Shown: piece after piece, positions 1 through 64,000 of the stretch
Numbering within the stretch: position 1 is the first letter of the stretch
How the letters are laid out: each line of letters begins with the position of its first letter
Assembly: GCF_008632075.1 (NCBI RefSeq)
Contig: NZ_VWVM01000003.1
Span: 62,001 to 126,000 of the forward strand
Origin: Candidatus Pantoea gossypiicola
GTDB lineage: Bacteria; Pseudomonadota; Gammaproteobacteria; Enterobacterales; Enterobacteriaceae
DNA length: 64,000 nucleotides
Reading direction: 5' to 3'
Notes under the pieces: generated by a model
The model's database searches: none
Seen by the model: the letters and a program-made list of their open reading frames with translations, nothing else
What the model was told of the DNA's origin: nothing
Translations under genes and position numbers: made by a program

Positions 1-272
1 CGCAGCACTATCCGTGGATCAAAGAAGAGGGCTACTTTTACTTCCGCAGCCGCCTGGGTCAGGCGAACCGCGATGTAGAGCATGGCCTGGCGCTGGCGCT
101 GGAGTACTTCACCACCGCAGAAACGCAGAACCGGATGCTGGAAATTTTGCAGTTTAAGCTCGATATTTTATGGAGCATGCTGGATGCCATGACCATGGCT
201 TACGAGCTGAAACGTCCGCCTTATCACACCGTCACCGACAAGGCGGCGTGGCACACCACCCGACTGGTATAA
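1..272 (+). CDS. pqqC: Pyrroloquinoline-quinone synthase PqqC, C-terminal part
   Basis: The gene enters from the left edge; the reading frame begins at base 3 and ends with TAA at 270-272. The visible 89 residues include [16 protein letters not shown] and a helical C-terminus, matching the end of PqqC, the TENA/THI-4-like cofactor-free oxidase that performs the last ring closure and eight-electron oxidation of PQQ synthesis in the cytoplasm. The start and the N-terminal two thirds lie outside the window. It is followed 3 nt later by pqqD, as in the usual pqqABCDE(F) operon, so identification rests on both sequence and order. Confidence 0.93.
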
Positions 273-275
273 CAG

Positions 276-554
276 ATGAATGAAAACTCGATTGCCGTGT
301 TTCGTCGCGGCTACCGTATGCAGTGGGAAGCTGCTCAGGATACCCATGTGGTGCTCTATCCCGAAGGCATGGCGAAGCTGAACGAAACCGCCGCCGCCAT
401 TCTTGAGCTGGTGGATGGCAAACAGGATATTGCCGCGATCATTGCGACGCTGGATAGCCGTTTTCCGGAAGCGGGCGGCGTGGGGCCGGACGTTTTAGAG
501 TTCCTGCAGTCAGCCTATGAACAAAAGTGGATACAGTTCCGTGACCCCGCATAA
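276..554 (+). CDS. pqqD: PQQ biosynthesis peptide chaperone PqqD
   Basis: A 92-residue protein of typical PqqD length with the family pattern [17 protein letters not shown] in its first half. PqqD binds the PqqA precursor peptide and presents it to the radical SAM enzyme PqqE. It starts 3 nt after the pqqC stop and its end overlaps the start of pqqE by 14 nt, so the genes are probably translationally coupled. Nothing unusual is seen. Confidence 0.95.
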
Positions 555-1683
555 ACCCGGCGTGAATCCCCCGCTCTGGCTGCTGGCCGAGCTGACCTAT
601 CGCTGTCCGCTGCAGTGTCCCTACTGCTCCAACCCGCTGGATTTCGCGCAGCAGGAGAAGGAGCTGACCACGGAGCAGTGGATTGAGGTCTTTCGTCAGG
701 CGCGCGCCATGGGCAGCGTCCAGCTTGGATTCTCCGGCGGCGAGCCGCTGGTGCGTAAAGATCTGCCTGAACTGATTAAGGCGGCGCGCGATCTCGGCTT
801 TTACACCAACCTGATCACGTCGGGCATTGGCCTGACGGAGAAGAAGCTGGATGCGTTCAGCGAGGCCGGTCTGGATCATATCCAGATCAGTTTCCAGGCG
901 AGTGACGAAACCCTGAATGCGGCGCTCGCCGGGTCGAAGAAAGCGTTTCAGCAGAAGCTGGAGATGGCGAAAGCGGTAAAAGCGCACGGCTATCCGATGG
1001 TGCTGAACTTTGTGCTGCATCGCCATAACATTGACCAGATTGATAAGATCATCGAACTCTGCATTGAGCTGGAAGCGGATGACGTAGAGCTGGCGACCTG
1101 TCAGTTCTACGGCTGGGCGCAGCTCAATCGCGAAGGCCTGCTGCCGACGCGTGAACAGATCGCTCAGGCGGAAGCGGTGGTCAGCCGCTACCGTGAGCGG
1201 ATGAGCGACAGCGGCAATCTCACGAATCTGTTGTTTGTGACGCCTGACTACTACGAAGAGCGACCTAAACCCTGCATGGGCGGCTGGGGGGCGATCTTTC
1301 TCAGCGTCACACCAGAAGGCACCGCGCTGCCGTGCCACAGTGCGCGCCAGCTGCCGATTGAATTTCCGTCGGTGCTGACACAGCGCCTGGATGATATCTG
1401 GTACAACTCGTTCGGCTTCAACCGCTATCGCGGTTTTGACTGGATGCCGGAGCCGTGCCGCTCCTGTGATGAAAAAGAGAAAGATTTTGGTGGCTGTCGC
1501 TGTCAGGCCTTTATGCTGACCGGTAATGCTGACAACACCGATCCGGTCTGCAGCAAATCACCGCATCACGGCAAAATTCTCGAAGCCCGGCGTGAGGCGG
1601 ATTGCAGCGACATAAAAATTGGTCAGCTGCAGTTCCGCAACCGAAGTAACTCGCAACTGATCTACAAAACCCGGAACCTCTGA
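541..1683 (+). CDS. pqqE: PqqA peptide cyclase PqqE (radical SAM)
   Basis: Radical SAM/SPASM enzyme that forms the Glu-Tyr carbon-carbon crosslink in PqqA. The CxxxCxxC cluster motif is CPLQCPYC, and Cys-rich SPASM segments ([26 protein letters not shown]) occupy the C-terminal third. I chose GTG at 541 because it gives 380 residues and places the cluster cysteines at 22, 26 and 29, as in Klebsiella PqqE from memory. An in-frame ATG at 517 would add eight residues and lengthen the overlap with pqqD. The stop overlaps the start of pqqF (TGATG). Confidence 0.95.
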
Positions 1684-3956
1684 TGACCACGCGCGGACTG
1701 GTGATAGAGGGTCTGACGGTGGAACTGGTGCATCAGGCTGATGCCAGCCAGGCCGCCGCCCTGATTCGGGTAGGGGCAGGGAGTCACGACGAGCCGGATC
1801 GCTGGCCCGGACTGGCGCATCTGCTGGAGCATCTGCTGTTCACCGGCAGCACCGGCTGGCCCGATGAGGGCCGGCTGATGAGCTGGATCCAGACGCAGGG
1901 CGGCAGGGTTAACGCCACCACGCTGGCCCGGCGCAGCGCGTACTTTTTTGAGGTCACGCCGTCGCTGCTGGCAGACGGGCTGGCAAGACTGCAGGATATG
2001 CTGGTCTCTCCGCTGCTCGATAATCAGGCGATTGCGCAGGAAGTGGCGGTCATCGACGCGGAGTATCAGCTGTTGCAGCGCCATGAGCCATCCCGCATTG
2101 AAGCGGCATTGCTGCACGCCGCGGAAACCTCCGCTGAATTTCAGCGCTTTCATGTCGGCAGCCGGGCGAGCTTTGGCGACGAGCTCTCTGCGCTGCAACG
2201 GGCATTGCGCCAGTTTCACCAGCGCTACTACGTTGCCAGCAATATGCGGCTCTGGCTGCAGGGACCGCAGTCGCTGGATGAGCTGGAACAGCTGGCGCAT
2301 CAGTTTGCCGCCGCGCTGCCTGCCGGTCAGTGGCGGCAGGATTTGACACCGCCGCAGCTCAACAGCGATACCTGCTGGCAACTGGCGGAGACAGCCCAGG
2401 CAGCGTTATGGCGCACCTGGCTGCTGGACAATAGTGACGGTGTCACGTTATGGCGTGAATTTCTGTTGGATGAAGCGCCTGGCTCGCTGCTGGCGACTCT
2501 GCGTGAGCAGGGGCTGGCCGAGGGACTGGAGCTTAAATGGATTTATCAGGCTGAAGATGCGTGCTGGCTGGCGTTGGGTATCGAAACCAGCGAGCCTGAG
2601 AAGGTAAATCATCTGGTTAACGGTTACCTCACTGCGCTGCGCCAGACGACTGCACAGCAACATCTGCACTATCATCAGCTTGCATATCAGCAATTTGTGA
2701 CATTGTCACCACTGGAGCAGTTGCGTCAGCGCGCTATCGGCTTCACACCTGATATAAGCCTGCCTGCGCTGCAGCCGCTACTGGATAAACTCACCCATGC
2801 GCCTGGCACAGTGCTGTGCTGTACGTCGCAACCGGCAAGGGAACAGATCGTCACGCAGGGCTTCACGCTGGCGCTGACGGCCTGTGAGCCAGCCCAGGAT
2901 GAGAGGCTGCCCGCTGCCCGTTTCACCTTCTATCCGCTCGACATCACTGCCACGCCTTCGCCGCTGCCCGCGCAGGCGGTGGCATTGCCGCATCATCCGT
3001 CAGAGGACCCGCAGGCAACGCTGATCCTGCGCCCGGAATTTTATTCAACCTTTACCGCCGAAACCGGCGAAGCGCTGGGACGACGGTTGCGTCCGCTGTT
3101 TGCAGCGCTGCGTCACCAGGGCGGTCACGGCAGCTGGCAGGAAACAGAGGGCGTGTGGCAACTGACGGTCCGGCTGACATCGGATCAGGCGGTCGCTGAC
3201 CAGGCGCTGAGCCAGATTGTCTCTGCCCTGGCATTGCCGGTTGAGGCAAATCTGCCATTGCCTGTTGAAAGCATCGCTATCCGTGCGTTGCTGCGACAGT
3301 TGCCTTATCAGCTGGCAGCCAACGTTACGCCAGGATGCTGGCGGGCGGCGCTGAAGGGCGGCGATGCGATGCTGCACTCAGTGATTGCCCGGCGGCTGAG
3401 CGCGCTGTCGCTGCCGGTCAACCCTGACACGTCGCCCAAACGTATGACTACGCAGACCGGCATGACGCGCCTGCCGCACGCCAGTGCAGACAACGCGCTG
3501 CTGCTGTTTATTCCGCTGCAGCGTCCTGAGCAGCTGGCGGCATTGCGCGCGCTGGCGCTCATCTATGAGCCGCGTTTTTTCCAGCGCTACCGCGTTGAGC
3601 AGCAGATAGGTTATGTGGTCAGCAGTCGCTATATGCGCTGTGCCGATGAAGATGGGGTGTTATTTGCGCTGCAGTCGCCCGATTACAGCGCATTGTCACT
3701 GCTGCGCTACTGCCGCAACTTCCTGCGGTCACTGAACGAGACGCTGGCGGGATGTGATCTGGTGGCCCTGAAAGCGCGACTGCTGAGCCAGCAGGCTGAG
3801 CAGCCACTGGCCCTGTTGCGCCGTGAAAATGGCCTGGCCGAACCGGACGCGGCGCAGATTGCGGCGCTGACCCTTGCAGATTTACAGCAATTGCACCGCA
3901 CGCTGATTCAGGATCGCCGCCGCTGGCGGGTGCTGTTCACCGGCAGGAATGCATAG
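1683..3956 (+). CDS. pqqF: PQQ biosynthesis zinc peptidase PqqF
   Basis: A 757-residue M16 (insulinase/pitrilysin) family protease. The inverted zinc motif HxxEH is present as H46-L-L-E49-H50, with a downstream acidic segment QEVAVIDAEYQ carrying the expected third zinc ligand. PqqF, in the enterobacterial pqq operon, is thought to trim the crosslinked PqqA peptide. The rest of the protein is the usual repeated M16 half-domains, with the second half lacking the metal motif. The start overlaps the pqqE stop by one base, and no further pqq gene follows. It is probably the last gene of the operon. Confidence 0.93.
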   Translation: MTTRGLVIEGLTVELVHQADASQAAALIRVGAGSHDEPDRWPGLAHLLEHLLFTGSTGWPDEGRLMSWIQTQGGRVNATTLARRSAYFFEVTPSLLADGLARLQDMLVSPLLDNQAIAQEVAVIDAEYQLLQRHEPSRIEAALLHAAETSAEFQRFHVGSRASFGDELSALQRALRQFHQRYYVASNMRLWLQGPQSLDELEQLAHQFAAALPAGQWRQDLTPPQLNSDTCWQLAETAQAALWRTWLLDNSDGVTLWREFLLDEAPGSLLATLREQGLAEGLELKWIYQAEDACWLALGIETSEPEKVNHLVNGYLTALRQTTAQQHLHYHQLAYQQFVTLSPLEQLRQRAIGFTPDISLPALQPLLDKLTHAPGTVLCCTSQPAREQIVTQGFTLALTACEPAQDERLPAARFTFYPLDITATPSPLPAQAVALPHHPSEDPQATLILRPEFYSTFTAETGEALGRRLRPLFAALRHQGGHGSWQETEGVWQLTVRLTSDQAVADQALSQIVSALALPVEANLPLPVESIAIRALLRQLPYQLAANVTPGCWRAALKGGDAMLHSVIARRLSALSLPVNPDTSPKRMTTQTGMTRLPHASADNALLLFIPLQRPEQLAALRALALIYEPRFFQRYRVEQQIGYVVSSRYMRCADEDGVLFALQSPDYSALSLLRYCRNFLRSLNETLAGCDLVALKARLLSQQAEQPLALLRRENGLAEPDAAQIAALTLADLQQLHRTLIQDRRRWRVLFTGRNA

Positions 3957-4072
3957 TGACCGGTTTTAAGGTTGCTGAATTTATTTGAAAATTACCGACA
4001 AATCTCTTCACTGTCTATTCCGGGAAAACTGGACCACACTCAATTCACTTTTGTCCGCATAAGGAATTGACC

Positions 4073-4657
4073 GTGAAGAACTTCAAACGTATTGCACTGC
4101 CCCTGTTAGCCGCTGCTACCCTCTACGCTCCGTTATCTCAGGCCGAGGCGATGCACTACCAGCTGAACCCTGAGCATACGTCGGTAATTGTTGCCTGGAA
4201 TCACTTTGGCTTCTCAAATCCTACCGCGGATATCCCGGATGCAACCGGTACGCTGGTGTTTGATAAAGATCATCCTGAGGCCTCACGCGTTGACGTGACC
4301 CTGCCCGTCAGCAAAATCGACAGCCACGTTGCCGCGCTGACCAAAGAGTTCAAAGGTGCTGAATACTTCGATACCGCCAAATACCCGACTGCGACCTTCC
4401 ACAGCACCAAAGTGGTTGCGAAGGGCGACAACAAGTTTGACGTTGAAGGTAACCTGACCCTGAAAGGCATCACTAAGCCAGTGACGCTGCACGCGACGCT
4501 GAACAAGCAGGGCGAGCATCCGATGGTCAAGAAGCAGGCGATTGGTTTTGACGCCACCGGCACCATCAAGCGTTCTGACTTCAAGCTGGACAAATATGTC
4601 CCGGCAGTCAGCGACGACGTTACGCTGACGCTGTCTACTGAAGCTTACGCGAAGTAA
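4073..4657 (+). CDS. YceI-family periplasmic protein
   Basis: A 194-residue YceI/lipocalin-like protein with a Sec signal peptide (residues 1 to about 24, cut near LSQA-EA). The mature part has the family pattern YQLNPEHTSVIVAWNHFGFSN and a C-terminal DDVTLTLSTEA strand. YceI proteins bind long polyprenoid or amide ligands in a beta-barrel; the in vivo role is unclear, though some are induced by high pH. GTG at 4073 is chosen because AAGGA at 4061-4065 lies 7 nt upstream; a TTG at 4067 would be too close. It is a single gene with its own terminator, not clearly part of pqq. Confidence 0.88.
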   Translation: MKNFKRIALPLLAAATLYAPLSQAEAMHYQLNPEHTSVIVAWNHFGFSNPTADIPDATGTLVFDKDHPEASRVDVTLPVSKIDSHVAALTKEFKGAEYFDTAKYPTATFHSTKVVAKGDNKFDVEGNLTLKGITKPVTLHATLNKQGEHPMVKKQAIGFDATGTIKRSDFKLDKYVPAVSDDVTLTLSTEAYAK

Positions 4658-4665
4658 CAAACGGC

Positions 4666-4697
4666 TGGCGCAGCCCCTCTGGCTGCGCCATCGCTTT
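4666..4697 (+). terminator. Rho-independent terminator after the YceI gene
   Basis: A 10-bp stem (TGGCGCAGCC at 4666-4675 with GGCTGCGCCA at 4681-4690) and a 5-nt loop, followed by a T-rich stretch. It lies just before the end of the convergent dehydratase gene. Confidence 0.75.
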
Positions 4698-4710
4698 TCC
4701 CTTTAATTCC

Positions 4711-5613
4711 TCAGCCTTGCAGACTCGCCAGGGTAACTGAAGCCCCCCCACAGACGATAACCAGCACGTTATCATCCGGTTTAAAGCCGATTTTCCCGTC
4801 ATACAGCATCGATAATGAGACGCCACAGGCTGGCTCTGTCAGAACACGATGATCGTCCAGGAAGCGGCGACAGGCATTCACAGCTTCATCATCGCTCACA
4901 ACCTTTCCCCTGACATCTGCCCGACGTGCCACGTTAAACGCATTTTCACACACCTGACTGGCTGCCAGCGTGGTGGCGATACCGCTGACCCGGTCCAGCG
5001 TGACCCGCTCACCGGCTTCCAGTGCGGCGTTAAGCGACGCGGTTCCCTCAGTTTCAACCGCATAAATCGGGATATGGCTGAGCTGATGCCTTTTCAGACC
5101 CTGGACAATACCGGAGAGCAGACTGCCGCCGCCCACGGAGAGGATTATCGCATCCGGCCGCAACCCCTCACTGATTACTTCATCTATCAGCGTGCTGATG
5201 CCGTCCCACAGCAGCGGATTGTCAAAGGGATGGATGTAGATATGTTCGTGCGACGCCAGCGATAACGCGTACGCATTGGCCTCACTCCAGACATTGCCGT
5301 GTACGATCAGCCTCGCACCTTCCTGTTCGATAAGCTGTCTGGCGCGCGCGGAGGTGGTTTCAGGCACCACCACCGTGACCGGTAGCCCCAGTCTGCGGCC
5401 GCTGTGCGCCACGGCAATACCCGCATTGCCGCCGGAGGAGCTGACAAACGCCTTAGCGCCCTGTGCAGCATAGTGTTGACAGATATGGCCTGCGCTTCTG
5501 AGCTTAAACGATCCGGTTGGCTGCGCTGATTCCATTTTCAGCCAGACGTTGCTGCCGCTGAGCTGACTCAGTGGCAGGGAGTGAATGAGAGGGGTACGGA
5601 TAGCTATTTCCAT
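4711..5613 (-). CDS. PLP-dependent serine/threonine dehydratase-like enzyme
   Basis: A 300-residue fold-type II PLP enzyme. The cofactor lysine is in GSFKLRSA (Lys37), the substrate loop is SSSGGNAGIA, the phosphate-binding loop is VGGGSLLSGI and a C-terminal CGGAS segment contacts the pyridine nitrogen. Short length without an ACT domain resembles eukaryotic-type L-serine dehydratases rather than IlvA. It probably deaminates L-serine or L-threonine to pyruvate or 2-oxobutanoate. ATG at 5613 is preceded by AGGA; an upstream TTG at 5631 is less likely. It stands alone, convergent with the YceI gene. Confidence 0.85.
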   Translation of the reverse strand: MEIAIRTPLIHSLPLSQLSGSNVWLKMESAQPTGSFKLRSAGHICQHYAAQGAKAFVSSSGGNAGIAVAHSGRRLGLPVTVVVPETTSARARQLIEQEGARLIVHGNVWSEANAYALSLASHEHIYIHPFDNPLLWDGISTLIDEVISEGLRPDAIILSVGGGSLLSGIVQGLKRHQLSHIPIYAVETEGTASLNAALEAGERVTLDRVSGIATTLAASQVCENAFNVARRADVRGKVVSDDEAVNACRRFLDDHRVLTEPACGVSLSMLYDGKIGFKPDDNVLVIVCGGASVTLASLQG

Positions 5614-5832
5614 GCGTCTTATCCTGGTCAAATGGTGTCATAGGAAACCGGTTTGTCGTCACGGTGAACGTCGGTCTTGCCGTGCGGAATAGCAGCGTCG
5701 AACGCAGAAGAAAAAGTCACCCTTTCAGAAGAGCGTGGAGAATTTTCCTTAAAAATCATTATCGTCGGGCTGCGTTTTTGTCTGCAGTGAAGGTTATACC
5801 GAAGAATGCTACTCGTTCGCAACAGAGATAAT

Positions 5833-5861
5833 AAATCTGCTTAACATCTGACTGCAGATTT
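5833..5861. other. Inverted repeat in the 5.6-6.2 kb intergenic region
   Basis: Arms AAATCTGC (5833-5840) and GCAGATTT (5854-5861) with a 13-nt spacer. The stretch from 5614 to 6199 has no convincing gene; this dyad and the CRP site at 6048 are the only features I see. It could be an operator or a weak hairpin. Confidence 0.35.
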
Positions 5862-6047
5862 TCTTTCTGCACCTTAGTTGCGGTTTCTGCTCTGTGAAAC
5901 CAGGAAAAATGAGGTGAAAGTCACAAATCTGCAACGCCACCTGGATGACCGATTTTACCCCCTCCGGCTTTCTGACAGGTTCACCCGCGCCAGCCGCTAA
6001 CCCAATGATTTATATCGATTCGCCTTAAGCACAATAAGTTGGAATAG

Positions 6048-6063
6048 TGTGAGTCATATCACA
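6048..6063. promoter_or_regulatory. CRP-binding site upstream of the PTS operon
   Basis: TGTGA-N6-TCACA with both half-sites perfect, 137 nt before the first gene of the PTS cluster. It predicts cAMP-CRP activation and hence glucose repression of the cluster. Confidence 0.8.
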
Positions 6064-6199
6064 AATAAAGCGATGTTAAGAGCACTGTCAATATCCCCGT
6101 CTGAAAAATACCGCGCGTAACTGTGATCTCCTCTGCAAATAGCAACCCCGCGAACCGGAAGAATGGCCCTCAGCAGAGTAAGCCAGCGAGGTGAGGGAA

Positions 6200-7180
6200 A
6201 TGCGAATTGGAATGGTGATCAGTGGCGGTGACGTGACCGGCATTAATAATTTTGTCTTTCAGATTGGGCGTATGGCGCAGGCTGAGATGGTGATATTTGA
6301 CGGCGGTATTCCCGGCCTGCTGGAAAATAATCATCGTGAGATCAGCCAGCGCGATCTGCTCGACTTTTCCATCGCCTCTATTCCGGTTATGCAATCGGGA
6401 CGCACTGAAAAGAAACTGGTGCGCAGCGAATATGAGTTAATTGCACGCCAGCTGAAAAGTGCCCGTATTGATATAGTAATTATGGCGGGGGGGGACGGGT
6501 CGCTGCAATTTCTTCATACCCTGTCGGCATATGGTGTGAATTGTTTTGGCGTCGGTATGACCATCGATAATGATGTCTTCGGCAGTGATTACACGCTGGG
6601 ATTTTCTACCGCCTGCGAGCAGGTATTAAAAGAGGTCGCGAAACTGCGTAATACCGGCCGCGCCTTACCGGGCCGGGTTTTTATGCTGGAATTACTCGGC
6701 GGCTATTGCGGTGAATTGACCCTGCAGTCCGCGATTAAATCTAACGCGGATATTGCGCTGATCCCCGAGTGCCAGATCCCGCTGCCACAACTGGCGCAGC
6801 GCATCACCCGGCGGCTGGCAGAGCAGAACAGCGTGGTCATCCTCTGTTCAGAAGGCTACACCCGCGAATACTCGCCCGGTTTTCAGGGGGCGATCGACAC
6901 CTTAATCAAACAGCTTGAACCGCTTATTGGCGTGCGCATCCGTAAGACCATTCTGGGTTACGGGCTGCGCAATGGTGATCCGACCTGCGAAGAGATCTTT
7001 CAGGGCACCATTATAGCCAGTGAAGTGGTGCGTTGTATTCAGTCAGGTATGCGGAATAAAGCGGTCATTATTAATGGCAGCAATAAACCGATCCCGATTG
7101 ATTTAATAAGCATGCAAAAACGCCTGGTCGATATTGACGGGCACCATTACAAACTCGCTAAGCAACTCAATATAGTGTGA
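6200..7180 (+). CDS. PfkA-family 6-phosphofructokinase-like sugar kinase
   Basis: A 326-residue ATP-dependent PFK-A family protein. It keeps the nucleotide motif GGDGS, the catalytic TIDND and the N-terminal ISGGD loop (ISGGDVTGIN instead of TSGGDAPGMN). Compared from memory with E. coli PfkA, Arg162 of MGRYCG is Gly here (LLGGYCG) and His249 is Tyr, both in the fructose-6-phosphate site, so the substrate may be a different hexose or ketose phosphate. It heads a PTS operon that also encodes an aldolase, which suggests it makes the bisphosphate that the aldolase cleaves. ATG at 6200 follows GAGGTGAGG; a GTG at 6191 would overlap this ribosome site. Confidence 0.85.
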   Translation: MRIGMVISGGDVTGINNFVFQIGRMAQAEMVIFDGGIPGLLENNHREISQRDLLDFSIASIPVMQSGRTEKKLVRSEYELIARQLKSARIDIVIMAGGDGSLQFLHTLSAYGVNCFGVGMTIDNDVFGSDYTLGFSTACEQVLKEVAKLRNTGRALPGRVFMLELLGGYCGELTLQSAIKSNADIALIPECQIPLPQLAQRITRRLAEQNSVVILCSEGYTREYSPGFQGAIDTLIKQLEPLIGVRIRKTILGYGLRNGDPTCEEIFQGTIIASEVVRCIQSGMRNKAVIINGSNKPIPIDLISMQKRLVDIDGHHYKLAKQLNIV

Positions 7181-7190
7181 GGAAAAAACC

Positions 7191-7505
7191 ATGCTGAAAA
7201 TACTCTGTGTCTGTGGTTGTGGATTAGGTTCCAGTTTTGCAATTGAGATGAGCGCAAAAGCAGTATTAAAAAAGCTGGAAATTGAGGCTGATATCGATCA
7301 CACCACCATTTCAGAAGCGAATGCCTTTAAGTCAGATATGATCCTGACGCAAAAAGCCTTTGCCGATGTTTTAAACGCCGACGCCAGTCCGGAGCAGATT
7401 AAACGGGTCATTATTCTTAACCGGCTGACCGATAAAGCGGAAATAGAGCAGAAGATCCTGGCCTTTTTAAAAGAACGCAACCAGAAGGTCGCCGCCCATG
7501 AATAG
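7191..7505 (+). CDS. PTS sugar transporter subunit IIB, ascorbate/lactose type
   Basis: A 104-residue IIB domain with the phosphorylatable Cys8 in VCGCGLGSS, the P-loop of the UlaB/SgaB type. It accepts phosphate from IIA and passes it to the sugar in the IIC channel. It starts 10 nt after the kinase and its end overlaps the IIC start by 8 nt, so the two are coupled. Confidence 0.88.
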   Translation: MLKILCVCGCGLGSSFAIEMSAKAVLKKLEIEADIDHTTISEANAFKSDMILTQKAFADVLNADASPEQIKRVIILNRLTDKAEIEQKILAFLKERNQKVAAHE

Positions 7506-8865
7506 TGTGATCGACTTCCTGGTAAAAGATCTGCTGGGGCAGGCGTCGATTCTGATCGCCTTTATTGCCCTGATTGGTCTGCTGCTGCAAAAAAAATCGG
7601 CAGGCAAGGTGGTGGAAGGCACCTTTAAAACCCTGCTCGGCTTTTTAATTATGATGGCGGGTATCAATATTATTGTGGGCACCCTGACGTTCCTCAATAC
7701 TATTTTCACCCATGGCTTTGGCATGCGCGGCTATATCACCGATGTGGCCGCCATTGCCGGGCTGGCTAACCGTGAGCTGGGGTCGGAAGTGGCGCTGACA
7801 CTGCTGGTGATCTTTATCGTCAACATCATCATCGCCCGACTGACGCCGTTTAAGTACATCTTCCTGACCGGCCAGGCGTTGCTGTGGATGGCGACCATTG
7901 GCGCGGTGATCGGCTATAAAGCGGGGCTGACCGGCCTGCCGCTGATTCTGACCGGCGGCATCTTTGGCGGGATTATGGCGGTCGTGATGCCCGCGCTGGC
8001 GCAGCCAGTGGTGCGGCGCATCACCGACTCGGACGACGTGGCACTGGGTCATTTCTGCACCATCGGTTATCTGGTCACGGCGGCGGTCGCCAAAGTGGTT
8101 GGCAAAGGATCGCGTTCCACCGAAGACCTGAAGCTGCCCGATAACTTTAAGTTTCTGCAGGATACCTATCTGTCGATGGCGCTGGTGATGGTGCCAATGT
8201 ACCTGATCCCCGCCGTGGCAGCCGGTCCGGCCTTCATTGCCCAGTACAGCAACGGCATGAACTACCTGATGTACGCCTTTATGCAGTCGATTCAGTTCGT
8301 GGCCGGGGTCTTCGTGCTCTACAGCGGCGTCCGCCTGCTGCTGAACGAACTGGTGCCTGCCTTCCGGGGTATCGCGATGCGCGTGGTGCCAGATGCGAAA
8401 CCGGCGCTGGACTGCCCGGTGATGTTTCCGTACGCCCCGAATGCGGTGATTGTCGGCTTCCTTGCCACCACCCTTGGCTCCATCGTCGGCATGCTGGTCT
8501 TCCCGATGTTTGGTCTGGCGATGATCCTGCCTGGCCTGCTGACCAACTTCTTTGCCGGTGGCACCGCCGGAGTATTTGGTAATGCCATGGGCGGGCGGCG
8601 CGGCGCGATGATCGGCGGCTTCGTCCACGGTCTCTTTATCACCATTCTGCCCGCCATCCTGGTGCCGATGCTGGAGAGCTACGGCTTCACCGGCGTCACC
8701 TTCAGTGACTCCGACGTGATCAGTACCGGCCTGGTGCTTGGTCATGCCTTCCAGAATAACTGGCTGTTTGTCGCCCTGTTTATCGCCTTTATTACCGCGC
8801 TTGCCTGGTTTGTTAATGGCAAATCGACCAAACCTCAGGAGGAAAAAATTCATGAAACTTTATAA
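7498..8865 (+). CDS. PTS transporter subunit IIC, UlaA family
   Basis: A 455-residue, highly hydrophobic protein with about eleven membrane segments, matching the UlaA/SgaT family (KSAGKVVEGTFKTLLGFLIM near the N-terminus; FFAGGTAGVFGNAMGGRRGA near the C-terminus). The family includes the L-ascorbate permease, but no ulaD/E/F-type pentose genes are present here and the downstream enzymes are hexose-bisphosphate type, so the substrate is probably not ascorbate. It overlaps both IIB (8 nt) and the aldolase (14 nt). Confidence 0.88.
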   Translation: MNSVIDFLVKDLLGQASILIAFIALIGLLLQKKSAGKVVEGTFKTLLGFLIMMAGINIIVGTLTFLNTIFTHGFGMRGYITDVAAIAGLANRELGSEVALTLLVIFIVNIIIARLTPFKYIFLTGQALLWMATIGAVIGYKAGLTGLPLILTGGIFGGIMAVVMPALAQPVVRRITDSDDVALGHFCTIGYLVTAAVAKVVGKGSRSTEDLKLPDNFKFLQDTYLSMALVMVPMYLIPAVAAGPAFIAQYSNGMNYLMYAFMQSIQFVAGVFVLYSGVRLLLNELVPAFRGIAMRVVPDAKPALDCPVMFPYAPNAVIVGFLATTLGSIVGMLVFPMFGLAMILPGLLTNFFAGGTAGVFGNAMGGRRGAMIGGFVHGLFITILPAILVPMLESYGFTGVTFSDSDVISTGLVLGHAFQNNWLFVALFIAFITALAWFVNGKSTKPQEEKIHETL

Positions 8866-9694
8866 CTTCGCCGATCTGTTACAGCTGGCCAAACAGCGTG
8901 ACTTTAAAGCGGTCGGTTCGTTTAATCTCCACTGTCTGGAGATGCTGCCCGCCTATTTTAAAGCGGCAGAGAAAACCAACAGCCCGTTAATGATTCAAAT
9001 CTCCACCGGCACGGCGAAATATCTCGGCCATAAACTGCTGGTCGATGCGATTAAATCGCTATCAGAGAGTACGAATGTGCCGACCTGCCTGCATCTCGAT
9101 CACTGTTCCGATTTAGCGGCGATTCAGACGGCGATTGATGCCGGATTCAGTTCTGTCATGTACGACGGCTCACATCTGCCCATTGATGAGAATATTGCGA
9201 ATACCCGTCGTGTGATTGATATGGCGCGGCCACACAATGTCTCGGTAGAAGCGGAGCTGGGTGCCATCGGCGGGTCGGAAGATGGTCAATGCGTAGAGAT
9301 GGAGGCGATAGCGTTCACGCCGGTGGAAGATGCTCGCCGCTTCGTTGAAGAGACCGGCGTCGATATGCTGGCGATCTCCATCGGCACCGTGCACGGGCTT
9401 TACACCGGTAAAGCGCATATTCAGCATCAGCGGCTGGCAGATATTACGGCGGCAACCCATACGCCCCTGGTGCTGCACGGCGGTACTGGCGTCAGCGATG
9501 AGGATATGCGGCTGGCGGTCAGCAGCGGAATTGAGAAGGTGAATGTCGGCACCGAAATGAATGTGCAGTGGGTGGCGCAGTGCAAATCGACCTTCGAAAA
9601 AGGCAAAGTTAATGACAGCGTACGTAATTTCCTGGTACCGGCTAATGATGCGGTGACGAATGTGCTGGTAGAGAAAATGCAGTTATTCCGGTAA
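8852..9694 (+). CDS. Class II fructose/tagatose-bisphosphate aldolase
   Basis: A 280-residue zinc aldolase of the GatY/KbaY/FbaA group. Metal and substrate motifs are HLDHC (zinc His84), VEAELGAIGG, GTVHGLY and LHGGTGVS. It cleaves a ketose 1,6-bisphosphate to glycerone phosphate and an aldehyde phosphate. ATG at 8852 follows CAGGAGG and lies inside the end of the IIC gene. With the PfkA-like kinase it forms a two-step route from the PTS product into glycolysis. Confidence 0.9.
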   Translation: MKLYNFADLLQLAKQRDFKAVGSFNLHCLEMLPAYFKAAEKTNSPLMIQISTGTAKYLGHKLLVDAIKSLSESTNVPTCLHLDHCSDLAAIQTAIDAGFSSVMYDGSHLPIDENIANTRRVIDMARPHNVSVEAELGAIGGSEDGQCVEMEAIAFTPVEDARRFVEETGVDMLAISIGTVHGLYTGKAHIQHQRLADITAATHTPLVLHGGTGVSDEDMRLAVSSGIEKVNVGTEMNVQWVAQCKSTFEKGKVNDSVRNFLVPANDAVTNVLVEKMQLFR

Positions 9695-9788
9695 TTACCC
9701 GTGCCGCCATCACCGGGTTAATGCGTTAACGATCTTTTATTCACTGTTTAGATTAGCTACCCCAATATTATATGGGGCAGGAGAGCCT

Positions 9789-10058
9789 ATGTTTGGATTT
9801 CTCAAAAAGTCTCCGGCTGTGGAACCACTCAGCGAGCAGCAGCAGGATCATCTGGCGGAATTAAGTCGCGAGAAAATAACGCAACTGGAGCAGCAGCTGG
9901 CAATGAATCCGCGTGATGGCGAAACGCAAAAACAATTAATGCTGGAATATAACCGGGCATTAAGCCTGTTTGCGAAAAGCCGTCGCTACCGCAATGAAAT
10001 TGATGCGCTGTTTGTCAAAATCGATGAATTACGCAATGTGGTTCGCCAGTCGATTTAA
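9789..10058 (+). CDS. Small coiled-coil protein of unknown function in a PTS operon
   Basis: An 89-residue protein, rich in Glu, Gln, Arg and Leu, predicted to be almost wholly helical with heptad-like leucines (LSREKITQLEQQLAMN; YRNEIDALFVKIDELR). No signal peptide or membrane segment. I do not recognise a family. It follows the aldolase by 94 nt, with GGAG ahead of the ATG and a short GC dyad (CCCCA/TGGGG, 9760-9777) just upstream, and is followed 9 nt later by PTS IIA. It may be an accessory or regulator of the PTS, but this is only inferred from position. Confidence 0.7.
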   Translation: MFGFLKKSPAVEPLSEQQQDHLAELSREKITQLEQQLAMNPRDGETQKQLMLEYNRALSLFAKSRRYRNEIDALFVKIDELRNVVRQSI

Positions 10059-10067
10059 GGAGAGCTG

Positions 10068-10505
10068 ATGACGATAAAGCAGTTATTGCAGGAGGCCAAC
10101 GCCATTCAGATTGGCATCGATGCCACGGACTGGCGTCAGGTTATCGCGCTGGCCGCCGAACCGCTGGTCAGCGGCGGTTATCTTGATGCCACCTATCCTG
10201 ATGCCGTGATCGCCAATACGCTGGCTCACGGCGCTTATTATGTGTTTGAGGAGGGGATCGCCATTCCCCATGCGCGACCGGAAGCGGGGGTGATCCGCGA
10301 CTGTTTCAGTCTGATCCTGCTGAATGAGCCGATCTCATTTGAGGGCAGCGATAAGGCGGACATTGTGATTATGTTTGGCGCACGCGACAGCAACGCGCAT
10401 ATTGAAGAGGGGATCCGCGCGATTGTGTCGCTGCTGGAGGATGAGGAGACGCTGGTCCGGCTACGTCAGGCCAGCAGTGTGGCGGAGGTTATCGACATTC
10501 TATGA
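10068..10505 (+). CDS. PTS subunit IIA, mannitol/fructose-type fold (UlaC-like)
   Basis: A 145-residue IIA domain. The phosphorylated histidine is His68 in GIAIPHARPE, the usual signature of PTS EIIA type 2. It takes phosphate from HPr and feeds the IIB at 7191. It completes the transporter, although separated from IIB/IIC by the aldolase and the coiled-coil gene. The stop overlaps the next ATG (ATGA). Confidence 0.88.
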   Translation: MTIKQLLQEANAIQIGIDATDWRQVIALAAEPLVSGGYLDATYPDAVIANTLAHGAYYVFEEGIAIPHARPEAGVIRDCFSLILLNEPISFEGSDKADIVIMFGARDSNAHIEEGIRAIVSLLEDEETLVRLRQASSVAEVIDIL

Positions 10506-11125
10506 CGCAAAACATTCCCCCCAAACGTGTGGTGCTGGTTAACGGCATCCCCGCCTCAGGTAAAAGCACCCTGACGCACGCGCTGTCACAATACTTTGGC
10601 TGGCCGGTGCTGACCCTCGACAGGCTGAAAGAGCCGTTTATGCAGGCTTTTGCGCCGGTCGATCGCTCGCGTAACCGGCAACTGGGCTGCGCGGCTTATC
10701 AGGCGATCTGGAACATCGTCGAACAGGCATCCGCCAGTCAGGTCTGGCTGATTGATGCCTGGTTTGGGTTTCAGCCGCGCACGCTGCTGGAGCAGGGACT
10801 GCAACAGGCTGGCGTCGAAGAGGTGCTGGAACTGTGGCTGAAGATTGCGCCGGAGGTGGCGGTGGCGCGCTATCAGGCGCGGCTGTCGCAGCGGCTGCCG
10901 GGCCATCCGGGGGCTGAGTATCTGCCGGAGTTGCGCCAGCTGGCGCAACAGGCCAGGCCGATGGCGCTGGGTCCGGTGTGTGAAGTGGATGCCTGCGCTC
11001 AGGATCACGCGGCCATTATCCACTGGCTGCAACAGCAACTGACCAGAACCCGCTACACTTCAGCTCATCATCAGAAGAGTGAGGAGTTGCAGGATGTCAT
11101 CACCCCCGTATCTGCAAACCGGTGA
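10502..11125 (+). CDS. P-loop AAA-type kinase
   Basis: A 207-residue protein with Walker A GIPASGKST at residues 14-22 and a following LDRLKEPF segment, as in zeta-toxin/chloramphenicol phosphotransferase-like small-molecule kinases. The substrate is unknown. It is coupled to IIA by a 4-nt overlap, so it may phosphorylate a sugar-derived compound, but antibiotic or nucleotide substrates cannot be excluded. The C-terminal 30 residues after the helical domain look unconserved and overlap the next gene. Confidence 0.75.
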   Translation: MTQNIPPKRVVLVNGIPASGKSTLTHALSQYFGWPVLTLDRLKEPFMQAFAPVDRSRNRQLGCAAYQAIWNIVEQASASQVWLIDAWFGFQPRTLLEQGLQQAGVEEVLELWLKIAPEVAVARYQARLSQRLPGHPGAEYLPELRQLAQQARPMALGPVCEVDACAQDHAAIIHWLQQQLTRTRYTSAHHQKSEELQDVITPVSANR

Positions 11126-11534
11126 AAGCGCCGTACTCTATGACGGCGTCTGTAAGCTGTGTAACGGCTGGGTTCAGTTTCTGCTGCGTCACCATCTGGC
11201 GCGGCAGGTCCGTTTTGCCTCGGTGCAGAGCGAGCAGGGCAAAGCACTGTTGCGCTGGGCCGGGATGCCGGAAGAGAACATCAGCACCATTGTCTACATT
11301 GATGGTAATCAGCACTGGCTGCGGGCGCAGGCGGTGTTCCGCGTGATGCAGCATCTGCCTGCCCCGTGGCGCGGGCTGGCAGTGCTGCGCCACTTTCCCG
11401 ACGCGATCGGTAATTTTGCCTACGATCGCATCGCCTTAAACCGCTATAAGCTGTTTGGCCGCTACAGCAGCCAGCACGCCATCCAACCCGATTATCCGGG
11501 TCGATTCCTGCATAAGGTGGAGCCGTCCCATTAA
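11094..11534 (+). CDS. DCC family thiol-disulfide oxidoreductase-like protein
   Basis: A 146-residue DUF393/DCC protein. The motif is LYDGVCKLCNGWVQFL, with the two cysteines of CxxC near residues 19 and 22, and the C-terminal half shows the family pattern RFPDAIGNFAYDRIALNRYKLFG-like. The thioredoxin-like fold suggests a redox role, but no substrate is known. ATG at 11094 follows GAGGAG and overlaps the kinase gene by 32 nt in another frame. Confidence 0.8.
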   Translation: MSSPPYLQTGESAVLYDGVCKLCNGWVQFLLRHHLARQVRFASVQSEQGKALLRWAGMPEENISTIVYIDGNQHWLRAQAVFRVMQHLPAPWRGLAVLRHFPDAIGNFAYDRIALNRYKLFGRYSSQHAIQPDYPGRFLHKVEPSH

Positions 11535-11645
11535 GGTTTTACCTTCAGCTGCAGGCGGCAATGAGATCAGTGAGAGCAATGATGTTATTGTTACGTTTCC
11601 TCAATGTTAATCGCCAGCACTGACAGACCACGGATAGAAGGACTT

Positions 11646-12545
11646 ATGCCGGTTAATTTCGATCTCAATGACCTCTACGCGTTTCGCGCGCTGGTGGAGT
11701 TTGGCAATTTTCGTCTGGCGGCGGAATCGATCTGCCTTTCGCAATCGGCGCTGAGCCGCCGCATCGACAAGCTTGAAACCACGCTGGGAATCAAACTGTT
11801 TGAGCGGACCACGCGCCGCGTCACGCTGACGCTGAAAGGGCATGCGTTTGCTCAGCGTTCGGAGAAGCTGCTGGCCGATTTTGAAGAGGTGATGGCCGAT
11901 CTGAGTGAAATAAGCTTAGCCCGCACCGGCCTGATTACTGTGGCCTGTGTGCCGTCAGCCGCCTACTACTTTATGCCCAGCATCATCCGGCTGTTTCAGG
12001 CGCGCTATCCAAAGGTGCGGGTGAAGCTGATTGATAGCAGCGCGGCCAACGTCTATGACGCGGTTATTGGCGGGCAGGCCGACTTCGGCATCAGTTTTTC
12101 CAGCCGCTCGCAGCCGGATGTGCACTTCCAGCCGCTGATGGACGACCCATATGTGGCGGCCTGTCGGCGTGACCATCCGATAGCAGGCAAAAAGAGTCTG
12201 AGCTGGCAGGCGTTTTATCAGTATGAGTGGGTCGGACTCGATAAGACTTCCGGCAATCGCAACCTGCTGGACCAGGCGTTGCAGGCGATCATGCCGGAGA
12301 AGCCCTGTGTCTGTGAAACCCGGCACGTGACTACCATGCTGGGGATGGTTGAGGCGGGGCTTGGCATTGCTGCCGTCCCCGCCATGTCGATGCCCGGCTA
12401 CGATCACGCTCTGCTGATGGCGGTGCCGTTAACCGATCCGCAGGTGAAGCGCACTGTAGGCCTGTTGCGTAAAAATGGCCGGATGCTCTCGCATATCGCC
12501 AGCGAACTGGAAAATCTGATTATTGAACAGTATCAGCGACTTTAG
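11646..12545 (+). CDS. LysR-family transcriptional regulator
   Basis: A 299-residue LysR regulator: winged HTH at about residues 8-66 (FRLAAESICLSQSALSRRIDKLE) and a periplasmic-binding-like effector domain. ATG at 11646 has AAGGA upstream. It is convergent with, and overlaps by 26 nt, the ModA-like binding protein gene of the citrate-type transporter operon, which is the nearest plausible target. The effector is unknown. Confidence 0.88.
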   Translation: MPVNFDLNDLYAFRALVEFGNFRLAAESICLSQSALSRRIDKLETTLGIKLFERTTRRVTLTLKGHAFAQRSEKLLADFEEVMADLSEISLARTGLITVACVPSAAYYFMPSIIRLFQARYPKVRVKLIDSSAANVYDAVIGGQADFGISFSSRSQPDVHFQPLMDDPYVAACRRDHPIAGKKSLSWQAFYQYEWVGLDKTSGNRNLLDQALQAIMPEKPCVCETRHVTTMLGMVEAGLGIAAVPAMSMPGYDHALLMAVPLTDPQVKRTVGLLRKNGRMLSHIASELENLIIEQYQRL

Positions 12546-13329
12546 CCGGTTTTGACGCCTTCACGCTGTGCAGGCCGCTGGCGTGTACTGCCTGCTGTGC
12601 CTCAGGCGAGGCGAGCCAGTGCAGCAGCTTCGCCGACTCGTCGGGCTGCGCTGAGCTGCGTACTACGGCACCGGCAAAGCGGGTAGTGTATTGCAGCTTG
12701 TCCGGCAGTTCGCCAATAAAAGTAACGCCCGATACCGGCAGCAGCTCACTGACCTGCTGAAAGCCGATGGCGTAGTTACCGGCCGCGACCTCAGAGGCCA
12801 CCGGGATGCGCTCAACTTTGACCGCCTTCGCTTTCACCTGATCCTCAATGCCCAGTCGGCTGAAGAGCTGGCTGCTGACATATTTGCCGCTGGCGCTGTC
12901 AGAGTAGGCGATGGAAGAGGCGTTCAGCAGGGCAGTACGCAGCTCGATTTCGCTGCCGATTTTAACCGGTGTGGCACCCTGTTTAATCACTGCACCGATG
13001 CGCGAGTCCGCCAGCTCAACCCGTGAACCCGGCAGCGTTGCGCCCTTTTTTTGCAGATCGCTTAACGCATCGCCCACCATAATCACCACATCAGCCGGTT
13101 CACCACGCGCCAGCCGCGCCGGAATCGCCTGTGGCGTCTTGCCCATCGACGGACCGGCCACCGTGTTAATGGTGATCCCTTCACGCTGGGCGAAGCGGGG
13201 CGAGAGCGTATCCCATGCCGCTTTAAATCCGCCCGAGATCATTACCGTCAGCTCTTTTGCCTGCGCCGTGGCACTGCCCGCCACACTGAACAGCAGGGCA
13301 GCGTACAGCGACATCGTTTTCAGTTTCAT
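12520..13329 (-). CDS. ModA-like periplasmic substrate-binding protein
   Basis: A 269-residue protein with a signal peptide (cut near ATAQA-KE) and the type II binding-protein fold of the molybdate-binding ModA group (ELTVMISGGFKAAWDTLSPRF; ADVVIMVGDALSDLQKKG). No ABC permease or ATPase is adjacent. Instead it sits 10 nt downstream of an MFS carrier. This pairing suggests that the ligand is an organic acid rather than molybdate, or that it is a sensor or scavenging protein. ATG at 13329 follows GAGGAAT. Confidence 0.82.
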   Translation of the reverse strand: MKLKTMSLYAALLFSVAGSATAQAKELTVMISGGFKAAWDTLSPRFAQREGITINTVAGPSMGKTPQAIPARLARGEPADVVIMVGDALSDLQKKGATLPGSRVELADSRIGAVIKQGATPVKIGSEIELRTALLNASSIAYSDSASGKYVSSQLFSRLGIEDQVKAKAVKVERIPVASEVAAGNYAIGFQQVSELLPVSGVTFIGELPDKLQYTTRFAGAVVRSSAQPDESAKLLHWLASPEAQQAVHASGLHSVKASKPAKVADTVQ

Positions 13330-13339
13330 CTTCAATTCC

Positions 13340-14644
13340 TCAGCTAACGGTTTTATGGACAGGTGATACGGCACTGCGGGTGCGGCGATAGAGATACAGT
13401 GTTGCGCCCAGTGCGCAGAGAGCCGCGAAACTCATCCAGTAACCTGGCGAAGCTTTGTCGCCGGTCAGCTCGATCAGGCCAGTCGACATCACCGGGGTAA
13501 AGCCACCAAACACCGCCGTTGCCAGGCTATAGGCTAGCGAGAATCCCGCCACACGGACTTCCCCTGGCATGATTTCGGTCAGTGCCGGGATCATCGCGCC
13601 GTTGTAGAGGCCATAAATCATTGAAAGCCACAGCAGCACGCCCAGCATCATGGAAAAGCCCGGTGCCGCTGCCAGCATGCTCAGGGCTGGATAGCTGGTA
13701 GCGATCGCCAGCAGGGTCATGGCAACCAGGACAGGTTTGCGGCCAAAACGGTCGGAGATCGCGCCGCCAATCGGCAGCCAGATGAAGTTCGACACCGCCA
13801 CCAGCAGCGTCACCAGCAGGCTGTCCGAGGCGCTCAGCAGCAGGACTTTCTTGCCAAAGGTCGGCGCGTAAACCGTAATCAGGTAAAACGCCGTGGTGGT
13901 CATCGCGACCATCAGCATCCCGGCAATCACCACCTGCCAGTTACTGAGCAGAATGCGGAACACCTGTTTCACATCAGGATGACTGCGACGACTGCTGAAC
14001 TCCTGCGTCTCTTCCAGCTTGCGACGCAGCACGAAGATAAACGGCACAATCAGGCAGCCAAACAGGAACGGAATGCGCCAGCCCCATTCGCGGATAGCAC
14101 TTTCTTCCAGCACGGCGTTAAGGATAAAGCCCATCGCCGCCGCCACCATAATCGCGACCTGCTGACTGCCCGACTGCCAGCTGGTGTAAAAGCCTTTGCG
14201 GCCCGGCGTCGCGATCTCGGCCAGATAAACCGACACGCCGCCCAGCTCTGCACCGGCGGAGAAACCCTGTAGCAGTCTGCCGATCAGCACCAGCAGCGGT
14301 GCCCACAGGCCAATGCTCTGGTAAGAGGGGATGAGCACGATCATAAAGGTGCCCGCCGCCATGATGGAGAGCGTGACGATCAGCCCCTTACGACGGCCGA
14401 CCTTATCGATGTACGCCCCCAGCACCACTGCGCCAATGGGGCGCATCAGGAAGCCTGCACCAAAGACGGCAAAGGTCATCATCAGTGAGGCAAACTCACT
14501 GCTGGCCGGGAAGAAGGTATGGGCGATATAGGTGGCATAAAAACCGAACAGGAAGAAATCGAACTGTTCGAGAAAATTGCCGGAGGTAACACGAAATATA
14601 GCGCCAATCCTGGCGCGGTGAGTCATGGGTGAGGTTGTCTGCAT
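13340..14644 (-). CDS. MFS tricarboxylate/citrate-proton symporter-like transporter
   Basis: A 434-residue twelve-helix MFS protein of the metabolite:H+ symporter family. The N-terminus ([20 protein letters not shown]) and the loop-2 motif [13 protein letters not shown] closely recall Klebsiella citrate carrier CitH/CitA. Citrate or a related tricarboxylate such as tricarballylate is the likely substrate. It is first in a two-gene operon with the ModA-like protein. It is divergent from a DHDPS-family gene across 314 nt (14645-14958), in which I see no clear operator. Confidence 0.85.
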
Positions 14645-14958
14645 CAGTAACTCCAGTAAGGTATGACGCTTTTTGCCGCGCCTGTGACTGAAGAGTGGAT
14701 CAGCGCCCGGCGCTAAATAAGTGCAAAAAGGACAATGATTAATGTGTGTTCCGCATGATTGCCTGGTGTTATCATTTAAAACCTCTTTGATTCAAAAGGT
14801 TAAACTAACAGTCGATTTTTTGAATGTGTTGGCAGGTCTGAGACGAGTTTGCGGAATTGTGACAGAATTCATAAGCGTGTTACGGGCTGGAGCAGTCGGA
14901 AATCACTCTCAGGCTCCGGTTCTTAGTACCCGTCACCCTCGATAAACAGGAGCAGACC

Positions 14959-15852
14959 ATGTTTGCAGGACTCAGTGCCTTTCCCCTTACTCCCTTTGCA
15001 GAGGGTAAACCCGATGAAGCGGCCTTTCTGCGGCTGCTGAGCAGGCTGACGGAGGCAAAGGTCGACTCCCTTGGCGTGCTGGGATCAACCGGCAGCTATG
15101 CGTATCTGACCCGCACGCAGCGCAGGCGCATCGCAACGCTGGCAGTGGAACATGCAGATTCGATTCCGGTGATGATCTGCGTGGGTGCGGTGAGCACCGA
15201 TGAGGTGCTGGCGCTGGCGGAAGATGCGCAGCAGGCGGGTGCCGCCGCGTTACTGCTGCCGCCGCTGGGTTATCAGGCATTGAAAGAGGAGGAAGTGTTC
15301 ACGCTTTATGAGACCGTGACGCGTCACGCCTCGGTGCCGATCTGCATTTATGACAATCCGGGCAGCACCCATTTTACGTTTTCGGATGCGCTGCTGGGCC
15401 GCATCGCTGAACTGCCTGGTGTGGGTTCAGTGAAAATTCCGGGTGTACCGGCGGAGCAATCCGCGGCGAATGATCGCCTCATGCAACTGCGCGGCACGCT
15501 GCCTGCTTCCGTGTCGATTGGTGTTAGCGGTGATGCCTCTGCTGGCAACGGGTTGATTGCGGGCTGCGATGGCTGGTATTCGGTGTGCGGCGGGCTGTTT
15601 CCGCGCGTGGCAAAAGCGATGACCGAGGCGGCAACCGCAGGCAATTATGCAAGCGTCAGAGCACAGTCCGATCGTCTTCAGCCGTTGTGGGCACTGTTCC
15701 GCCAGCACGGCGGGAGTTTCCGGGTAATCAGCGCTGCGGCAGGGCTGCTGGGGCTGACCGAACGAGACTGCCTGCCACGTCCGCTGTTGCCGCTTTCCGC
15801 TGCCGACTGTCGGGCGATTGCTGACGTGCTGGCCGCTCTTGAACTCACCTGA
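14959..15852 (+). CDS. Dihydrodipicolinate synthase/N-acetylneuraminate lyase family protein
   Basis: A 297-residue class I aldolase-superfamily protein. The tyrosine is in ICIYDNPG and the Schiff-base lysine in GVGSVKIPGV. The loop GSTGSY corresponds to the GTTGE of DapA, so carboxylate binding differs from lysine biosynthesis enzymes. It may act as a 2-keto-3-deoxy-acid aldolase or a 4-hydroxy-2-oxoacid lyase. Ribosome site AGGAG precedes the ATG. It is divergent from the citrate-type carrier, so a shared organic-acid pathway is possible but unproven. Confidence 0.83.
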   Translation: MFAGLSAFPLTPFAEGKPDEAAFLRLLSRLTEAKVDSLGVLGSTGSYAYLTRTQRRRIATLAVEHADSIPVMICVGAVSTDEVLALAEDAQQAGAAALLLPPLGYQALKEEEVFTLYETVTRHASVPICIYDNPGSTHFTFSDALLGRIAELPGVGSVKIPGVPAEQSAANDRLMQLRGTLPASVSIGVSGDASAGNGLIAGCDGWYSVCGGLFPRVAKAMTEAATAGNYASVRAQSDRLQPLWALFRQHGGSFRVISAAAGLLGLTERDCLPRPLLPLSAADCRAIADVLAALELT

Positions 15853-15864
15853 TATCAGAAGACG

Positions 15865-16359
15865 TCAACCGTGGCGCACCAGGTTAAAACCTTCTGCCTC
15901 GTGTGGCGGTTCAAAATAGCGGGTAATCAGCGCGAACTGCTCGTCCGTTGCAGCAAAGGCGTGTTCGCCACCCTGATTACGGGCGTGCAGACGCGATTTA
16001 CACAGCGCGTCTGGCACGTCCAGATAATGCAGGCGATGATCAGCAGAAGACGCCTCTATCACCGAGCGCAGCCAGTCACGATTGGCTCGGGTGTTGGCCG
16101 GGAAATCGAGCACCACCGATACCCCTGCCTTAAGCAGCGCTACCAGATGGGGCGTTATCGCCTTCCTGAGTTTTGTCGCAACGCGCACGTAATCGGCCAC
16201 TGAATGCATCTCGTCCTGGTAGAGCGCGGCCAGCCACTGATCCTCACTGATGACGACGTAACCGGGCAACGTACCCAGCTGAGCCGCCAGCGTCGATTTC
16301 CCCGAAGCCATTTTTCCACACAGCAGATGCAGTGTGGCAGGTGCAGAGGTCATGAACAT
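15865..16359 (-). CDS. P-loop AAA-type kinase
   Basis: A 164-residue protein with Walker A GKMASGKST and an RNRDW-type lid region, typical of small ATP-binding kinases related to zeta toxins and gluconate kinases. The substrate is unknown. It is convergent with the DHDPS-like gene, 12 nt apart. Two start codons are close: ATG at 16359 and at 16353; AAGGAG lies upstream of both. Confidence 0.75.
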   Translation of the reverse strand: MFMTSAPATLHLLCGKMASGKSTLAAQLGTLPGYVVISEDQWLAALYQDEMHSVADYVRVATKLRKAITPHLVALLKAGVSVVLDFPANTRANRDWLRSVIEASSADHRLHYLDVPDALCKSRLHARNQGGEHAFAATDEQFALITRYFEPPHEAEGFNLVRHG

Positions 16360-16577
16360 GTCACTCCTTTAACAGACGGGTAATAAACCGTGCGGCCGGA
16401 GTAAGCCACGTCTCGTCGATGTGCGATTCAGGCTAACAAAAGCGTGGAGGGATAAGCAATGAGAGGATGGGGGATTGTAAGCAAACCTGCATTGACCACC
16501 CGGATCAGCATCCGTTGCTACAGGCAATTGGGTGTTGGGAACAGCAGGTAATTTTTAGATGAACATAAATACGCCTG

Positions 16578-16606
16578 AACGGCGAAGTGCGGTCAGGCGA
16601 ATGTGC
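16578..16606. other. Inverted repeat, possible terminator
   Basis: CGCCTGA and TCAGGCG arms around a 14-nt loop, downstream of the small minus-strand gene at 16667. On that strand it is followed by TATTTATGTT, only weakly T-rich. The 16360-16666 stretch otherwise holds only a doubtful 30-codon frame (16459-16551). Confidence 0.35.
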
Positions 16607-16666
16607 AAAATATCGATTGAGGTCCCGAAGCGTAGTGAATCTGCGCTATACAGCCAGCCACAGCCA

Positions 16667-16906
16667 TCATTTTTGCGCCATCAGCAACGTCAGCAGTTCG
16701 CGACAGCACGCTTCTTCTTCGGCGCTGTCCGCGGAAGCCAGATGACGCAGCAGTTCCATGCAGCTTTTTTCTTTACCTGCTTCCAGTAACTCCTCAATCA
16801 GAAAATTGAGTTTGTCCTGCTCAGAAGCGGCAAAGGATGATGTGAACTCATTTTTGACCGGGATGGTAGGGTTCACCGGCAGGGTCAGCGTGTTTTGCAT
16901 TGGCAT
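16667..16906 (-). CDS. Small acidic hypothetical protein
   Basis: A 79-residue protein. Residues 1-30 are Pro/Thr/Asn-rich and the rest is an acidic helical segment (KLNFLIEELLEAGKEKSCME) with two adjacent Cys near the end. No membrane segment. I do not recognise the family. ATG at 16906 is preceded by AGGA; longer upstream extension in the same frame has no ribosome site. It stands alone. Confidence 0.6.
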   Translation of the reverse strand: MPMQNTLTLPVNPTIPVKNEFTSSFAASEQDKLNFLIEELLEAGKEKSCMELLRHLASADSAEEEACCRELLTLLMAQK

Positions 16907-17148
16907 ATTATCGTCCTGTTTCGGGTTAAAAAATGGACTGGTGTGGTTATTAAACTTATACAACGATCCGGTTTTTGTACAGAAATCTGCCTGAATGATT
17001 TTTAAGCCGGCGCTAAGCGTAGCGCGGTTCCAGAGGAAGTACCGGCTAATCATTCAGTTAGCAGTGAAGGGAATGTCAGAGAAATTGCACCGGTTTTAAG
17101 TCAAATCCGGCGGGCAGGTCAAAGACACAGCACAGGTCAGTCAGACAA

Positions 17149-17165
17149 GCGGCCCATCGGGCCGC
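17149..17165 (-). terminator. Hairpin after the kdgF-like gene
   Basis: GCGGCCC-atc-GGGCCGC, a 7-bp GC stem immediately past the stop of the minus-strand cupin gene. The T-tract is weak, so it may stop transcription only partly. Confidence 0.5.
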
Positions 17166-17170
17166 ATGAG

Positions 17171-17500
17171 TTATTTAGCGGCGAGAAAATCTTCGCGTTG
17201 CGGCGTAAAGGTATCCAGCAGCACACCCGCCTCCAGACAAACGCAACCATGAACCACATCAGGAGCTTTGTAGAGTGTATCCCCCGGACCCACTTCCCGC
17301 GTTTCACCCTCAATGGTGAAAGCAAAGCGTCCGCTCAGTACATAGGTCAGCTGCTCATGGGGATGGTGATGCAGCGGGCCAGTCGCCCCTTTTTCAAAAC
17401 GGACTTCAACTGCCATCATTGTGCCCCCATGCGCCAGCACGCGGCGGGTCACGCCACCACCCAGATCGTCCAGTGGCTGGTCTTTATGATAAATAAACAT
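17171..17500 (-). CDS. kdgF: KdgF-like cupin, probable unsaturated-uronate linearising enzyme
   Basis: A 109-residue single cupin domain. The metal ligands are expected at His46 and His48 (HHHPHEQ) and His84 (DVVHG), and the C-terminal LLDTFTPQREDF carries the Asp-x-Phe pair placed in the active site of KdgF. Length, N-terminus (MFIYHKDQPLDDLGGGV) and C-terminus all resemble Dickeya/Yersinia KdgF. That enzyme opens 4,5-unsaturated galacturonate or mannuronate from pectin or alginate to DKI (5-keto-4-deoxyuronate). It is divergent from the isomerase gene at 17640, with CRP and KdgR-like sites between. ATG at 17500 follows GAGGG. Confidence 0.8.
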   Translation of the reverse strand: MFIYHKDQPLDDLGGGVTRRVLAHGGTMMAVEVRFEKGATGPLHHHPHEQLTYVLSGRFAFTIEGETREVGPGDTLYKAPDVVHGCVCLEAGVLLDTFTPQREDFLAAK

Positions 17501-17540
17501 CGGAACCCTCATGCGGTAACAGGCACTGCAATGGCCGTTT

Positions 17541-17556
17541 TGTGATGGCTCTCACA
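17541..17556. promoter_or_regulatory. CRP-binding site between kdgF-like and isomerase genes
   Basis: TGTGA-N6-TCACA with both half-sites perfect, in the 139-nt divergent control region. It supports catabolite control of both genes. Confidence 0.8.
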
Positions 17557-17603
17557 GCGCGCAGGTGAATTAGCCCATGCACTTTAGTGCTTTTTCATTA
17601 AAA

Positions 17604-17618
17604 TGAAACGGTGTTTCA
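17604..17618. promoter_or_regulatory. KdgR-like operator
   Basis: TGAAAC-GGT-GTTTCA in an AT-rich frame. This fits the remembered KdgR consensus ATRAAAYRNYRTTTYAT at all but one outer position. It lies just upstream of the isomerase gene, where KdgR would repress. Confidence 0.65.
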
Positions 17619-17639
17619 ATTAATTTATAAGGGTAGATC

Positions 17640-18278
17640 ATGAAAATCGCATTAATGATGGAAAACAGCCAGGCCGCTAAAAACGTTACCGTGCTGAAAG
17701 AACTGGAAGGCGTCGCACAGCCGCTGGGCCATCAGGTCTTCAACGTCGGGATGAGCGATGAGCAGGATCACCATCTGACCTACATTCACCTCGGTATTCA
17801 GGCCAGCATACTGCTCAACAGCCAGGCAGTGGATTTCGTGGTCGCGGGCTGCGGTACCGGGCAGGGCGCGCTGATGTCGCTTAACATCCATCCGGGCGTC
17901 AACTGCGGCTACTGTATCGATCCGGCGGATGCCTACCTGTTTGCCCAGATTAACAACGGTAACGCACTGGCGCTGCCGTTTGCCAAAGGATTTGGCTGGG
18001 GCGCAGAACTGAATCTGCGCTTTATCTTTGAAAAGGCGTTCACCGGTGAGAAGGGCAATGGCTATCCGCCAGAGCGTAAAGAGCCGCAGGTACGCAATGC
18101 CGGTCTGCTGAATCAGGTTAAGGCTGCGGTGATCAAAGATAACTATCTCGACACCCTGCGCGCCATCGATCCTGAACTGGTACGTACCGCTGTCAGCGGC
18201 CCGCGTTTCCAGCAGTGCCTTTTTGAGCATGGTAAAAATCAGGAGATCGTTGCTTTTGTGCGTCAGCTGACGCACTAA
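17640..18278 (+). CDS. RpiB/LacAB-family isomerase, DhuI-like
   Basis: A 212-residue protein of the LacA/LacB/RpiB fold with the motif VAGCGTGQGALMSLN. It is longer than RpiB (about 150 residues) because of a C-terminal extension, as in the streptococcal DhuI isomerase, which converts DKI to the DKII ketol and can replace KduI. The divergent neighbour is a KdgF-like enzyme that produces DKI, so the two would act in sequence. A KdgR-like site and a CRP site precede it. The alternative is a pentose-phosphate or other sugar isomerase. Confidence 0.78.
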   Translation: MKIALMMENSQAAKNVTVLKELEGVAQPLGHQVFNVGMSDEQDHHLTYIHLGIQASILLNSQAVDFVVAGCGTGQGALMSLNIHPGVNCGYCIDPADAYLFAQINNGNALALPFAKGFGWGAELNLRFIFEKAFTGEKGNGYPPERKEPQVRNAGLLNQVKAAVIKDNYLDTLRAIDPELVRTAVSGPRFQQCLFEHGKNQEIVAFVRQLTH

Positions 18279-18294
18279 GCCATCCGATTTCACG

Positions 18295-18318
18295 AGGCCG
18301 GTCTGACCGGCCTTTTTT
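18295..18318 (+). terminator. Rho-independent terminator after the isomerase gene
   Basis: AGGCCGGT-ctg-ACCGGCCT followed by TTTTTT, 17 nt after the stop codon. Confidence 0.9.
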
Positions 18319-18343
18319 ATCTTCTCTCTGCGACCATTACTCT

Positions 18344-19108
18344 TCAGCTCTGCTGCGCAAGTGCCGGAGGTTTGTGGCGACTCGCCTCTACCAGCATCCG
18401 CGTATAGGGCATCGCGGCGCGATCGGCCACCAGCGTCGGCACATCCAGCGTCTCCAGCACCTTACCCTGTTGCATGACCGCCACGCGATGGCAGAGATGC
18501 GCCACCACGCCCAGATCGTGCGTTACCATCAGATAGGTCAGGTTCTCCTGCTGCTGCAGATCGCTGAGCAGATTCAGGATCTCCGCCTGCACCGAAACAT
18601 CCAGTGCAGAAGTCGGCTCATCCAGCAGCAGTACGCGCGGCTCTAAAATCAGCGCCCTGGCAATCGCCACGCGCTGACGCTGGCCTCCCGAAAGCTGGTG
18701 CGGATAGCGCGTCTGCCAGGCGCGATTTAGCCCGACCTTATCCAGCATCGCCACCACCCGCTGCTGGCGCTGCCCGATACCCTGAATCTGCAACGGCTCT
18801 TCCAGGATGTCACCCAGCGTGTGACGCGGATGCAGCGAACCATAAGGGTCCTGAAACACCATCTGCACCTGACGACAGCGTGCCCGATCGATGCGGTGCG
18901 TCAGTGGCTGGTCATTAATGCTCAGCTCACCCTGCCAGTGAGTAAATAATCCCGCCAGGCACTTTAGTACCGTAGTTTTGCCCGATCCCGACTCGCCCAC
19001 CAGCCCGAAAATTTCACCCGGTTTCACCTGCAGATTGACGTCGAACAACACCTGACTCCGGCGATCGTCATCACCAAAACTCAGGCTGAGATTTTTCACG
19101 TTAATCAT
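18344..19108 (-). CDS. ABC transporter ATPase (oligopeptide type, DppF/OppF-like)
   Basis: A 254-residue ATPase with Walker A GESGSGKTT, signature LSGGQRQR, Walker B LLLDEPTSALD and H-loop VTHD. It is the last gene of a minus-strand operon encoding an enolase-superfamily enzyme, a binding protein, two permeases and two ATPases. Family membership is peptide/nickel/oligosaccharide; context suggests a uronate-oligomer or sugar-acid substrate. AAGGAG lies ahead of the ATG. Confidence 0.9.
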   Translation of the reverse strand: MINVKNLSLSFGDDDRRSQVLFDVNLQVKPGEIFGLVGESGSGKTTVLKCLAGLFTHWQGELSINDQPLTHRIDRARCRQVQMVFQDPYGSLHPRHTLGDILEEPLQIQGIGQRQQRVVAMLDKVGLNRAWQTRYPHQLSGGQRQRVAIARALILEPRVLLLDEPTSALDVSVQAEILNLLSDLQQQENLTYLMVTHDLGVVAHLCHRVAVMQQGKVLETLDVPTLVADRAAMPYTRMLVEASRHKPPALAQQS

Positions 19109-19118
19109 CGCGAACTCC

Positions 19119-19964
19119 TTAGTCCGTCAACCAGCTGGCATGACGTTGTAATACCGGCAGGCGCGTACGCCGGTGATCAAGGTCGGGCAGTGCCGCCAGT
19201 AATCCCTGCGTATAGGGATGCTGCGCGCGATCGAGTTCACGGGCGGCCAGCGACTCCACCACGCGTCCGGCATACATCACCAGCACCCGATCGCAGAAGC
19301 TGCGCACCAGACTGATGTCGTGGCTGATAAAAATCAGCCCCAGCCCGCGCGCCTTCACCAGATCGTCCAGCAGCGCCAGCACCTGCAGGCGCACCGAGAC
19401 ATCCAGCGCAGAGGTCGGCTCATCGGCAATCACCAGTTCCGGCTCGGTGATCAGCATCATGGCGATCATCACCCGCTGCCCCTGACCGCCGGAAATCTCA
19501 TGAGGATAGAGCTGATATACCCGCTCAGGATCGCGGATCTGCACCTCTTCCAGCATCGCCAGCGCCCGCTGACGGGCCGCCGCTTTCTGGCCGCGATGAT
19601 GACTGCGCCAGGCTTCGGCAATCTGCTCGCCCACCCGAATCACCGGGTTCAGGGAATATTTCGGGTCCTGCATAATCATGGAGATGCGTTTGCCGCGAAT
19701 GGCGCGCATCTGCGCCGGGCTGGCGTGCAGCAGGTCGATATCACCAAACTGCATCCGGCTCGCCTCGATGCGCGCCCTGGCCGGATGCAGCTGCAGCAGG
19801 GCGCGGCCCACGGTCGATTTACCGGAGCCGGACTCGCCGACAATCGCCAGCTTCTCCTGACCGAGCTGAAAGGAGACGCCGCGCACCGCCGGGGTGATCT
19901 GGCGTCCGTTAACAAAGTTCACGTGCAAATCGCGCACGTCGAGCAACGGCGAGGCGTTACTCAC
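19119..19964 (-). CDS. ABC transporter ATPase (oligopeptide type, DppD/OppD-like)
   Basis: A 281-residue ATPase: Walker A GESGSGKST, signature ISGGQGQR, Walker B LVIADEPTSALD, then the OppD-type C-terminal tail (HPYTQGLLAALPDL). I favour GTG at 19964, which overlaps the permease stop by 8 nt; an ATG at 19994 has a ribosome site abutting it with no spacing. It works with the second ATPase to energise the two permeases. Confidence 0.88.
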   Translation of the reverse strand: MSNASPLLDVRDLHVNFVNGRQITPAVRGVSFQLGQEKLAIVGESGSGKSTVGRALLQLHPARARIEASRMQFGDIDLLHASPAQMRAIRGKRISMIMQDPKYSLNPVIRVGEQIAEAWRSHHRGQKAAARQRALAMLEEVQIRDPERVYQLYPHEISGGQGQRVMIAMMLITEPELVIADEPTSALDVSVRLQVLALLDDLVKARGLGLIFISHDISLVRSFCDRVLVMYAGRVVESLAARELDRAQHPYTQGLLAALPDLDHRRTRLPVLQRHASWLTD

Positions 19965-20862
19965 TGCGGGGATCGAGCAGGTCACGTAGGCCATCTCCTA
20001 AGAAGTTAAATGCCAGGCTGTTAATCAGGATCGCCAGACCGGGCACGGTAACCACCCACCAGCACTCCAGCATGTAGGTACGGCCGCTGGCGATCATCGC
20101 GCCCCATTCCGGATCTGGCGGCTGCGCGCCCAGTCCGAGAAAGCCCAGCCCGGCGGCGGTAAGGATAATGCCCGCCATATTCATGGTGATGCGGATAATC
20201 ACCGACGGCAGGCAGAGCGGAATAATATGTTTCCACAGTACCCGCAGCGGCGACGCACCCTGTAAGCGCACCGCCGAAATAAAGTCCGCCTGACGCAGCG
20301 ACAGCGTTTCGGCGCGCGCCAGACGGGCAATCGGTGGCCAGGCGGTAAGGGTAATGGCGATCACCACATGCTCCAGACCCGGACCCAGCGCCGCCACAAA
20401 TGCCAGCGCCAGCACCAGGCTGGGAAAGGAGATGAAGATATCGGTGACGCGCATCAGCACGCTATCGACTTTGCCGCCAAAGTAACCCGCGGTAACGCCC
20501 AGCAGCAGGCCCAGCGGTCCGACGGTCACTGAGACCAGCAGCACGATGTAGAGCGTGATGCGCGCACCCCACACCAGACGGCTGAATATATCCCGGCCAA
20601 ACTCATCAGTGCCGAACCAGTGGGCCGCACCGGGCGGCGTCAGGGCGTTGTTCAGATCCTGAATCAGCGGATGATACGGTGCGATCCAGGGGGCAAACAG
20701 CGCCACGATACAGAGCAGCAGCACAATGCCACCGCCGATGGCGGTCAGGGGATTACAGGCCATGCGCCAGAGGAAAGACCCGCAGCGGGCAGCAAATCGC
20801 CGACAGCGCGCCAGCCGCTCGCGGGAAGGACTGACAGACGCAGCATCAAACGAGATAGTCAT
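19957..20862 (-). CDS. ABC transporter permease (DppC-like)
   Basis: A 301-residue inner-membrane permease with an N-terminal OppC-N segment, about six membrane helices and the ATPase-contacting EAA loop RAETLSLRQADFISAVRLQG. It keeps the DppC hallmark HWFGTDEFGRDIFSR near residue 82. The start overlaps the preceding permease stop by 4 nt (ATGA). Confidence 0.9.
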   Translation of the reverse strand: MTISFDAASVSPSRERLARCRRFAARCGSFLWRMACNPLTAIGGGIVLLLCIVALFAPWIAPYHPLIQDLNNALTPPGAAHWFGTDEFGRDIFSRLVWGARITLYIVLLVSVTVGPLGLLLGVTAGYFGGKVDSVLMRVTDIFISFPSLVLALAFVAALGPGLEHVVIAITLTAWPPIARLARAETLSLRQADFISAVRLQGASPLRVLWKHIIPLCLPSVIIRITMNMAGIILTAAGLGFLGLGAQPPDPEWGAMIASGRTYMLECWWVVTVPGLAILINSLAFNFLGDGLRDLLDPRSE

Positions 20863-21890
20863 ACTTTGGTCCTCGGATCGAAGACCTGGTAGAGCAGGTC
20901 GGAGATCAGGTTAAGCAGCACAAAAATCAGACCCACCACCAGCACGCAGCCCATTACCGCATTCATATCGCCCAGCATCAGGCTGCACGTGAGATAAGAG
21001 CCGAAACCGGGCCAGGAGAAGACCGTTTCAATCAGCACGGCACCCTCCAGCAGCGAACCATAGGCCAGCGCCACCACGGTCAGCAGCTGAACCAGGATAT
21101 TGCGAAACGCGTGCTGCCAGATCACCTGCCATTCGGTCAGGCCTTTGACCCGCGCGGTCAGAATGAACTCCTGCGACAACTGCGCGAGCATAAAACTGCG
21201 CGTCATCCGGCTGATGTAAGCCATGGAGTGAAAGCCGAGCAGTGAGGCGGGCAGCACCAGATGATTCAGCGCATTCCGGAACACCTGACCGTTATCCGCC
21301 AGCAGGGCGTCAATCAGCATAAAACCAGTGCGGCGCGGCACGATGCCATCCAGGCTGAAGTCCACTCGTCCTGCACCGCCGACCCAGCCGAGATGGGCAT
21401 AGAACAGCAGCAATCCCATCATGCCAACCCAGAAGATCGGCGTGGAATAACCGGCCAGGCTGAGCATCCGTACCAGATAGTCGATGACGCTGTTACGCCG
21501 CGCCGCCGCCAGCACGCCCAGCGGGACGCCCAGCCCTGCGCCAATCACAATTGCCAGCGTGGCCAGCTCAACCGTGGCGGGAAAGACGCGCAGGATGTCA
21601 TGCATGACCGGCTGGCCGGTGAGCAGCGCGTGGCCCAGGTCGCCATGCAGCAGCGCATTGAGATAGATGCCAAACTGCACCCACAGCGGTTTATCAAAGC
21701 CAAGCTGGTGGTAGACCTGCTGATAAGTGGCCTGGTCGGCATCGGGACCGACTATCGCCAGCACCGGATCCAGCGGCATCACCCGGCCAATAAAAAAGGT
21801 CAGCAGCAGCAGGCCGAACAGCGTGATTAACACCTGCACCGCGCGATGGCTGATGCGGCGGCACTGATTTCGTGTCAGGGTCAGTATCAT
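20859..21890 (-). CDS. ABC transporter permease (DppB-like)
   Basis: A 343-residue six-helix permease of the DppB/OppB type (LTFFIGRVMPLDPVLAIVG at the N-terminus; MTRSFMLAQLSQEFILTARVKG-type EAA loop). Coupled to the binding-protein gene by a 4-nt overlap. It forms the channel together with the DppC-like subunit. Confidence 0.9.
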   Translation of the reverse strand: MILTLTRNQCRRISHRAVQVLITLFGLLLLTFFIGRVMPLDPVLAIVGPDADQATYQQVYHQLGFDKPLWVQFGIYLNALLHGDLGHALLTGQPVMHDILRVFPATVELATLAIVIGAGLGVPLGVLAAARRNSVIDYLVRMLSLAGYSTPIFWVGMMGLLLFYAHLGWVGGAGRVDFSLDGIVPRRTGFMLIDALLADNGQVFRNALNHLVLPASLLGFHSMAYISRMTRSFMLAQLSQEFILTARVKGLTEWQVIWQHAFRNILVQLLTVVALAYGSLLEGAVLIETVFSWPGFGSYLTCSLMLGDMNAVMGCVLVVGLIFVLLNLISDLLYQVFDPRTKV

Positions 21891-23518
21891 GGTGTGCCTC
21901 CCGCCAGGGCTTCAGGCGTTTTCCAGACGTCGCGCAGGAAGGTCGTTGCAGAAGGATGCGGCTGATACGCCTGCACACGGTTACTGACCACCACGGAGTC
22001 GAGCATTTGTGAAATCGGCATCAGCGCAGGCACCAGCTGGTCATAGCGTTGCTGGATGGCGTAATAGGCCTGCTGCTGGCGGTTTTTGTCACGTTCCACC
22101 AGCGCCTGATCGATCATGCGGTTGAGCTGGGCGTCGTAGAAACCGGTTCGCCAGCCCTGGAAGTTAGTCAGCCGGGCGTTGTCGGCATTGTTCGGGTTGT
22201 AGACCAGCGCGCGCAGGCTGGAGTGGGGGTGTGGCTCGACGCCGCTGCCGCCGCGTCCGACCAGCAGGCTGAACTGGCGATCGCGCATCGCGCCATAAAT
22301 CTGGTTGCCGGTGCCGGTAATGATTTTTGCCCGGATGCCGCCCTGCAGCAGCGTTGACTGAATGGCGATGGCAATATTCAGGAACGGCTGATCGGCCAGC
22401 ACCCGCAGCGTGGTGTCGAAGCCGTCCGGATAGCCGGCTTCAGCCAGCAGCGCACGGGCGCGCGGTACATCAAGCCGGTAACCCGGGTCAGGCAGCGTGG
22501 CAGGCATGCCCGCCTGAATCGGGCGCTGATGCAGTTCGCCGTAGCCGGTCATCAGGCTCTTGTTGATGCCCTGATAATCGACCAGGTAGCGGACCGCCTC
22601 ACGCACCTTAATATTGTCAAAGTGCGGATCTTTCATGCTCATCGCCAGGTAGTAAATTGTCCCTTTTCTGACGGCATCAAGGGTGAGGTCGGGATCGTGA
22701 CGCAGGGCGCGCACGTCGGGGATCGCCATGTTGCTGGCGATATCGAGATCGCCTTTCTGCATCATCAGCCGCAGGGTCTGCGACTCCTGCAGGTGGCGGA
22801 ATACCACCCGCGACATCTTCGCCTCACCGCGCCAGTAGTCTGTCGCGCGACTCATGCGCAACACGTCTTTTGCCTGCCAGACATCCAGTCGGAACGGGCC
22901 GGAACCCGCTTCATGCGTGGTGAGCCAGCGGTTGCCCCAGTCGCCATCGACTTCATGCTGCTGCACCGTTTTACGGTCCAGCACCACCATGCTGCCCAGC
23001 GCCGCCAGCGAGTAGATCACCAGCTGCGGATCGTTGGGTTTAGGCAGGGTGATCACCAGCGTGCGGTCGTCGGGTGCGGTGACCATCTGGTCCACATTGT
23101 CGCGGCTGAAACCGTAGGACTTCCACACCGACGCCTGCGCCAGATTCAGATGCAGCACCCGGCGCATCGACCAGACTGCATCGGCGCTGGTGAGCGGATT
23201 GCCGGAGTGAAACCTGACGTTGTCGCGCAGGTGAAAGGTCAGGGTGCGGTTATCCGGACTGACTGACCAGCGTTCCGCCAGCGCCGGGCGCACCTCGGTG
23301 AGCTGCTGCGGATTCAGCTCCACCAGGCCGTCATAGAGATTCACCACAATGCCGACCACCTCGTTGCCGGTCATCGCGGCCGGATCCAGGGTGAGCAGGT
23401 TGTTCATGTTCATGCCGACGATCAGCTGGTCATCCGGGGTCTTTGCCTGGATTGACGCGCTGCCCGTGAGCACCAGCAGCGTGATCAGCCACGCGCCACA
23501 TCGTTGTGTCAGGGTCAT
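21887..23518 (-). CDS. ABC transporter substrate-binding protein, SBP family 5
   Basis: A 543-residue periplasmic protein with a signal peptide (cut near ASIQA-KT). It has the family 5 pattern VVGIVVNLYDGLVEL, with WSVSPDNRTLTFHLRDNVRFHSG shortly after. Family 5 proteins bind peptides, nickel, opines or oligosaccharides. Here the operon begins with a sugar-acid type enzyme and a KdgR-like site, so an oligogalacturonide or similar ligand is the favoured inference. The Ogt-type transporter of pectinolytic enterobacteria is of the same general class, from memory. Confidence 0.88.
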   Translation of the reverse strand: MTLTQRCGAWLITLLVLTGSASIQAKTPDDQLIVGMNMNNLLTLDPAAMTGNEVVGIVVNLYDGLVELNPQQLTEVRPALAERWSVSPDNRTLTFHLRDNVRFHSGNPLTSADAVWSMRRVLHLNLAQASVWKSYGFSRDNVDQMVTAPDDRTLVITLPKPNDPQLVIYSLAALGSMVVLDRKTVQQHEVDGDWGNRWLTTHEAGSGPFRLDVWQAKDVLRMSRATDYWRGEAKMSRVVFRHLQESQTLRLMMQKGDLDIASNMAIPDVRALRHDPDLTLDAVRKGTIYYLAMSMKDPHFDNIKVREAVRYLVDYQGINKSLMTGYGELHQRPIQAGMPATLPDPGYRLDVPRARALLAEAGYPDGFDTTLRVLADQPFLNIAIAIQSTLLQGGIRAKIITGTGNQIYGAMRDRQFSLLVGRGGSGVEPHPHSSLRALVYNPNNADNARLTNFQGWRTGFYDAQLNRMIDQALVERDKNRQQQAYYAIQQRYDQLVPALMPISQMLDSVVVSNRVQAYQPHPSATTFLRDVWKTPEALAGGTP

Positions 23519-23608
23519 AGGTAAAGTCCAGCAGGTCAGAGGTTTTTCCCGTTTACCGCGTCATCAGGGCTGCGCGGCAACGGGGTTATTATTGTTTGCC
23601 GTACTTCA

Positions 23609-24763
23609 TTACCAGCGGTTCAGCGTGTGGGTCTCAATCCAGCTGAAGTTGATATCCTCTCCCAGCCCGCTGCGGGTGGGCAGGGTGACAAAGCCCCGAT
23701 CGTCCATCGGATCAATCAGGCTGTTGAGATACGCAGGCGGCGTCTCATAATCCAGGAAGGGATGCAGCAGGCCACGCTCATACCAGCGGCAGTTACGGAT
23801 TGCCCCGACGACCGCCAGGCTGGCTGCGCCGTTGCCGTGAACTTCGCAATCCATGCCGAAGGCTTCCGCCAGACTGGCCACTTTCATCGTGGCGGAGATG
23901 CCGCCTACGCCATTGGCCCCGGCACGCAGAATGTCGCAGGCACCAGCACGGACCCAGTCGGCGCGGCTGTGATGTTTGCCGCCCAGGCTCTCCGGGCCGA
24001 GCACGTCGATAGAGAGGTTATCCGCCAGCCAGGTGTAAGAGGCCATGCTCTCTTCCTCCATCGGCTCTTCAAACCAGGTGAAGTTAAGCTTCTCCAGCGC
24101 CTTGCCGATGGTCAGCGCGTCGCTGCGACTGTACCAGTGGTAGCCGTCCAGCATCAGTGCGATATCCGGGCCAACCGCTTCACGCACCGCGGCGCAGGCT
24201 TTGATGTCCATGGTCGGACTGGGTGCAAAGGCGACCGGCGGCATCCAGGTGTGCAGCTTGATTGCCCGATAGCCGCGTGCCACCAGCTTTTCCGCGAACT
24301 GTGCGTACTCATCCGGTGTCGATAACCCACCGCTGAGTTCGTCGCCACACATGGTGCTGCCGTAAGCCGGGATCTTCTCGCGATAGCCGCCCAGCAGCTT
24401 GTGCACCGGCTGTTTCAGCCTGCGCCCAATCAGATCCCACAGCGCCTGCTCAACAGCGGAGAGCGCACGCTCGGTGAGCTGATGGGCGCTGCCGCGCTGC
24501 CAGTGCACCAGATCCTGCCACAGCCGCTCGCGGTCAAAGGCGTTCTGACCGATCAGCACCTTGCGGAAGAAGGCGTTAACGACATGAGATCGCACCACTT
24601 CCGGCGGCGCAAAGGCGTAGCCGCAATCGCCATCCTCGCTGGTCAGGGTCAACAGTGCCATCTGCGCATCATTTTCCGGGCCGGGATGGGAGTGGCCGGC
24701 GCTGTCGGCAACGCGCCGGGTAGGATAGGTAAAGAGGGTGACATCTATGGCGCTGATCTTCAC
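23609..24763 (-). CDS. Enolase-superfamily sugar-acid dehydratase/racemase-like enzyme
   Basis: A 384-residue mandelate racemase-group protein. The metal-binding acids lie in LMLDGYHWYS, WFEEPM and LGPESLGG, with a catalytic-type His in EVHGNGAA. The second-strand motif normally KxK is AIKLHTW here, so the second base is His or absent. The reaction is probably dehydration or cycloisomerisation of an aldonic, aldaric or uronic acid. It heads the ABC operon, 90 nt before the binding protein, and a KdgR-like site lies 38 nt upstream of its ATG. Confidence 0.85.
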   Translation of the reverse strand: MKISAIDVTLFTYPTRRVADSAGHSHPGPENDAQMALLTLTSEDGDCGYAFAPPEVVRSHVVNAFFRKVLIGQNAFDRERLWQDLVHWQRGSAHQLTERALSAVEQALWDLIGRRLKQPVHKLLGGYREKIPAYGSTMCGDELSGGLSTPDEYAQFAEKLVARGYRAIKLHTWMPPVAFAPSPTMDIKACAAVREAVGPDIALMLDGYHWYSRSDALTIGKALEKLNFTWFEEPMEEESMASYTWLADNLSIDVLGPESLGGKHHSRADWVRAGACDILRAGANGVGGISATMKVASLAEAFGMDCEVHGNGAASLAVVGAIRNCRWYERGLLHPFLDYETPPAYLNSLIDPMDDRGFVTLPTRSGLGEDINFSWIETHTLNRW

Positions 24764-24800
24764 GGTTATACTCCTGTGGATGACTTTCCCAATGGATTAT

Positions 24801-24815
24801 TAAAACGCTGTTTCA
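24801..24815. promoter_or_regulatory. KdgR-like operator of the enolase-ABC operon
   Basis: TAAAAC-GCT-GTTTCA flanked by AT-rich bases, nearly the same as the site at 17604. It fits the KdgR consensus (RAAAYRNYRTTTYAT). Confidence 0.65.
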
Positions 24816-24901
24816 TTTTTAATCTAGCGTTCACAATTCATTAACGCATTGGCCAAATCGATACGATTAATGGCTAATATGTGTGCAGCCGCCCAGGGTG
24901 T

Positions 24902-24917
24902 TGTGAGCATATTCACG
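24902..24917. promoter_or_regulatory. CRP-like site
   Basis: TGTGA-N6-TCACG, one mismatch in the right half. It lies between the enolase operon and the Fur-box gene and could serve the former. Confidence 0.55.
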
Positions 24918-25075
24918 AAAGCTGTCTGTTTTGTGAGCAGCAACACGCTGCGCTTGTTCGCTGATTAACAGCCCTGTTATTGGCCAATTAACCCATTAAC
25001 CTCGCCGCAAAAAACATTTAACCGGATGACTTCCCCTGAACGTCGTTTTAGGTGATAGTAACGCCGCTTTACATT

Positions 25076-25094
25076 AATAATTCTCATTATCATT
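25076..25094. promoter_or_regulatory. Fur box
   Basis: AATAATTCTCATTATCATT, a strong match to the GATAATGATAATCATTATC consensus. It ends 16 nt before the ATG of the binding protein, so iron would repress that gene. Confidence 0.8.
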
Positions 25095-25110
25095 TGTGCG
25101 GGTTTTCATA

Positions 25111-26226
25111 ATGAAAAAATGGTTTTTAGCGCTGGGGCTGCTCACGCTGGCAGGGACAGCTTCGGCCAAAATGATTACCGATGTCGCAGGCCGTCAGGTC
25201 GAGGTGCCGCAGGAGGCAAAGCGCATCATTCTGGGTGAGGGCCGTCAGATCTATCTGCTGGCCGCATTTGACACCGACGCCCCGTTCAGGCGGGTGATTG
25301 GCTGGCGTGATGATCTCCACAAGGCGGACTGGGACGGTTATCAGGCTTATGAAAAGCGCTATCCGGAAATTAAAACATTACCGACCTTCGGCGGCGCGAA
25401 AGATGGCACCTTCAATGTCGAGCAGGCGCTGACCCTGAAGCCCGATCTGGTGCTGATGAATCTGGAATCGAAAGCGGCGACCGATGAAGGCAAGCTGATT
25501 GAAAAACTGCAGGCGGTCGGCGTGCCGGTGGTGTTTATCGATTTCCGTGAAGCGCCGATGATGAACGCGGAGAAAAGTATCCGCATCATGGGCGAACTGG
25601 TGAACAAACCGGCGCGTGCGCAGGAGATTATTACCTTCCGCCAGCAGCAGATTGACCTTGTGACGTCGCGCCTGAAGAACTTTACCGGCTACCGTCCGAA
25701 AGTGATGATCGACCGCGCAGGTGGCTACAGTGACGAATGCTGCATGTCGTTTGGTAATGAGAACTTTGGTCAGATGGTGGAGATCGCAGGGGGTCGCAAC
25801 ATCGCAAAAGATCTGATCCCTGGCACCTTCGGCACCGTTAACCCGGAGCAGATTATCGCCAGCCAGCCGGATGTGGTGGTGGTAACCGGCGCGAACTGGA
25901 AGAACTACAACACCGTGGGCAAATGGGTCGGCGTCGGTCCTGGCGCGAATGTCACCGACGCGACGGCGCGTCTTAAGGCACTGATGATGCGCGATGCCTT
26001 TAAAACCCTGCCGGTAGCACACAATGGCAACGTCCACGCCATCTGGCATCAGTTCTACGACAGCCCGTATCAATTTGTCGCTATCCAGGCGCTGGCGAAA
26101 TGGCTGCATCCGGATCTGTTTGCCGATGTCGATCCGGATGCCACCTTCCGCACGTTCCACGAGAAGTTCCTGCCGCTGCCTTACCAGCCAGGCTACTGGG
26201 TCACCTTACCCGCTGATAAGCCCTGA
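25111..26226 (+). CDS. Iron-siderophore/cobalamin-type ABC substrate-binding protein
   Basis: A 371-residue periplasmic protein of the FecB/BtuF fold (Peripla_BP_2). The signal peptide ends near GTASA-KM, and the family start TDVAGRQVEVPQEAKRII follows directly. Ligand is probably a ferric siderophore or heme-like compound. A Fur box overlaps its promoter. No permease or ATPase gene is adjacent, so it must share a transporter or act otherwise. It is longer than FecB (about 300 residues). Confidence 0.85.
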   Translation: MKKWFLALGLLTLAGTASAKMITDVAGRQVEVPQEAKRIILGEGRQIYLLAAFDTDAPFRRVIGWRDDLHKADWDGYQAYEKRYPEIKTLPTFGGAKDGTFNVEQALTLKPDLVLMNLESKAATDEGKLIEKLQAVGVPVVFIDFREAPMMNAEKSIRIMGELVNKPARAQEIITFRQQQIDLVTSRLKNFTGYRPKVMIDRAGGYSDECCMSFGNENFGQMVEIAGGRNIAKDLIPGTFGTVNPEQIIASQPDVVVVTGANWKNYNTVGKWVGVGPGANVTDATARLKALMMRDAFKTLPVAHNGNVHAIWHQFYDSPYQFVAIQALAKWLHPDLFADVDPDATFRTFHEKFLPLPYQPGYWVTLPADKP

Positions 26227-26391
26227 CTGACCGGCGATGACAGGGACGTCATCCGCCTGATTTGCAATTCCCTCCGAATAAACCCTCTGTTTCTCTTCAG
26301 ATTTACTAATCTTTTACAGGCGCGGGGTCGGATGCTCTGAGCAGCGCGACATCTGACCTGGTCCGCATTCACGTTAAAAATGGAGAGAAAC

Positions 26392-26799
26392 ATGCGCAAT
26401 ACCCTGGGAAGATCGGCATTTGCCGTGACGCTGTATGCTCTGCTGGAGCCAGTACCGCTTGGATTCTTTGTGGCGGCCTGGCTGTTTGACATTCTCTACA
26501 TGCAGACCTTTGTGCAGTTCTGGACGGATGCCGCAGGCTGGCTGATTGCGCTGGGACTGATACTGGCCATCGTGCCACGTCTCATTGCACTGGTTTATCT
26601 GTTTCGCGGCAGTGACAGCGCGGAAAAGGGCCATTTCTGGCTCTGGCTGGTGGCCATCATTATCGCTATCGTCAATGCGTTTATTCACAGCCGTGATGCT
26701 GCCGCGGTGATCCCGCTGGGCGTAACGCTCTCGACGCTGGTGGTAGCGCTGCTGCTGCTGGCGAATGTGCAACTTGCGTTACGTCAGCGTAGCGCTTAA
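26392..26799 (+). CDS. DUF2231-like four-helix membrane protein
   Basis: A 135-residue inner-membrane protein with about four hydrophobic helices (around residues 15-32, 48-68, 82-100 and 108-126). The pattern EPVPLGFFVAAWLFDILY resembles DUF2231 proteins, often next to PQQ/heme sugar dehydrogenases. It is followed 12 nt later by the sorbosone dehydrogenase-like gene and may anchor it or pass electrons. GGAGA precedes the ATG. Confidence 0.75.
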   Translation: MRNTLGRSAFAVTLYALLEPVPLGFFVAAWLFDILYMQTFVQFWTDAAGWLIALGLILAIVPRLIALVYLFRGSDSAEKGHFWLWLVAIIIAIVNAFIHSRDAAAVIPLGVTLSTLVVALLLLANVQLALRQRSA

Positions 26800-26811
26800 G
26801 GAGGAGCCACC

Positions 26812-28113
26812 ATGAACATACCGCATAAAACGCTGCTCGCGCTGACCCTGACCGCATTGCTGGCAGGCTGCGATGATGGTGCGCTGGTCGATCCGCAAAA
26901 GCAGATCGGACCCAATCCCGAACTGCCGCAGGCGCAGAACTTCTTTATGCCGCCGATGCAGGTACCGGAAGGCACGCCCTGGAAAGCCGGTGAAATGCCA
27001 AAAGTGGCTGACGGGTTAAAGATTGAAAAGATTGCTGAGAATCTGCAGCATCCGCGTCAGGTCTACGTGCTGCCAAACAATGATGTGCTGGTCGCAGAAT
27101 CCAACGGCCCCTCAAAACCGACGACCCGACCTAAGCAGCTGATTATGGGCATCGTGCAGAAAGCGTCAGGTAAGGGTGGCGCAGGCGGCAACCGCATTAC
27201 GCTGCTGCGCAACGTCAATGGCAAATGGGAGCAGCATCGTTTTATCGAGAATCTGCACTCACCGTTTGGCATGCAGTTGATTGGGAATACGCTCTATGTG
27301 GCGAATGCTGACAGCCTGGTGAAGTTCCCCTATCGCGAAGGGGACACGGAGATTCGCACTGCTCCTGAAGAGGTAACGGAGCTGCCGGGCGGACCGATTA
27401 ACCACCACTGGACCAAAGCCCTTTTAGCCAGCCCTGACGGCAGTAAGCTTTATGTGGGCGTCGGCTCCAACAGTAACGTCACCGAAAACGGCATTGGCGC
27501 AGAGTATCGCCGGGCAGCGGTGCTGGAGGTGGATGCGGCCAGTGGTGCCAGCCGTATTTACGCCAGCGGTCTGCGCAATCCGACTGGCCTGCAGTGGGAA
27601 CCGCAGAGCGGCAAGCTGTGGGCGATCGTCAATGAGCGTGATGAAATCGGCTCCGATCTGGTGCCGGACTACATGACCTCGGTGCAGGATAAAGGCTTCT
27701 ACGGCTGGCCCTACAGCTACTTTGGTCAGCATGTGGATACCCGTGCCGAACCGCAGCGTCCCGACCTGGTTGAGAAGGCGATCAAGCCGGATTATGCCCT
27801 GAGTTCGCATGTCGCGCCACTGGGCCTGCTGTTCTACGGTGGTGATAATATGCCGCAGTACCGTGGTGGTGCGTTTATCAGCGAGCATGGCAGCTGGAAC
27901 CGAACGCCGCTGAATGGCTATAAAGTCGTATGGGTGAAGTTCGAAAACGGTAAGCCGGTGGGTCAGCCGCAGACGGTGGTTTCAGGTTTCCTGACGGACG
28001 ATGAAAAGCAGGTACGTGGTTTGCCGGTGGGTCTCGCCAGCGATAAACAGGGCGGCGTGCTGATTGCTGACGACGCAGGGAACACCATCTGGCGTATCAG
28101 CGCCGCGAAGTAA
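26812..28113 (+). CDS. L-sorbosone/aldose dehydrogenase-like lipoprotein (PQQ beta-propeller)
   Basis: A 433-residue protein with a lipoprotein signal (LLAGC, Cys at about residue 20) and a six-bladed propeller of the glucose/sorbosone dehydrogenase family (LQHPRQVYVLPNNDVLVAESNG; HWTKALLASPDGSKLYVGVGSNSN; FISEHGSWNRTPLNGYKV). Members oxidise aldoses or sorbosone in the periplasm with PQQ. PQQ synthesis genes lie at the left edge of this window. Strong ribosome site AAGGAGGAG. Confidence 0.86.
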   Translation: MNIPHKTLLALTLTALLAGCDDGALVDPQKQIGPNPELPQAQNFFMPPMQVPEGTPWKAGEMPKVADGLKIEKIAENLQHPRQVYVLPNNDVLVAESNGPSKPTTRPKQLIMGIVQKASGKGGAGGNRITLLRNVNGKWEQHRFIENLHSPFGMQLIGNTLYVANADSLVKFPYREGDTEIRTAPEEVTELPGGPINHHWTKALLASPDGSKLYVGVGSNSNVTENGIGAEYRRAAVLEVDAASGASRIYASGLRNPTGLQWEPQSGKLWAIVNERDEIGSDLVPDYMTSVQDKGFYGWPYSYFGQHVDTRAEPQRPDLVEKAIKPDYALSSHVAPLGLLFYGGDNMPQYRGGAFISEHGSWNRTPLNGYKVVWVKFENGKPVGQPQTVVSGFLTDDEKQVRGLPVGLASDKQGGVLIADDAGNTIWRISAAK

Positions 28114-28153
28114 GTTCTGCGCGGCCTGGGTTATCGCCGTAAAACAGGCATAA

Positions 28154-28246
28154 AAAAAGGATTTGGCATCGCGCCAAATCCTTTATTTTTTTGTTCGCTT
28201 CCCGGCTGGTAACCGCGTTGCGAACGAGGTGCTCAGCACTCTCCAC
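28154..28246 (-). ncRNA. IstR-1-like antisense RNA
   Basis: A near-consensus sigma-70 promoter reads leftward: TTGAAA (28277-28282) and TACAAT (28254-28259) with 17-nt spacing. Start would be near 28246. The RNA, about 93 nt, opens with a single-stranded stretch complementary (17 of 18) to 28425-28442 of the tisB-like mRNA, then a GTTCGC/GCGAAC hairpin, then the terminator. Divergent arrangement, length and pairing to a site about 80 nt upstream of the toxin start match the E. coli istR-1/tisB design. RNA expression is inferred. Confidence 0.72.
28156..28192. terminator. Bidirectional rho-independent terminator
   Basis: A 12-bp stem (AAAGGATTTGGC with GCCAAATCCTTT) and 5-nt loop, with T-runs on both sides. 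On the plus strand it ends the sorbosone dehydrogenase gene; on the minus strand it would end the antisense RNA starting near 28246. Confidence 0.92.
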
Positions 28247-28248
28247 AA
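28231..28248. repeat. Direct repeat copy 1 (antisense seed)
   Basis: GCTCAGCACTCTCCACAA. The same sequence with one change recurs at 28425-28442. Because copy 1 is transcribed leftward, its RNA would pair with copy 2 in the rightward mRNA. Confidence 0.85.
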
Positions 28249-28253
28249 GCAAG

Positions 28254-28282
28254 ATTGTAAAATGTGCGGCTAAGGATTTCAA
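28254..28282 (-). promoter_or_regulatory. Promoter of the antisense RNA
   Basis: TTGAAA and TACAAT, each five of six consensus bases, spaced 17 nt. No LexA box lies over it, consistent with constitutive expression. Confidence 0.7.
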
Positions 28283-28296
28283 GTTTCGCCAAAATA

Positions 28297-28312
28297 CTGT
28301 ATGTTTATACAT
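28297..28312. promoter_or_regulatory. LexA box (SOS operator)
   Basis: CTGTATGTTTATACAT in the context taCTGT-N8-ACATgt; only the last half-site base differs from CTGT-N8-ACAG. It lies 211 nt upstream of the toxin peptide start and overlaps the likely -10 region, predicting SOS induction. Confidence 0.78.
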
Positions 28313-28415
28313 GTGTTGAGTGTTGAGCATCGCCTCATTGTCGACTGGCCGCTCCCAGGGGCACGGTTTTAAAATCCCGGCAGGCATCAGGTGGTGCTGG
28401 CCTGTGGCTTTAACC

Positions 28416-28454
28416 ATGAGTGCCGCTCAGCCCTCTCCACAAAGATGTGCTTAG
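28416..28454 (+). other. 12-codon leader frame over the antisense target
   Basis: ATG to TAG frame coding 12 residues that spans the repeat copy 2. E. coli tisA is also an upstream frame of this kind, thought untranslated. It has no clear ribosome site, so translation is doubtful. Confidence 0.3.
28425..28442. repeat. Direct repeat copy 2 (antisense target in the mRNA)
   Basis: GCTCAGCCCTCTCCACAA, 17 of 18 identical to 28231-28248. It sits 82 nt before the toxin ATG, where a ribosome standby site lies in E. coli tisB. Confidence 0.8.
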
Positions 28455-28523
28455 GCGCCCGGCGGGTAGAGTCAAAGCCCTGGTTGCCGAACAGCGCGCT
28501 CCTGAAAAAGGAGAAGGAAAGTG

Positions 28524-28613
28524 ATGGAACTGACTAAGCTGATTCTGGATCTTATCCGGGTCATCTTGCAGATCATCGTTGCCCTTATGCAACTGACCGG
28601 TCACGCAGGTTAA
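28524..28613 (+). CDS. tisB: TisB-like SOS-induced membrane toxin peptide
   Basis: A 29-residue peptide, the same length as E. coli TisB (from memory), beginning MELTKLILDLIRVILQ and forming one amphipathic hydrophobic helix with few charges. TisB inserts in the inner membrane and dissipates the proton gradient, promoting persistence. A strong ribosome site (GGAGAAGGA) precedes the ATG but can pair with CTCCT at 28499-28503. A LexA box, antisense RNA and terminator complete the locus. Sequence identity to TisB is limited, so the call rests on architecture as much as on sequence; Ldr, DinQ or another small toxin remains possible. Confidence 0.75.
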   Translation: MELTKLILDLIRVILQIIVALMQLTGHAG

Positions 28614-28629
28614 CCGGAACTTGAAACAA

Positions 28630-28656
28630 GGCGGAGCTAACCACTCCGCCTTTTTT
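28630..28656 (+). terminator. Rho-independent terminator of the tisB-like mRNA
   Basis: GGCGGAG-ctaacca-CTCCGCC followed by TTTTTT, 16 nt after the peptide stop. Confidence 0.9.
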
Positions 28657-28744
28657 CTGTGTCAATTCTCTGTCATTAAAGGCGGGTAAGGTGGTTCGGC
28701 AAAAGCACGCCGCCGGGGTGCTGCTTATCCTGACCGGGAGTAAT

Positions 28745-29377
28745 ATGTCCATTGCCGCCGTTATGCCCGCCCGATTAACGCACACCTGGATTGATGAGAG
28801 TGTACGGATGCGGGAAACCACCGTGGGTCAGCAGTGTGAGATCCTGGCGCACAGCACGCTGGAGTACAGCGTGCTGGGTGACTTCTCCTATGTCGGCGAG
28901 CACTGCTGCCTGGCTGATACCAAGGTGGGGCGTTTCTGCGCCATTGCCAATCAGGTGCGTATCGGTGCGCCGAATCATCCTATGGATCGGGCTTCGCAGC
29001 ATCGCTTTACCTACTGCCCGGAGTATTATCATCCCGACGCACGGCGCGATCAGGGCTTCTTTGCAGCCCGCCGTGCCGATAGGATAGTCATCGGAAATGA
29101 TGTCTGGATCGGGCACGGCGTGATTGTGCTGCCTGGCGTCACTATTGGCGATGGTGCGGTGCTGGCCGCGGGCGCAGTCGTAACCAAACACGTTGCGCCT
29201 TACACCGTGGTGGGCGGTGTTCCGGCCCGGCCGTTGCGGGTCCGATTTACGCCCGCGATTGCCGCCCGCCTGCAGCGCATTGCCTGGTGGAACTGGCCAC
29301 TGGAAAAACTGCTCGCAAATCTGCCCGACTTTCAGCACGGCGACATCGACGCGTTCTGTCAGCGGCACGGGGAGTAA
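28745..29377 (+). CDS. Hexapeptide-repeat acetyltransferase (CatB/phosphonate-associated type)
   Basis: A 210-residue left-handed beta-helix transferase. The CatB-type catalytic region is visible ([58 protein letters not shown]). The close group includes an acetyltransferase family found in phosphonate utilisation clusters, as well as xenobiotic acetyltransferases. No phosphonate genes adjoin it here. ATG at 28745 follows GGGAG; the frame is open further upstream without a ribosome site. Confidence 0.8.
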
Positions 29378-29713
29378 TCATCTCAACGTCAGCCGGTTCG
29401 CACACCGATTCAGCACGGCGAGTAGCAGATGTATGAATTTCATGATTGACGTGCGCCATACCAACAGAGAAAGGCAGAGGCGCTGACGGCTGCCCCACCA
29501 TCCTCTCTTAATCTGGCAGGCCTGACACTCCACGCGATCCCGATCATCATCGTCAGCCTGTCGGTATCATCACATTTTCCAATGACAGGTTACCTTGTAA
29601 CTTGCCCATGCCCATGACATTCTCGCTGATTGTATAGACATGTATCTTCAATCCTGGGTCGGGCACTTCACTTTTTCAGTTAACGCGTCTCTCACTGTTT
29701 CAGCGAGGAATCT

Positions 29714-31144
29714 ATGTCGGTCAAAACATCTGTAGCAGACTATTCAGGCGCAGAGAAACAGCGCCTGTCAGAAACCCGTTCCATTGATTACATCCCATTG
29801 CGCGAACGGCACGGTCATCCCTTCAGCCAGTTCACGCTCTGGTTCGGTGGCAATCTGCAAATCACGGCCATTGTCACGGGCGCGCTGGCCGTGGTGCTGG
29901 GTGGCGACGTTGTATGGTCGCTCATCGGGTTACTGGTGGGGCAGATTCTGGGTGCAGCGATCATGTCTTTACATGCTATTCAGGGCCCGCGCCTGGGCTT
30001 ACCACAGATGATCACCAGTCGTATGCAGTTTGGCGTATTTGGTGCCGTCATTCCGCTGGTGCTGGTCTGCATGATGTATGTAGGGTTCTCAGCCAGCGGG
30101 ACAGTGTTAGCGGGGCAGGCGCTGGCTAAACTTATCCATGTCAGCAATTCAGCCGGAATGATCCTGTTCAGCATCCTCATCGTGATTATTGCGGTTCTGG
30201 GCTATCGCGTCATCCATCAGCTGGGGAAAGTGGCGAGCGTTATCGGCGTTTTAGCCTTTGCTTATCTGTTCATAACGCTGTTTTCTGCGCATGATTTATC
30301 CGCCGTCTGGCAGAATCAGCACTTTACCGTAGCGAATTTCCTGCTGGCGGTCTCCCTTTCTTCGTCATGGCAGATTGCTTTCTGTCCCTATGTCTCGGAC
30401 TATTCGCGCTATCTGCCGGCGGATGTCTCTGCAAAGAAACTGTTCAGCGCGGTCTTTTTCGGCACTGTGCTTGGCACGCAGGCTTCAATGACGCTGGGGG
30501 TGATCGTCGCGGCGATTGCCGGTAGTGCGTTTGCAGGTAATGAGGTGGGTTACATCGTGAGCATGGGCAGCACGGCGACCATGGCGATGGTGATTTATTT
30601 CGCAATTTGCTTTGGGAAAATCACCTTTACCACGCTGAATGCCTACGGCAGTTTTATGTCACTGACGACCATTGTGTCTGGCTTCCGGCAGCAAACCACG
30701 CTGAGCCGGGGCGCACGCATTCTGTTTGTGGTGCTGATGGTGGCGCTGGCCTGCGTCATTGCTCTGCTCAGTGAACCGGCGTTTTTGAAATCCTTCACTC
30801 ACTTCCTGCTCTTCCTGCTGGCTTTTTTTGTGCCCTGGAGCGCGATCAGCCTGACCGATTTCTATCTGATCACCAAAGGCAGGGTTGATGTCCCGGCGCT
30901 GTCGCAGCCCGATGGACGCTATGGACGCTGGAATCTGGCCGGTATCACCGTCTATTTCCTGGGCGTGCTGGTACAACTGCCGTTTATTGATAATCCGCTG
31001 CACCATGGCTCGCTGACCTGGATTTTTGCCGGCAATGATGTCTCGTGGATCATCGGCTGGTTTGCGACGGCGCTGTTATGGCTATTCACCAGCCGCTGGG
31101 ATCGCCGTGGCAGACCTGAACAGTCAATCTATACCGCGATATGA
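29714..31144 (+). CDS. NCS1-family nucleobase permease (CodB/purine type)
   Basis: A 476-residue, twelve-helix permease. NCS1 features include the helix 1 region LWFGGNLQITAIVTGAL, GPRLGLPQMITSRMQFG in helix 3 and SSWQIAFCPYVSDYSRYLP in helix 6. Substrate is probably cytosine, a purine, hydantoin or thiamine-like compound. It is alone, so the choice cannot be made. Upstream 29378-29713 has no gene; I see only a short GTTAC/GTAAC dyad near 29590. Confidence 0.85.
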   Translation: MSVKTSVADYSGAEKQRLSETRSIDYIPLRERHGHPFSQFTLWFGGNLQITAIVTGALAVVLGGDVVWSLIGLLVGQILGAAIMSLHAIQGPRLGLPQMITSRMQFGVFGAVIPLVLVCMMYVGFSASGTVLAGQALAKLIHVSNSAGMILFSILIVIIAVLGYRVIHQLGKVASVIGVLAFAYLFITLFSAHDLSAVWQNQHFTVANFLLAVSLSSSWQIAFCPYVSDYSRYLPADVSAKKLFSAVFFGTVLGTQASMTLGVIVAAIAGSAFAGNEVGYIVSMGSTATMAMVIYFAICFGKITFTTLNAYGSFMSLTTIVSGFRQQTTLSRGARILFVVLMVALACVIALLSEPAFLKSFTHFLLFLLAFFVPWSAISLTDFYLITKGRVDVPALSQPDGRYGRWNLAGITVYFLGVLVQLPFIDNPLHHGSLTWIFAGNDVSWIIGWFATALLWLFTSRWDRRGRPEQSIYTAI

Positions 31145-31152
31145 AAAGGTAA

Positions 31153-31179
31153 AAGCCGCCCTGGAGGGCGGCTTTTTTT
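31153..31179 (+). terminator. Rho-independent terminator after the NCS1 permease
   Basis: AAGCCGCCC-tgga-GGGCGGCTT followed by TTTTT. Confidence 0.92.
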
Positions 31180-31256
31180 CAGGGGCTGGATGTGTGACAG
31201 GCAGGGTGTCAGGCTGAGGCGCAATCCGTCAAATCAGAAAATCTCGCCGCCTGAGA

Positions 31257-32579
31257 TTATGCCGCCGAAACATCCGCCGCGCCGGTCTGCGCTTCGGCCA
31301 CCAGCGGTTTCTCCGGCTGTAACAACGTCATCGCCAGCATGCTGCCAAAGGCGATGACTGCAGTGACGGTAAACATCGCGTTGTAACCGTAATATTCCGC
31401 CAGCCAGCCACAGAGCATCGGAGAGATAATTGCCGCCAGGTTGGCTATGGCCAGTGTCATGCCGCTATAGGTGCCAACCGACGCTTTCGGGGTGACATCG
31501 ATGACTACCGACCAGTAGACATTATTCACCAGCGCATTCAGCGCATTGCCCAGGGTCATCAGCGCGATAATCCCGGCGGCCGACTGCACGTAGGGGATCG
31601 CCATAAAACAGCATGCGGTGCCGCACAGCGTGACCGCCGCAAACAGATTGCGCGCCAGCCGCAGATTACCGAAGCGGGCCAGCAGGGCATCGGCAATACG
31701 ACCGCCCAGCAGCACGGTGATGCAGGCACCACTCCAGGGGATCATCGCCACGTACCATAGTGAGTGCAGGTCGTAATGGAAATTATCCTGCAGATACTTC
31801 GGCATCCAGGTCACCAGGGTAAAGGTGATGTAGAGGAAGGAGAAGTAGCCCAGCGCGTTGCAGACCAGCGTGCGGCTGGTAAAGAAGCGCCACCAGGGCA
31901 GGGAGACGCTGTCGCCTGTGCTGCGGCGCTGACCGTTCTGGATCAGTGTGCGTTCAGCCGCGCTGGTGTGAGGGCTCTTATCCGGGCTGTCACTGAAGGT
32001 GCGGGCAAACAGCGCCATCGCCAGCAGGGAGAACACACCCAGCAGGATAAACATCATACGCCAGTCATGAGTCAGCAGCAGCAGGCCAACCGCAATCGGC
32101 GCAGTCAGCAGTGCGCCAACCTGAGTAGAGAGCAGGCCAATACCCAGTGCAAAGCCGCGCTCGTTATCGGGTGCCCAGTGGGCAATCGCTTTGTTCATCA
32201 GCGCATAGGCCGGGCCTTCAGAAAAACCAAACAGGATGCGCAGAGCCGCAAAGCCCATAATGGCAGAGCCGCCAAACAGTGCCATGCCCAGTTCACCCGC
32301 CCAGGCGGTGGCGATCTCCAGCAGCGACCAGAGCACGCCGGCCAGCAGCCAGACTTTCTTCGTGCCGATACGGTCGGCAAGGAAGCCACCACACAGCGAA
32401 CCAAACAGATAACCGAAGCCAAAGTAACCCAGCACGGCACCGAGCTGGACTTTGCTGAAGTGGTACTCTGCCGCAATGGCGTTGGCCGCAAATGACAGCG
32501 CGCCGCGATCGATGTAGTTGATCAGGGCGATCAGGAACAGCAGTGAAAATATTGTGTAACGGTAACGGCTGGATCTCAT
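31257..32579 (-). CDS. MFS transporter, anion:cation symporter (hexuronate/phthalate) family
   Basis: A 440-residue twelve-helix MFS protein. The N-terminal FLIALINYIDRGALSFA with loop GGFLADRIGTKKVWL is typical of the ACS group (ExuT, GarP, DgoT, LgoT), which import sugar acids with protons. No metabolic gene is next to it. ATG at 32579 follows GGAGA; upstream in-frame starts lack a ribosome site. Confidence 0.85.
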   Translation of the reverse strand: MRSSRYRYTIFSLLFLIALINYIDRGALSFAANAIAAEYHFSKVQLGAVLGYFGFGYLFGSLCGGFLADRIGTKKVWLLAGVLWSLLEIATAWAGELGMALFGGSAIMGFAALRILFGFSEGPAYALMNKAIAHWAPDNERGFALGIGLLSTQVGALLTAPIAVGLLLLTHDWRMMFILLGVFSLLAMALFARTFSDSPDKSPHTSAAERTLIQNGQRRSTGDSVSLPWWRFFTSRTLVCNALGYFSFLYITFTLVTWMPKYLQDNFHYDLHSLWYVAMIPWSGACITVLLGGRIADALLARFGNLRLARNLFAAVTLCGTACCFMAIPYVQSAAGIIALMTLGNALNALVNNVYWSVVIDVTPKASVGTYSGMTLAIANLAAIISPMLCGWLAEYYGYNAMFTVTAVIAFGSMLAMTLLQPEKPLVAEAQTGAADVSAA

Positions 32580-32769
32580 CTCACGTCTCCTGATTAGGTA
32601 TCTCAGGAGAGCCAAAGCAAGATTAATGCCGGAGAAGAGCTCTCTCCGACAAAAACACCGCTGACAGAGGCTGCGGGCTGCTGAGCCTGCGTTTAACGGG
32701 TTAACTGATCCCGCTAATTATTCGCCTGCGCATCAATGCGGTGCAGTCATTGCCTGTCGATGGTGAAGC

Positions 32770-33774
32770 TCATGCAGCGTTATGATGCGTGCTGCTGACG
32801 TGGGGCAGCGGGATAACCAGGGCTTCCGCTTCAGCCGTGACTTTATCCTGTGGCGTTTCGCCAACATGCTGCAAAATCTGCCGCTGATACGTCGCATCAG
32901 CCACTGTTGTCTGTTCACTCAGCAGCACACCCGCTTCATTAACATTTTTTCCTGCCACTTTTACTTTGCTGGTGGCACTGACCAGCATCCACTCATATTC
33001 AATATCGACATGACCGCTATCAATACAGCGAACTCCACGCTGACTTAAATCATAAGCCAGCACGGTCGCCGTCGGACCTAAAGAAATTAAGACCAGATCA
33101 AAGTCGACGGCATTCGCTAATACCGTATCGAAGAGACGATCATAAACGGAAAAAGCATTACGGTTCAGCGTTGTAATACGTTTTATTTCGCTGGCCCCCT
33201 CCAGTAAATCATTGCCTAATCCCAGACGTGTGCCACTGCCCTCAACAATTAATACCCGGCGACCCTGGTAGAGCTGTTTAAATTTATCGAATATCGTCCT
33301 GGATAAGTGTTTGCTTTTATAGTCGTGATAAGGGCGGGTCACCGAGGTATTGCCATACTGGTATTGATGATTCAGCAGATCATCATAATGTTTAAAGTAA
33401 AATGATTTATGGAAGAACCAGAACAGGGCCGATCCATTTTTCATATTGCGGGTGGTGCGAAAAGCATCCGGCAGGCAAATCAGACAGTTCGGGTTGTCCC
33501 GGGGCTCCTGCTGCAGCAGCGTCTTGAGCCTTGCCGACAGTTTTGGGTCAAATGGCTGAAAGCCAATGTTTTTATACCAGGTCATCTCCAGTTCCCCGTC
33601 GCCGTAACGGGCCAGTGATAATTGCGGTTTACGTAATAGCAGATCGATTGTTTCTTCTATCGACATGACGGAATAACGCTTTACCCGTGCCTGCGCGGCA
33701 GGATAGCGAATGGCCGCATTAATGAATTTAAACGGGAAACGAAACTTACGATAAATAGCATGAAGTGCGGACAT
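32770..33774 (-). CDS. GT-D fold (SP_1767-like) glycosyltransferase
   Basis: A 334-residue protein with the GT-D fold pattern: SLARYGDGELEMT near residue 54 (nucleotide-sugar binding) and the acidic DxE in SGHVDIEYEW near residue 258. These enzymes add sugars to surface glycans or glycoproteins. It has AT-richer codon use than its neighbours (many TTA, ATA), and no polysaccharide genes adjoin, so horizontal gain is possible. It is divergent from gcd across 668 nt. Confidence 0.78.
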   Translation of the reverse strand: MSALHAIYRKFRFPFKFINAAIRYPAAQARVKRYSVMSIEETIDLLLRKPQLSLARYGDGELEMTWYKNIGFQPFDPKLSARLKTLLQQEPRDNPNCLICLPDAFRTTRNMKNGSALFWFFHKSFYFKHYDDLLNHQYQYGNTSVTRPYHDYKSKHLSRTIFDKFKQLYQGRRVLIVEGSGTRLGLGNDLLEGASEIKRITTLNRNAFSVYDRLFDTVLANAVDFDLVLISLGPTATVLAYDLSQRGVRCIDSGHVDIEYEWMLVSATSKVKVAGKNVNEAGVLLSEQTTVADATYQRQILQHVGETPQDKVTAEAEALVIPLPHVSSTHHNAA

Positions 33775-34442
33775 AGTTAGCCTGCCTGGGTTATTGTTGC
33801 CAGAGAAAATCCCGCCTGCTTGCCGGATAAATTCTTATAAGAGTGATGATATATATCACAGATAAAAGTAGGGTCGGGCTACGGAATATCTGAAATCGTT
33901 TTATTCAACAGAATCCCTGACATTATTAATATATTCCTCACTGAAGGCAGCGCTAAAAAATAATGTCAGAATAAAGTCAATTACCAGAAATAATAATCTG
34001 AAAATCATTGAAACCGCATGAGCACTGATAACCTGACGGTATAAGACATCAGCGCACTACGTTTTCTGATTTTAGCATTAAGAGTTGTTGCAGCAAGACG
34101 TTAATAAACCATTATGCTTATTTGACACTCATTATCCCTGTCTGATCAGACTTAAGCTGGCGTTAATGAAGCGTGGCTGGTCTGTCAGTTATTCACCTTT
34201 GAACAAAAGGTGCGATAATTCACGTCCTATCGTTAATTTTTTGTGATGAATATCGCGTATTTTCCCCTTAGGAAAGTAAATAAAGCGGTCTTAACGCTTC
34301 TGCAATCGCTATTTTTAATCAATATTACTAATGATTTACGCCTGTACACGTTTTTACATATTTCACATGTAAGTTAAAATCTCGTTGAATTTATGTTTCC
34401 AGCTTAACTTTCTGATGACCGCTAATGACCCGAGGAAGGATC
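33775..34442. other. AT-rich control region between the glycosyltransferase and gcd
   Basis: 668 nt without a gene, clearly more AT-rich than its surroundings. I see a weak CRP-like sequence near 33845-33860 (only the TCACA half is good) and no terminator. It presumably holds divergent promoters. Confidence 0.5.
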
Positions 34443-36800
34443 ATGATCAATAAAATAACCAGTGTAATCATGGTGATATTTGCTATCGCCCTGATTTACA
34501 TGGGAGGACAACTTCTGCTTGCGGGAGGCAGCGCGTTCTACGCGTTGATGGGTGTTGGCGTTCTGCTCAGCGCGATTCTGCTGATGATGAACAAACGCAG
34601 TGCACTGACGCTGTATGCGCTGCTGATGTGGGTCACGCTGTTCTGGACGATCTGGGAAGTGGGCTTCGACAAATGGCAGTGGATTCCGCGCGGCGATCTG
34701 TTTGGTGTGCTGGGTGTCTGGCTGGCTCTGCCGTGGGTGGTTCGTCCTCTTTATCAGGGACAGCGCCGCTTCCATCCTTTCCTTGGCGGCTCAGTGGTGC
34801 TGATGGTGCTGCTGGTGATTGGCCTCTGCTTCTACGATCCGCTGCCGCAACAGGGCACCATTAATACCCAACGTAATAGTTCCGCGACCGGCGGTGCTGC
34901 TGAAGAGTGGAACGCCTATGGCGGGACAACGGATGGCCAGCGTTTCTCGGCACTGAAGCAGATTACTAAAGATAATGTGAAAGATCTGGAAGTCGCCTGG
35001 ACCTATCACACCGGCGATCTGCGCCAGGGTGATGATGCGACTGAATACACCTTTGAAGCGACGCCGCTGAAAGCCAACGGCATGCTCTACTTCTGTACGC
35101 CGCACAACGAGGTACATGCTCTTGACCCGGAAACCGGTGCCGTGAAGTGGAAAACAGCGCCGGATAAAAACCGCTCTTATCTGCAGCAGCACCAGACCTG
35201 CCGTGGCGTGAGCTACTTCGATGCGGGTCAGCAGGTGGAGCAGCAGACAGGCGCATCCCCGGCTATCTGCCGCAAACGTATCTTTAATGCGACCACCGAT
35301 GCCCGCCTTCTGGCGCTGGATGCCGACACCGGCAAGCCCTGTGCTGACTTTGGTAACAACGGTGTGGTAAACCTGCGTACCAATATGGGCGAAGTGCGTC
35401 CGCATGCACTGATGCAGACTGCGGCACCACTGGTGGCAGGCAATCTGGTGATCGTAGGCGGTTCGGTGATGGATAACGGCTTCAACAGCGGCAACCCATC
35501 GGGTGTGATCCGTGCCTATGATGCCGTTACGGGTCGTCTGGTGTGGAACTTCGATCCGGCTAATCCGGATAACACTGCACCGGTCGCCGCAGGCGCAACG
35601 TATCCGCAGGATACCCCGGTTGCCTGGGCCACCCTGAGCGCCGACCTGAAAAACGGTCTGGTCTATGTGCCGTTTGGTAATGCCTCGCCGGATGAAGTAG
35701 GGATTAAACGCGATCCTGCCAGCAACACCGAAAAATTCCGTGATGCACTGGTGGCACTGGATCTGAAAACCGGCGCGTTCAAATGGCGTTATCAGAGTTC
35801 GAACCACGACCTGTGGGATCGCGATAATCCGTCACAGCCGTCGCTGGTGGACATCAACTATCAGGGCAAACCGCAACCGGCGGTGATCCTGCCGACCAAA
35901 ACCGGCAACCTGTTTGTGCTCAACCGCCTGACCGGGGAGCCGGTTTACCCGGTAGAGCAGGTTAAGGTCTCCACGGATGGTATTAAGGGTGAGCAGTATG
36001 CGGCGACCCAGCCGGTCTCCAGCCTGAACTTCATTCCGCAACCGCTGACTGAGAAGTCGATGTGGGGCATTACGCCGTTTGACCAGATGGCCTGCCGCAC
36101 GACCTTCCGTGAACTGCGCTATGACGGTAACCCATGGACGCCGCCAACCGAGAAAGGCTCGCTGATCTTCCCGGGCAATATCGGCGTGTTTAACTGGGGT
36201 TCCGTGGCTGTTGATCCGCAGCGTCAGATGCTGATTGCGGCACCGGTGCGCCTGGCCTACAAATACAACCTGATTAAGCGCACGCCGGAAACCGAAACCC
36301 AGCGTACCTTCACCAAAGATGGCACGCCGTACTGGAATGAAAACTTCCACGGAGATTACGCTATCCACATCCAGCAGATGGCGTCAGGTCTGGGTATTCC
36401 CTGCATCGCGCCACCGTGGGGACGGATGGTGGGTGTGGATCTGACCACCGGCAAAACCGAATGGCTGCGTCGCGTCGGCACCACCAAAAACCTCAAGACC
36501 AGCTTCCTGCCTGGCCGCTTCCCGCTCGGTTTCCCGATGGGGATGGTGGCGCACGGCGGACCGCTGCTGACGGCGGGTGATCTGGTGTTCCACGGCGCAA
36601 CGGCAGATAACTTCTTCCGTGCTTACGACAGCACCACCGGCGAACTGCTGTGGCAGACGGAACTGAGCGCGGGTGCGCAGGCCACGCCATCCACCTTTAT
36701 GGGTAAAGATGGCAAGCAGTATGTCGTGATTGCAGCTGGCGGCCACGGCTCGCTTGGCACCACGGCGGGCGACAGCGTTGTCGCTTTCCGTCTGAAGTAA
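34443..36800 (+). CDS. gcd: Membrane-bound PQQ-dependent glucose dehydrogenase
   Basis: A 785-residue protein of quinoprotein glucose dehydrogenase length: five N-terminal membrane helices (about residues 10-135), then an eight-bladed PQQ propeller (WNAYGGTTDGQRFSALKQIT, repeated tryptophan-docking blades, FPLGFPMGMVAHGGPLLT, C-terminal AAGGHGSLGTTAGDSVVAF). It oxidises glucose to gluconolactone in the periplasm and reduces ubiquinone; acid release solubilises phosphate. ATG at 34443 follows AGGAAGGA. The cofactor genes are at the left edge of the window. Confidence 0.94.
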   Translation: MINKITSVIMVIFAIALIYMGGQLLLAGGSAFYALMGVGVLLSAILLMMNKRSALTLYALLMWVTLFWTIWEVGFDKWQWIPRGDLFGVLGVWLALPWVVRPLYQGQRRFHPFLGGSVVLMVLLVIGLCFYDPLPQQGTINTQRNSSATGGAAEEWNAYGGTTDGQRFSALKQITKDNVKDLEVAWTYHTGDLRQGDDATEYTFEATPLKANGMLYFCTPHNEVHALDPETGAVKWKTAPDKNRSYLQQHQTCRGVSYFDAGQQVEQQTGASPAICRKRIFNATTDARLLALDADTGKPCADFGNNGVVNLRTNMGEVRPHALMQTAAPLVAGNLVIVGGSVMDNGFNSGNPSGVIRAYDAVTGRLVWNFDPANPDNTAPVAAGATYPQDTPVAWATLSADLKNGLVYVPFGNASPDEVGIKRDPASNTEKFRDALVALDLKTGAFKWRYQSSNHDLWDRDNPSQPSLVDINYQGKPQPAVILPTKTGNLFVLNRLTGEPVYPVEQVKVSTDGIKGEQYAATQPVSSLNFIPQPLTEKSMWGITPFDQMACRTTFRELRYDGNPWTPPTEKGSLIFPGNIGVFNWGSVAVDPQRQMLIAAPVRLAYKYNLIKRTPETETQRTFTKDGTPYWNENFHGDYAIHIQQMASGLGIPCIAPPWGRMVGVDLTTGKTEWLRRVGTTKNLKTSFLPGRFPLGFPMGMVAHGGPLLTAGDLVFHGATADNFFRAYDSTTGELLWQTELSAGAQATPSTFMGKDGKQYVVIAAGGHGSLGTTAGDSVVAFRLK

Positions 36801-36809
36801 TCCTGACCC

Positions 36810-36841
36810 GCTGAGCGCCGCCCCGGCGCTCAGCTTTTTTA
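36810..36841 (+). terminator. Rho-independent terminator after gcd
   Basis: GCTGAGCGCCG-ccc-CGGCGCTCAGC followed by TTTTTT. Confidence 0.93.
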
Positions 36842-37022
36842 CGCGCTTGCCTGGCTGACTTTCCTGCCATATTACCTCTTCGCTTTTTTACCTTCTGAAT
36901 ATGTTTATTGCTAAGCGTCGTCAGTAACAGGTGCGCCTGATGTGAGTGAGAGTCTTTGAGTTACGCGCGGGATTGAGGCCGGAGAGGTCACACTGCGGGA
37001 ACAGGGATATGGCATTCATTGC

Positions 37023-37051
37023 AGCGTGCCACGTCAGTGGCGTGGCACGCT
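37023..37051. other. Hairpin after the curA-like gene
   Basis: AGCGTGCCAC/GTGGCACGCT, a 10-bp perfect stem with 9-nt loop, 8 nt past the stop of the minus-strand reductase. There is no T-tract. Confidence 0.5.
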
Positions 37052-37058
37052 AACGTCA

Positions 37059-38090
37059 TTATGCGCCGACGTTCACCACGGTTTTACCGAAGTTTTTGCC
37101 ATTCAGCATATCGATAAACGCCTGTGGTGCGTTATCCAACCCTTCAATCATGTGCTCGCGATAGTGGATTTTTTTGCTCTCCACCATAGGACGCATTGCC
37201 TCCAGGAACTCCGGATAGCGGTCACCGTAATCCTGGAAGATGATAAAGCCCTGCATACGGATACGGCGCTTCAGAATGCCCGCCATGATCAATGAGGTTC
37301 TGTCCGGGCCTTCCGGCAGCTCACGCTGGCTGTAGGCGGAGACCAGGCCACAGACCGGCACCCGCGCGGCGGTGTTAAGCAGCGGGAATACCGCATCAAA
37401 CACTTTGCCACCCACATTTTCGAAATAAATATCGATGCCATCCGGGCAGGCGTTTTTCAGCTGCTCTTCAAAGTCGGCACTGTGGTGATCGAGGCAGGCA
37501 TCAAAGCCCAGTGTATCAACTGCATAACGGCATTTCTCTTCACCGCCCGCGACACCGACGACACGACAGCCTTTCTGTTTTCCTAACTGACCCACTGTTG
37601 CGCCTACCGGACCGGTTGCCGCGGCGACAACCAGGGTTTCACCCGCTTTAGGCTGACCGATATCCATCAGGCCCATATAGGCGGTAAAGCCTGGCATTCC
37701 GAGAATGCCCAGCGCCCAGGACGGATGCGGCAGATCGTTGCCCAGCTTCGCAATCTCTTTACCATCGGAGACGGCATATTCCTGCCAGCCACTCTGCGCC
37801 AGCACCCAGTCACCGGTTTTAAACTCGCTGTTTTTTGATTCGACGACCTGACAGACGGTACCACCGACCATCGGCTGATCCAGCTCTGCCGGTGCAGCGT
37901 AGGATTTACCGTCATCCATCCGGCCACGCATGTAGGGATCCAGTGAGAGGTAGATGGTCTTCAGCAGCACTTCGCCTTCTTTGATTTCCGGCAAGGGCTG
38001 CGCCACATGGCGGAAATTCTCTTTGGTCGGCTCACCGTGAGGGCGTGAAGCCAGTAACCAGGCGTGGTTCTGGGTTGCTTGTTCAGTCAT
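37059..38090 (-). CDS. curA: NADPH-dependent curcumin/2-alkenal reductase-like MDR enzyme
   Basis: A 343-residue zinc-free medium-chain reductase. It shows the leukotriene B4 12-hydroxydehydrogenase pattern YLSLDPYMRGRM, the nucleotide loop AAATGPVGATVGQLGKQKGC and YFENVGGKVFDAVF. Length and N-terminus resemble E. coli CurA (YncB). It reduces alpha,beta-unsaturated carbonyls with NADPH in the cytoplasm. Monocistronic. Confidence 0.87.
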   Translation of the reverse strand: MTEQATQNHAWLLASRPHGEPTKENFRHVAQPLPEIKEGEVLLKTIYLSLDPYMRGRMDDGKSYAAPAELDQPMVGGTVCQVVESKNSEFKTGDWVLAQSGWQEYAVSDGKEIAKLGNDLPHPSWALGILGMPGFTAYMGLMDIGQPKAGETLVVAAATGPVGATVGQLGKQKGCRVVGVAGGEEKCRYAVDTLGFDACLDHHSADFEEQLKNACPDGIDIYFENVGGKVFDAVFPLLNTAARVPVCGLVSAYSQRELPEGPDRTSLIMAGILKRRIRMQGFIIFQDYGDRYPEFLEAMRPMVESKKIHYREHMIEGLDNAPQAFIDMLNGKNFGKTVVNVGA

Positions 38091-38278
38091 ATTGTCTTCC
38101 TTTTATAGCCGGGCGATGCACAGGGCATTACCGTATGAATACCGGAAAAGTGTAGATGACTGCGGCAGGAATGGGTTTAGCGCTGTGAGCGGTAAGGTGA
38201 TATTAATCCTTACCGGGAGCAGCGGGGCGTGACATTTATCGACAGGGATGGTTATCGTGTTGTTATCCAGCATGCCTT

Positions 38279-38947
38279 GTGGCAACCCACACACTGACCC
38301 TGCACCTGTCAGAAAAGGAACTCACCCTGAATATTCTTTGCTTTCACACTGCCGCCAGCAATATCCCGATATTTGATGATGCCGCCACCACACTGACGGG
38401 TGACAACGCGCCGCTGAATCATCTGGTGATGCCTGCACTGCTGGCCGAGGCGGCGCGCAGTGGCGGGATGACGACTGCGTTACGCCGCCGTATTGCCCAA
38501 ATGATTGAAACGCTGCTGCCGCAGTTCGATGCGGTGCTGATCACCTGCTCGACGCTGGGGCCAGTTGCCGATGATTTCTCTGTGCAGGATCGGGTCATGC
38601 GCACCGACGGGATGTTAGCGCAGGCGCTACAACGCCATACGGGGCCGACGGTAGCCCTCTGTGCAGCAGAATCAACGCTGACGGCGACGCGGGCGCTCTT
38701 CTGCCAGCCGGGCAGCCAGACAGAGGTTGCGCTGGTGGAGGGCGCGTGGGCGGCGTTTAAAGCGGGGGACACAACAGAATACTTTACACTGATTGCGGCA
38801 GCCGCCGAGCAGGCGTATCAGCAGGGTGCCGTTGCGGTGGCTTTGGCGCAAAGCTCAATGACGCCGGTTGCCCGGCAGTTTCCCGCGGCACGGCGACCGC
38901 TGACTGGCCCGCATCTTGCGTTGCAGGCCTGCTACGATCTCAGATGA
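38279..38947 (+). CDS. Aspartate/glutamate racemase superfamily protein
   Basis: A protein of up to 222 residues of the Asp/Glu/hydantoin racemase fold. One catalytic-type Cys is in LITCSTLGPVADD; the second position appears as Ser (ALAQSSMTPV), so two-base racemisation is doubtful. GTG at 38279 is the first canonical start, but it has no good ribosome site. A CTG at 38327 with AAGGA 7 nt upstream would give an N-terminus NILCFHTAASN, closer to the family. Function is unknown. Confidence 0.72.
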   Translation: MATHTLTLHLSEKELTLNILCFHTAASNIPIFDDAATTLTGDNAPLNHLVMPALLAEAARSGGMTTALRRRIAQMIETLLPQFDAVLITCSTLGPVADDFSVQDRVMRTDGMLAQALQRHTGPTVALCAAESTLTATRALFCQPGSQTEVALVEGAWAAFKAGDTTEYFTLIAAAAEQAYQQGAVAVALAQSSMTPVARQFPAARRPLTGPHLALQACYDLR

Positions 38948-38960
38948 TCGTTACGTTATG

Positions 38961-38989
38961 CGGGCAGAGCGCCATCTATGCGCTCTGCC
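38961..38989. terminator. Hairpin between convergent genes
   Basis: GGGCAGAGCGC-catctat-GCGCTCTGCCC, an 11-bp perfect stem between the racemase-like gene and the flavin oxidoreductase gene. It probably serves both. Confidence 0.65.
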
Positions 38990-38997
38990 CATAAAGC

Positions 38998-40098
38998 TTA
39001 CTGATCCTGCGTCAGAATGCCTTTGACATCGTGCGGTTCAGAACGCAGATATTGCGGCGGAACCTGGACTTTGCCTTCCAGCACAGCCGCAGCGTGCCAC
39101 GGCCAGCGTGGATCGTAGAGAATACCGCGCGCCAGTGCGACCAGGTCGGCATCGCCCTGTTGAAGCACACCTTCCGCCTGCTGCGGTTCAGTAATCAGGC
39201 CAACCGCAATCACCGGAATCGACACCTGTTCACGGATATCGCGTGAGAACGGCACCTGGTAATTAGGTCCGACGCTGATTTTCTGATCTTCCGACAACCC
39301 CCCACTTGAGACGTGGATATAGGCGCAGTTCAGCGCTTCCAGCTCACGTGAGAAGGCGATCGACTGCTCGATTTCCCAGCCGCCTTCGACCCAGTCCGTA
39401 GCGGAAATGCGCACGCCTACCGGCACGGACGCGGGTACGGCTTCACGGACGGCTTTGAACACCTCCAGCGGGAAGCGCATACGGTTTTCCAGCGAATCGC
39501 CATATTCGTCACTGCGCTGATTCGACAGCGGCGACAGGAACTGATGCAGCAGATAGCCGTGCGCTGCATGGACTTCGATCAGCTCAATGCCCAGGCGTAC
39601 CGCGCGATGGGCGCTGTCGACAAAGGCCTGTTTTACACGCTGCAGATCGTCAATGCTCATCGCCAGCGGTTTCACTTCGTCCGCGCTGTAGCTCAGGGCA
39701 GATGGTGCTACGGTCTGCCAGCCGCCGGCATCCGGTGCAATCTGCTTACCGCCTTCCCAGGGCACGGCGCACGATGCTTTGCGGCCCGCATGGCCCAGCT
39801 GAATACCCACCGGAATAGAAGAGTAGCGGCGCACATCTTCCAGCACCGTTTTCAGTGCGGCTTCATTGTCATCATTCCACAAGCCCAAATCGCCGGGAGA
39901 GATACGACCAATGTCCTCGACGGCCGTGGCTTCGATAATCATCAGACCCGCACCGGAAAAAGAGAGCTGGCCAAGATGAATACGGTGCCAGGCGGTGGCA
40001 TTGCCTGCTTCAGCCGAGTACTGGCACATCGGCGCAATCACAATGCGGTTATCCAGCGTAAGTTCGCCCAGTGAGACAGTGGAAAAAAGTTGGCTCAT
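38998..40098 (-). CDS. NADH:flavin oxidoreductase, old yellow enzyme (NamA/YqjM type)
   Basis: A 366-residue FMN TIM-barrel. Motifs: LDNRIVIAPMCQYSAEAG near the N-terminus, the flavin-binding LGHAGRKAS, EVHAAHGYLLHQFLSP with the active-site His pair, and the phosphate-binding VALARGILYDPRWPW. It reduces activated alkenes with NAD(P)H. Monocistronic; start context is acceptable. Confidence 0.9.
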   Translation of the reverse strand: MSQLFSTVSLGELTLDNRIVIAPMCQYSAEAGNATAWHRIHLGQLSFSGAGLMIIEATAVEDIGRISPGDLGLWNDDNEAALKTVLEDVRRYSSIPVGIQLGHAGRKASCAVPWEGGKQIAPDAGGWQTVAPSALSYSADEVKPLAMSIDDLQRVKQAFVDSAHRAVRLGIELIEVHAAHGYLLHQFLSPLSNQRSDEYGDSLENRMRFPLEVFKAVREAVPASVPVGVRISATDWVEGGWEIEQSIAFSRELEALNCAYIHVSSGGLSEDQKISVGPNYQVPFSRDIREQVSIPVIAVGLITEPQQAEGVLQQGDADLVALARGILYDPRWPWHAAAVLEGKVQVPPQYLRSEPHDVKGILTQDQ

Positions 40099-40327
40099 GT
40101 TATCTCCGTGGTTTTATGACTGACGTGACAGGCAATAACTATAGCGGGAGATCTCACAGGGCGGGGTTAAAGCAACGTGTCATTTTATGACGACAAGCCG
40201 CAATCAGTGCAAAAGCAGCGTACCCTGCAGCAGCAGCAGGGCATGTGGCACGTTCAGTTGGCCTCTGATTAACGGGGAATGCCTGTGATGCTGAGTGACC
40301 AACCCCTGTTTACTTTTTCGCTCAACT

Positions 40328-41077
40328 TCAGACCTGCGCCATTCCGCCATCAACAAACAGCTCTGTCGCATTGATAAAGCTGGCGGCATCAGACGCGAGA
40401 AAGGCAACGGTTCTGGCCACTTCCTGCGATTCTCCCAGACGGCCAAGCGGTATCTGTGCAGCCAGCGCATCAAATAGCCCCTGACGCTGATCTTCACTGA
40501 CCAGATCACCCAGCCCCGGCGTGCGGATTGGGCCGGGACTGACGACATTAACCCGGATGCCGCGCTCTTTCAGATCCAGCGCCCACGAACGGGCAAAGTT
40601 ACGCACTGCTGCTTTACTGGCGCTGTAGACGCTAAAGGCCGCTGTACCCTGTGAAGCAGCGGTTGACCCGGTCAGAATCACTGACGCGCCATCAACCAGC
40701 AGAGGCAGGGCTTTCTGTACCGTAAAGAGCACGCCGCGCACGTTGGTGCCAAAGATCCGATCAACGTGCTCTTCAGTAATCGCGCCCAGCGGCAGCATGT
40801 CGCCGCCTCCGGCGTTAGCAAACAGAATATCCAGCCGTCCAGCCTGCGCCGCAATGCGCGAGTAAACATTGTCGAGATCGTGCAACTGAGAGGCGTCGGC
40901 CCGGATGCCGCTGATGGTTCCGCCGATTTCAGCGACCGCAGCATCCAGCTCCGCCTGACGTCGGCCGGTAATAAAGACCTGTGCGCCCTGTGCCGCCAGT
41001 TCACGTGCGGTGGCCAGGCCAATTCCGCTTGTTCCGCCTGTTACCAGAGCAATTTTTCCTGCAAGTGATGCGTTCAT
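40328..41077 (-). CDS. Short-chain dehydrogenase/reductase
   Basis: A 249-residue classical [11 protein letters not shown] nucleotide loop, NAG motif (FANAGG), catalytic Ser in ILTGST and YSASKAA (Tyr-x-x-x-Lys). It ends with the [16 protein letters not shown]-terminus. Substrate unknown. ATG at 41077 follows GGAGA. It is divergent from a LysR regulator, the usual arrangement for LysR control. Confidence 0.88.
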
Positions 41078-41197
41078 GAGCGTTTCTCCGAAGAGTGGCA
41101 TTAACAGATTTATCTCTTTCCGGTCAGCGGGGCTGCCGGACTGATTGCTACTGTAAGAGAGGAGGATTGACGGATAAATCCGCAAAAATGAAAATGA

Positions 41198-41215
41198 CTA
41201 TCCATGTGGGTGGAT
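41198..41215. promoter_or_regulatory. Candidate LysR operator
   Basis: TATCCA-tgtggg-TGGATA, a dyad in the control region between the SDR and the LysR gene, just 14 nt before the LysR start. Confidence 0.45.
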
Positions 41216-41229
41216 AATAGGGGACGTGA

Positions 41230-42153
41230 ATGGATCAGTTGCTGGCGATTAAAGCCTTTTCACGGGTAGTGGAAAGCGGCAGTTTTACCCGTGCGGCGGA
41301 CTCGCTTAACATGCCGAAAGCCACGCTGAGCAAGCTGGTTCAGGAGCTGGAAGCGCATCTTTCCGTCAGGCTTCTGCAGCGTACTACCCGACGCGTGACC
41401 GTCACCGCGGAAGGGCGGGAATACTACGAGAAGGCACTGCGTATCCTGCGCGATCTGGAGGATATCGATGCCTGTTTCAATGCGCTGCGCAGTAAGCCGC
41501 GCGGACACTTACGTGTCGATATTGGCGGATCGACCGCGCGGGATATCCTGATTCCGCTGCTGCCCGATTTCTTTGACCGCTATCCGGATATTACGCTCGA
41601 CCTTGGCGTCTCCGATCGTCCGGTTAACCTGATTAGCGATAACGTTGACTGTGTAATCCGTGGCGGTCCCCTGGCTGACTCCTCACTGATCGCCCGACTG
41701 ATTGGGCATGCAACGCTGATCACCTGCGCGACACCCGCCTATCTGAAAGCGTCTGGCGTGCCTGCCTATCCTGATGAACTGCGTAACGGGCACCGACTGG
41801 TGAGTTACCTTTCGCCGCTAACCGGCAAGCCATTTCCGCTACGATTCGAACGACAGGGAGAAAAAGTTGAGATCACCAGTGCGCATCGTATTGGCGTCAA
41901 TGAGAGTAACGGGCATCTGGCTGCGGGGCTGGCAGGGCTGGGGATTATTCAGACGTTCAGCTATTCGCTGTCGTCGATTCTGCGGCGGGGTGACATGGTT
42001 GAGATCCTGCGCGACTGGCGTCCCGCGGGTTATCCGTTTCATCTGGTCTATCCGCAAAATCGGCACGTAACGCAACGCTTAAGGGTCTTTATTGACTGGC
42101 TGGTGGCCCGTTTTCCGGCGCGTGTCGCGGGAGAGGGGGAATCCGGCACCTGA
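41230..42153 (+). CDS. LysR-family transcriptional regulator
   Basis: A 307-residue LysR protein with HTH at about residues 6-60 (FTRAADSLNMPKATLSKLVQ) and a LysR substrate domain of the type found next to oxidoreductase genes. Divergent from the SDR, its probable target. Its effector is unknown. Confidence 0.88.
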   Translation: MDQLLAIKAFSRVVESGSFTRAADSLNMPKATLSKLVQELEAHLSVRLLQRTTRRVTVTAEGREYYEKALRILRDLEDIDACFNALRSKPRGHLRVDIGGSTARDILIPLLPDFFDRYPDITLDLGVSDRPVNLISDNVDCVIRGGPLADSSLIARLIGHATLITCATPAYLKASGVPAYPDELRNGHRLVSYLSPLTGKPFPLRFERQGEKVEITSAHRIGVNESNGHLAAGLAGLGIIQTFSYSLSSILRRGDMVEILRDWRPAGYPFHLVYPQNRHVTQRLRVFIDWLVARFPARVAGEGESGT

Positions 42154-42167
42154 GTGCCGGACTGTCA

Positions 42168-42590
42168 TCAGTTGCCGCGATAGGTTGAGTAACCAAACGG
42201 ACTAAGCAGTAACGGGATATGGTAGTGCTCACCGTTTGCTTCCATGTTGAACTCAACCGGGATTTCCGGGAAGAAGGTTTTCTGGTTGCTCTTTTTATAG
42301 AAGTCACCGGTTTTAAATACGACGCGGTAGCTGCCTGCGCTGGCCGTTTTGTCCTGCGGGAACAGGGCGCTGATACGACCATTGTTATCGGTGACGCCTG
42401 ACGCCAGCTTCACCCAGTTATCCTGCTGCTTCTGGTCCAGTTCAACCTCAATACCGGCTGTCGGCTGGCCAGTCTGCAGATTCAGAACGTGTACGCTCAG
42501 TGGGTTTTTTGCGGCAGTCGGCTGAGCTGCGATAGTGGACGCGGCAGAGGTCATCAGTAATGTAGCAATCAAAGCATATGAAGTTTTCAT
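42168..42590 (-). CDS. hiuH: Secreted 5-hydroxyisourate hydrolase (transthyretin-like)
   Basis: A 140-residue protein with a signal peptide (cut near STIAA-QP) and the transthyretin-like HIU hydrolase domain: LSVHVLNLQTGQPTAGI at its start, HYHIPLLLSPFGYSTYRG at its end. It hydrolyses 5-hydroxyisourate in the periplasm. The C-terminal signature YRGS is YRGN here. No other urate genes adjoin. ATG at 42590 follows GGAAA. Confidence 0.88.
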   Translation of the reverse strand: MKTSYALIATLLMTSAASTIAAQPTAAKNPLSVHVLNLQTGQPTAGIEVELDQKQQDNWVKLASGVTDNNGRISALFPQDKTASAGSYRVVFKTGDFYKKSNQKTFFPEIPVEFNMEANGEHYHIPLLLSPFGYSTYRGN

Positions 42591-42708
42591 CAATGTTTCC
42601 TTTATTGACTGTTTGAGGACGGGTGACAATGCTGAGAGAGTAATGTGCCTGAGGACAAAAGGATAATGAGTGGAAGGAAATGTGAAATTTCCGAGAAAAA
42701 GGAATGTA

Positions 42709-42726
42709 TTTAGTTACATCATACAA
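42709..42726. repeat. 18-bp element, copy 1
   Basis: TTTAGTTACATCATACAA, perfectly repeated in inverted orientation at 46439-46456. It lies 119 nt upstream of the HIU hydrolase start, in a 369-nt gap (42591-42959) with no other recognised feature. Confidence 0.6.
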
Positions 42727-42959
42727 AGGTTGTCTTAACCGATTACTCAACATTTGTGCGGTTGAAGCTAACCAGGAAACGAGGGTGCCAGGTTAAATTT
42801 TCTGTAAATCCAGCAAAGAAAGCAGGGCGGCAGCAGGCTTAAATCGGCTTTATATGACGTGAGTCAATGAGTTACAGAACTCACTAATGAAAATACCCAG
42901 CGCGGCGCTGCCGAAATCGCCATCATACATGAGCGATCCCACATTCAGGACGACAATTA

Positions 42960-44153
42960 ATGATTAAAAATAAACTGGCACTAGCCATGATGTTACTGGC
43001 TGGTGCGACCAGCGTTTCGACGGCAATAGCGGCAGAACCAGCGGCTGCCGATCCTGCTGTGAATACCGTTATCCAGCCTGAAGCGGCTGCATCTGCTATT
43101 TCGCAACCTGATCAGCAGCCAGCCCGTTCTGAAGCGCCAGCCGTTACAGCAACTCATGAGGCCTCGCAGCAACCGGATGATTCTGTGGCGACAGCGCCAT
43201 CCAGTCCGGATTCGGCAGAGCAGCCATCCGTTGCGACTGCGCCAGAAGCCAGCGCCGCTCCGGTATCGCAGGAAGCCGCGACTTCTGTGCCGGTTCAGCC
43301 ACAATCTGAGAGCAAGCAGTCGTCACAGGCTGTTAATCCGTCTGCTGAGGCAGCTTCCGTGGCGGAAAAGAGTGAGCCGCAACCAGCAGTAACCGATATG
43401 GATGCCACACAAAAATCCGCGCAGACGCCAGCTGCTGAACCTCTGTTTACGCCAGAACAGGAAACGCGCATTGGTGAGCTGGCGAAAGCTTATCTGCTGA
43501 AGCACCCTGAATTACTGATTGAAGTGGATCAGAAACTACAGAAAATTCAGTATGACGAGCAGATAAAAGCGATGACCACAGCAGCTATTCAGCATCAGGA
43601 CGACCTGCTGAATGATAAAACCGTGCCTGCCATCGGGCCGGAGGACGCAAAAGTCGCGGTGATAGAATTCTTCGACTATCAATGCAGCGTCTGTGCACGA
43701 CAGGCACCCATCATTCAATCGCTGATGAAAAATAATCCTCAGGTACGCTTTATCTTCAAAGAGTGGCCCATTTTTGGTTATCGCTGGAAACCCTCTTTCC
43801 AGGCGGCCGAAACAGGTTTAAGAATCTGGCAGCAAAAGGGCGGTGATGCCTATATGAAATACCACAATGCGCTATTTGCCAGTGGTCATATTGAGGGTGC
43901 GCTGACACAGAAAGATATCACTAAAGCAGCGTCTGCAGCCGGTGCCGGTAAGTTAAAAAGCAATGATATGCTCGACACATTATCCCACACGGATATCCTG
44001 GCGAAAAATACCGGTTTTCAGGGTACGCCGGCAATGATTGTTATGCCTCTGTCGGGTGCGACCGCAGAGACGGTAACGATTTACCCAGGCGGTGCGATGG
44101 AAGAGATGTTGCAGTCGGCGATTAATAAAGCCCTTGGTCAGGCGGGAAACTAA
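42960..44153 (+). CDS. ScsC/DsbA-like thioredoxin-fold protein with a long low-complexity linker
   Basis: A 397-residue exported protein. Residues 1-24 are a signal peptide and about 25-160 are a Pro/Ala/Ser/Gln/Glu-rich unstructured segment. Then comes an ScsC-type N-terminal helix (FTPEQETRIGELAKAYLLKHPELL) and a DsbA-like domain with active site CSVC and cis-proline loop GTPAMIV. ScsC proteins act as periplasmic disulfide isomerases and in copper tolerance. The linker is not usual for ScsC and may span or bind the cell wall. Monocistronic with its own terminator. Confidence 0.82.
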   Translation: MIKNKLALAMMLLAGATSVSTAIAAEPAAADPAVNTVIQPEAAASAISQPDQQPARSEAPAVTATHEASQQPDDSVATAPSSPDSAEQPSVATAPEASAAPVSQEAATSVPVQPQSESKQSSQAVNPSAEAASVAEKSEPQPAVTDMDATQKSAQTPAAEPLFTPEQETRIGELAKAYLLKHPELLIEVDQKLQKIQYDEQIKAMTTAAIQHQDDLLNDKTVPAIGPEDAKVAVIEFFDYQCSVCARQAPIIQSLMKNNPQVRFIFKEWPIFGYRWKPSFQAAETGLRIWQQKGGDAYMKYHNALFASGHIEGALTQKDITKAASAAGAGKLKSNDMLDTLSHTDILAKNTGFQGTPAMIVMPLSGATAETVTIYPGGAMEEMLQSAINKALGQAGN

Positions 44154-44170
44154 ATCATTGTCCAAAACAG

Positions 44171-44216
44171 GATGCCGGAAGGTGAATGATAATCCTTCCG
44201 GCATCTTTTTATTTTT
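44171..44216 (+). terminator. Rho-independent terminator after the ScsC-like gene
   Basis: GATGCCGGAAGG/CCTTCCGGCATC, a 12-bp stem with 11-nt loop, followed by TTTTTATTTTT. Confidence 0.92.
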
Positions 44217-44467
44217 CGTTTTTTGCTGACTGAGATGGCCTGATTATTTTTGGCATCATTGACAGGCCGCTGGCAATGCATCCCTTAATCAATTTGCCAG
44301 GTTATGTTGCGTGCCTGAGTTGTTGAGAAAATCGTCTTAACTGGCTCGACCTTGTTTCACCAGATTCAGGCTATATTTGACTACGTCGCAAATTTTCAGT
44401 CATGACAACAAAGAAATGCAACGTCAGCAGGTTCGGGCATGTAGCTACAGTAATCAGGTGGGGTCAG

Positions 44468-44983
44468 ATGAATAAAATAACTGTAATTCAGGGCGATATC
44501 ACTAAAATCTCCGCAGAAGCGATTGTTAATGCAGCCAACTCTTCATTGCTGGGTGGTGGTGGTGTAGATGGCGCAATCCATCGCGCAGGCGGACCTGTGA
44601 TTCTGGCTGAGTGTCATTTAATCCGCAGTCGTCAGGGTGGATGCAAAGTCGGTGATGCCGTGATAACGGGTGCAGGTAATTTGCCAGCGGATTATGTCAT
44701 CCACACTGTAGGCCCACGCTGGAGCGATGGACGACATGACGAAGATGCACTGTTAAAACGTGCTTACCTGAGCTGTTTTAAACTTGTCGACCATCACGGC
44801 ATTAAAACGGTCTCGTTTCCCAATATCAGCACAGGAATTTATGGTTTCCCTAAAGAACGTGCTGCGGCGATTGCCTTAGATGTCATTAAACATTGCATCG
44901 CTGAAAACCGCACAATCGAGAACGTTAACGTAGTCTGTTTCGATGCAGAAAATTACGATCTCTATCTTAAGCGACTTAACTGA
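44468..44983 (+). CDS. Macrodomain O-acetyl-ADP-ribose deacetylase (YmdB-like)
   Basis: A 171-residue macrodomain: GDITKISAEAIVNAANSSLLGGGGVDGAIHRAGG-type ADP-ribose pocket (Asn, Asp and the glycine loop) and SFPNISTGIYGFP phosphate loop. Resembles E. coli YmdB, which deacetylates O-acetyl-ADP-ribose and modulates RNase III. Codon use is somewhat more AT-rich than the neighbours. ATG at 44468. Confidence 0.88.
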   Translation: MNKITVIQGDITKISAEAIVNAANSSLLGGGGVDGAIHRAGGPVILAECHLIRSRQGGCKVGDAVITGAGNLPADYVIHTVGPRWSDGRHDEDALLKRAYLSCFKLVDHHGIKTVSFPNISTGIYGFPKERAAAIALDVIKHCIAENRTIENVNVVCFDAENYDLYLKRLN

Positions 44984-45322
44984 TAATACGCATGAGAAGG
45001 TCAGGGGAGACGTCTTTCAGTCAGAGGATCGCAATCTGCCAGAAGAATGCAGGCAGAAAAAAGGAACCTGATACCTTATTTAACATAATATACATTATGC
45101 GCTCTTTAGTGCGTGTCTGATTATGATGCCCGGACATCCCGACATTGCTGGATTCTGACGACTGGATCAGCTTTACCACCCAACTTGTCTCTTTCATCAA
45201 ACACTGCTCAAACTCTGGATTGTTCATGAGACGCTGCCATTATCAGGTTTACCTTGATCTCCTGAAAGAAAAACGTCCCTTTTTGTTTTATGACTTGCGT
45301 CTGATGCTGTGATGACTATTAC

Positions 45323-45351
45323 AGTGCTGCGCCTGATTACACCGCAGCACT
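45323..45351. repeat. Inverted repeat 1
   Basis: AGTGCTGCG/CGCAGCACT, 9-bp perfect arms, 11-nt loop. Confidence 0.6.
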
Positions 45352-45378
45352 CTCGCTACGGTATCTGGTTGCAGCGAC

Positions 45379-45416
45379 AACCTGGGGATCACACTGCTGA
45401 ATCTGCTCCCCAGGTT
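45379..45416. repeat. Inverted repeat 2
   Basis: AACCTGGGGA/TCCCCAGGTT, 10-bp perfect arms, 18-nt loop. Confidence 0.6.
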
Positions 45417-45421
45417 TCCAG

Positions 45422-45435
45422 GATGACGTCATCCC
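45422..45435. repeat. Perfect 14-bp palindrome
   Basis: GGATGACGTCATCC, immediately after inverted repeat 2. Confidence 0.6.
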
Positions 45436-45835
45436 TGAGCTTTGTGCTATTACAATGGCGTCACGGCTTCAACGTTCTCAGGTCAATCGATCTTCACAGC
45501 TCACTGCACTTTGCTGGCGTTAACGTCTGGCAAAGAAAACGCTGTTATTTTCCTGCTTCCGGTTACGGCCATGGACTCGCTCATCGAAAATCACTATGCC
45601 GTTCTTTCATGCATTCTGGCTTTCAGGAGACATCATTACAGATTACTGCCCGCAAAATGGCAACGCTACGTGAATTCTGAGACGTCCGCGTGGCTCATGG
45701 ACCGCAGAATTAACGACAGCCCGTCATTTTTACCATGGCTTCTTGCCTCATTTCAGGAAATCCCCACAGCCACATGACATCTGATTTCAGGCACGTTAAA
45801 GTTGCGGGCTTCGACGGATTCCATGATGAAAGAAA

Positions 45836-46171
45836 ATGAAACGCTTATTTGTCTACGGCACGCTCTGTCCGGGCCGCGAGAACGCCCATATTCTGGAAAA
45901 CATTGGCGGAGAATGGCTGGCCGGTTCGGTGAACGGAACCTTCTACGAGCGTGGCTGGGGTGCGGCGGCCGATTTCCCAGGCATCGTACTGGATGAGCAT
46001 GGGCCCGATGTGCCGGGCTATCTGTTTGTCTCTGACCAGCTGGATGCGCACTGGCCGATGCTGGATGCGTTTGAAGATGGCTATGATCGCGTCGAAGTTC
46101 GCGTGTCTGCCGGAGATAATCAGCATTACACCGCATGGATTTATCAGCTCCAGCCACGGGTAAATAGCTGA
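45836..46171 (+). CDS. Gamma-glutamylcyclotransferase family protein (YtfP/AIG2-like)
   Basis: A 111-residue AIG2/GGCT-fold protein with the substrate loop LFVYGTLCPG at the N-terminus and the acidic residue of the active site in LDAFEDGYDR. It may release 5-oxoproline from gamma-glutamyl compounds. Single gene; weak ribosome site. Confidence 0.83.
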   Translation: MKRLFVYGTLCPGRENAHILENIGGEWLAGSVNGTFYERGWGAAADFPGIVLDEHGPDVPGYLFVSDQLDAHWPMLDAFEDGYDRVEVRVSAGDNQHYTAWIYQLQPRVNS

Positions 46172-46292
46172 ATCCTGACACAGCCCGCTTAAAGATGCGT
46201 GCGCCCTGCTCTGATTACTGGCTTCAGGCGCGACAGGATGCGTGTCGTACCTGAAGACTCAGGCTTGTATCTTTTTCTTACTGACTGGAAAT

Positions 46293-46326
46293 AGTATGCA
46301 ACATACTGATTTTAAACCGGTATAAT
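46293..46326 (+). promoter_or_regulatory. Candidate promoter with overlapping dyad
   Basis: A perfect -10 TATAAT (46321-46326), a poor -35 GCAACA (46298-46303) at 17-nt spacing, and the dyad AGTATG-caa-CATACT (46293-46307) over the -35. The pattern suggests a regulated promoter reading rightward into a gene-less region. Confidence 0.45.
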
Positions 46327-46332
46327 GCCAGG

Positions 46333-46425
46333 TTGAATCACCGCTCCGTTATCTCTGCTTTTCCCCTCAGCCCCGCCTTTTTTACTGACAGACCAGATAA
46401 ACAGGCACAATGCCTGCTCCTTTTT
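46333..46425 (+). ncRNA. Candidate small RNA
   Basis: From the predicted start to a weak terminator (CAGGCA-caa-TGCCTG, then ctccTTTTT) is about 93 nt with no open frame. The 46172-46526 gap holds no gene. The call is based on promoter and hairpin only. Confidence 0.25.
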
Positions 46426-46438
46426 GAATCAAGAGTTA

Positions 46439-46456
46439 TTGTATGATGTAACTAAA
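46439..46456. repeat. 18-bp element, copy 2 (inverted)
   Basis: TTGTATGATGTAACTAAA, the exact reverse complement of 42709-42726. It lies between the candidate small RNA and the end of the FUSC gene. Confidence 0.6.
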
Positions 46457-46526
46457 ATGCACCTCCTTTATATCTTCCGGGCGCTGTTCACGCCTCTCTC
46501 TCCGCCACCAGCTACTCTTCTACACT

Positions 46527-48572
46527 TTATTCCGGCCAGCGTTGATGGGGAAACAGAGAAACCCGAATATTAAACAGATGGATTAACGGTGCGACTGCAA
46601 CACTCTCCTGTCTCGCAATCGGCTCCAGCCGCAGCAGTAACAGGTCCAGTTCATCCAGCAAATCCTGATGCGGCGTTAGCTGTAGCGACTTCATCTTACG
46701 TTTCAGATAGAGCGCCAGCTCGTGGAACATCTGCCCGCTATCAATCCGATGCCCTTCCAGCACCTCTCGATGACGTGCGTAAAAGTCATAGCAGTTCGCA
46801 CCCAGCCAGGTTTCAGTAATCAGATAGCCCCCCACCACGATATCCGGCACCGGATCGAGCCGTTTGCGCGGCAGAATGACGTTCACCCTGTCGAGCATCC
46901 GCGCAATAAACTGCTGGCGTGACAGCAGCGTGGCGGAATTGCGCTCCACCATTTTGATAAACCCTAACAGATCGCGTAGTCCGCGCTGTACCGCTCTTCT
47001 GGCAATCCATGATGGCCGTTTGTTACGGATCAGCGCCGTCAGCACCACCGCAAACATAATCCCCACCATTGATGAGATGGCCGCATTCAGCGTGACGATC
47101 AGGTTCGGTACAAAGTGATGGCTCAGGCCGATAAAGCCAGGGATCTGAATGGCAACACTCAGCCCCACCATATTGGTCGCCGGATTAGCGATGACCAGAC
47201 TCAGCAGCATCAGGCCCGGCAGCAGACAGATCATCAGCGCCTGTAAGGTATTGGCCTGCGGGATCAGAAAGGCGATATAGAACAGACTGACCACCAGCGC
47301 AATCATCACTCCTTTCACAAAAAGTTTCATGGGTGTTACCGGGGAATCAACGCCGGCAAAAAATGAGCTGATGATCGCCGCCATCAAAGGCGCATTCGCG
47401 CCATCGGCCCAGCCGCTGCCAATCCAGAACAGGCTGGAGAGAAAAGTTGCCAGAAAAGCGGTCAGTGCAGAGAGTCTCAGCAGCCCCTTGTCGATATGCC
47501 GGTGTTCGCGGATATTGCGGATCGCCGCCCCATCCCCATGACTATAGAGATCTCCGGCGCGCGCACTGACGTTCTCAAAGGCATCGGCAATACGGACAAA
47601 GTTAGCCATCCGCTCCAGCAGGCCGATCAGCAGCAGGCTCTCTTCGGTGGCCAGCTGCCCTGCCCGCCATTGATTTTCCAGGGTGGCCTGACTGGCAGCA
47701 ATCGCCTCACGCAGTCCGGCGATATCATTAATCCGGTCATGATGCAGCCACAGCAGAAACGCCTGAAACACATCGGTAACGCATTGCGGAAAACGAATAT
47801 TCAGTTCGGCCAGCACGCCCAGCCGTGCCTCAATCGCAGTCAGGGTTGGCAGCAGATAGGTCAGATGCTGATACTGCACGCTGACCAGACGAATGACATT
47901 ACGCGCCGCTTCGCCTTCATAGACACAGTGGGTCAGCAGCGTTTCAACACTCAGTGGATAGCCCGCCATCTGGATTAGGATATCCTCCCGCTCCAGCGAT
48001 TTGTTCCTGGCCATCCCACTAATCAGTTCATCGCATAATTTGCGCGCGTTCTGAAACCAGAGATTGACGCTCTGCCCCAGCAGATGGTGCATCGACACCG
48101 CGAATACCAGCCTGTGAACCAGCGTGCTGCAAAGGATCCCCAGCGTGATCTCCTCAATACGTGAGATCACGGTATTGATAATCGCAGACGGCGTATCCAC
48201 ATCAGGAAAGCCCATAATCGCCGCGCTGTAACCCGCCAGCATGAAGATATAGCTCTTCGGCGTGCGGTCATGCAGAGAAAGATACAGGCAGACCGTCACC
48301 CACAGCGACACACAGAGGCTGAACAGCACTGGCGACTGCACGGTTTCGGGATAGATCAGCAGAATAAAGATGCCGCCGAGCAGGGTGCCCATCAGACGAA
48401 ACAGCGATTTCGAGACGGTCGAGGCGGCATAGAGTTGTGAGGTGACAAACACGGTGGTCAGTGCCCAGGCCGGTTTTTCAAAGTTGAGTAACAGCGCCAC
48501 AGAGAGTGCGATAAACGCGGCAAGGGAGGTTTTGCAGGCAAACAAAACCGCGTTTTTGGTAAACCATTTCAT
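46527..48572 (-). CDS. FUSC-family aromatic acid efflux protein (AaeB/YccS-like)
   Basis: A 681-residue membrane protein of two repeats, each a cluster of short helices followed by a soluble region. The N-terminal TSLAAFIALSVALLLNFEKPAWALTTV is characteristic of the FUSC group that includes AaeB, the p-hydroxybenzoate efflux pump. No AaeA-type membrane fusion protein or regulator adjoins, so its partner, if any, is elsewhere. Confidence 0.84.
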   Translation of the reverse strand: MKWFTKNAVLFACKTSLAAFIALSVALLLNFEKPAWALTTVFVTSQLYAASTVSKSLFRLMGTLLGGIFILLIYPETVQSPVLFSLCVSLWVTVCLYLSLHDRTPKSYIFMLAGYSAAIMGFPDVDTPSAIINTVISRIEEITLGILCSTLVHRLVFAVSMHHLLGQSVNLWFQNARKLCDELISGMARNKSLEREDILIQMAGYPLSVETLLTHCVYEGEAARNVIRLVSVQYQHLTYLLPTLTAIEARLGVLAELNIRFPQCVTDVFQAFLLWLHHDRINDIAGLREAIAASQATLENQWRAGQLATEESLLLIGLLERMANFVRIADAFENVSARAGDLYSHGDGAAIRNIREHRHIDKGLLRLSALTAFLATFLSSLFWIGSGWADGANAPLMAAIISSFFAGVDSPVTPMKLFVKGVMIALVVSLFYIAFLIPQANTLQALMICLLPGLMLLSLVIANPATNMVGLSVAIQIPGFIGLSHHFVPNLIVTLNAAISSMVGIMFAVVLTALIRNKRPSWIARRAVQRGLRDLLGFIKMVERNSATLLSRQQFIARMLDRVNVILPRKRLDPVPDIVVGGYLITETWLGANCYDFYARHREVLEGHRIDSGQMFHELALYLKRKMKSLQLTPHQDLLDELDLLLLRLEPIARQESVAVAPLIHLFNIRVSLFPHQRWPE

Positions 48573-48686
48573 CGAATGAGAGCAACCAGGAACTTTCTGA
48601 GGCGCGTATCCTGACAGAAGCGCCTGCGTTTTACTCCCAGTTAAATTTTACAAATTATTACCGGCCTGTTGCAGCTTGTTTATTCT

Positions 48687-50069
48687 CTACTGGCGAACCA
48701 GCGCACGCTGCTTATCCAGTAAGAAAGGGCGCAGATACCCTACTGTGTTCGAGAGCAAAATCACCTCCCCGGACAACCGGATTTTAAGTACGTCGGTCAG
48801 GTAGGCTTTGCGCCGGGTCATACGCTGCCAGACCTCCGGAAAATGGCTCGCCAGCTCCTCACGTAATGCCGCATCTGCCAGTCCAATCGTATCTTCAATA
48901 CTGCAGCCGCCATAACCCGGCACCGATGGGATGATATCAATCTGCAACAGCATACCGCTCTTCAGGGTCACGGCTGAATCGGGATAGATGGGCGAGCTTA
49001 ACCACTCTTCGTCAGCCACCAGATGCCCCGGATTGAGATGCCAGCCATATTGCGCTTTGGGCAGTACCGTTTCGATAAGCGTATAGAGTTCGCCGCCGGT
49101 AATGCCGATTCGCAACTGCTCCAGCCAGCTGACCACAGCATGATAATAGGGGATCGCCAGCCGGGTCAGCCAGTCAGAAACGTGACACTGTAACTCAGAT
49201 GCCTCACTGACGACATATGCAGAGCGGCTGGTCAGGCCGCCTTTGTAGCCGACCGTCAGTGAAAGTTTGTCGCCAGTTGAAATCGGTTTATCTGACGGAT
49301 AGAGCCGGGCCTGGGCGAAACGATCGCCGGTCGCGGCGATCGTGACAACGCTGTTTGGCTGCCCTTCTGCATTCAGCTGTGCGCCTGACGCCTTCTCCGT
49401 AACGCCCGGCGTAATGCTATCCAGCGCAGTCAGCATCGCGGTTGACGCAAGATTTGCTCCCGCCTCATAAAAGGCGACTTCATCGGCGCAGTTCACGCAA
49501 CGCGCACCGTTGTCAGGCGAGATAAACAGCCCGGTGGCGTTAACCAGGTGCACATCGCCACCCGCTGCCTGAGCCGCTGCGCTATAGACGAACTGCGGCA
49601 GATCAAATAACGCATGCTGACTGCCGTTAAACAGCTTCCAGCCCACCAGCCCGGTGCGTTCACCTGCCGTAATGCCTGCCTCTGTTAACAGCTGATCCAG
49701 CGGCTTCTCCCCATTCATCGGCTGATTGGGCAACGAAAACACCGGCGCATGCAGACAGCGTCCCGGATTGCGGGCAAAAGGCACCAGCTTGAGGTTCTCA
49801 TTTCCCATGATATAGGTAAGCCCGCCCTGCTGATTCACCACCAGCAGCGCCTCCTCAAAACGCGGAATAAATCCCGCCAGGTACTCAAAGTTACTGCCAT
49901 GCTCTTTGTCGGTATAGATAATCAGCTGCGTAATCTGCTGCTGCTGCATCCGCTGAATAATGGCAGCCAGACGGCGATGCAGTGTGTCATCAGACATTAC
50001 CGGACTGGTGGCACCAGGGAAAGTCGGCGGTGAAGGGATTATTGTCAGGGCATAGCGATTGGCATCCAT
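48687..50069 (-). CDS. M24-like (creatinase/aminopeptidase P fold) protein, probably inactive
   Basis: A 460-residue protein with a creatinase-like N-terminal domain and a pita-bread domain. Some M24 residues remain (HLNPGH; SIEDTIGL), but the metal-binding aspartates expected in the D...D region are missing: the corresponding stretch is KLSLTVGYKGGLTSRSAY, and the EPG glutamate is aspartate (LQIDIIP). It is therefore probably not a normal dinuclear peptidase. ATG at 50069 follows GGAG. Monocistronic; role unknown. Confidence 0.75.
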   Translation of the reverse strand: MDANRYALTIIPSPPTFPGATSPVMSDDTLHRRLAAIIQRMQQQQITQLIIYTDKEHGSNFEYLAGFIPRFEEALLVVNQQGGLTYIMGNENLKLVPFARNPGRCLHAPVFSLPNQPMNGEKPLDQLLTEAGITAGERTGLVGWKLFNGSQHALFDLPQFVYSAAAQAAGGDVHLVNATGLFISPDNGARCVNCADEVAFYEAGANLASTAMLTALDSITPGVTEKASGAQLNAEGQPNSVVTIAATGDRFAQARLYPSDKPISTGDKLSLTVGYKGGLTSRSAYVVSEASELQCHVSDWLTRLAIPYYHAVVSWLEQLRIGITGGELYTLIETVLPKAQYGWHLNPGHLVADEEWLSSPIYPDSAVTLKSGMLLQIDIIPSVPGYGGCSIEDTIGLADAALREELASHFPEVWQRMTRRKAYLTDVLKIRLSGEVILLSNTVGYLRPFLLDKQRALVRQ

Positions 50070-50210
50070 AACGCACTCCAGCAGCCAGATTGATGTGATT
50101 GTGATTTCCGTTCCCAGGGTAAACCTGATGTTTCTCCTGTACGGTGCCACCCTCACACAACTTACTCGTTGCGTGTTATCAAAAGATGGACATTCCCTTG
50201 TAACGATTTT

Positions 50211-50233
50211 GCCTGCCTTGTGCAGGCTTTTTT
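50211..50233 (+). terminator. Plus-strand terminator with no plus-strand gene
   Basis: GCCTGC-cttgt-GCAGGC followed by TTTTTT, well formed in the plus direction only. Both flanking genes are on the minus strand. Confidence 0.6.
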
Positions 50234-50269
50234 ATTTATGACGCGCCATTGCGTGGAGCAGGATAACGA

Positions 50270-50290
50270 AAGCCCGCACTAAGCGGGCTT
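50270..50290 (-). terminator. Hairpin after the zinc-ribbon gene
   Basis: AAGCCCGC-actaa-GCGGGCTT, 6 nt past the stop of the minus-strand gene. The T-run is weak. Confidence 0.55.
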
Positions 50291-50296
50291 GCTGTA

Positions 50297-50503
50297 TCAT
50301 TTAACAGGCACGCCTGCATTCTCCAGCGCTTCCGCCTTTTCGGGGTACAGCTCCGACGTTCCGGCATTCATAATCACCGCGCCACAGCGTATGCAGTGAT
50401 CGCCCTTCACATCCGGCACAACATCATCGGGATTCCCCGTATTCAGACTGACGTCACGCGTGGCGTAAACAAACGCCTCTCCTTCACATCCCGGACACTT
50501 CAT
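50297..50503 (-). CDS. YgiT-type (MqsA N-terminal-like) zinc finger protein
   Basis: A 68-residue protein with two zinc knuckles, CPGC near the N-terminus and CIRC in HCIRCGAVIMN, as in the MqsA/YgiT zinc domain. The HTH half of MqsA is absent and no MqsR toxin adjoins, so it is not a complete antitoxin. Function is unknown. Good ribosome site (AGGGAG region). Confidence 0.78.
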   Translation of the reverse strand: MKCPGCEGEAFVYATRDVSLNTGNPDDVVPDVKGDHCIRCGAVIMNAGTSELYPEKAEALENAGVPVK

Positions 50504-50607
50504 ACCCTTACTCCCTTGATAAGCCTGTCAGATAAGCATAGCTGACAGGCGGTTTGCCAGAGAGCAGTGAGAGGCGTTTTCAGGATAGTGCCAGCTCATA
50601 CCCGCCA

Positions 50608-51921
50608 TCAATCGTTATACCGTAACCGCTCCAGCATAATCAGTGAATGGCTGAAAATCGCATCCGCGATGTGCTGCGGGAAATCGGCCGGTAAGGCTTC
50701 GCGCACTGAGACCACCGCCCTGGGAAACTCACGAACGAAGAAGTCGAAGATCTGCTGCAGGCTGTCACGATCAAAATTTACCTGCTTCGCCGTGGCGATA
50801 AAATGGCGCGGAAAGATTTTGTCGATTTCTGTCTTCTTCCCTTTAGTGGCTCGCAGCCCCATCGCCAGTTTAAGTGCACGCCTGTTCAGGCCGGTACCGC
50901 CCAGCACCGGATAAGCGGAGATCACATCATAAAAGGGTGTCAGTCGATAACTGCCGCCGCGCTCGATAAACAGCGAGAAGTTTTTAGCGTGACCGTCGGT
51001 TGCGCCTGTCAGCCACTGAAACACCTGAAACATCATAAAGCGATAGCGATCCTCAATGGCGTTGCTCGATCCCATCAGTATCTGCATTATTTCGGCGATG
51101 CCCGGCCCGCCGTCCGACTCATATTTGGTCGAGGATGGCAGCCCAAGCGCCTGACAGAAATCCTCCTGTGGCAGACGAATCAGCCGGGTTTTGTCGCGTG
51201 ACCAGCGGCGATCAAAGCGCTCAACGGCCAGGGCGCGCATCTTACCGGCCCGGATAATCGTCGCCTGCGGCACATCAATACCCAGTGCGCGGGCCAGCGC
51301 CAGACAGAGATACTCATTCTCTACGCTTTCACGCATATCCAGCGTCGCGGCTGGCTGCTTAATCTCACCGATCGGCAGCTTAATAATGTGCGAAGTGGGG
51401 GTGGCTCCGGCAGGAATGCTCCAGCCCTCTTCGGTCAGCAGCAGCGCCGTTTTCTCCTGTGCGCCCGCCACTGAAATGCGGAAGTCAGTCTCTTCGCGCA
51501 ACATCCCCAGCGGGATATCTGACTGATAGGCTGACAGCACACTCTCAAGCCGGGCTTCATCCAGCACCTCATAGCGAGCCTGCAGCGCAGGCAGCGGCAT
51601 ATCGGGCGGCAACAGCATAGTCGCGCCGACGCTGTCACGTCCCACTTCCTGCAACAGGTCAAACGGCTGACGGGATTTAATCTGGTAACGCGCCACGATT
51701 CTGTCACGAATCAGTGGGCTATCTGGCAGCAGGTTGTCGAAGAAATTAATTACGGCGTGTGAGGTGATTGCCTTAACCTGCAGCGGCAGTGAGAGTGACA
51801 GCGGCCTGGAGAGCGGGTTACTCAGCCATCCTGTGTCATACTGAAACTCATGAGCGCCATTTCGCTGCCGGGTAAGTACGCCTACCCGCTCACCGTTCAT
51901 CCACGCAATCAGCCTTTGCAT
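50608..51921 (-). CDS. hipA: HipA serine/threonine kinase toxin
   Basis: A 437-residue HipA, very close in length and sequence to E. coli K-12 HipA from memory. Present: the autophosphorylated Ser in ISVAGAQEKTAL (near residue 150), catalytic Asp in TDGHAKNFS and metal Asp in PFYDVISAY. HipA phosphorylates glutamyl-tRNA synthetase GltX, halting translation and giving persistence. ATG at 51921 overlaps the hipB stop (TAATG), typical coupling. All key residues seem intact, so it is probably active. Confidence 0.93.
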   Translation of the reverse strand: MQRLIAWMNGERVGVLTRQRNGAHEFQYDTGWLSNPLSRPLSLSLPLQVKAITSHAVINFFDNLLPDSPLIRDRIVARYQIKSRQPFDLLQEVGRDSVGATMLLPPDMPLPALQARYEVLDEARLESVLSAYQSDIPLGMLREETDFRISVAGAQEKTALLLTEEGWSIPAGATPTSHIIKLPIGEIKQPAATLDMRESVENEYLCLALARALGIDVPQATIIRAGKMRALAVERFDRRWSRDKTRLIRLPQEDFCQALGLPSSTKYESDGGPGIAEIMQILMGSSNAIEDRYRFMMFQVFQWLTGATDGHAKNFSLFIERGGSYRLTPFYDVISAYPVLGGTGLNRRALKLAMGLRATKGKKTEIDKIFPRHFIATAKQVNFDRDSLQQIFDFFVREFPRAVVSVREALPADFPQHIADAIFSHSLIMLERLRYND

Positions 51922-52169
51922 TACCAATCATCCTCATCATGCAACTGAGGCGCACTGGCCTCCTCTTTTTCCACTACGGCCAGACTCACTTCCAGCGCCT
52001 GTAAAAGCTTAAACAGCGTGGCCAGCGAGGTACTGTCAGGCGCATTTTCAAAGTGAGAGATGGTCGCCTGTTTCAGGCCAACCTTTTTTGCCAGTTCACT
52101 CTGGGTCCAGCCGTTGCGCTGGCGGATAAGCTTTAGCCGGTTTGCCAGCTGTAGCGGGCTATATATCAT
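51921..52169 (-). CDS. hipB: HipB antitoxin and transcriptional repressor
   Basis: An 82-residue Xre-type HTH protein (QRNGWTQSELAKKVGLKQATISHFEN), ending in DDW with the C-terminal Trp that binds HipA in E. coli. HipB dimers bind four operators upstream and recruit HipA. Here four matching operators lie at 52217-52320. Confidence 0.93.
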   Translation of the reverse strand: MIYSPLQLANRLKLIRQRNGWTQSELAKKVGLKQATISHFENAPDSTSLATLFKLLQALEVSLAVVEKEEASAPQLHDEDDW

Positions 52170-52216
52170 GAGGTGACTCCTTCAGGATCACAGGCTGTAA
52201 GCATAGCGCAGAGAGA

Positions 52217-52320
52217 TTATCCCCGACAGGGTATAAAGAGTATTTTATACCCATAAAAGGATAATATGCAATTTATACCCTGTAGAGGATAAATTCGCAA
52301 TTATCCTCTACAAGGTATAA
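52217..52320. promoter_or_regulatory. Four HipB operators at exact 28-bp intervals
   Basis: Four 20-bp dyads of form TTAT(A/C)C...GG(A/T)...AA start at 52217, 52245, 52273 and 52301: for example TTATCCCCGACAGGGTATAA and TTATACCCTGTAGAGGATAA. They resemble the TATCC-N8-GGATA operator of E. coli HipB. They occupy the whole gap between hipB and the divergent acetyltransferase gene, so both may be controlled. Confidence 0.85.
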
Positions 52321-52349
52321 AGGCAGTATGTGGATAGCAGAGGAACAGG

Positions 52350-52751
52350 ATGCGCACATTTACCCTTACCCATCAGCAAAACGACGACGTTCGGGAAGAG
52401 TTACTGGCAGGGTTAGGGGCTTATAACCGGCAATTTATCAGTCGGGAGAACGAGGGCCCGCTGTCGGTTTATCACCGGGATGCAGAAGGTGTGTTACACG
52501 GTGGATTGATCGCCTCGCGCAAAGGAAACTGGCTCTGCATTGATTATCTCTGGGTGGATGAAACGCGGCGTGGCAGTGGTCTGGGTCGTGCGCTTATGGA
52601 AGCGGCAGAGCAGGAGGCGGCTAAGCTGGGCTGTCTGTTCGCGCGGGTGGATACCTTCAGTTTTCAGGCGCTGCCGTTTTATCAGAAACAGGGTTATCAG
52701 CAGCAGATGTCCCTGTCCGATTTTCCGCAGGACGGAATGCAGCGCCACTAA
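52350..52751 (+). CDS. GNAT-family N-acetyltransferase
   Basis: A 133-residue GNAT protein. The acetyl-CoA loop is in [22 protein letters not shown] (motif A), with motif [10 protein letters not shown]. Substrate unknown. It is divergent from hipBA and starts 29 nt after the last HipB operator. It may be regulated by HipB and could act in the same stress response, but this is inferred from position. Confidence 0.85.
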
Positions 52752-52777
52752 GCGCCACCATCTGACGAAAACGCTAC

Positions 52778-52820
52778 GACCCTGTCACGCTGACCTGAGT
52801 AGAGCCAGCGTGACAGGGTC
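52778..52820. terminator. Hairpin between convergent genes
   Basis: GACCCTGTCACGCTG/CAGCGTGACAGGGTC, a 15-bp perfect stem with a 13-nt loop, lying between the acetyltransferase and the phosphatase genes. No T-tract; presumably bidirectional. Confidence 0.65.
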
Positions 52821-52826
52821 ACCAAC

Positions 52827-53618
52827 CTACAAACCCGCAATGTGGCGAAGGTCTGCTTCGGCACCGGGTGCCACAGCAAGCACCTGCGCCCCTTTAGTGA
52901 TGCGGTCGCCTTCGATGTTAAACGGGTGGTACCAGCCGCCCGCCTCTTTCACCAGGCAGTAACCCGCCAGGCAATCCCAGGCATGCATATAAGGTTCGTA
53001 ATAACCCACGACCCGACCAGCCGCGACCCAGGCCAGCATCAGCGCGCCGGAGCCAATGCGGATAAAGTTACCGCCCGCCGACAGCAGCGCCGCCACAATC
53101 TCGCCAACCTGTTGCGGACTGACATAGCTGTTGGCACCAAAACCGGTGACGTGGTTTTGCAGTGTGCGAGTGGGATCGACCTGCAGACGCCGGCCATTTA
53201 GCGTCGCGCCCTGCCCCAGCGCCGCCACGTAGCACTCCTCATAGGTGGGTGCAAAAATCACGCCGATAACGGGCACATCGCCACGCAGCACCGCGACTGA
53301 AACACACCAGCTCGGCATCCCATTGAGAAACGGGCTGGTGCCATCTATCGGATCAACCACCCAGGTATAGTGAGAGGTTCCCGCCTGCAGTCCCGTCTCC
53401 TCGCCAAGAAAACCATCATCGGGAAACGCATCCCGTATGCGGCTGGCGATGAGCTGCTCGACGTCACGGTCAGCTATCGACACCACATCCTGCAAATCGT
53501 ACTTCGTTTCTACCACCAGCGTCTCGCGGCGGTTGAAGTAAGATAGCGCGGTCGCGCCACCTTCGCGTGCAACGGCTTCCGCTAACGCCAGTCGCGCCAC
53601 TATTTCCTGCGATTCCAT
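52827..53618 (-). CDS. Inositol monophosphatase-family sugar/histidinol phosphatase
   Basis: A 263-residue lithium-sensitive phosphatase of the IMPase superfamily. Metal sites: GEET, DPIDGT and the later WD in HAWDCLAGYCLVKEAGG. It follows the ABC ATPase by 23 nt in a four-gene operon. Together with an importer of the Afu type it would dephosphorylate an imported sugar phosphate in the cytoplasm. Confidence 0.86.
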   Translation of the reverse strand: MESQEIVARLALAEAVAREGGATALSYFNRRETLVVETKYDLQDVVSIADRDVEQLIASRIRDAFPDDGFLGEETGLQAGTSHYTWVVDPIDGTSPFLNGMPSWCVSVAVLRGDVPVIGVIFAPTYEECYVAALGQGATLNGRRLQVDPTRTLQNHVTGFGANSYVSPQQVGEIVAALLSAGGNFIRIGSGALMLAWVAAGRVVGYYEPYMHAWDCLAGYCLVKEAGGWYHPFNIEGDRITKGAQVLAVAPGAEADLRHIAGL

Positions 53619-53641
53619 GCGAACTCCTCGGATTAATCAGA

Positions 53642-54703
53642 TTAACGGGCTATCAGGGCTAACCCCTGCGACTTAAAGTTGACGCCAACCGTGGCGGCAA
53701 GCGGCAAACGCTGTTCCATCTGCGGGTCGATAATGAACAGCGCGCCAAGCTCGGTAGCGACTTCATATTCAATATGATCGCCCAGCCAGGTGCTGTGGAT
53801 CACTTCACCCTGTAACGCGCCCTGACCGTCGCCGGACAGCGTAATAAACTGTGGCCGCACCGCCAGCTGAGCAGTGCCGGGTTTAGCGCCGGCACCCCGC
53901 ACCCGGAAGCGCTGATTACCCAGCCGCACCAGCGCGTCATCCGCATTCGCCTGTTCAACTTCACAGGGCAAAATATTGGCTTCCCCCATAAAATCCGCGA
54001 TGAAGACTGAATTGGGCGAATGGTAAAGCGTCTCCGGCGCGCCCTGCTGAGCAATATCCCCCTCTTTCATGACAATAATCTTATCGGAGACCGCCAGCGC
54101 CTCCTCCTGGTCATGGGTCACGTAGACGGCGGTAAAGCCGAGCCGCTGCTGCAGATCACGAATATCGGTGCGCACCCGACGGCGCAGACGCTCATCAAGG
54201 TTCGACAGCGGCTCATCGAGCAGCAGCACCTGCGGTTCCAGCACCAGCGCACGCGCCACCGCAATACGCTGCTGCTGTCCGCCAGACAGTTCGGACGGCA
54301 GACGCTGGCCCTGACTCTCCAGCCCCACCAGCTTCAGCCCCTCGCGCGCCCTGTCCTGCGCCTCGCGTTTGTTCATGCCCGAAGAGAGCAGCCCGTAAAG
54401 AATGTTGTCGAGGGCGTTCATATGCGGAAACAGCGCGTAGGACTGAAACACCATCGCCACGTCGCGCTCGTTAGCGGGCAGATGGGTCACCTCTTTGCCA
54501 CCAATCAGAATCCGCCCCGAGGTGGGATGCTCCAGCCCGGCCAGCAGCCGCAGCGTGGTGGTCTTGCCGCAGCCGGATGGGCCGAGCAGCGTCACCAGCG
54601 TGCCCGGCTCTACGGTGAGCGACAGGTCCGGCACCGCAGTAAAACCGGCAAAACGTTTCGCGACATGTTCAAACACCACCGATCCGGCGTTAATGGTCGT
54701 CAT
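53642..54703 (-). CDS. ABC transporter ATPase, FbpC/AfuC type
   Basis: A 353-residue ATPase: Walker A GPSGCGKTT, signature LSGGQQQR, Walker B LLLDEPLSNLD, H-loop VTHDQEEA, followed by a TOBE-like C-terminal domain. The family includes iron(III), 2-aminoethylphosphonate and hexose-phosphate (AfuC) importers. It overlaps the permease stop by 4 nt. Confidence 0.9.
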   Translation of the reverse strand: MTTINAGSVVFEHVAKRFAGFTAVPDLSLTVEPGTLVTLLGPSGCGKTTTLRLLAGLEHPTSGRILIGGKEVTHLPANERDVAMVFQSYALFPHMNALDNILYGLLSSGMNKREAQDRAREGLKLVGLESQGQRLPSELSGGQQQRIAVARALVLEPQVLLLDEPLSNLDERLRRRVRTDIRDLQQRLGFTAVYVTHDQEEALAVSDKIIVMKEGDIAQQGAPETLYHSPNSVFIADFMGEANILPCEVEQANADDALVRLGNQRFRVRGAGAKPGTAQLAVRPQFITLSGDGQGALQGEVIHSTWLGDHIEYEVATELGALFIIDPQMEQRLPLAATVGVNFKSQGLALIAR

Positions 54704-56925
54704 ATGGCTCTCTCCTGAGTCAGCGTGGATGCAGAGGGTGCGGCAACAATCACCGCCGGTTGGGTTGCGCGACGCAGGCGGCGTTCACCCACCAGCAGCT
54801 GGAACAGGCCAATGATCAGGAGCATCACCACAATCAGTACCGAGGAGTAGGCAATCGCGACGCCATACTCACCGTTCTCCACCAGCCCGACAATATAAGA
54901 GGTCGCCATGTTGTACTGGGCGCTCACCAGAAAAATCACCGCACTGATCGACGTAATGGCCCGCACAAAGGCGTAGACCAGCGCGGCGCTGATCGCTGGT
55001 TTCAGCAGCGGCAATACCACTTTACGCAGCGTGCGGAAACTGTTGGCACCCAGCGTCAGTGATGCTTCATCCAGGCTTTTATCCAGCTGGCTCATCGCCG
55101 CAATCCCACCCCGCACGCCCACCGGCATATTACGAAAGACAAAACAGGCGATCAGGATCATCGCGGTGCCGGTGATCTCCAGCGGCGGCAGGTTATAGGT
55201 CATCACATAGCTCACGCCGATGACCGTGCCGGGAATGGCGAAGCTCAGCATCAGCATGAATTCAAAGGTCTGTCGGCCGGCAAACTTCTGCCGCACGATC
55301 AGCCAGGCAGTCAGCAGCCCCACAATAGCGGTAAGCGGTGCGGCAATCAGGGCGATTTCCAGCGTGGTCCAGAAGGAGTTCCATGCGACGCCGCGCCAGA
55401 CCAGTTGACCCTGATTCACGCTGACGCTGAAGGCGCGGATATAGTGATCCAGCGTCAGGTTATTATTCAGCCCCCAGGACTGCACAAAGCCGCCAATCAT
55501 GATCATGCCGTAAATCACCAGGGTGAAGAGTCCCCACGGGATCACCATGCCATAGACGCTGTAGCGTACCGGACGTGGCAGCATCACATGACGGCCGCCG
55601 TCGCCTTTGCCGGTTACGGTGGCGAAGCTTTTGCCGGAGAGCCAAACGCGCTGCAACAGAAAAGCGGTAAGGGTAAAGCCCAGCAGGATCATCGCCAGCA
55701 CCGCCGCGCGGCTTGGGTCGTTCTGAGCGCCGACCACCGAGAAGAAGATCTCCGTTGAGAGCACGCCGTGACTGCCGCCCAGCACCATCGGGTTACCGAA
55801 ATCAGCCATGCTTTCGATAAAACTGATTAAGAACGCGTTGGCCAGACCTGGCGCCATCAGCGGCAGCGAGATGCGGGAGAAGGTGCGCCAGCGGCTGGCG
55901 CGCAGGGTCTGCGACGCCTCTTCCAGTGACGGACTGACCCCCTCAACTACGCCAATCAGCACCAGAAAGGCAATGGGAGTAAACGACAGCACCTGGGCAA
56001 TCCAGATGCCGGTCAGTCCATAGAGCCAGCGACCCGGCTCGATACCGAACAGCGTCGCCAGCGATGCAGTCACCACGCCGGAGCGGCCAAACAGCAGGAT
56101 CAGTGCCAGACCGATAACAAACGGCGGCGTGATAATCGGCAGAATGGTCAGCATCCGAAGCGCTTTTTTATACGGCAGCGCCGTGCGCGTGGCCGCCAGC
56201 GCAAACGCCAGGCCCAGCAGCGTGGAACCACTGGCGGTCATCAGCGCCAGTCCCAGCGTGCGCCAGGCCGTGCCGCAGGTCCCGCCGGTGAAACAGGCGA
56301 GGCTCCAGATGGCGGGGTCCTGCATATTGGCAATCAGTCCGTCCGGTTTAAAGCTGCCGTCACTATCCTGCACCGAGGCAACAAACAGGCTGAGCACCGG
56401 ATAGAGCACAAAAGTCGACACCAGCGCCACCAGCAGCACAATCGACGCCACCACAAAGGCATCGCCTTTCAGCACGCCGCGCTCCGCCAGGGCAAAAGCG
56501 AAGATCAGCAGAAAGACGGTCAGCAGCAGCAGTGCGCCCGCGCCCATCGCCGGTTGACCCTGCGCCAGCGGCCCAAAGAGGTTCTCCAGCCACAGCCAGT
56601 TCCAGCCACTAAACCCAATGGCATGCCCTTCCAGCACCAGAAACAGAATGCCCGCCACGCTGAACAGCAGCAACAGCGTGCTGCGGGAGCGGCCTGGCGG
56701 CAGAAAGACGCTGGCCGCAGAGAGCAGCCATAGCGCGACGGCGATCCCCAGCCAACTGCGTAACGCAAGCTGTCCCAGCGCCGGTGTGCTGTTCTCATCG
56801 GCCCAAAGGCTGAACAGCCAGTCACCCGCAAAGAAGCCCTGCTCCAGGCTATACCAGGGCAGTAGCGTCAGTGCAACGGCACCCGCCAGTAGCGCGCCGG
56901 TTAAGCGACGATTATGCGCATTCAT
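54700..56925 (-). CDS. Fused double-domain ABC permease, FbpB/AfuB type
   Basis: A 741-residue permease with a long N-terminal membrane region and two permease domains, each with an EAA-type loop (SLEEASQTLRASRWRTF; SLDEASLTLGANSFRTL). Such fused permeases belong to iron and phosphorylated-sugar importers. It lies between binding protein and ATPase genes. Confidence 0.9.
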   Translation of the reverse strand: MNAHNRRLTGALLAGAVALTLLPWYSLEQGFFAGDWLFSLWADENSTPALGQLALRSWLGIAVALWLLSAASVFLPPGRSRSTLLLLFSVAGILFLVLEGHAIGFSGWNWLWLENLFGPLAQGQPAMGAGALLLLTVFLLIFAFALAERGVLKGDAFVVASIVLLVALVSTFVLYPVLSLFVASVQDSDGSFKPDGLIANMQDPAIWSLACFTGGTCGTAWRTLGLALMTASGSTLLGLAFALAATRTALPYKKALRMLTILPIITPPFVIGLALILLFGRSGVVTASLATLFGIEPGRWLYGLTGIWIAQVLSFTPIAFLVLIGVVEGVSPSLEEASQTLRASRWRTFSRISLPLMAPGLANAFLISFIESMADFGNPMVLGGSHGVLSTEIFFSVVGAQNDPSRAAVLAMILLGFTLTAFLLQRVWLSGKSFATVTGKGDGGRHVMLPRPVRYSVYGMVIPWGLFTLVIYGMIMIGGFVQSWGLNNNLTLDHYIRAFSVSVNQGQLVWRGVAWNSFWTTLEIALIAAPLTAIVGLLTAWLIVRQKFAGRQTFEFMLMLSFAIPGTVIGVSYVMTYNLPPLEITGTAMILIACFVFRNMPVGVRGGIAAMSQLDKSLDEASLTLGANSFRTLRKVVLPLLKPAISAALVYAFVRAITSISAVIFLVSAQYNMATSYIVGLVENGEYGVAIAYSSVLIVVMLLIIGLFQLLVGERRLRRATQPAVIVAAPSASTLTQERAI

Positions 56926-57013
56926 AAATCACCTCCATCAGGAAGCGGACATCAGGCTTACGCCACCGCGGTCTGGCACAGATCCGGCTCAGGCGGCCGG
57001 GCGCACACCACCG

Positions 57014-58036
57014 TTATTGTGCGCTGGCACCGATCTCTTTATCCCAGCGGCCCAGCAGCGCTTTACGTTTTGCCGAGTCGCCATAGGTTTTGAAGTCATA
57101 ATCGATCAGTTTGATGTTCTCAAAACGCGGCGCATAGTCAGAGATCGCCGCCTTGCGGTTAGAAGGCAGCTGAAACGATTTCGCCTCTTTCATGTGCGAT
57201 TGCGCCTCCGCGCTGAGCGCCCAGTCATACCAGCGTTTAGCATTCGCCAGGTTGCGCGCGCCTTTAATGATCGACATTGAACCAATTTCATAGCCGGTGC
57301 CTTCGCAGGGTGCGACGGGTTTAATCGGGAAGCCATCCACCTCCATCGCCACGGCATCATGCATAAAAACAATGCCGACGGTGGTTTCACCGCGCGCGGC
57401 GGCCTTGACCGGTGCAGAGCCGGACTTGGTGTACTGAGAGATGTTGGCGTTGAGCTTCTTCAGATAGTCAAAGGCTTTGTCTTCACCCATGATCTGCACC
57501 AGCGTCGCCAGCGTGTTATAGGCCGTGCCGGAAGAGTTAGGGTTGGCGATCTGAATCTCCCCTTTAAAGCCAGGGTCGAGTAAATCCGCCCAGCAGGCCG
57601 GGACCTTCAGCTTTTTCTCCGCCAGCAGTTTCGTGTTGTAGCCCCAGCCCAGCGCACCGGCATAGACGCCCACGGTGCGATACCCGGAGATGCCCGCCAC
57701 TTTCTGTGACCAGGGTTGCTGCTGATCGAGCAGGGGTGACTTGTAGGCCTGGGTTAAGCCCTCTTCGGCGGCCTGCATATGCGGGTCACCGGTGCCCGCC
57801 CACCAGATATCGGTACGGGGATTGCGCGCTTCACTGCGGATACGGGCATAGGCTTCACCGGCAGAGAGCCGCACCATGCTGAGTTTGATGTCGGGATGAC
57901 TCTGGCTGAACAGCGTGGTCATCTGCTCGCACACCACCACATCAGCAGAGCAGATCATATTAAGGCCTGCCGCCGGGGCAGCAAACGGCACCATAGGGCA
58001 GACGATGACAGCAGCGAGCAGAGAGGGATAACGCAT
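57014..58036 (-). CDS. ABC substrate-binding protein, FbpA/AfuA type
   Basis: A 340-residue periplasmic protein with a signal peptide (cut near AAPAAG). It has the family pattern EQMTTLFSQSHPDIKLSMVR and a ligand loop ISQYTKSGSAPVKAAARGE. The conserved FbpA tyrosine pair is not evident, arguing against ferric iron. Neighbouring phosphatase and LacI regulator favour a sugar phosphate (AfuA-like) or phosphonate. ATG at 58036 follows AGGAG. Confidence 0.85.
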   Translation of the reverse strand: MRYPSLLAAVIVCPMVPFAAPAAGLNMICSADVVVCEQMTTLFSQSHPDIKLSMVRLSAGEAYARIRSEARNPRTDIWWAGTGDPHMQAAEEGLTQAYKSPLLDQQQPWSQKVAGISGYRTVGVYAGALGWGYNTKLLAEKKLKVPACWADLLDPGFKGEIQIANPNSSGTAYNTLATLVQIMGEDKAFDYLKKLNANISQYTKSGSAPVKAAARGETTVGIVFMHDAVAMEVDGFPIKPVAPCEGTGYEIGSMSIIKGARNLANAKRWYDWALSAEAQSHMKEAKSFQLPSNRKAAISDYAPRFENIKLIDYDFKTYGDSAKRKALLGRWDKEIGASAQ

Positions 58037-58075
58037 GGTGTTCTCCTGGGGCTGGATGACGCGGATGCGCCAGCT

Positions 58076-58093
58076 TTTGCACATGCGTGCAAA
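58076..58093. promoter_or_regulatory. LacI-family operator 1
   Basis: TTTGCAC-atgc-GTGCAAA, perfect 7-bp arms, 40 nt upstream of the binding-protein ATG in the divergent control region. Confidence 0.7.
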
Positions 58094-58197
58094 GATGTAA
58101 GCAGAGTAATACGGCGACCCGGTGGCACTGTCAATTGAGTTGTTATGCAATTGTCAGGCTCTGTCACAAACTTGAAACATCTGATAAGCAGGCACCC

Positions 58198-58214
58198 TTT
58201 GCACACCCTTGCAA
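58198..58214. promoter_or_regulatory. LacI-family operator 2
   Basis: TTTGCACACCCTTGCAA, an imperfect copy of operator 1, 46 nt upstream of the LacI-family gene; the two are 122 nt apart, allowing looping. Confidence 0.55.
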
Positions 58215-58259
58215 TTTCAGGCAGACTCAGTGCAGGCAACACAGGGGCGAGGGAAAAAG

Positions 58260-59294
58260 ATGCAGCAGCTTAAAGCGGTAGTGAGTGCGCAGGATGTTGC
58301 TGACCGGGCGGGCGTCTCCCGGTCAGCAGTCTCACGCACATTTACAGAAGGTGCCAGTGTGTCGGAGTCCACCCGTCAGCGGGTGATGAAAGCGGCTGAA
58401 GAGCTGGGCTATCACGTCAATCATCTGGCTCGCGGCCTCGTACGCAACCGCAGCGGCATTGTCTGCTTAATCGCCTCCGAAGTGGATACGCCCTATCGTG
58501 CCAGCCTGGTGCGCTGGATGACCCAGTATCTGCAGGAAGCGGGAAAAGTGGCGATGCTGATCAACACCGACCGCTCGGATGCACGGGTTTCCGACGCACT
58601 GCAACAGGCGATTAATTTCCGTGCCGACGCCTCAATCATTCTTTCCGGTATGCCGGACAGCGGCATTACGCGGCTCTGCTACAAACATGGTCAGCATCTG
58701 GTGCTGATTAACCGCGACGAATCCCTGCCCGGCACACTCAATATTAATCTCGACTCCCGCCCTGCCGCCGAAATGGCGGTCAACGCCTTTGTCAGGGCGG
58801 GCTGCCATCGCATCGCCTTTGTCAATTCGCTGGCGGGGACGCCGAGTCTGCTGAAGCGCGAAGCCGATTTTCTGGCGGCGGCGCAAAAAGCGGGTATCAC
58901 AGTTCAGGTGGAGCGATTCGGTACGACCTCCTATGAAAGCGGCCAGATTCTGGCCCAGCGTCTGCTGACGCGTAACATTCGCCCGGATGCGGTTTACTGT
59001 GCTACCGACCTGCTCGCCTGCGGCTTTATGGATGAGGCGCGTCACCGCTTTGCACTGTGTATTCCGGAGGATCTGTGCATCATGGGGCATGACAATATCC
59101 CGCAGTCGGGCTGGTCCTCGTATAACCTCACCACCTTTGCCCAGCCAGTGGAGCAGTTTGCCCGCGATGCGATTGCCTGGCTGGCAGAGACAGAAGCGCA
59201 ACCGGAAACACTGGCACCCAAAAATGAACAGCAGCAGGAGCGGAGAATATATCCGGTCGATGTGGTCTGGCGGGGTTCAGTACGGGGCGGTTAA
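58260..59294 (+). CDS. LacI-family transcriptional regulator
   Basis: A 344-residue LacI-type repressor: HTH AQDVADRAGVSRSAVSRTF, hinge GYHVNHLARGLV and a periplasmic-binding-like sensor with Type 1 fold. Divergent from the ABC operon, with operators on both sides, so it probably regulates that operon and itself in response to the imported sugar. ATG at 58260 follows a GAGGG site. Confidence 0.9.
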   Translation: MQQLKAVVSAQDVADRAGVSRSAVSRTFTEGASVSESTRQRVMKAAEELGYHVNHLARGLVRNRSGIVCLIASEVDTPYRASLVRWMTQYLQEAGKVAMLINTDRSDARVSDALQQAINFRADASIILSGMPDSGITRLCYKHGQHLVLINRDESLPGTLNINLDSRPAAEMAVNAFVRAGCHRIAFVNSLAGTPSLLKREADFLAAAQKAGITVQVERFGTTSYESGQILAQRLLTRNIRPDAVYCATDLLACGFMDEARHRFALCIPEDLCIMGHDNIPQSGWSSYNLTTFAQPVEQFARDAIAWLAETEAQPETLAPKNEQQQERRIYPVDVVWRGSVRGG

Positions 59295-59310
59295 CCGCCC
59301 TTTTTTTATT
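59284..59310 (+). terminator. Rho-independent terminator after the LacI-family gene
   Basis: GGGCGGTTAACCGCCC followed by TTTTTTT, overlapping the stop region. Confidence 0.85.
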
Positions 59311-59492
59311 TTCAGCCGGAACATTTCACCTGCTGAAATAATTCCCATCCGGTTTTACGCTTCGCTTTAATTATTCCCTGGCCCTTTGAAAATAATCGGA
59401 CAGTGCCGCACATAATATCGATTTCCTGACTACGCTTTATCTGCATTATTAAGTTCTTCTGGTTTTATCTGCTCAATGAATCAGCAGTCAGA

Positions 59493-59508
59493 TGTGACAA
59501 ATATCACA
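59493..59508. promoter_or_regulatory. CRP-binding site upstream of the YghA-like SDR
   Basis: TGTGA-N6-TCACA, both half-sites perfect, 48 nt before the ATG. Confidence 0.75.
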
Positions 59509-59556
59509 TTTGTGCCAGGCTTAATGTCTCAGATAACTTTGTTCAAGGAGCATACA

Positions 59557-60450
59557 ATGGCTACACCAACTAACAAGACGCTCGATCTGGATCACTTTCC
59601 TAAGCCTCCGTTTGAGGACCAGCCACAACAGGCACCAGGCCTGGCCAGCAAGATGATCCCGGTTCCGGATCACGGGGAAACCAGCTACCGCGGTACTGGC
59701 CGACTGACTGGCCGTAAGGCGCTGATTACGGGCGGTGACTCTGGTATTGGCCGCGCCGTAGCCATCGCTTACGCCCGTGAAGGTGCAGACGTGGTAATTA
59801 ACTACCTGCCGGAAGAACAGCCCGATGCCGATGAAGTGATTAAATTAATCGAAGCGGAAGGCCGTAAAGTTTTCGCTATTCCCGGCGACATTCGTTCTGA
59901 AGAATTCTGTCAGCAGCTGGTTAAAGACGCCGCTGATAAATTAGGCGGTCTGGATATTCTGGTGAATAACGCGGGTCGTCAGCAATTTAATGAGTCCATT
60001 CGTACCCTGAGTACGGAAGATTTCGATGCAACGTTTAAAACTAACGTTTATGCGATGTTCTGGATCACCAAAGCGGCGCTGGAATATCTGCCACGCGGTG
60101 CGTCTATTATTAATACCTCATCAGTACAGGCCTTTAAACCCAGCGATATTCTGCTCGACTATGCGCAGACCAAAGCCTCTATTGTTGCCTTCACCAAATC
60201 GCTGGCTAAGCAACTGGGTGGCGACGGTATTCGCGTCAACGCCGTAGCACCTGGCCCATACTGGACGCCGCTGCAATCCAGCGGCGGACAGCCGATGGAA
60301 AAAGTGAAGCAGTTTGGGGCCGATTCACCGATGGGCCGTCCCGGTCAGCCGGTTGAGATCGCCCCACTCTACGTTACCCTGGCCTCAACCGAGAGCAGCT
60401 ACTCCTCCGGTCAGGTCTGGTGCTCTGATGGCGGCACCGGCACGCTGTAA
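59557..60450 (+). CDS. yghA: NADP-dependent aldehyde reductase, YghA-like SDR
   Basis: A 297-residue SDR with an N-terminal extension (HFPKPPFEDQPQQAPGLASK) typical of the YghA/general stress group, then TGGDSGIGRA, NNAG, Ser in INTSSVQ and YAQTKAS. E. coli YghA reduces small aldehydes with NADPH. ATG at 59557 follows AAGGAG. Regulated by a CRP site. Confidence 0.87.
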   Translation: MATPTNKTLDLDHFPKPPFEDQPQQAPGLASKMIPVPDHGETSYRGTGRLTGRKALITGGDSGIGRAVAIAYAREGADVVINYLPEEQPDADEVIKLIEAEGRKVFAIPGDIRSEEFCQQLVKDAADKLGGLDILVNNAGRQQFNESIRTLSTEDFDATFKTNVYAMFWITKAALEYLPRGASIINTSSVQAFKPSDILLDYAQTKASIVAFTKSLAKQLGGDGIRVNAVAPGPYWTPLQSSGGQPMEKVKQFGADSPMGRPGQPVEIAPLYVTLASTESSYSSGQVWCSDGGTGTL

Positions 60451-60460
60451 TCACACTCTG

Positions 60461-60487
60461 ATGGCCGCATAGCGCGGCCATTTTTTT
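60461..60487 (+). terminator. Rho-independent terminator after the YghA-like gene
   Basis: ATGGCCGC-atagc-GCGGCCAT followed by TTTTTT. Confidence 0.92.
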
Positions 60488-60542
60488 GTCCCGCTTTTGG
60501 TCACAGAAGAATTCTCGTTACCGTGAAATAAGGAAGCAGACC

Positions 60543-62366
60543 ATGGAAAACCCGATCTTTCATTCGCCGGTCAGAGAAGATGGCTTTGCGGGTCTGGGTG
60601 ATTATGCCGCCATTGGTGAAGGTCGCTCGGTGGCGCTGATCGCGCCGGATGGGGCTATTGACTGGTGGTGCGCGCCTAATCTCGACGCGAAACCGCTGTT
60701 TGATCGCCTGCTTGATGCCGGACTTGGTGGCTATTTTCAGATCGCGCCGCGCACGCCCTATCAGGTTTCGCGCCGCTACCGTGACAACAGCAATGTGCTG
60801 GAAACCCGTTTCGAAACGGACAGCGGCAGCGTGCTGCTGACGGAATCAATAAACAGCACGCTGGCGGGCCGTCTGCCGTGGTGTGAACTGGCGCGCCGCA
60901 TTGAAGGCGTCAGCGGTGAAGTGGAATTAGCGATCACCCTGCGCTTCGGCACTGCCGCCGAAACCCGTTCGCCGTGGGTCGCCGACAATGAGAAAGGCAA
61001 GGTGTTTCACATCGCGGAGATCATGGCGATGTTCCGCACCAGCGAAGATATTCAGATCACCGAACTGGATGATGAGCAGGTCTGCGCCACGCTGCGCACG
61101 ACGGCCGGTTCCCGATCGCTCTGCGCCCTGCTGGTAACCGAAAAAGAGCCGCTGGCGGTGCCGCCACTGGAAGCTATCGATCAGCGAATTGAAACCAGTC
61201 ACACCGGCTGGACCAGCTGGGTGGAGAGCCTGAGCTACGCTGGCAGCTACCCGGCACTGGTAAAGCGCTCTGCCCTGTCGCTGAAGTTTCTCTGGTACTC
61301 CCCAACCGGCGCGCTGGCCGCTGCCGCGACCACCTCACTGCCGGAAGGTATCGGCGGCGAGAAAAATTATGATTACCGCTACGCCTGGGTACGCGATGCC
61401 TGCCTGATTATTAAAGCGTTCGTTTATATCGGGGCGCTGGAAGATTGTAAGGCGGCCTTTTCCTGGCTGTCGCAGACCATTATGCGTCACGGTGTCAGGC
61501 TGCGGGCCTGCTATGCCCTGAACGGCGATGAGGTGCCCGCCGAGCGTTATCCGCCGCTGAGCGGCTATAAAAACTCTCAGCCGGTGCGGGTCGGCAATAA
61601 CGCCCGCGACCAGCTGCAGCTCAGCATGTATGGCGACATGCTTGTCACCGCACAGCACTTTATTGAAGCGGGACACGTGCTGGATATCACCACCTCGCGC
61701 ATGCTGGGCGAGCTGGCAAACTGCTGCGCCGATCACTGGCGGCAGAAAGATTGCGGCATCTGGGAACTGCCGGAGCTGCAACATTATACCCACTCCAAGA
61801 TGGCCTGCTGGATGGCGCTGGACCGGGCGGTCGCCCTGGCCGAAAGCCATCATATCGAACCGACGTGGCTGGGGCGCTGGCAGCGGGAACGTGACCGCAT
61901 TCGCGACTGGATTGAGTCGCACTGCTGGTCAGAACAGAAGCAGGCTTATCTCTTCTACGCCGGCAGTGACGACCGCCTTGATGCGTCGCTGGCACTGGTT
62001 CACAACTACGGTAGCGCGGTTAATCGGCAGCGGATGCTCCTGACCTACCGCGCAATCCAGCAGGAGCTGGGCGACGGCAGCGCCATGCTCTACCGCTACA
62101 GCGGCGTCAGAGAGGAAGAGAGCACCTTTCTCGCCTGCTGCTTCTGGCTGGTGGAAGCGTGGGCAGAAATGGGCGAGACCGGCCAGGCGGAACAGGCGAT
62201 GCAGGAGATTCTTGATACGCTGGACGGCCAGGGTAACGTCGATATCTTCAATGAGATGTATGACGTCCGCAGTCAGAGCTGGCGCGGCAATATGCCGCAG
62301 GGGCTGAGCCATCTGGCATTGATCTGTGCGGCGCAGGCGTTATCGGAAGCGCAGTCGTCAGCATGA
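60543..62366 (+). CDS. GH15 family glycoside hydrolase (glucoamylase/trehalase type)
   Basis: A 607-residue GH15 enzyme: N-terminal beta-sandwich, then an alpha/alpha-barrel with YDYRYAWVRDACL, acid-type Glu in DCGIWELP, HSKMACWMALDRAV and general-base Glu in REEESTFLACCFWLVEAW. The group hydrolyses trehalose, dextrin or maltose; no signal peptide, so cytoplasmic. AAGGAAG precedes the ATG. It follows the SDR gene with a terminator between. Confidence 0.88.
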   Translation: MENPIFHSPVREDGFAGLGDYAAIGEGRSVALIAPDGAIDWWCAPNLDAKPLFDRLLDAGLGGYFQIAPRTPYQVSRRYRDNSNVLETRFETDSGSVLLTESINSTLAGRLPWCELARRIEGVSGEVELAITLRFGTAAETRSPWVADNEKGKVFHIAEIMAMFRTSEDIQITELDDEQVCATLRTTAGSRSLCALLVTEKEPLAVPPLEAIDQRIETSHTGWTSWVESLSYAGSYPALVKRSALSLKFLWYSPTGALAAAATTSLPEGIGGEKNYDYRYAWVRDACLIIKAFVYIGALEDCKAAFSWLSQTIMRHGVRLRACYALNGDEVPAERYPPLSGYKNSQPVRVGNNARDQLQLSMYGDMLVTAQHFIEAGHVLDITTSRMLGELANCCADHWRQKDCGIWELPELQHYTHSKMACWMALDRAVALAESHHIEPTWLGRWQRERDRIRDWIESHCWSEQKQAYLFYAGSDDRLDASLALVHNYGSAVNRQRMLLTYRAIQQELGDGSAMLYRYSGVREEESTFLACCFWLVEAWAEMGETGQAEQAMQEILDTLDGQGNVDIFNEMYDVRSQSWRGNMPQGLSHLALICAAQALSEAQSSA

Positions 62367-62379
62367 TGCATCAGTCATG

Positions 62380-62575
62380 TTACAGGGAGGTCGGGGAACC
62401 GGCGTCCTGTTGCAGTCGGAAGCGCGGGTCGAAGAAAAACGGTTCTGCACCGCTTTACTGATGATGCCCGCCGCCGAATGACGGGGATTAAACAGCGGGT
62501 TCCATTTACCCGTCAGCGTGCCCGGCACCTTCAGCAAAAGGCCGTTGTCCGGGCTGTGTAGATGGCGATGGACAT
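62380..62575 (-). pseudogene. Decayed small gene downstream of ampC
   Basis: A minus-strand ATG at 62575 has a strong ribosome site (AGGAGG, 6-nt spacing). Codon-like sequence continues, but in three frames: MSIAI, then DNGLLLKVPGTLTGKWNPLF in another, then FFDPRFRLQQDAGSPTSL ending in TAA at 62380. Two frameshifts are needed to read through. It looks like a broken gene of about 65 codons; I do not recognise the family. A 101-codon unbroken frame from 62663 (overlapping the ampC stop) covers part of it and is a possible alternative. Confidence 0.45.
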
Positions 62576-62585
62576 AGCAGCCCTC

Positions 62586-62622
62586 CTGTTCATTTGATTT
62601 TTGTTTCAGCGCAAATGAACAG
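62586..62622. repeat. 11-bp inverted repeat next to the broken gene
   Basis: CTGTTCATTTG/CAAATGAACAG, perfect 11-bp arms with a 15-nt spacer, ending at the ribosome site of the broken gene. It could be a hairpin that controls it or an operator. Confidence 0.6.
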
Positions 62623-62662
62623 AGGGTGCCAGCCTGCTCCGGCTGAGCAGGCGTGAGGCACA

Positions 62663-63817
62663 TTATTCAGCCGTACCCTGTTGGAGCGCCTGCAGAATCT
62701 GCCACGCTATCCGGATGCGAAGCGGATTGGGGTAATTTTTGTTGGCAAGTAGCACGATGCCGCTGTTCTGCTCAGGAATAAAAGCGATATAGGCACCAAA
62801 TCCATTAGTGGAGCCGGTTTTATGTACCCAGCTGGCGCTCTGCGACGGCCCGACCGGATTGATCAGAGTCGCCGGACGCGGTTTCAGCGCCACGCCATTA
62901 TCGTTGTCGTTGAGCAGCGTCTCAGCATCGACGGGCCAGTCGTAGATCTCCCAGCCCAGCCCCTGATAGAGACTCCCGACTTTGAAGTAGCGTGACTGCG
63001 CAGTACGGATGGCATTCCGCAGCACCGCGTTGCCCGCCGATAAACGGTTGGGATCGACGTTGGCCTGCATAAAGGTCAGCATGTCACGCGCGGTGGATTT
63101 GACGCCATAGGCTTCTGCATCCAGCATGCCGGGGGACACCCGAACCGGCTGACCATTTTTATAGCCCCAGGCGTAGTTCAGCATCATCGACGGCGGCACA
63201 GTAATGTAAGTGCGCGTCAGGCGCAGCGGCTGAAACACATGTCGCTCCATCGCCTGCTCATAATCGCCCTTCACCATCAGCGAGCCAAACAGACCAATAC
63301 TGGCGTTAGAGTACTGGCGCTGCAAACCTGGTGCTGCCGTTGGCTGCCAGTTCTGATAGAAGCGGAGCAGAGAAGCCTGGTCGGTGACCTCATCAGGCAG
63401 CTGTAAAGGCAGGCCGCCTGCGGTATAGGTCGCCAGATGTAGCATACGCACCGCATGCCATTGCTCACCCGTCAGCTGCGGCCAGCGCTTTTGCACCGGA
63501 TCGTTAAGACGGATTTCGCCGTTGCGGATCATGATCCCGGCCAGCGTACCGGTAAAGGTTTTGCTCACCGACCCCAGTTCAAACAGCGTATTTTCCGTGA
63601 CCCGGCGGCGTGACTCAAGATCGGCCACGCCGAGATTCACAAACTGCGCCCGGCCCTTGTAAAGCACCGCCACCGACATTCCGGGGATCGCCTGCTGCTC
63701 CATCAGCGGTTCAATCGCGGCTTTAACCAGAGAAGCGACCTGCTGTGAGGAGAGATCGGCGGCAACACAGCTGGCAGAGAGAGAAAATAAAGCAAGGTAA
63801 AACAAGGACTTTTTCAT
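62663..63817 (-). CDS. ampC: Class C beta-lactamase AmpC
   Basis: A 384-residue serine beta-lactamase: signal peptide (cut near CVAA-DL), nucleophile motif SVSK, tyrosine motif YSN and HKTG(S) triad, all intact. It hydrolyses penicillins and cephalosporins in the periplasm. No ampR gene adjoins (upstream is a Cys-rich small gene), so it may be non-inducible. It is typical of Pantoea/Erwinia chromosomal enzymes. Confidence 0.92.
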   Translation of the reverse strand: MKKSLFYLALFSLSASCVAADLSSQQVASLVKAAIEPLMEQQAIPGMSVAVLYKGRAQFVNLGVADLESRRRVTENTLFELGSVSKTFTGTLAGIMIRNGEIRLNDPVQKRWPQLTGEQWHAVRMLHLATYTAGGLPLQLPDEVTDQASLLRFYQNWQPTAAPGLQRQYSNASIGLFGSLMVKGDYEQAMERHVFQPLRLTRTYITVPPSMMLNYAWGYKNGQPVRVSPGMLDAEAYGVKSTARDMLTFMQANVDPNRLSAGNAVLRNAIRTAQSRYFKVGSLYQGLGWEIYDWPVDAETLLNDNDNGVALKPRPATLINPVGPSQSASWVHKTGSTNGFGAYIAFIPEQNSGIVLLANKNYPNPLRIRIAWQILQALQQGTAE

Positions 63818-63847
63818 CGTTAACTAAGCGTTCTTCACTGAATCGAA

Positions 63848-64000
63848 TTATTTACACTGGCTGGAACAGGCCTGTACGCACATCTGAGCCTTTGAGCTAC
63901 AGGCCCCGCTATCCCGGGTGTTGCAATGGGACTGCTCGACGTAGCAGTTGGTCTGACAGGTGGAGAGATCGCAGCGGTCAGCGACGGGCGTCAGCTGCAC
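63848..64000 (-). CDS. Cys-rich small protein, C-terminal part
   Basis: A frame open from the right edge to a stop at 63848. The visible 50 residues include eight Cys spaced CxxxxCxxxC...CxxxC-like (RCDLSTCQTNCYVEQSHC), with the end VQACSSQCK. It looks like a secreted disulfide-rich protein. The start lies outside the window. Confidence 0.6.
   Translation of the reverse strand: MQLTPVADRCDLSTCQTNCYVEQSHCNTRDSGACSSKAQMCVQACSSQCK

Follow-up and report, generated by a model that had tools for sequence, protein, structure and literature searches.

A conserved UlaA-type PTS operon with PfkA-like and AAA_33 kinases in plant-associated enterobacteria, a probable route for a non-ascorbate ketose

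Introduction

The GatY/KbaY routes (tagKTH, gat and kba/aga) lead from a sugar phosphate, by way of a kinase, to a ketose 1,6-bisphosphate that is cleaved by a class II aldolase. TagK is a kinase of the PfkB type, as is LacC of the Gram-positive LacCD route, the tagatose-6-phosphate pathway for lactose and galactose. E. coli ulaABCDEF combines separate IIA, IIB and IIC genes with a lactonase, a decarboxylase and epimerases.

Here we describe an operon of Candidatus Pantoea gossypiicola, located in a window of 64 kb (the whole stretch of DNA that was analysed), which resembles each of these systems in part. It would share the succession of steps of the GatY/KbaY routes, and its aldolase, 32-37% identical to GatY/KbaY, likewise has a small residue at the position of FbaA Asp288 (Gly in the window, Ala in GatY/KbaY). 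It differs from them in using another PTS family and a kinase of the PfkA rather than the PfkB type, and in the addition of an AAA_33 kinase and an 89-aa protein; no GatZ homologue was present in the fetched loci. The likeness to LacCD lies in a LacD-like aldolase that replaces the class II enzyme at eleven related loci, although this replacement falls under the LacD equivalog cut-off (49.4 against 432.2, for the one protein scored) and the kinase is again not of the PfkB type. With ulaABCDEF the operon shares the EIIC fold family, the separate IIA, IIB and IIC genes and the V-motif residues Gly58, Gly286 and Arg288, whereas 8 of 11 ascorbate contacts are changed and a kinase and an aldolase are found instead of the lactonase, decarboxylase and epimerases. 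Neither a paper on the operon nor an assay or named substrate for any of its members was found in the open-access papers searched.

Results

Open reading frames and Pfam/NCBIfam profiles define a seven-gene operon on the + strand (6200-11125), in the order PfkA-family kinase, IIB, IIC, class II aldolase, 89-aa protein, IIA and AAA_33 kinase. The sequence-only reading had recognised a UlaA-type PTS, a PfkA-like kinase and a class II aldolase, and the profiles bear this out, with a PfkA-family gene, a UlaA-type IIC, IIB, IIA and a class II aldolase in line over 6200-10505. The extent first given, 6048-10505, takes in these genes but is incomplete, as it omits the AAA_33 kinase with which the operon reaches 11125; the 3' end of the IIA gene and the start of the AAA_33 kinase gene overlap by 4 bases. 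All seven genes were found in the same order and strand at 50 of 62 related loci, a LacD-family aldolase stood in place of the class II enzyme at 11 (from 10 records), and one locus was a degenerate remnant (L082), which is also the sole exception to the presence of the AAA_33 kinase and 89-aa protein genes in the block (61/62). The PfkA-like gene was present at all 61 non-degenerate loci, though L067, L071 and L081, at the least, have it in a split reading frame. Such an arrangement is far beyond chance. The carriers of the seven genes in this order have records named Pantoea, Serratia, Mangrovibacter, Chimaeribacter, Enterobacter, Erwinia or Klebsiella, and further genomes among them include another family of the same order, probably the Vibrionaceae; the carrier bacteria are plant-associated, and the block is conserved in them. 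In wider samples the kinase subfamily (E<=1e-70) was found in 6 of 148 genomes of the order and, among 274 of the class, in the own genome only, while blastn against E. coli gave no match either with the kinase gene or with part of a sister operon described below.

A perfect TGTGA-N6-TCACA element, TGTGAGTCATATCACA, begins at the first base of the interval originally proposed (6048..6063, no strand assigned), 137-152 bases 5' of the kinase ATG. With the window included, 52 of 61 upstream regions carry a site with at most one mismatch to TGTGAN6TCACA at the same place, within a 31-position stretch, as opposed to 0.15% of Markov-resampled control upstreams with a comparable site. CRP may be expected to bind here, against which has to be counted that the site is degenerate in the other 9 regions. 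A regulator was also considered as a clue, but none was seen to accompany operons of the window type consistently: a DeoR-type gene lies 5' of the operon at seven Serratia loci and one further locus, and does not precede it at Serratia L056 or Chimaeribacter L062.

The membrane component (7498..8865, + strand) belongs to the EIIC-GAT family, of UlaA-type fold, scoring 413 bits with the Pfam EIIC-GAT/UlaA-type model and 819.9 bits with NF009551 (cut-off 657), and is 26% identical to E. coli UlaA. Its partners are encoded by separate genes on the same strand: the EIIB (7191..7505; Pfam PTS_IIB) is 27% identical to UlaB, with which it shares the first Cys of its VCGCG motif, and the EIIA (10068..10505; Pfam PTS_EIIA_2) is 36% identical to UlaC and conserves its His68. 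Eleven ascorbate-contact residues of EIIC are listed in a published account (PMC6048161). In an alignment of 57 rows, three of these contacts are kept (His194, Asp314 and Phe362, besides the V-motif residues) and eight are replaced, the replacing residues being identical in all rows except for one Leu at position 410; judged by these residues, the pocket appears not to be an ascorbate pocket. The earlier statement that the operon holds no ascorbate catabolism genes was upheld when the E. coli proteins UlaD, UlaE, UlaF and UlaG, used as tblastn queries at E<=1e-4, returned nothing from the 64-kb window. Homologous operons containing ascorbate genes, an observation named beforehand as one that would count against a non-ascorbate reading, were not found. 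At the single locus of 62 with ula genes in the fetched flank (L042), these make up a complete ula operon of their own, whose UlaA is 86% identical to that of E. coli, and an oppositely transcribed gene lies between the two operons; the genome would thus hold both systems as distinct entities. Ascorbate was thus rejected as the substrate on EIIC contacts and gene content.

The kinase gene (6200..7180, + strand) was read from the ATG at 6200, giving 326 aa, rather than from the GTG at 6191 of the ORF list. Its product scores 191 bits with Pfam PFK but lies under every NCBIfam PFK cut-off, including that of the PfkA equivalog TIGR02482 (150.4 bits against 371.35), and is 27% identical to E. coli PfkA; the own genome carries a canonical PfkA besides. 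The roles of the residues named below, and the numbering offset of E. coli PfkA, follow the usual assignments. The protein keeps Asp127, Asp129, Arg162, Arg243, Arg252 and the ATP-type Gly104, and belongs to the PFK fold family. It had been proposed that Arg162 is lost to Gly; the alignments contradict this, since Arg162 is conserved (window R158) and the Gly (G167) sits at Arg171. The substitution of His249 by Tyr (window Y253) is real, but its use as a sign of a changed sugar is not sustained, as 26 of 28 comparator PFKs likewise have Tyr, 23 of them together with Asp104 and Lys124; Tyr or Phe occupies this position in 23/23 subfamily rows. The subfamily's distinctive marks are instead Met124, Leu169 (for Met169) and Gly/Ala171 (for Arg171), present in 23/23 rows and 0/28 comparators. 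Allosteric-site residues Arg21, Lys211 and Lys213 are changed in all 23 rows and Arg54 in 17 (kept in 6), positions that also vary in comparator PFKs, with 211-213 near an insertion. Glu222 pairs with Glu by phmmer and in the larger alignment, MAFFT having shifted it by one column beside an insertion. In a tree, the 23 rows form a clade with 100/100 support on a long stem; with PFK stem lengths of 6.2 and 2.2 changes per column, and hence a risk of long-branch artefacts, its deep placement is unsure. The dN/dS of the gene is 0.08-0.10 (three pairs).

The aldolase (8852..9694, + strand, 280 aa) is a class II (zinc) ketose-bisphosphate aldolase by its TIGR00167 score (265.4, cut-off 215.6) and its zinc and catalytic residues; the metal, catalytic Asp and phosphate Arg positions are kept in 43 aldolase rows. 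The roles of FbaA residues follow the usual assignments, R331 being the Arg to which binding of the far phosphate is ascribed in bisphosphate aldolases of class II. The protein falls short of the equivalog cut-offs for both FBP aldolase (TIGR01859, 296.8 against 343.05) and tagatose-bisphosphate aldolase (TIGR01858, 231.7 against 443.55). At the eleven loci without a class II enzyme, the gene for the class I LacD-family aldolase follows the AAA gene, and since the two enzymes are unrelated, this exchange suggests that aldol cleavage is what the operon requires.

The 89-aa protein (9789..10058, + strand) has no Pfam or NCBIfam match. Its AF2 model (pLDDT 83) consists of three helices, and nothing in the PDB matched this fold at an E below 0.3, the best hit having E 0.31. 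It was found in 7 of 398 genomes of a phylum-wide sample and in 28 of 198 of the family, the same set as the kinase except for the genome with the remnant. Its dN/dS is 0.20-0.41 (three pairs), and it is weakly similar to a protein of about 100 aa from the sister operon (hhalign E 1.7e-4, probability 49).

The AAA_33 protein (10502..11125, + strand; Pfam AAA_33, P-loop NGIPASGKS) is predicted to be a sugar or sugar-phosphate kinase; its AF2 model has a pLDDT of 93 and its best PDB match is 2rhm, a putative kinase. The AAA kinase was found in 8 of 319 genomes of a phylum-wide sample. Nine of the 198 family genomes have it without the PFK-like subfamily, in every case in a sister operon that encodes a UlaA-type PTS and a LacD-like aldolase; a SorC-type regulator belongs to this operon type as well. 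A search of the 16-kb stretch around these 9 sister operons yielded no PFK-like ORF in 8. The remaining one (L152) has a PFK with the subfamily marks Met124, Ala171 and Tyr249, which groups with the window kinase (95/97), a position that rests on long branches; it is 34.7% identical to E. coli PfkA against 28.4% to the window kinase. Of the 198 genomes, 28 have the one operon type and 9 the other, and in none are there two AAA matches; this apparent mutual exclusion was set aside as uninformative, because chance alone predicts an overlap in only about 1.3 genomes. In Rhizobium, Agrobacterium and Aureimonas, a fusion of AAA with a ROK sugar kinase (ROK::AAA) adjoins a LacD-like aldolase at 8/8 alphaproteobacterial loci, Pfam ROK having been tested in two of them. 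The AAA part of the Rhizobium fusion is 53% identical to the window kinase over 167 aa, and the aldolase, which matches Pfam DeoC/LacD (PF01791), is 68% identical to that of an enteric locus of the LacD type (L073). These operons differ from that of the window in the ROK kinase, in a SorC-type regulator and in a ribose-type ABC transporter that replaces the PTS at 7 of 8 loci; a PfkA-like gene was not seen in the fetched stretches. Among 72,556 plasmid records, all 25 with the LacD-like aldolase (E<=1e-40) have the AAA gene within about 2 kb. The AAA_33 kinase is therefore a more constant partner of the aldolase than the PfkA-like kinase. New here is the occurrence of the AAA kinase in the sister operon and, as a ROK fusion, beside the LacD-like aldolase.

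Discussion

From the computed gene content, order and conservation, the EIIC pocket, the kinase signature, the aldolase swap, the CRP-type site and the ROK::AAA fusion, we infer CRP binding, all of the reactions with their order and phosphorylated positions, and the sugar. On this basis the operon is likely to be a CRP-controlled catabolic route for a ketose other than ascorbate, with PTS import and phosphorylation, a second phosphorylation and aldol cleavage. EIIA, EIIB and EIIC would take up the ketose with concomitant phosphorylation, the phosphate most likely going to the terminus opposite C1, which in a hexulose is C6. The second phosphate, at C1, would come from an ATP-dependent kinase, the best candidate being the PfkA-like enzyme; the AAA_33 kinase may be a second kinase for this step or act on a companion intermediate. 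The aldolase, whether class II or the LacD-type class I enzyme of the eleven loci, would then cleave the bisphosphate to a pair of triose phosphates that enter glycolysis. The dedicated non-ascorbate ketose or phosphosugar route first put forward is thus supported, because the EIIC pocket is replaced and the replacement conserved, the block is conserved and the aldolase is swapped; the residue argument behind it fell away, and the PfkA-like kinase is not the whole story. That two kinases are conserved where one suffices counts against so simple a scheme.

The two kinases give rise to the most serious competitor, in which the first phosphate comes from the PTS (from ROK in rhizobia) and the AAA_33 kinase makes the bisphosphate for the aldolase, the PfkA-like protein being accessory or acting on a side substrate. 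The nine family genomes in which AAA accompanies the LacD-like aldolase without the PFK-like subfamily speak for it, as do the ROK::AAA fusion and the rhizobia, which to our knowledge lack PfkA; we nevertheless consider it improbable, if worth keeping in view, given a PfkA-like gene at every non-degenerate locus, with a dN/dS of 0.08-0.10 in three pairs and its catalytic residues kept in 23 rows, and the recurrence of the marks at 124, 171 and 249 in the PFK of one sister operon. That AAA and the aldolase stay together in the PTS as well as the ABC/ROK versions would be accounted for if the aldolase cleaved a ketose 1-phosphate delivered by the PTS and AAA phosphorylated the released aldehyde, for example glyceraldehyde. 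This is a good deal less probable, since the presumed far-phosphate Arg (FbaA R331, window R258) is kept in 43/43 rows and the PfkA-type kinase would be left without explanation.

Slightly less credit still is given to ordinary use of fructose or fructose 6-phosphate, with a spare PTS, PFK and aldolase serving normal glycolysis. Such a role would agree with the retained Arg162, Arg243 and Arg252 and with a score for the FBP-aldolase model above that for the tagatose-bisphosphate model, but a canonical PfkA is already encoded elsewhere in the genome, Arg171 and Met169 are changed throughout the subfamily along with allosteric positions that vary in comparators too, and the FBP-aldolase cut-off is missed. 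A role in ascorbate uptake and breakdown, which automatic annotation would imply, is scarcely credible: the IIC does exceed the cut-off of NF006919, "PTS ascorbate transporter subunit IIC" (488.5 against 380), yet few contacts are kept, ulaD-G are absent from the block at all 62 loci and a genuine ula operon coexists with it at L042.

Within the preferred reading of a ketose route, the best single guess for the sugar is D-tagatose, a doubtful one; D-allulose, a sorbose, or a heptulose or pentulose would be the guesses after it. P. alhagi also goes under the name Mixta. Counting against the guess, API 50CH results irrespective of operon carriage are reported as D-tagatose- and sorbose-negative for P. 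alhagi (PMC5269684) and for P. vagans, P. allii, P. ananatis and P. rhizosphaerae (PMC10375718). For Erwinia teleogrylli, left out of the argument because its operon carriage is not established, the description records no acid from D-tagatose, acid from L-sorbose and use of D-psicose (PMC4723187), and a P. agglomerans-like isolate from tagatose agar is unconfirmed according to its authors (PMC9607558). E. coli PfkA is said to phosphorylate tagatose 6-phosphate (PMC10101011), so that a dedicated kinase would not be strictly needed.

A bolder proposal, which we regard as possible and advance tentatively, is that AAA_33 represents a hitherto undescribed kind of ketose-phosphate kinase around which a module for bisphosphate cleavage is built from exchangeable parts. 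The aldolase (class II or LacD-type), the means of import and first phosphorylation (UlaA-type PTS, or ABC transporter with fused ROK) and an optional specialised PfkA-like kinase would be swapped between lineages while AAA is kept, and the 89-aa protein would act as a PTS accessory of a new kind, dedicated to this system.

If the ketose route is correct, the automatically named "ascorbate PTS" and "6-phosphofructokinase" of many plant-associated enterobacteria would belong to a different sugar pathway, and a family of unassigned P-loop kinases would gain a testable function. The PFK paralogues, with a possible specificity signature (Met124, Gly/Ala171), would be of use for studies of substrate change in PfkA, and enterics would have a rare-sugar nutrient in common with rhizobia and with another family of the enteric order.

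Organization and conservation of the operon

The seven genes of the operon all lie on the forward strand and mostly overlap or are tightly spaced: the PfkA-family kinase (6200-7180), PTS IIB (7191-7505), PTS IIC (7498-8865), a class II aldolase (8852-9694), an 89-aa protein (9789-10058), PTS IIA (10068-10505) and an AAA_33 P-loop kinase, here termed AAA (10502-11125). The host genome measures 4.94 Mb, and the closest named loci are from Pantoea. Genes resembling pqqD, pqqE and pqqF, which we take to belong to pyrroloquinoline quinone synthesis, are located upstream of the operon at 276-3956.

A perfect predicted CRP-type site, TGTGAGTCATATCACA, was found at 6048-6063. A site with no more than one mismatch was present at this place, inside one 31-position stretch, in 52 of the 61 upstream regions, that of the window among them; the rate in Markov-resampled sequences was 0.15%. 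The nine regions lacking it at this threshold were those of seven Serratia loci, a Chimaeribacter locus and one locus of another family (f4); the Serratia and Chimaeribacter regions had two or three mismatches at an unchanged position. A second element, TGTGATCTCCTCTGCAAATA, was observed downstream of the CRP-type site at 6122-6141, with TGCAAAT near the equivalent position in 9 of the 17 upstream regions printed, window counted.

For comparison across loci, 40 named loci from a scan of GTDB species genomes were supplemented with annotated and further loci to give 62, which were typed by best tblastn match, a procedure to which frameshifts are invisible. All seven genes were present in unchanged order in 50 loci. 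In eleven loci, two of which come from one record, the block reads kinase-IIB-IIC-89aa-IIA-AAA and ends with a class I aldolase of the LacD family that replaces the class II enzyme; a HAD gene comes next in seven of them. The remaining locus (L082) was a degenerate remnant. The kinase reading frame was split in at least three loci (L067, L071 and L081). L071 (CP125156.1) carries the label of a Klebsiella pneumoniae plasmid, although its size of 5.37 Mb indicates that the record is probably chromosomal. The kinase of this locus is broken across two frames, and its gene table contains neither kinase nor aldolase. Within the window's family, the kinase was detected in 29 of 198 genomes and the 89-aa protein in 28, being absent only from the remnant-bearing genome. 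Kinase matches were also obtained in 6 of 197 genomes from a second family within the same taxonomic order. Comparison of the genes for the kinase, aldolase, 89-aa protein and AAA with their counterparts in three loci apiece gave dN/dS ratios of 0.05-0.41; for one aldolase pair, dS was saturated and no ratio was obtained.

Exchange of the aldolase

That the block serves to split a sugar phosphate by aldol cleavage is best supported by this aldolase exchange, in which two unrelated aldolase classes serve one block. In the class II enzyme the positions for metal binding, catalysis and phosphate binding are conserved. It agrees with the general ketose-bisphosphate model but scores under the fructose- and tagatose-specific equivalog cut-offs. 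At the position of FbaA Asp288 it has Gly, where GatY/KbaY have Ala. The one LacD-family replacement analyzed (L073) came nearest to a family named tagatose 1,6-diphosphate aldolase, with a score of 149 against a cut-off of 184.

The PfkA-like kinase

The kinase shares 27% identity with E. coli PfkA, and a canonical PfkA is encoded elsewhere in the same genome. To compare positions by their literature numbering, 23 subfamily rows were aligned with E. coli PfkA and 28 comparator PFKs. Unchanged in all 23 rows were R72, D103, G104, T125, D127, D129, R162, G170, E222, R243 and R252. The sequence-only reading had placed a Gly at Arg162; R162 is in fact kept throughout, and the Gly falls at Arg171. 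Altered in all 23 rows were G124 (to Met), M169 (Leu), R171 (Gly, or Ala in four rows) and H249 (Tyr or Phe), as were the allosteric-site residues R21, K211 and K213, whereas R54 was retained in six. None of the comparators had Met124, Leu169 or Gly/Ala171, position 171 being Arg in 26 and His in two. The His249-to-Tyr substitution noted by the same reading holds, but it is no sign of a new sugar, because Tyr249 also occurs in 26 of the 28 comparators. The subfamily formed a clade with 100/100 support, but its stem is very long, and the tree tool flagged the deep placement of this branch as unsure.

Transport

IIC scored above the cut-offs of NF009551 (819.9 vs 657; PTS IIC family) and NF009553 (457.3 vs 423), neither of which names a sugar, and also above that of NF006919, a model named 'ascorbate' (488.5 vs 380). 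Eleven residues surround ascorbate in the UlaA structure (PMC6048161). Of these, the window-type IIC shares H194, D314 and F362 with UlaA; it also keeps the V-motif residues but differs at the other eight contacts (T86V, Y87A, H135Q, I136A, Q139W, Q195F, I358L and M410V). These eight substitutes were identical across all 57 rows, apart from one Leu at 410, and the pocket was the same in class II-aldolase and LacD-type loci. The carrier would thus work like UlaA, but its pocket is different and strictly conserved.

A natural control is provided by L042, deposited as Enterobacter ludwigii, in which a complete, genuine ula operon (68-6758; ulaR, ulaG, ulaA-F) is located 2.2 kb upstream of the kinase operon; its UlaA is 86% identical to that of E. 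coli, and a gene of opposite orientation separates the two operons. The window's genome also contains a further UlaA-type EIIC stretch, which is incomplete and has an in-frame TAG (G000:C34:133903-134319, L115). At L103, another sugar PTS cluster adjoins the kinase operon on the opposite strand (11733-17150). Its genes were interpreted as encoding a PRD-type regulator, two EIIA-like proteins, EIIB, EIIC and a protein resembling ribulose-phosphate 3-epimerase, of which only the last was backed by a match (SgcE).

AAA in a sister operon and on rhizobial plasmids

Searched alone (E<=1e-15), AAA was found in 37 of the 198 family genomes, 28 with and nine without the PFK-like gene of the window type. 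In all nine of the latter (L146-L154) it lies in a sister operon comprising a gene for a SorC-type regulator (the one protein tested matches Pfam Sugar-bind), LacD-like aldolase, AAA, IIA, IIB and IIC, with a ~100-aa protein listed after it in eight of the nine. The sister IIC is 66-69% identical to that of the window, and in the eight loci compared its pocket differs at one of the 11 positions (Gly for Ala at 87). In L152 a PFK gene lies between IIA and IIB; the 16-kb stretches of the other eight sister loci yielded no PFK-like ORF. The L152 enzyme has Met124, Phe169, Ala171 and Tyr249 and clusters with the window kinase subfamily (95/97), its identity being 34.7% to E. coli PfkA vs 28.4% to the window kinase.

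The AAA domain recurs in plasmid records of Rhizobium, Agrobacterium and Aureimonas, at 51.7-60.6% to the sister-operon AAA among the matches listed. In all eight alphaproteobacterial loci read (L155-L162) it forms the C-terminal portion of a ROK::AAA fusion, with Pfam ROK and AAA_33 confirmed by test in two, and adjoins a LacD-like aldolase and a SorC-type gene; a ribose-type ABC transporter is present in seven. Some of these operons additionally hold HAD and PdxJ-like genes. The LacD-like aldolase (E<=1e-40) was found in 25 of 72,556 plasmid records, many being close strains, with AAA within about 2 kb in all 25. Plasmid AAA apart from this aldolase occurred in the Klebsiella-labelled record, which has the class II enzyme, and as a remote Cryobacterium match. 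The fusion of AAA to a sugar kinase and the replacement of the PTS by an ABC transporter and ROK point to AAA as a probable metabolic kinase of this pathway.

Proposed pathway and candidate sugars

Most likely, the PTS would import the sugar as a ketose phosphate, a second, ATP-dependent phosphorylation would be carried out by the PfkA-like enzyme and/or AAA, and aldol cleavage would yield triose phosphates. The block contains no isomerase or dehydrogenase, so the sugar would be expected to enter as a ketose.

D-tagatose is a tentative candidate, in line with a residue at FbaA position 288 that is small, like that of GatY/KbaY, and with a LacD-type enzyme as the replacement aldolase. E. coli PfkA is said to convert tagatose 6-phosphate to tagatose bisphosphate (PMC10101011), and a P. 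agglomerans-like leaf isolate was obtained from tagatose agar, for which the authors want confirmation (PMC9607558). API 50CH results, however, were D-tagatose and sorbose negative for P. rhizosphaerae, P. vagans, P. allii and P. ananatis (PMC10375718) and for P. alhagi (PMC5269684), strains that may or may not carry the operon. Other candidates are D-allulose, sorboses, heptuloses and pentuloses.

A literature search of open-access papers found no description of the operon and no assay of AAA. All of its parts except the 89-aa protein are members of known families, and the logic of PTS, kinase and aldolase is already known; what appears new to us is the gene combination, the signature of the PfkA-family kinase and the AAA_33/ROK::AAA link.
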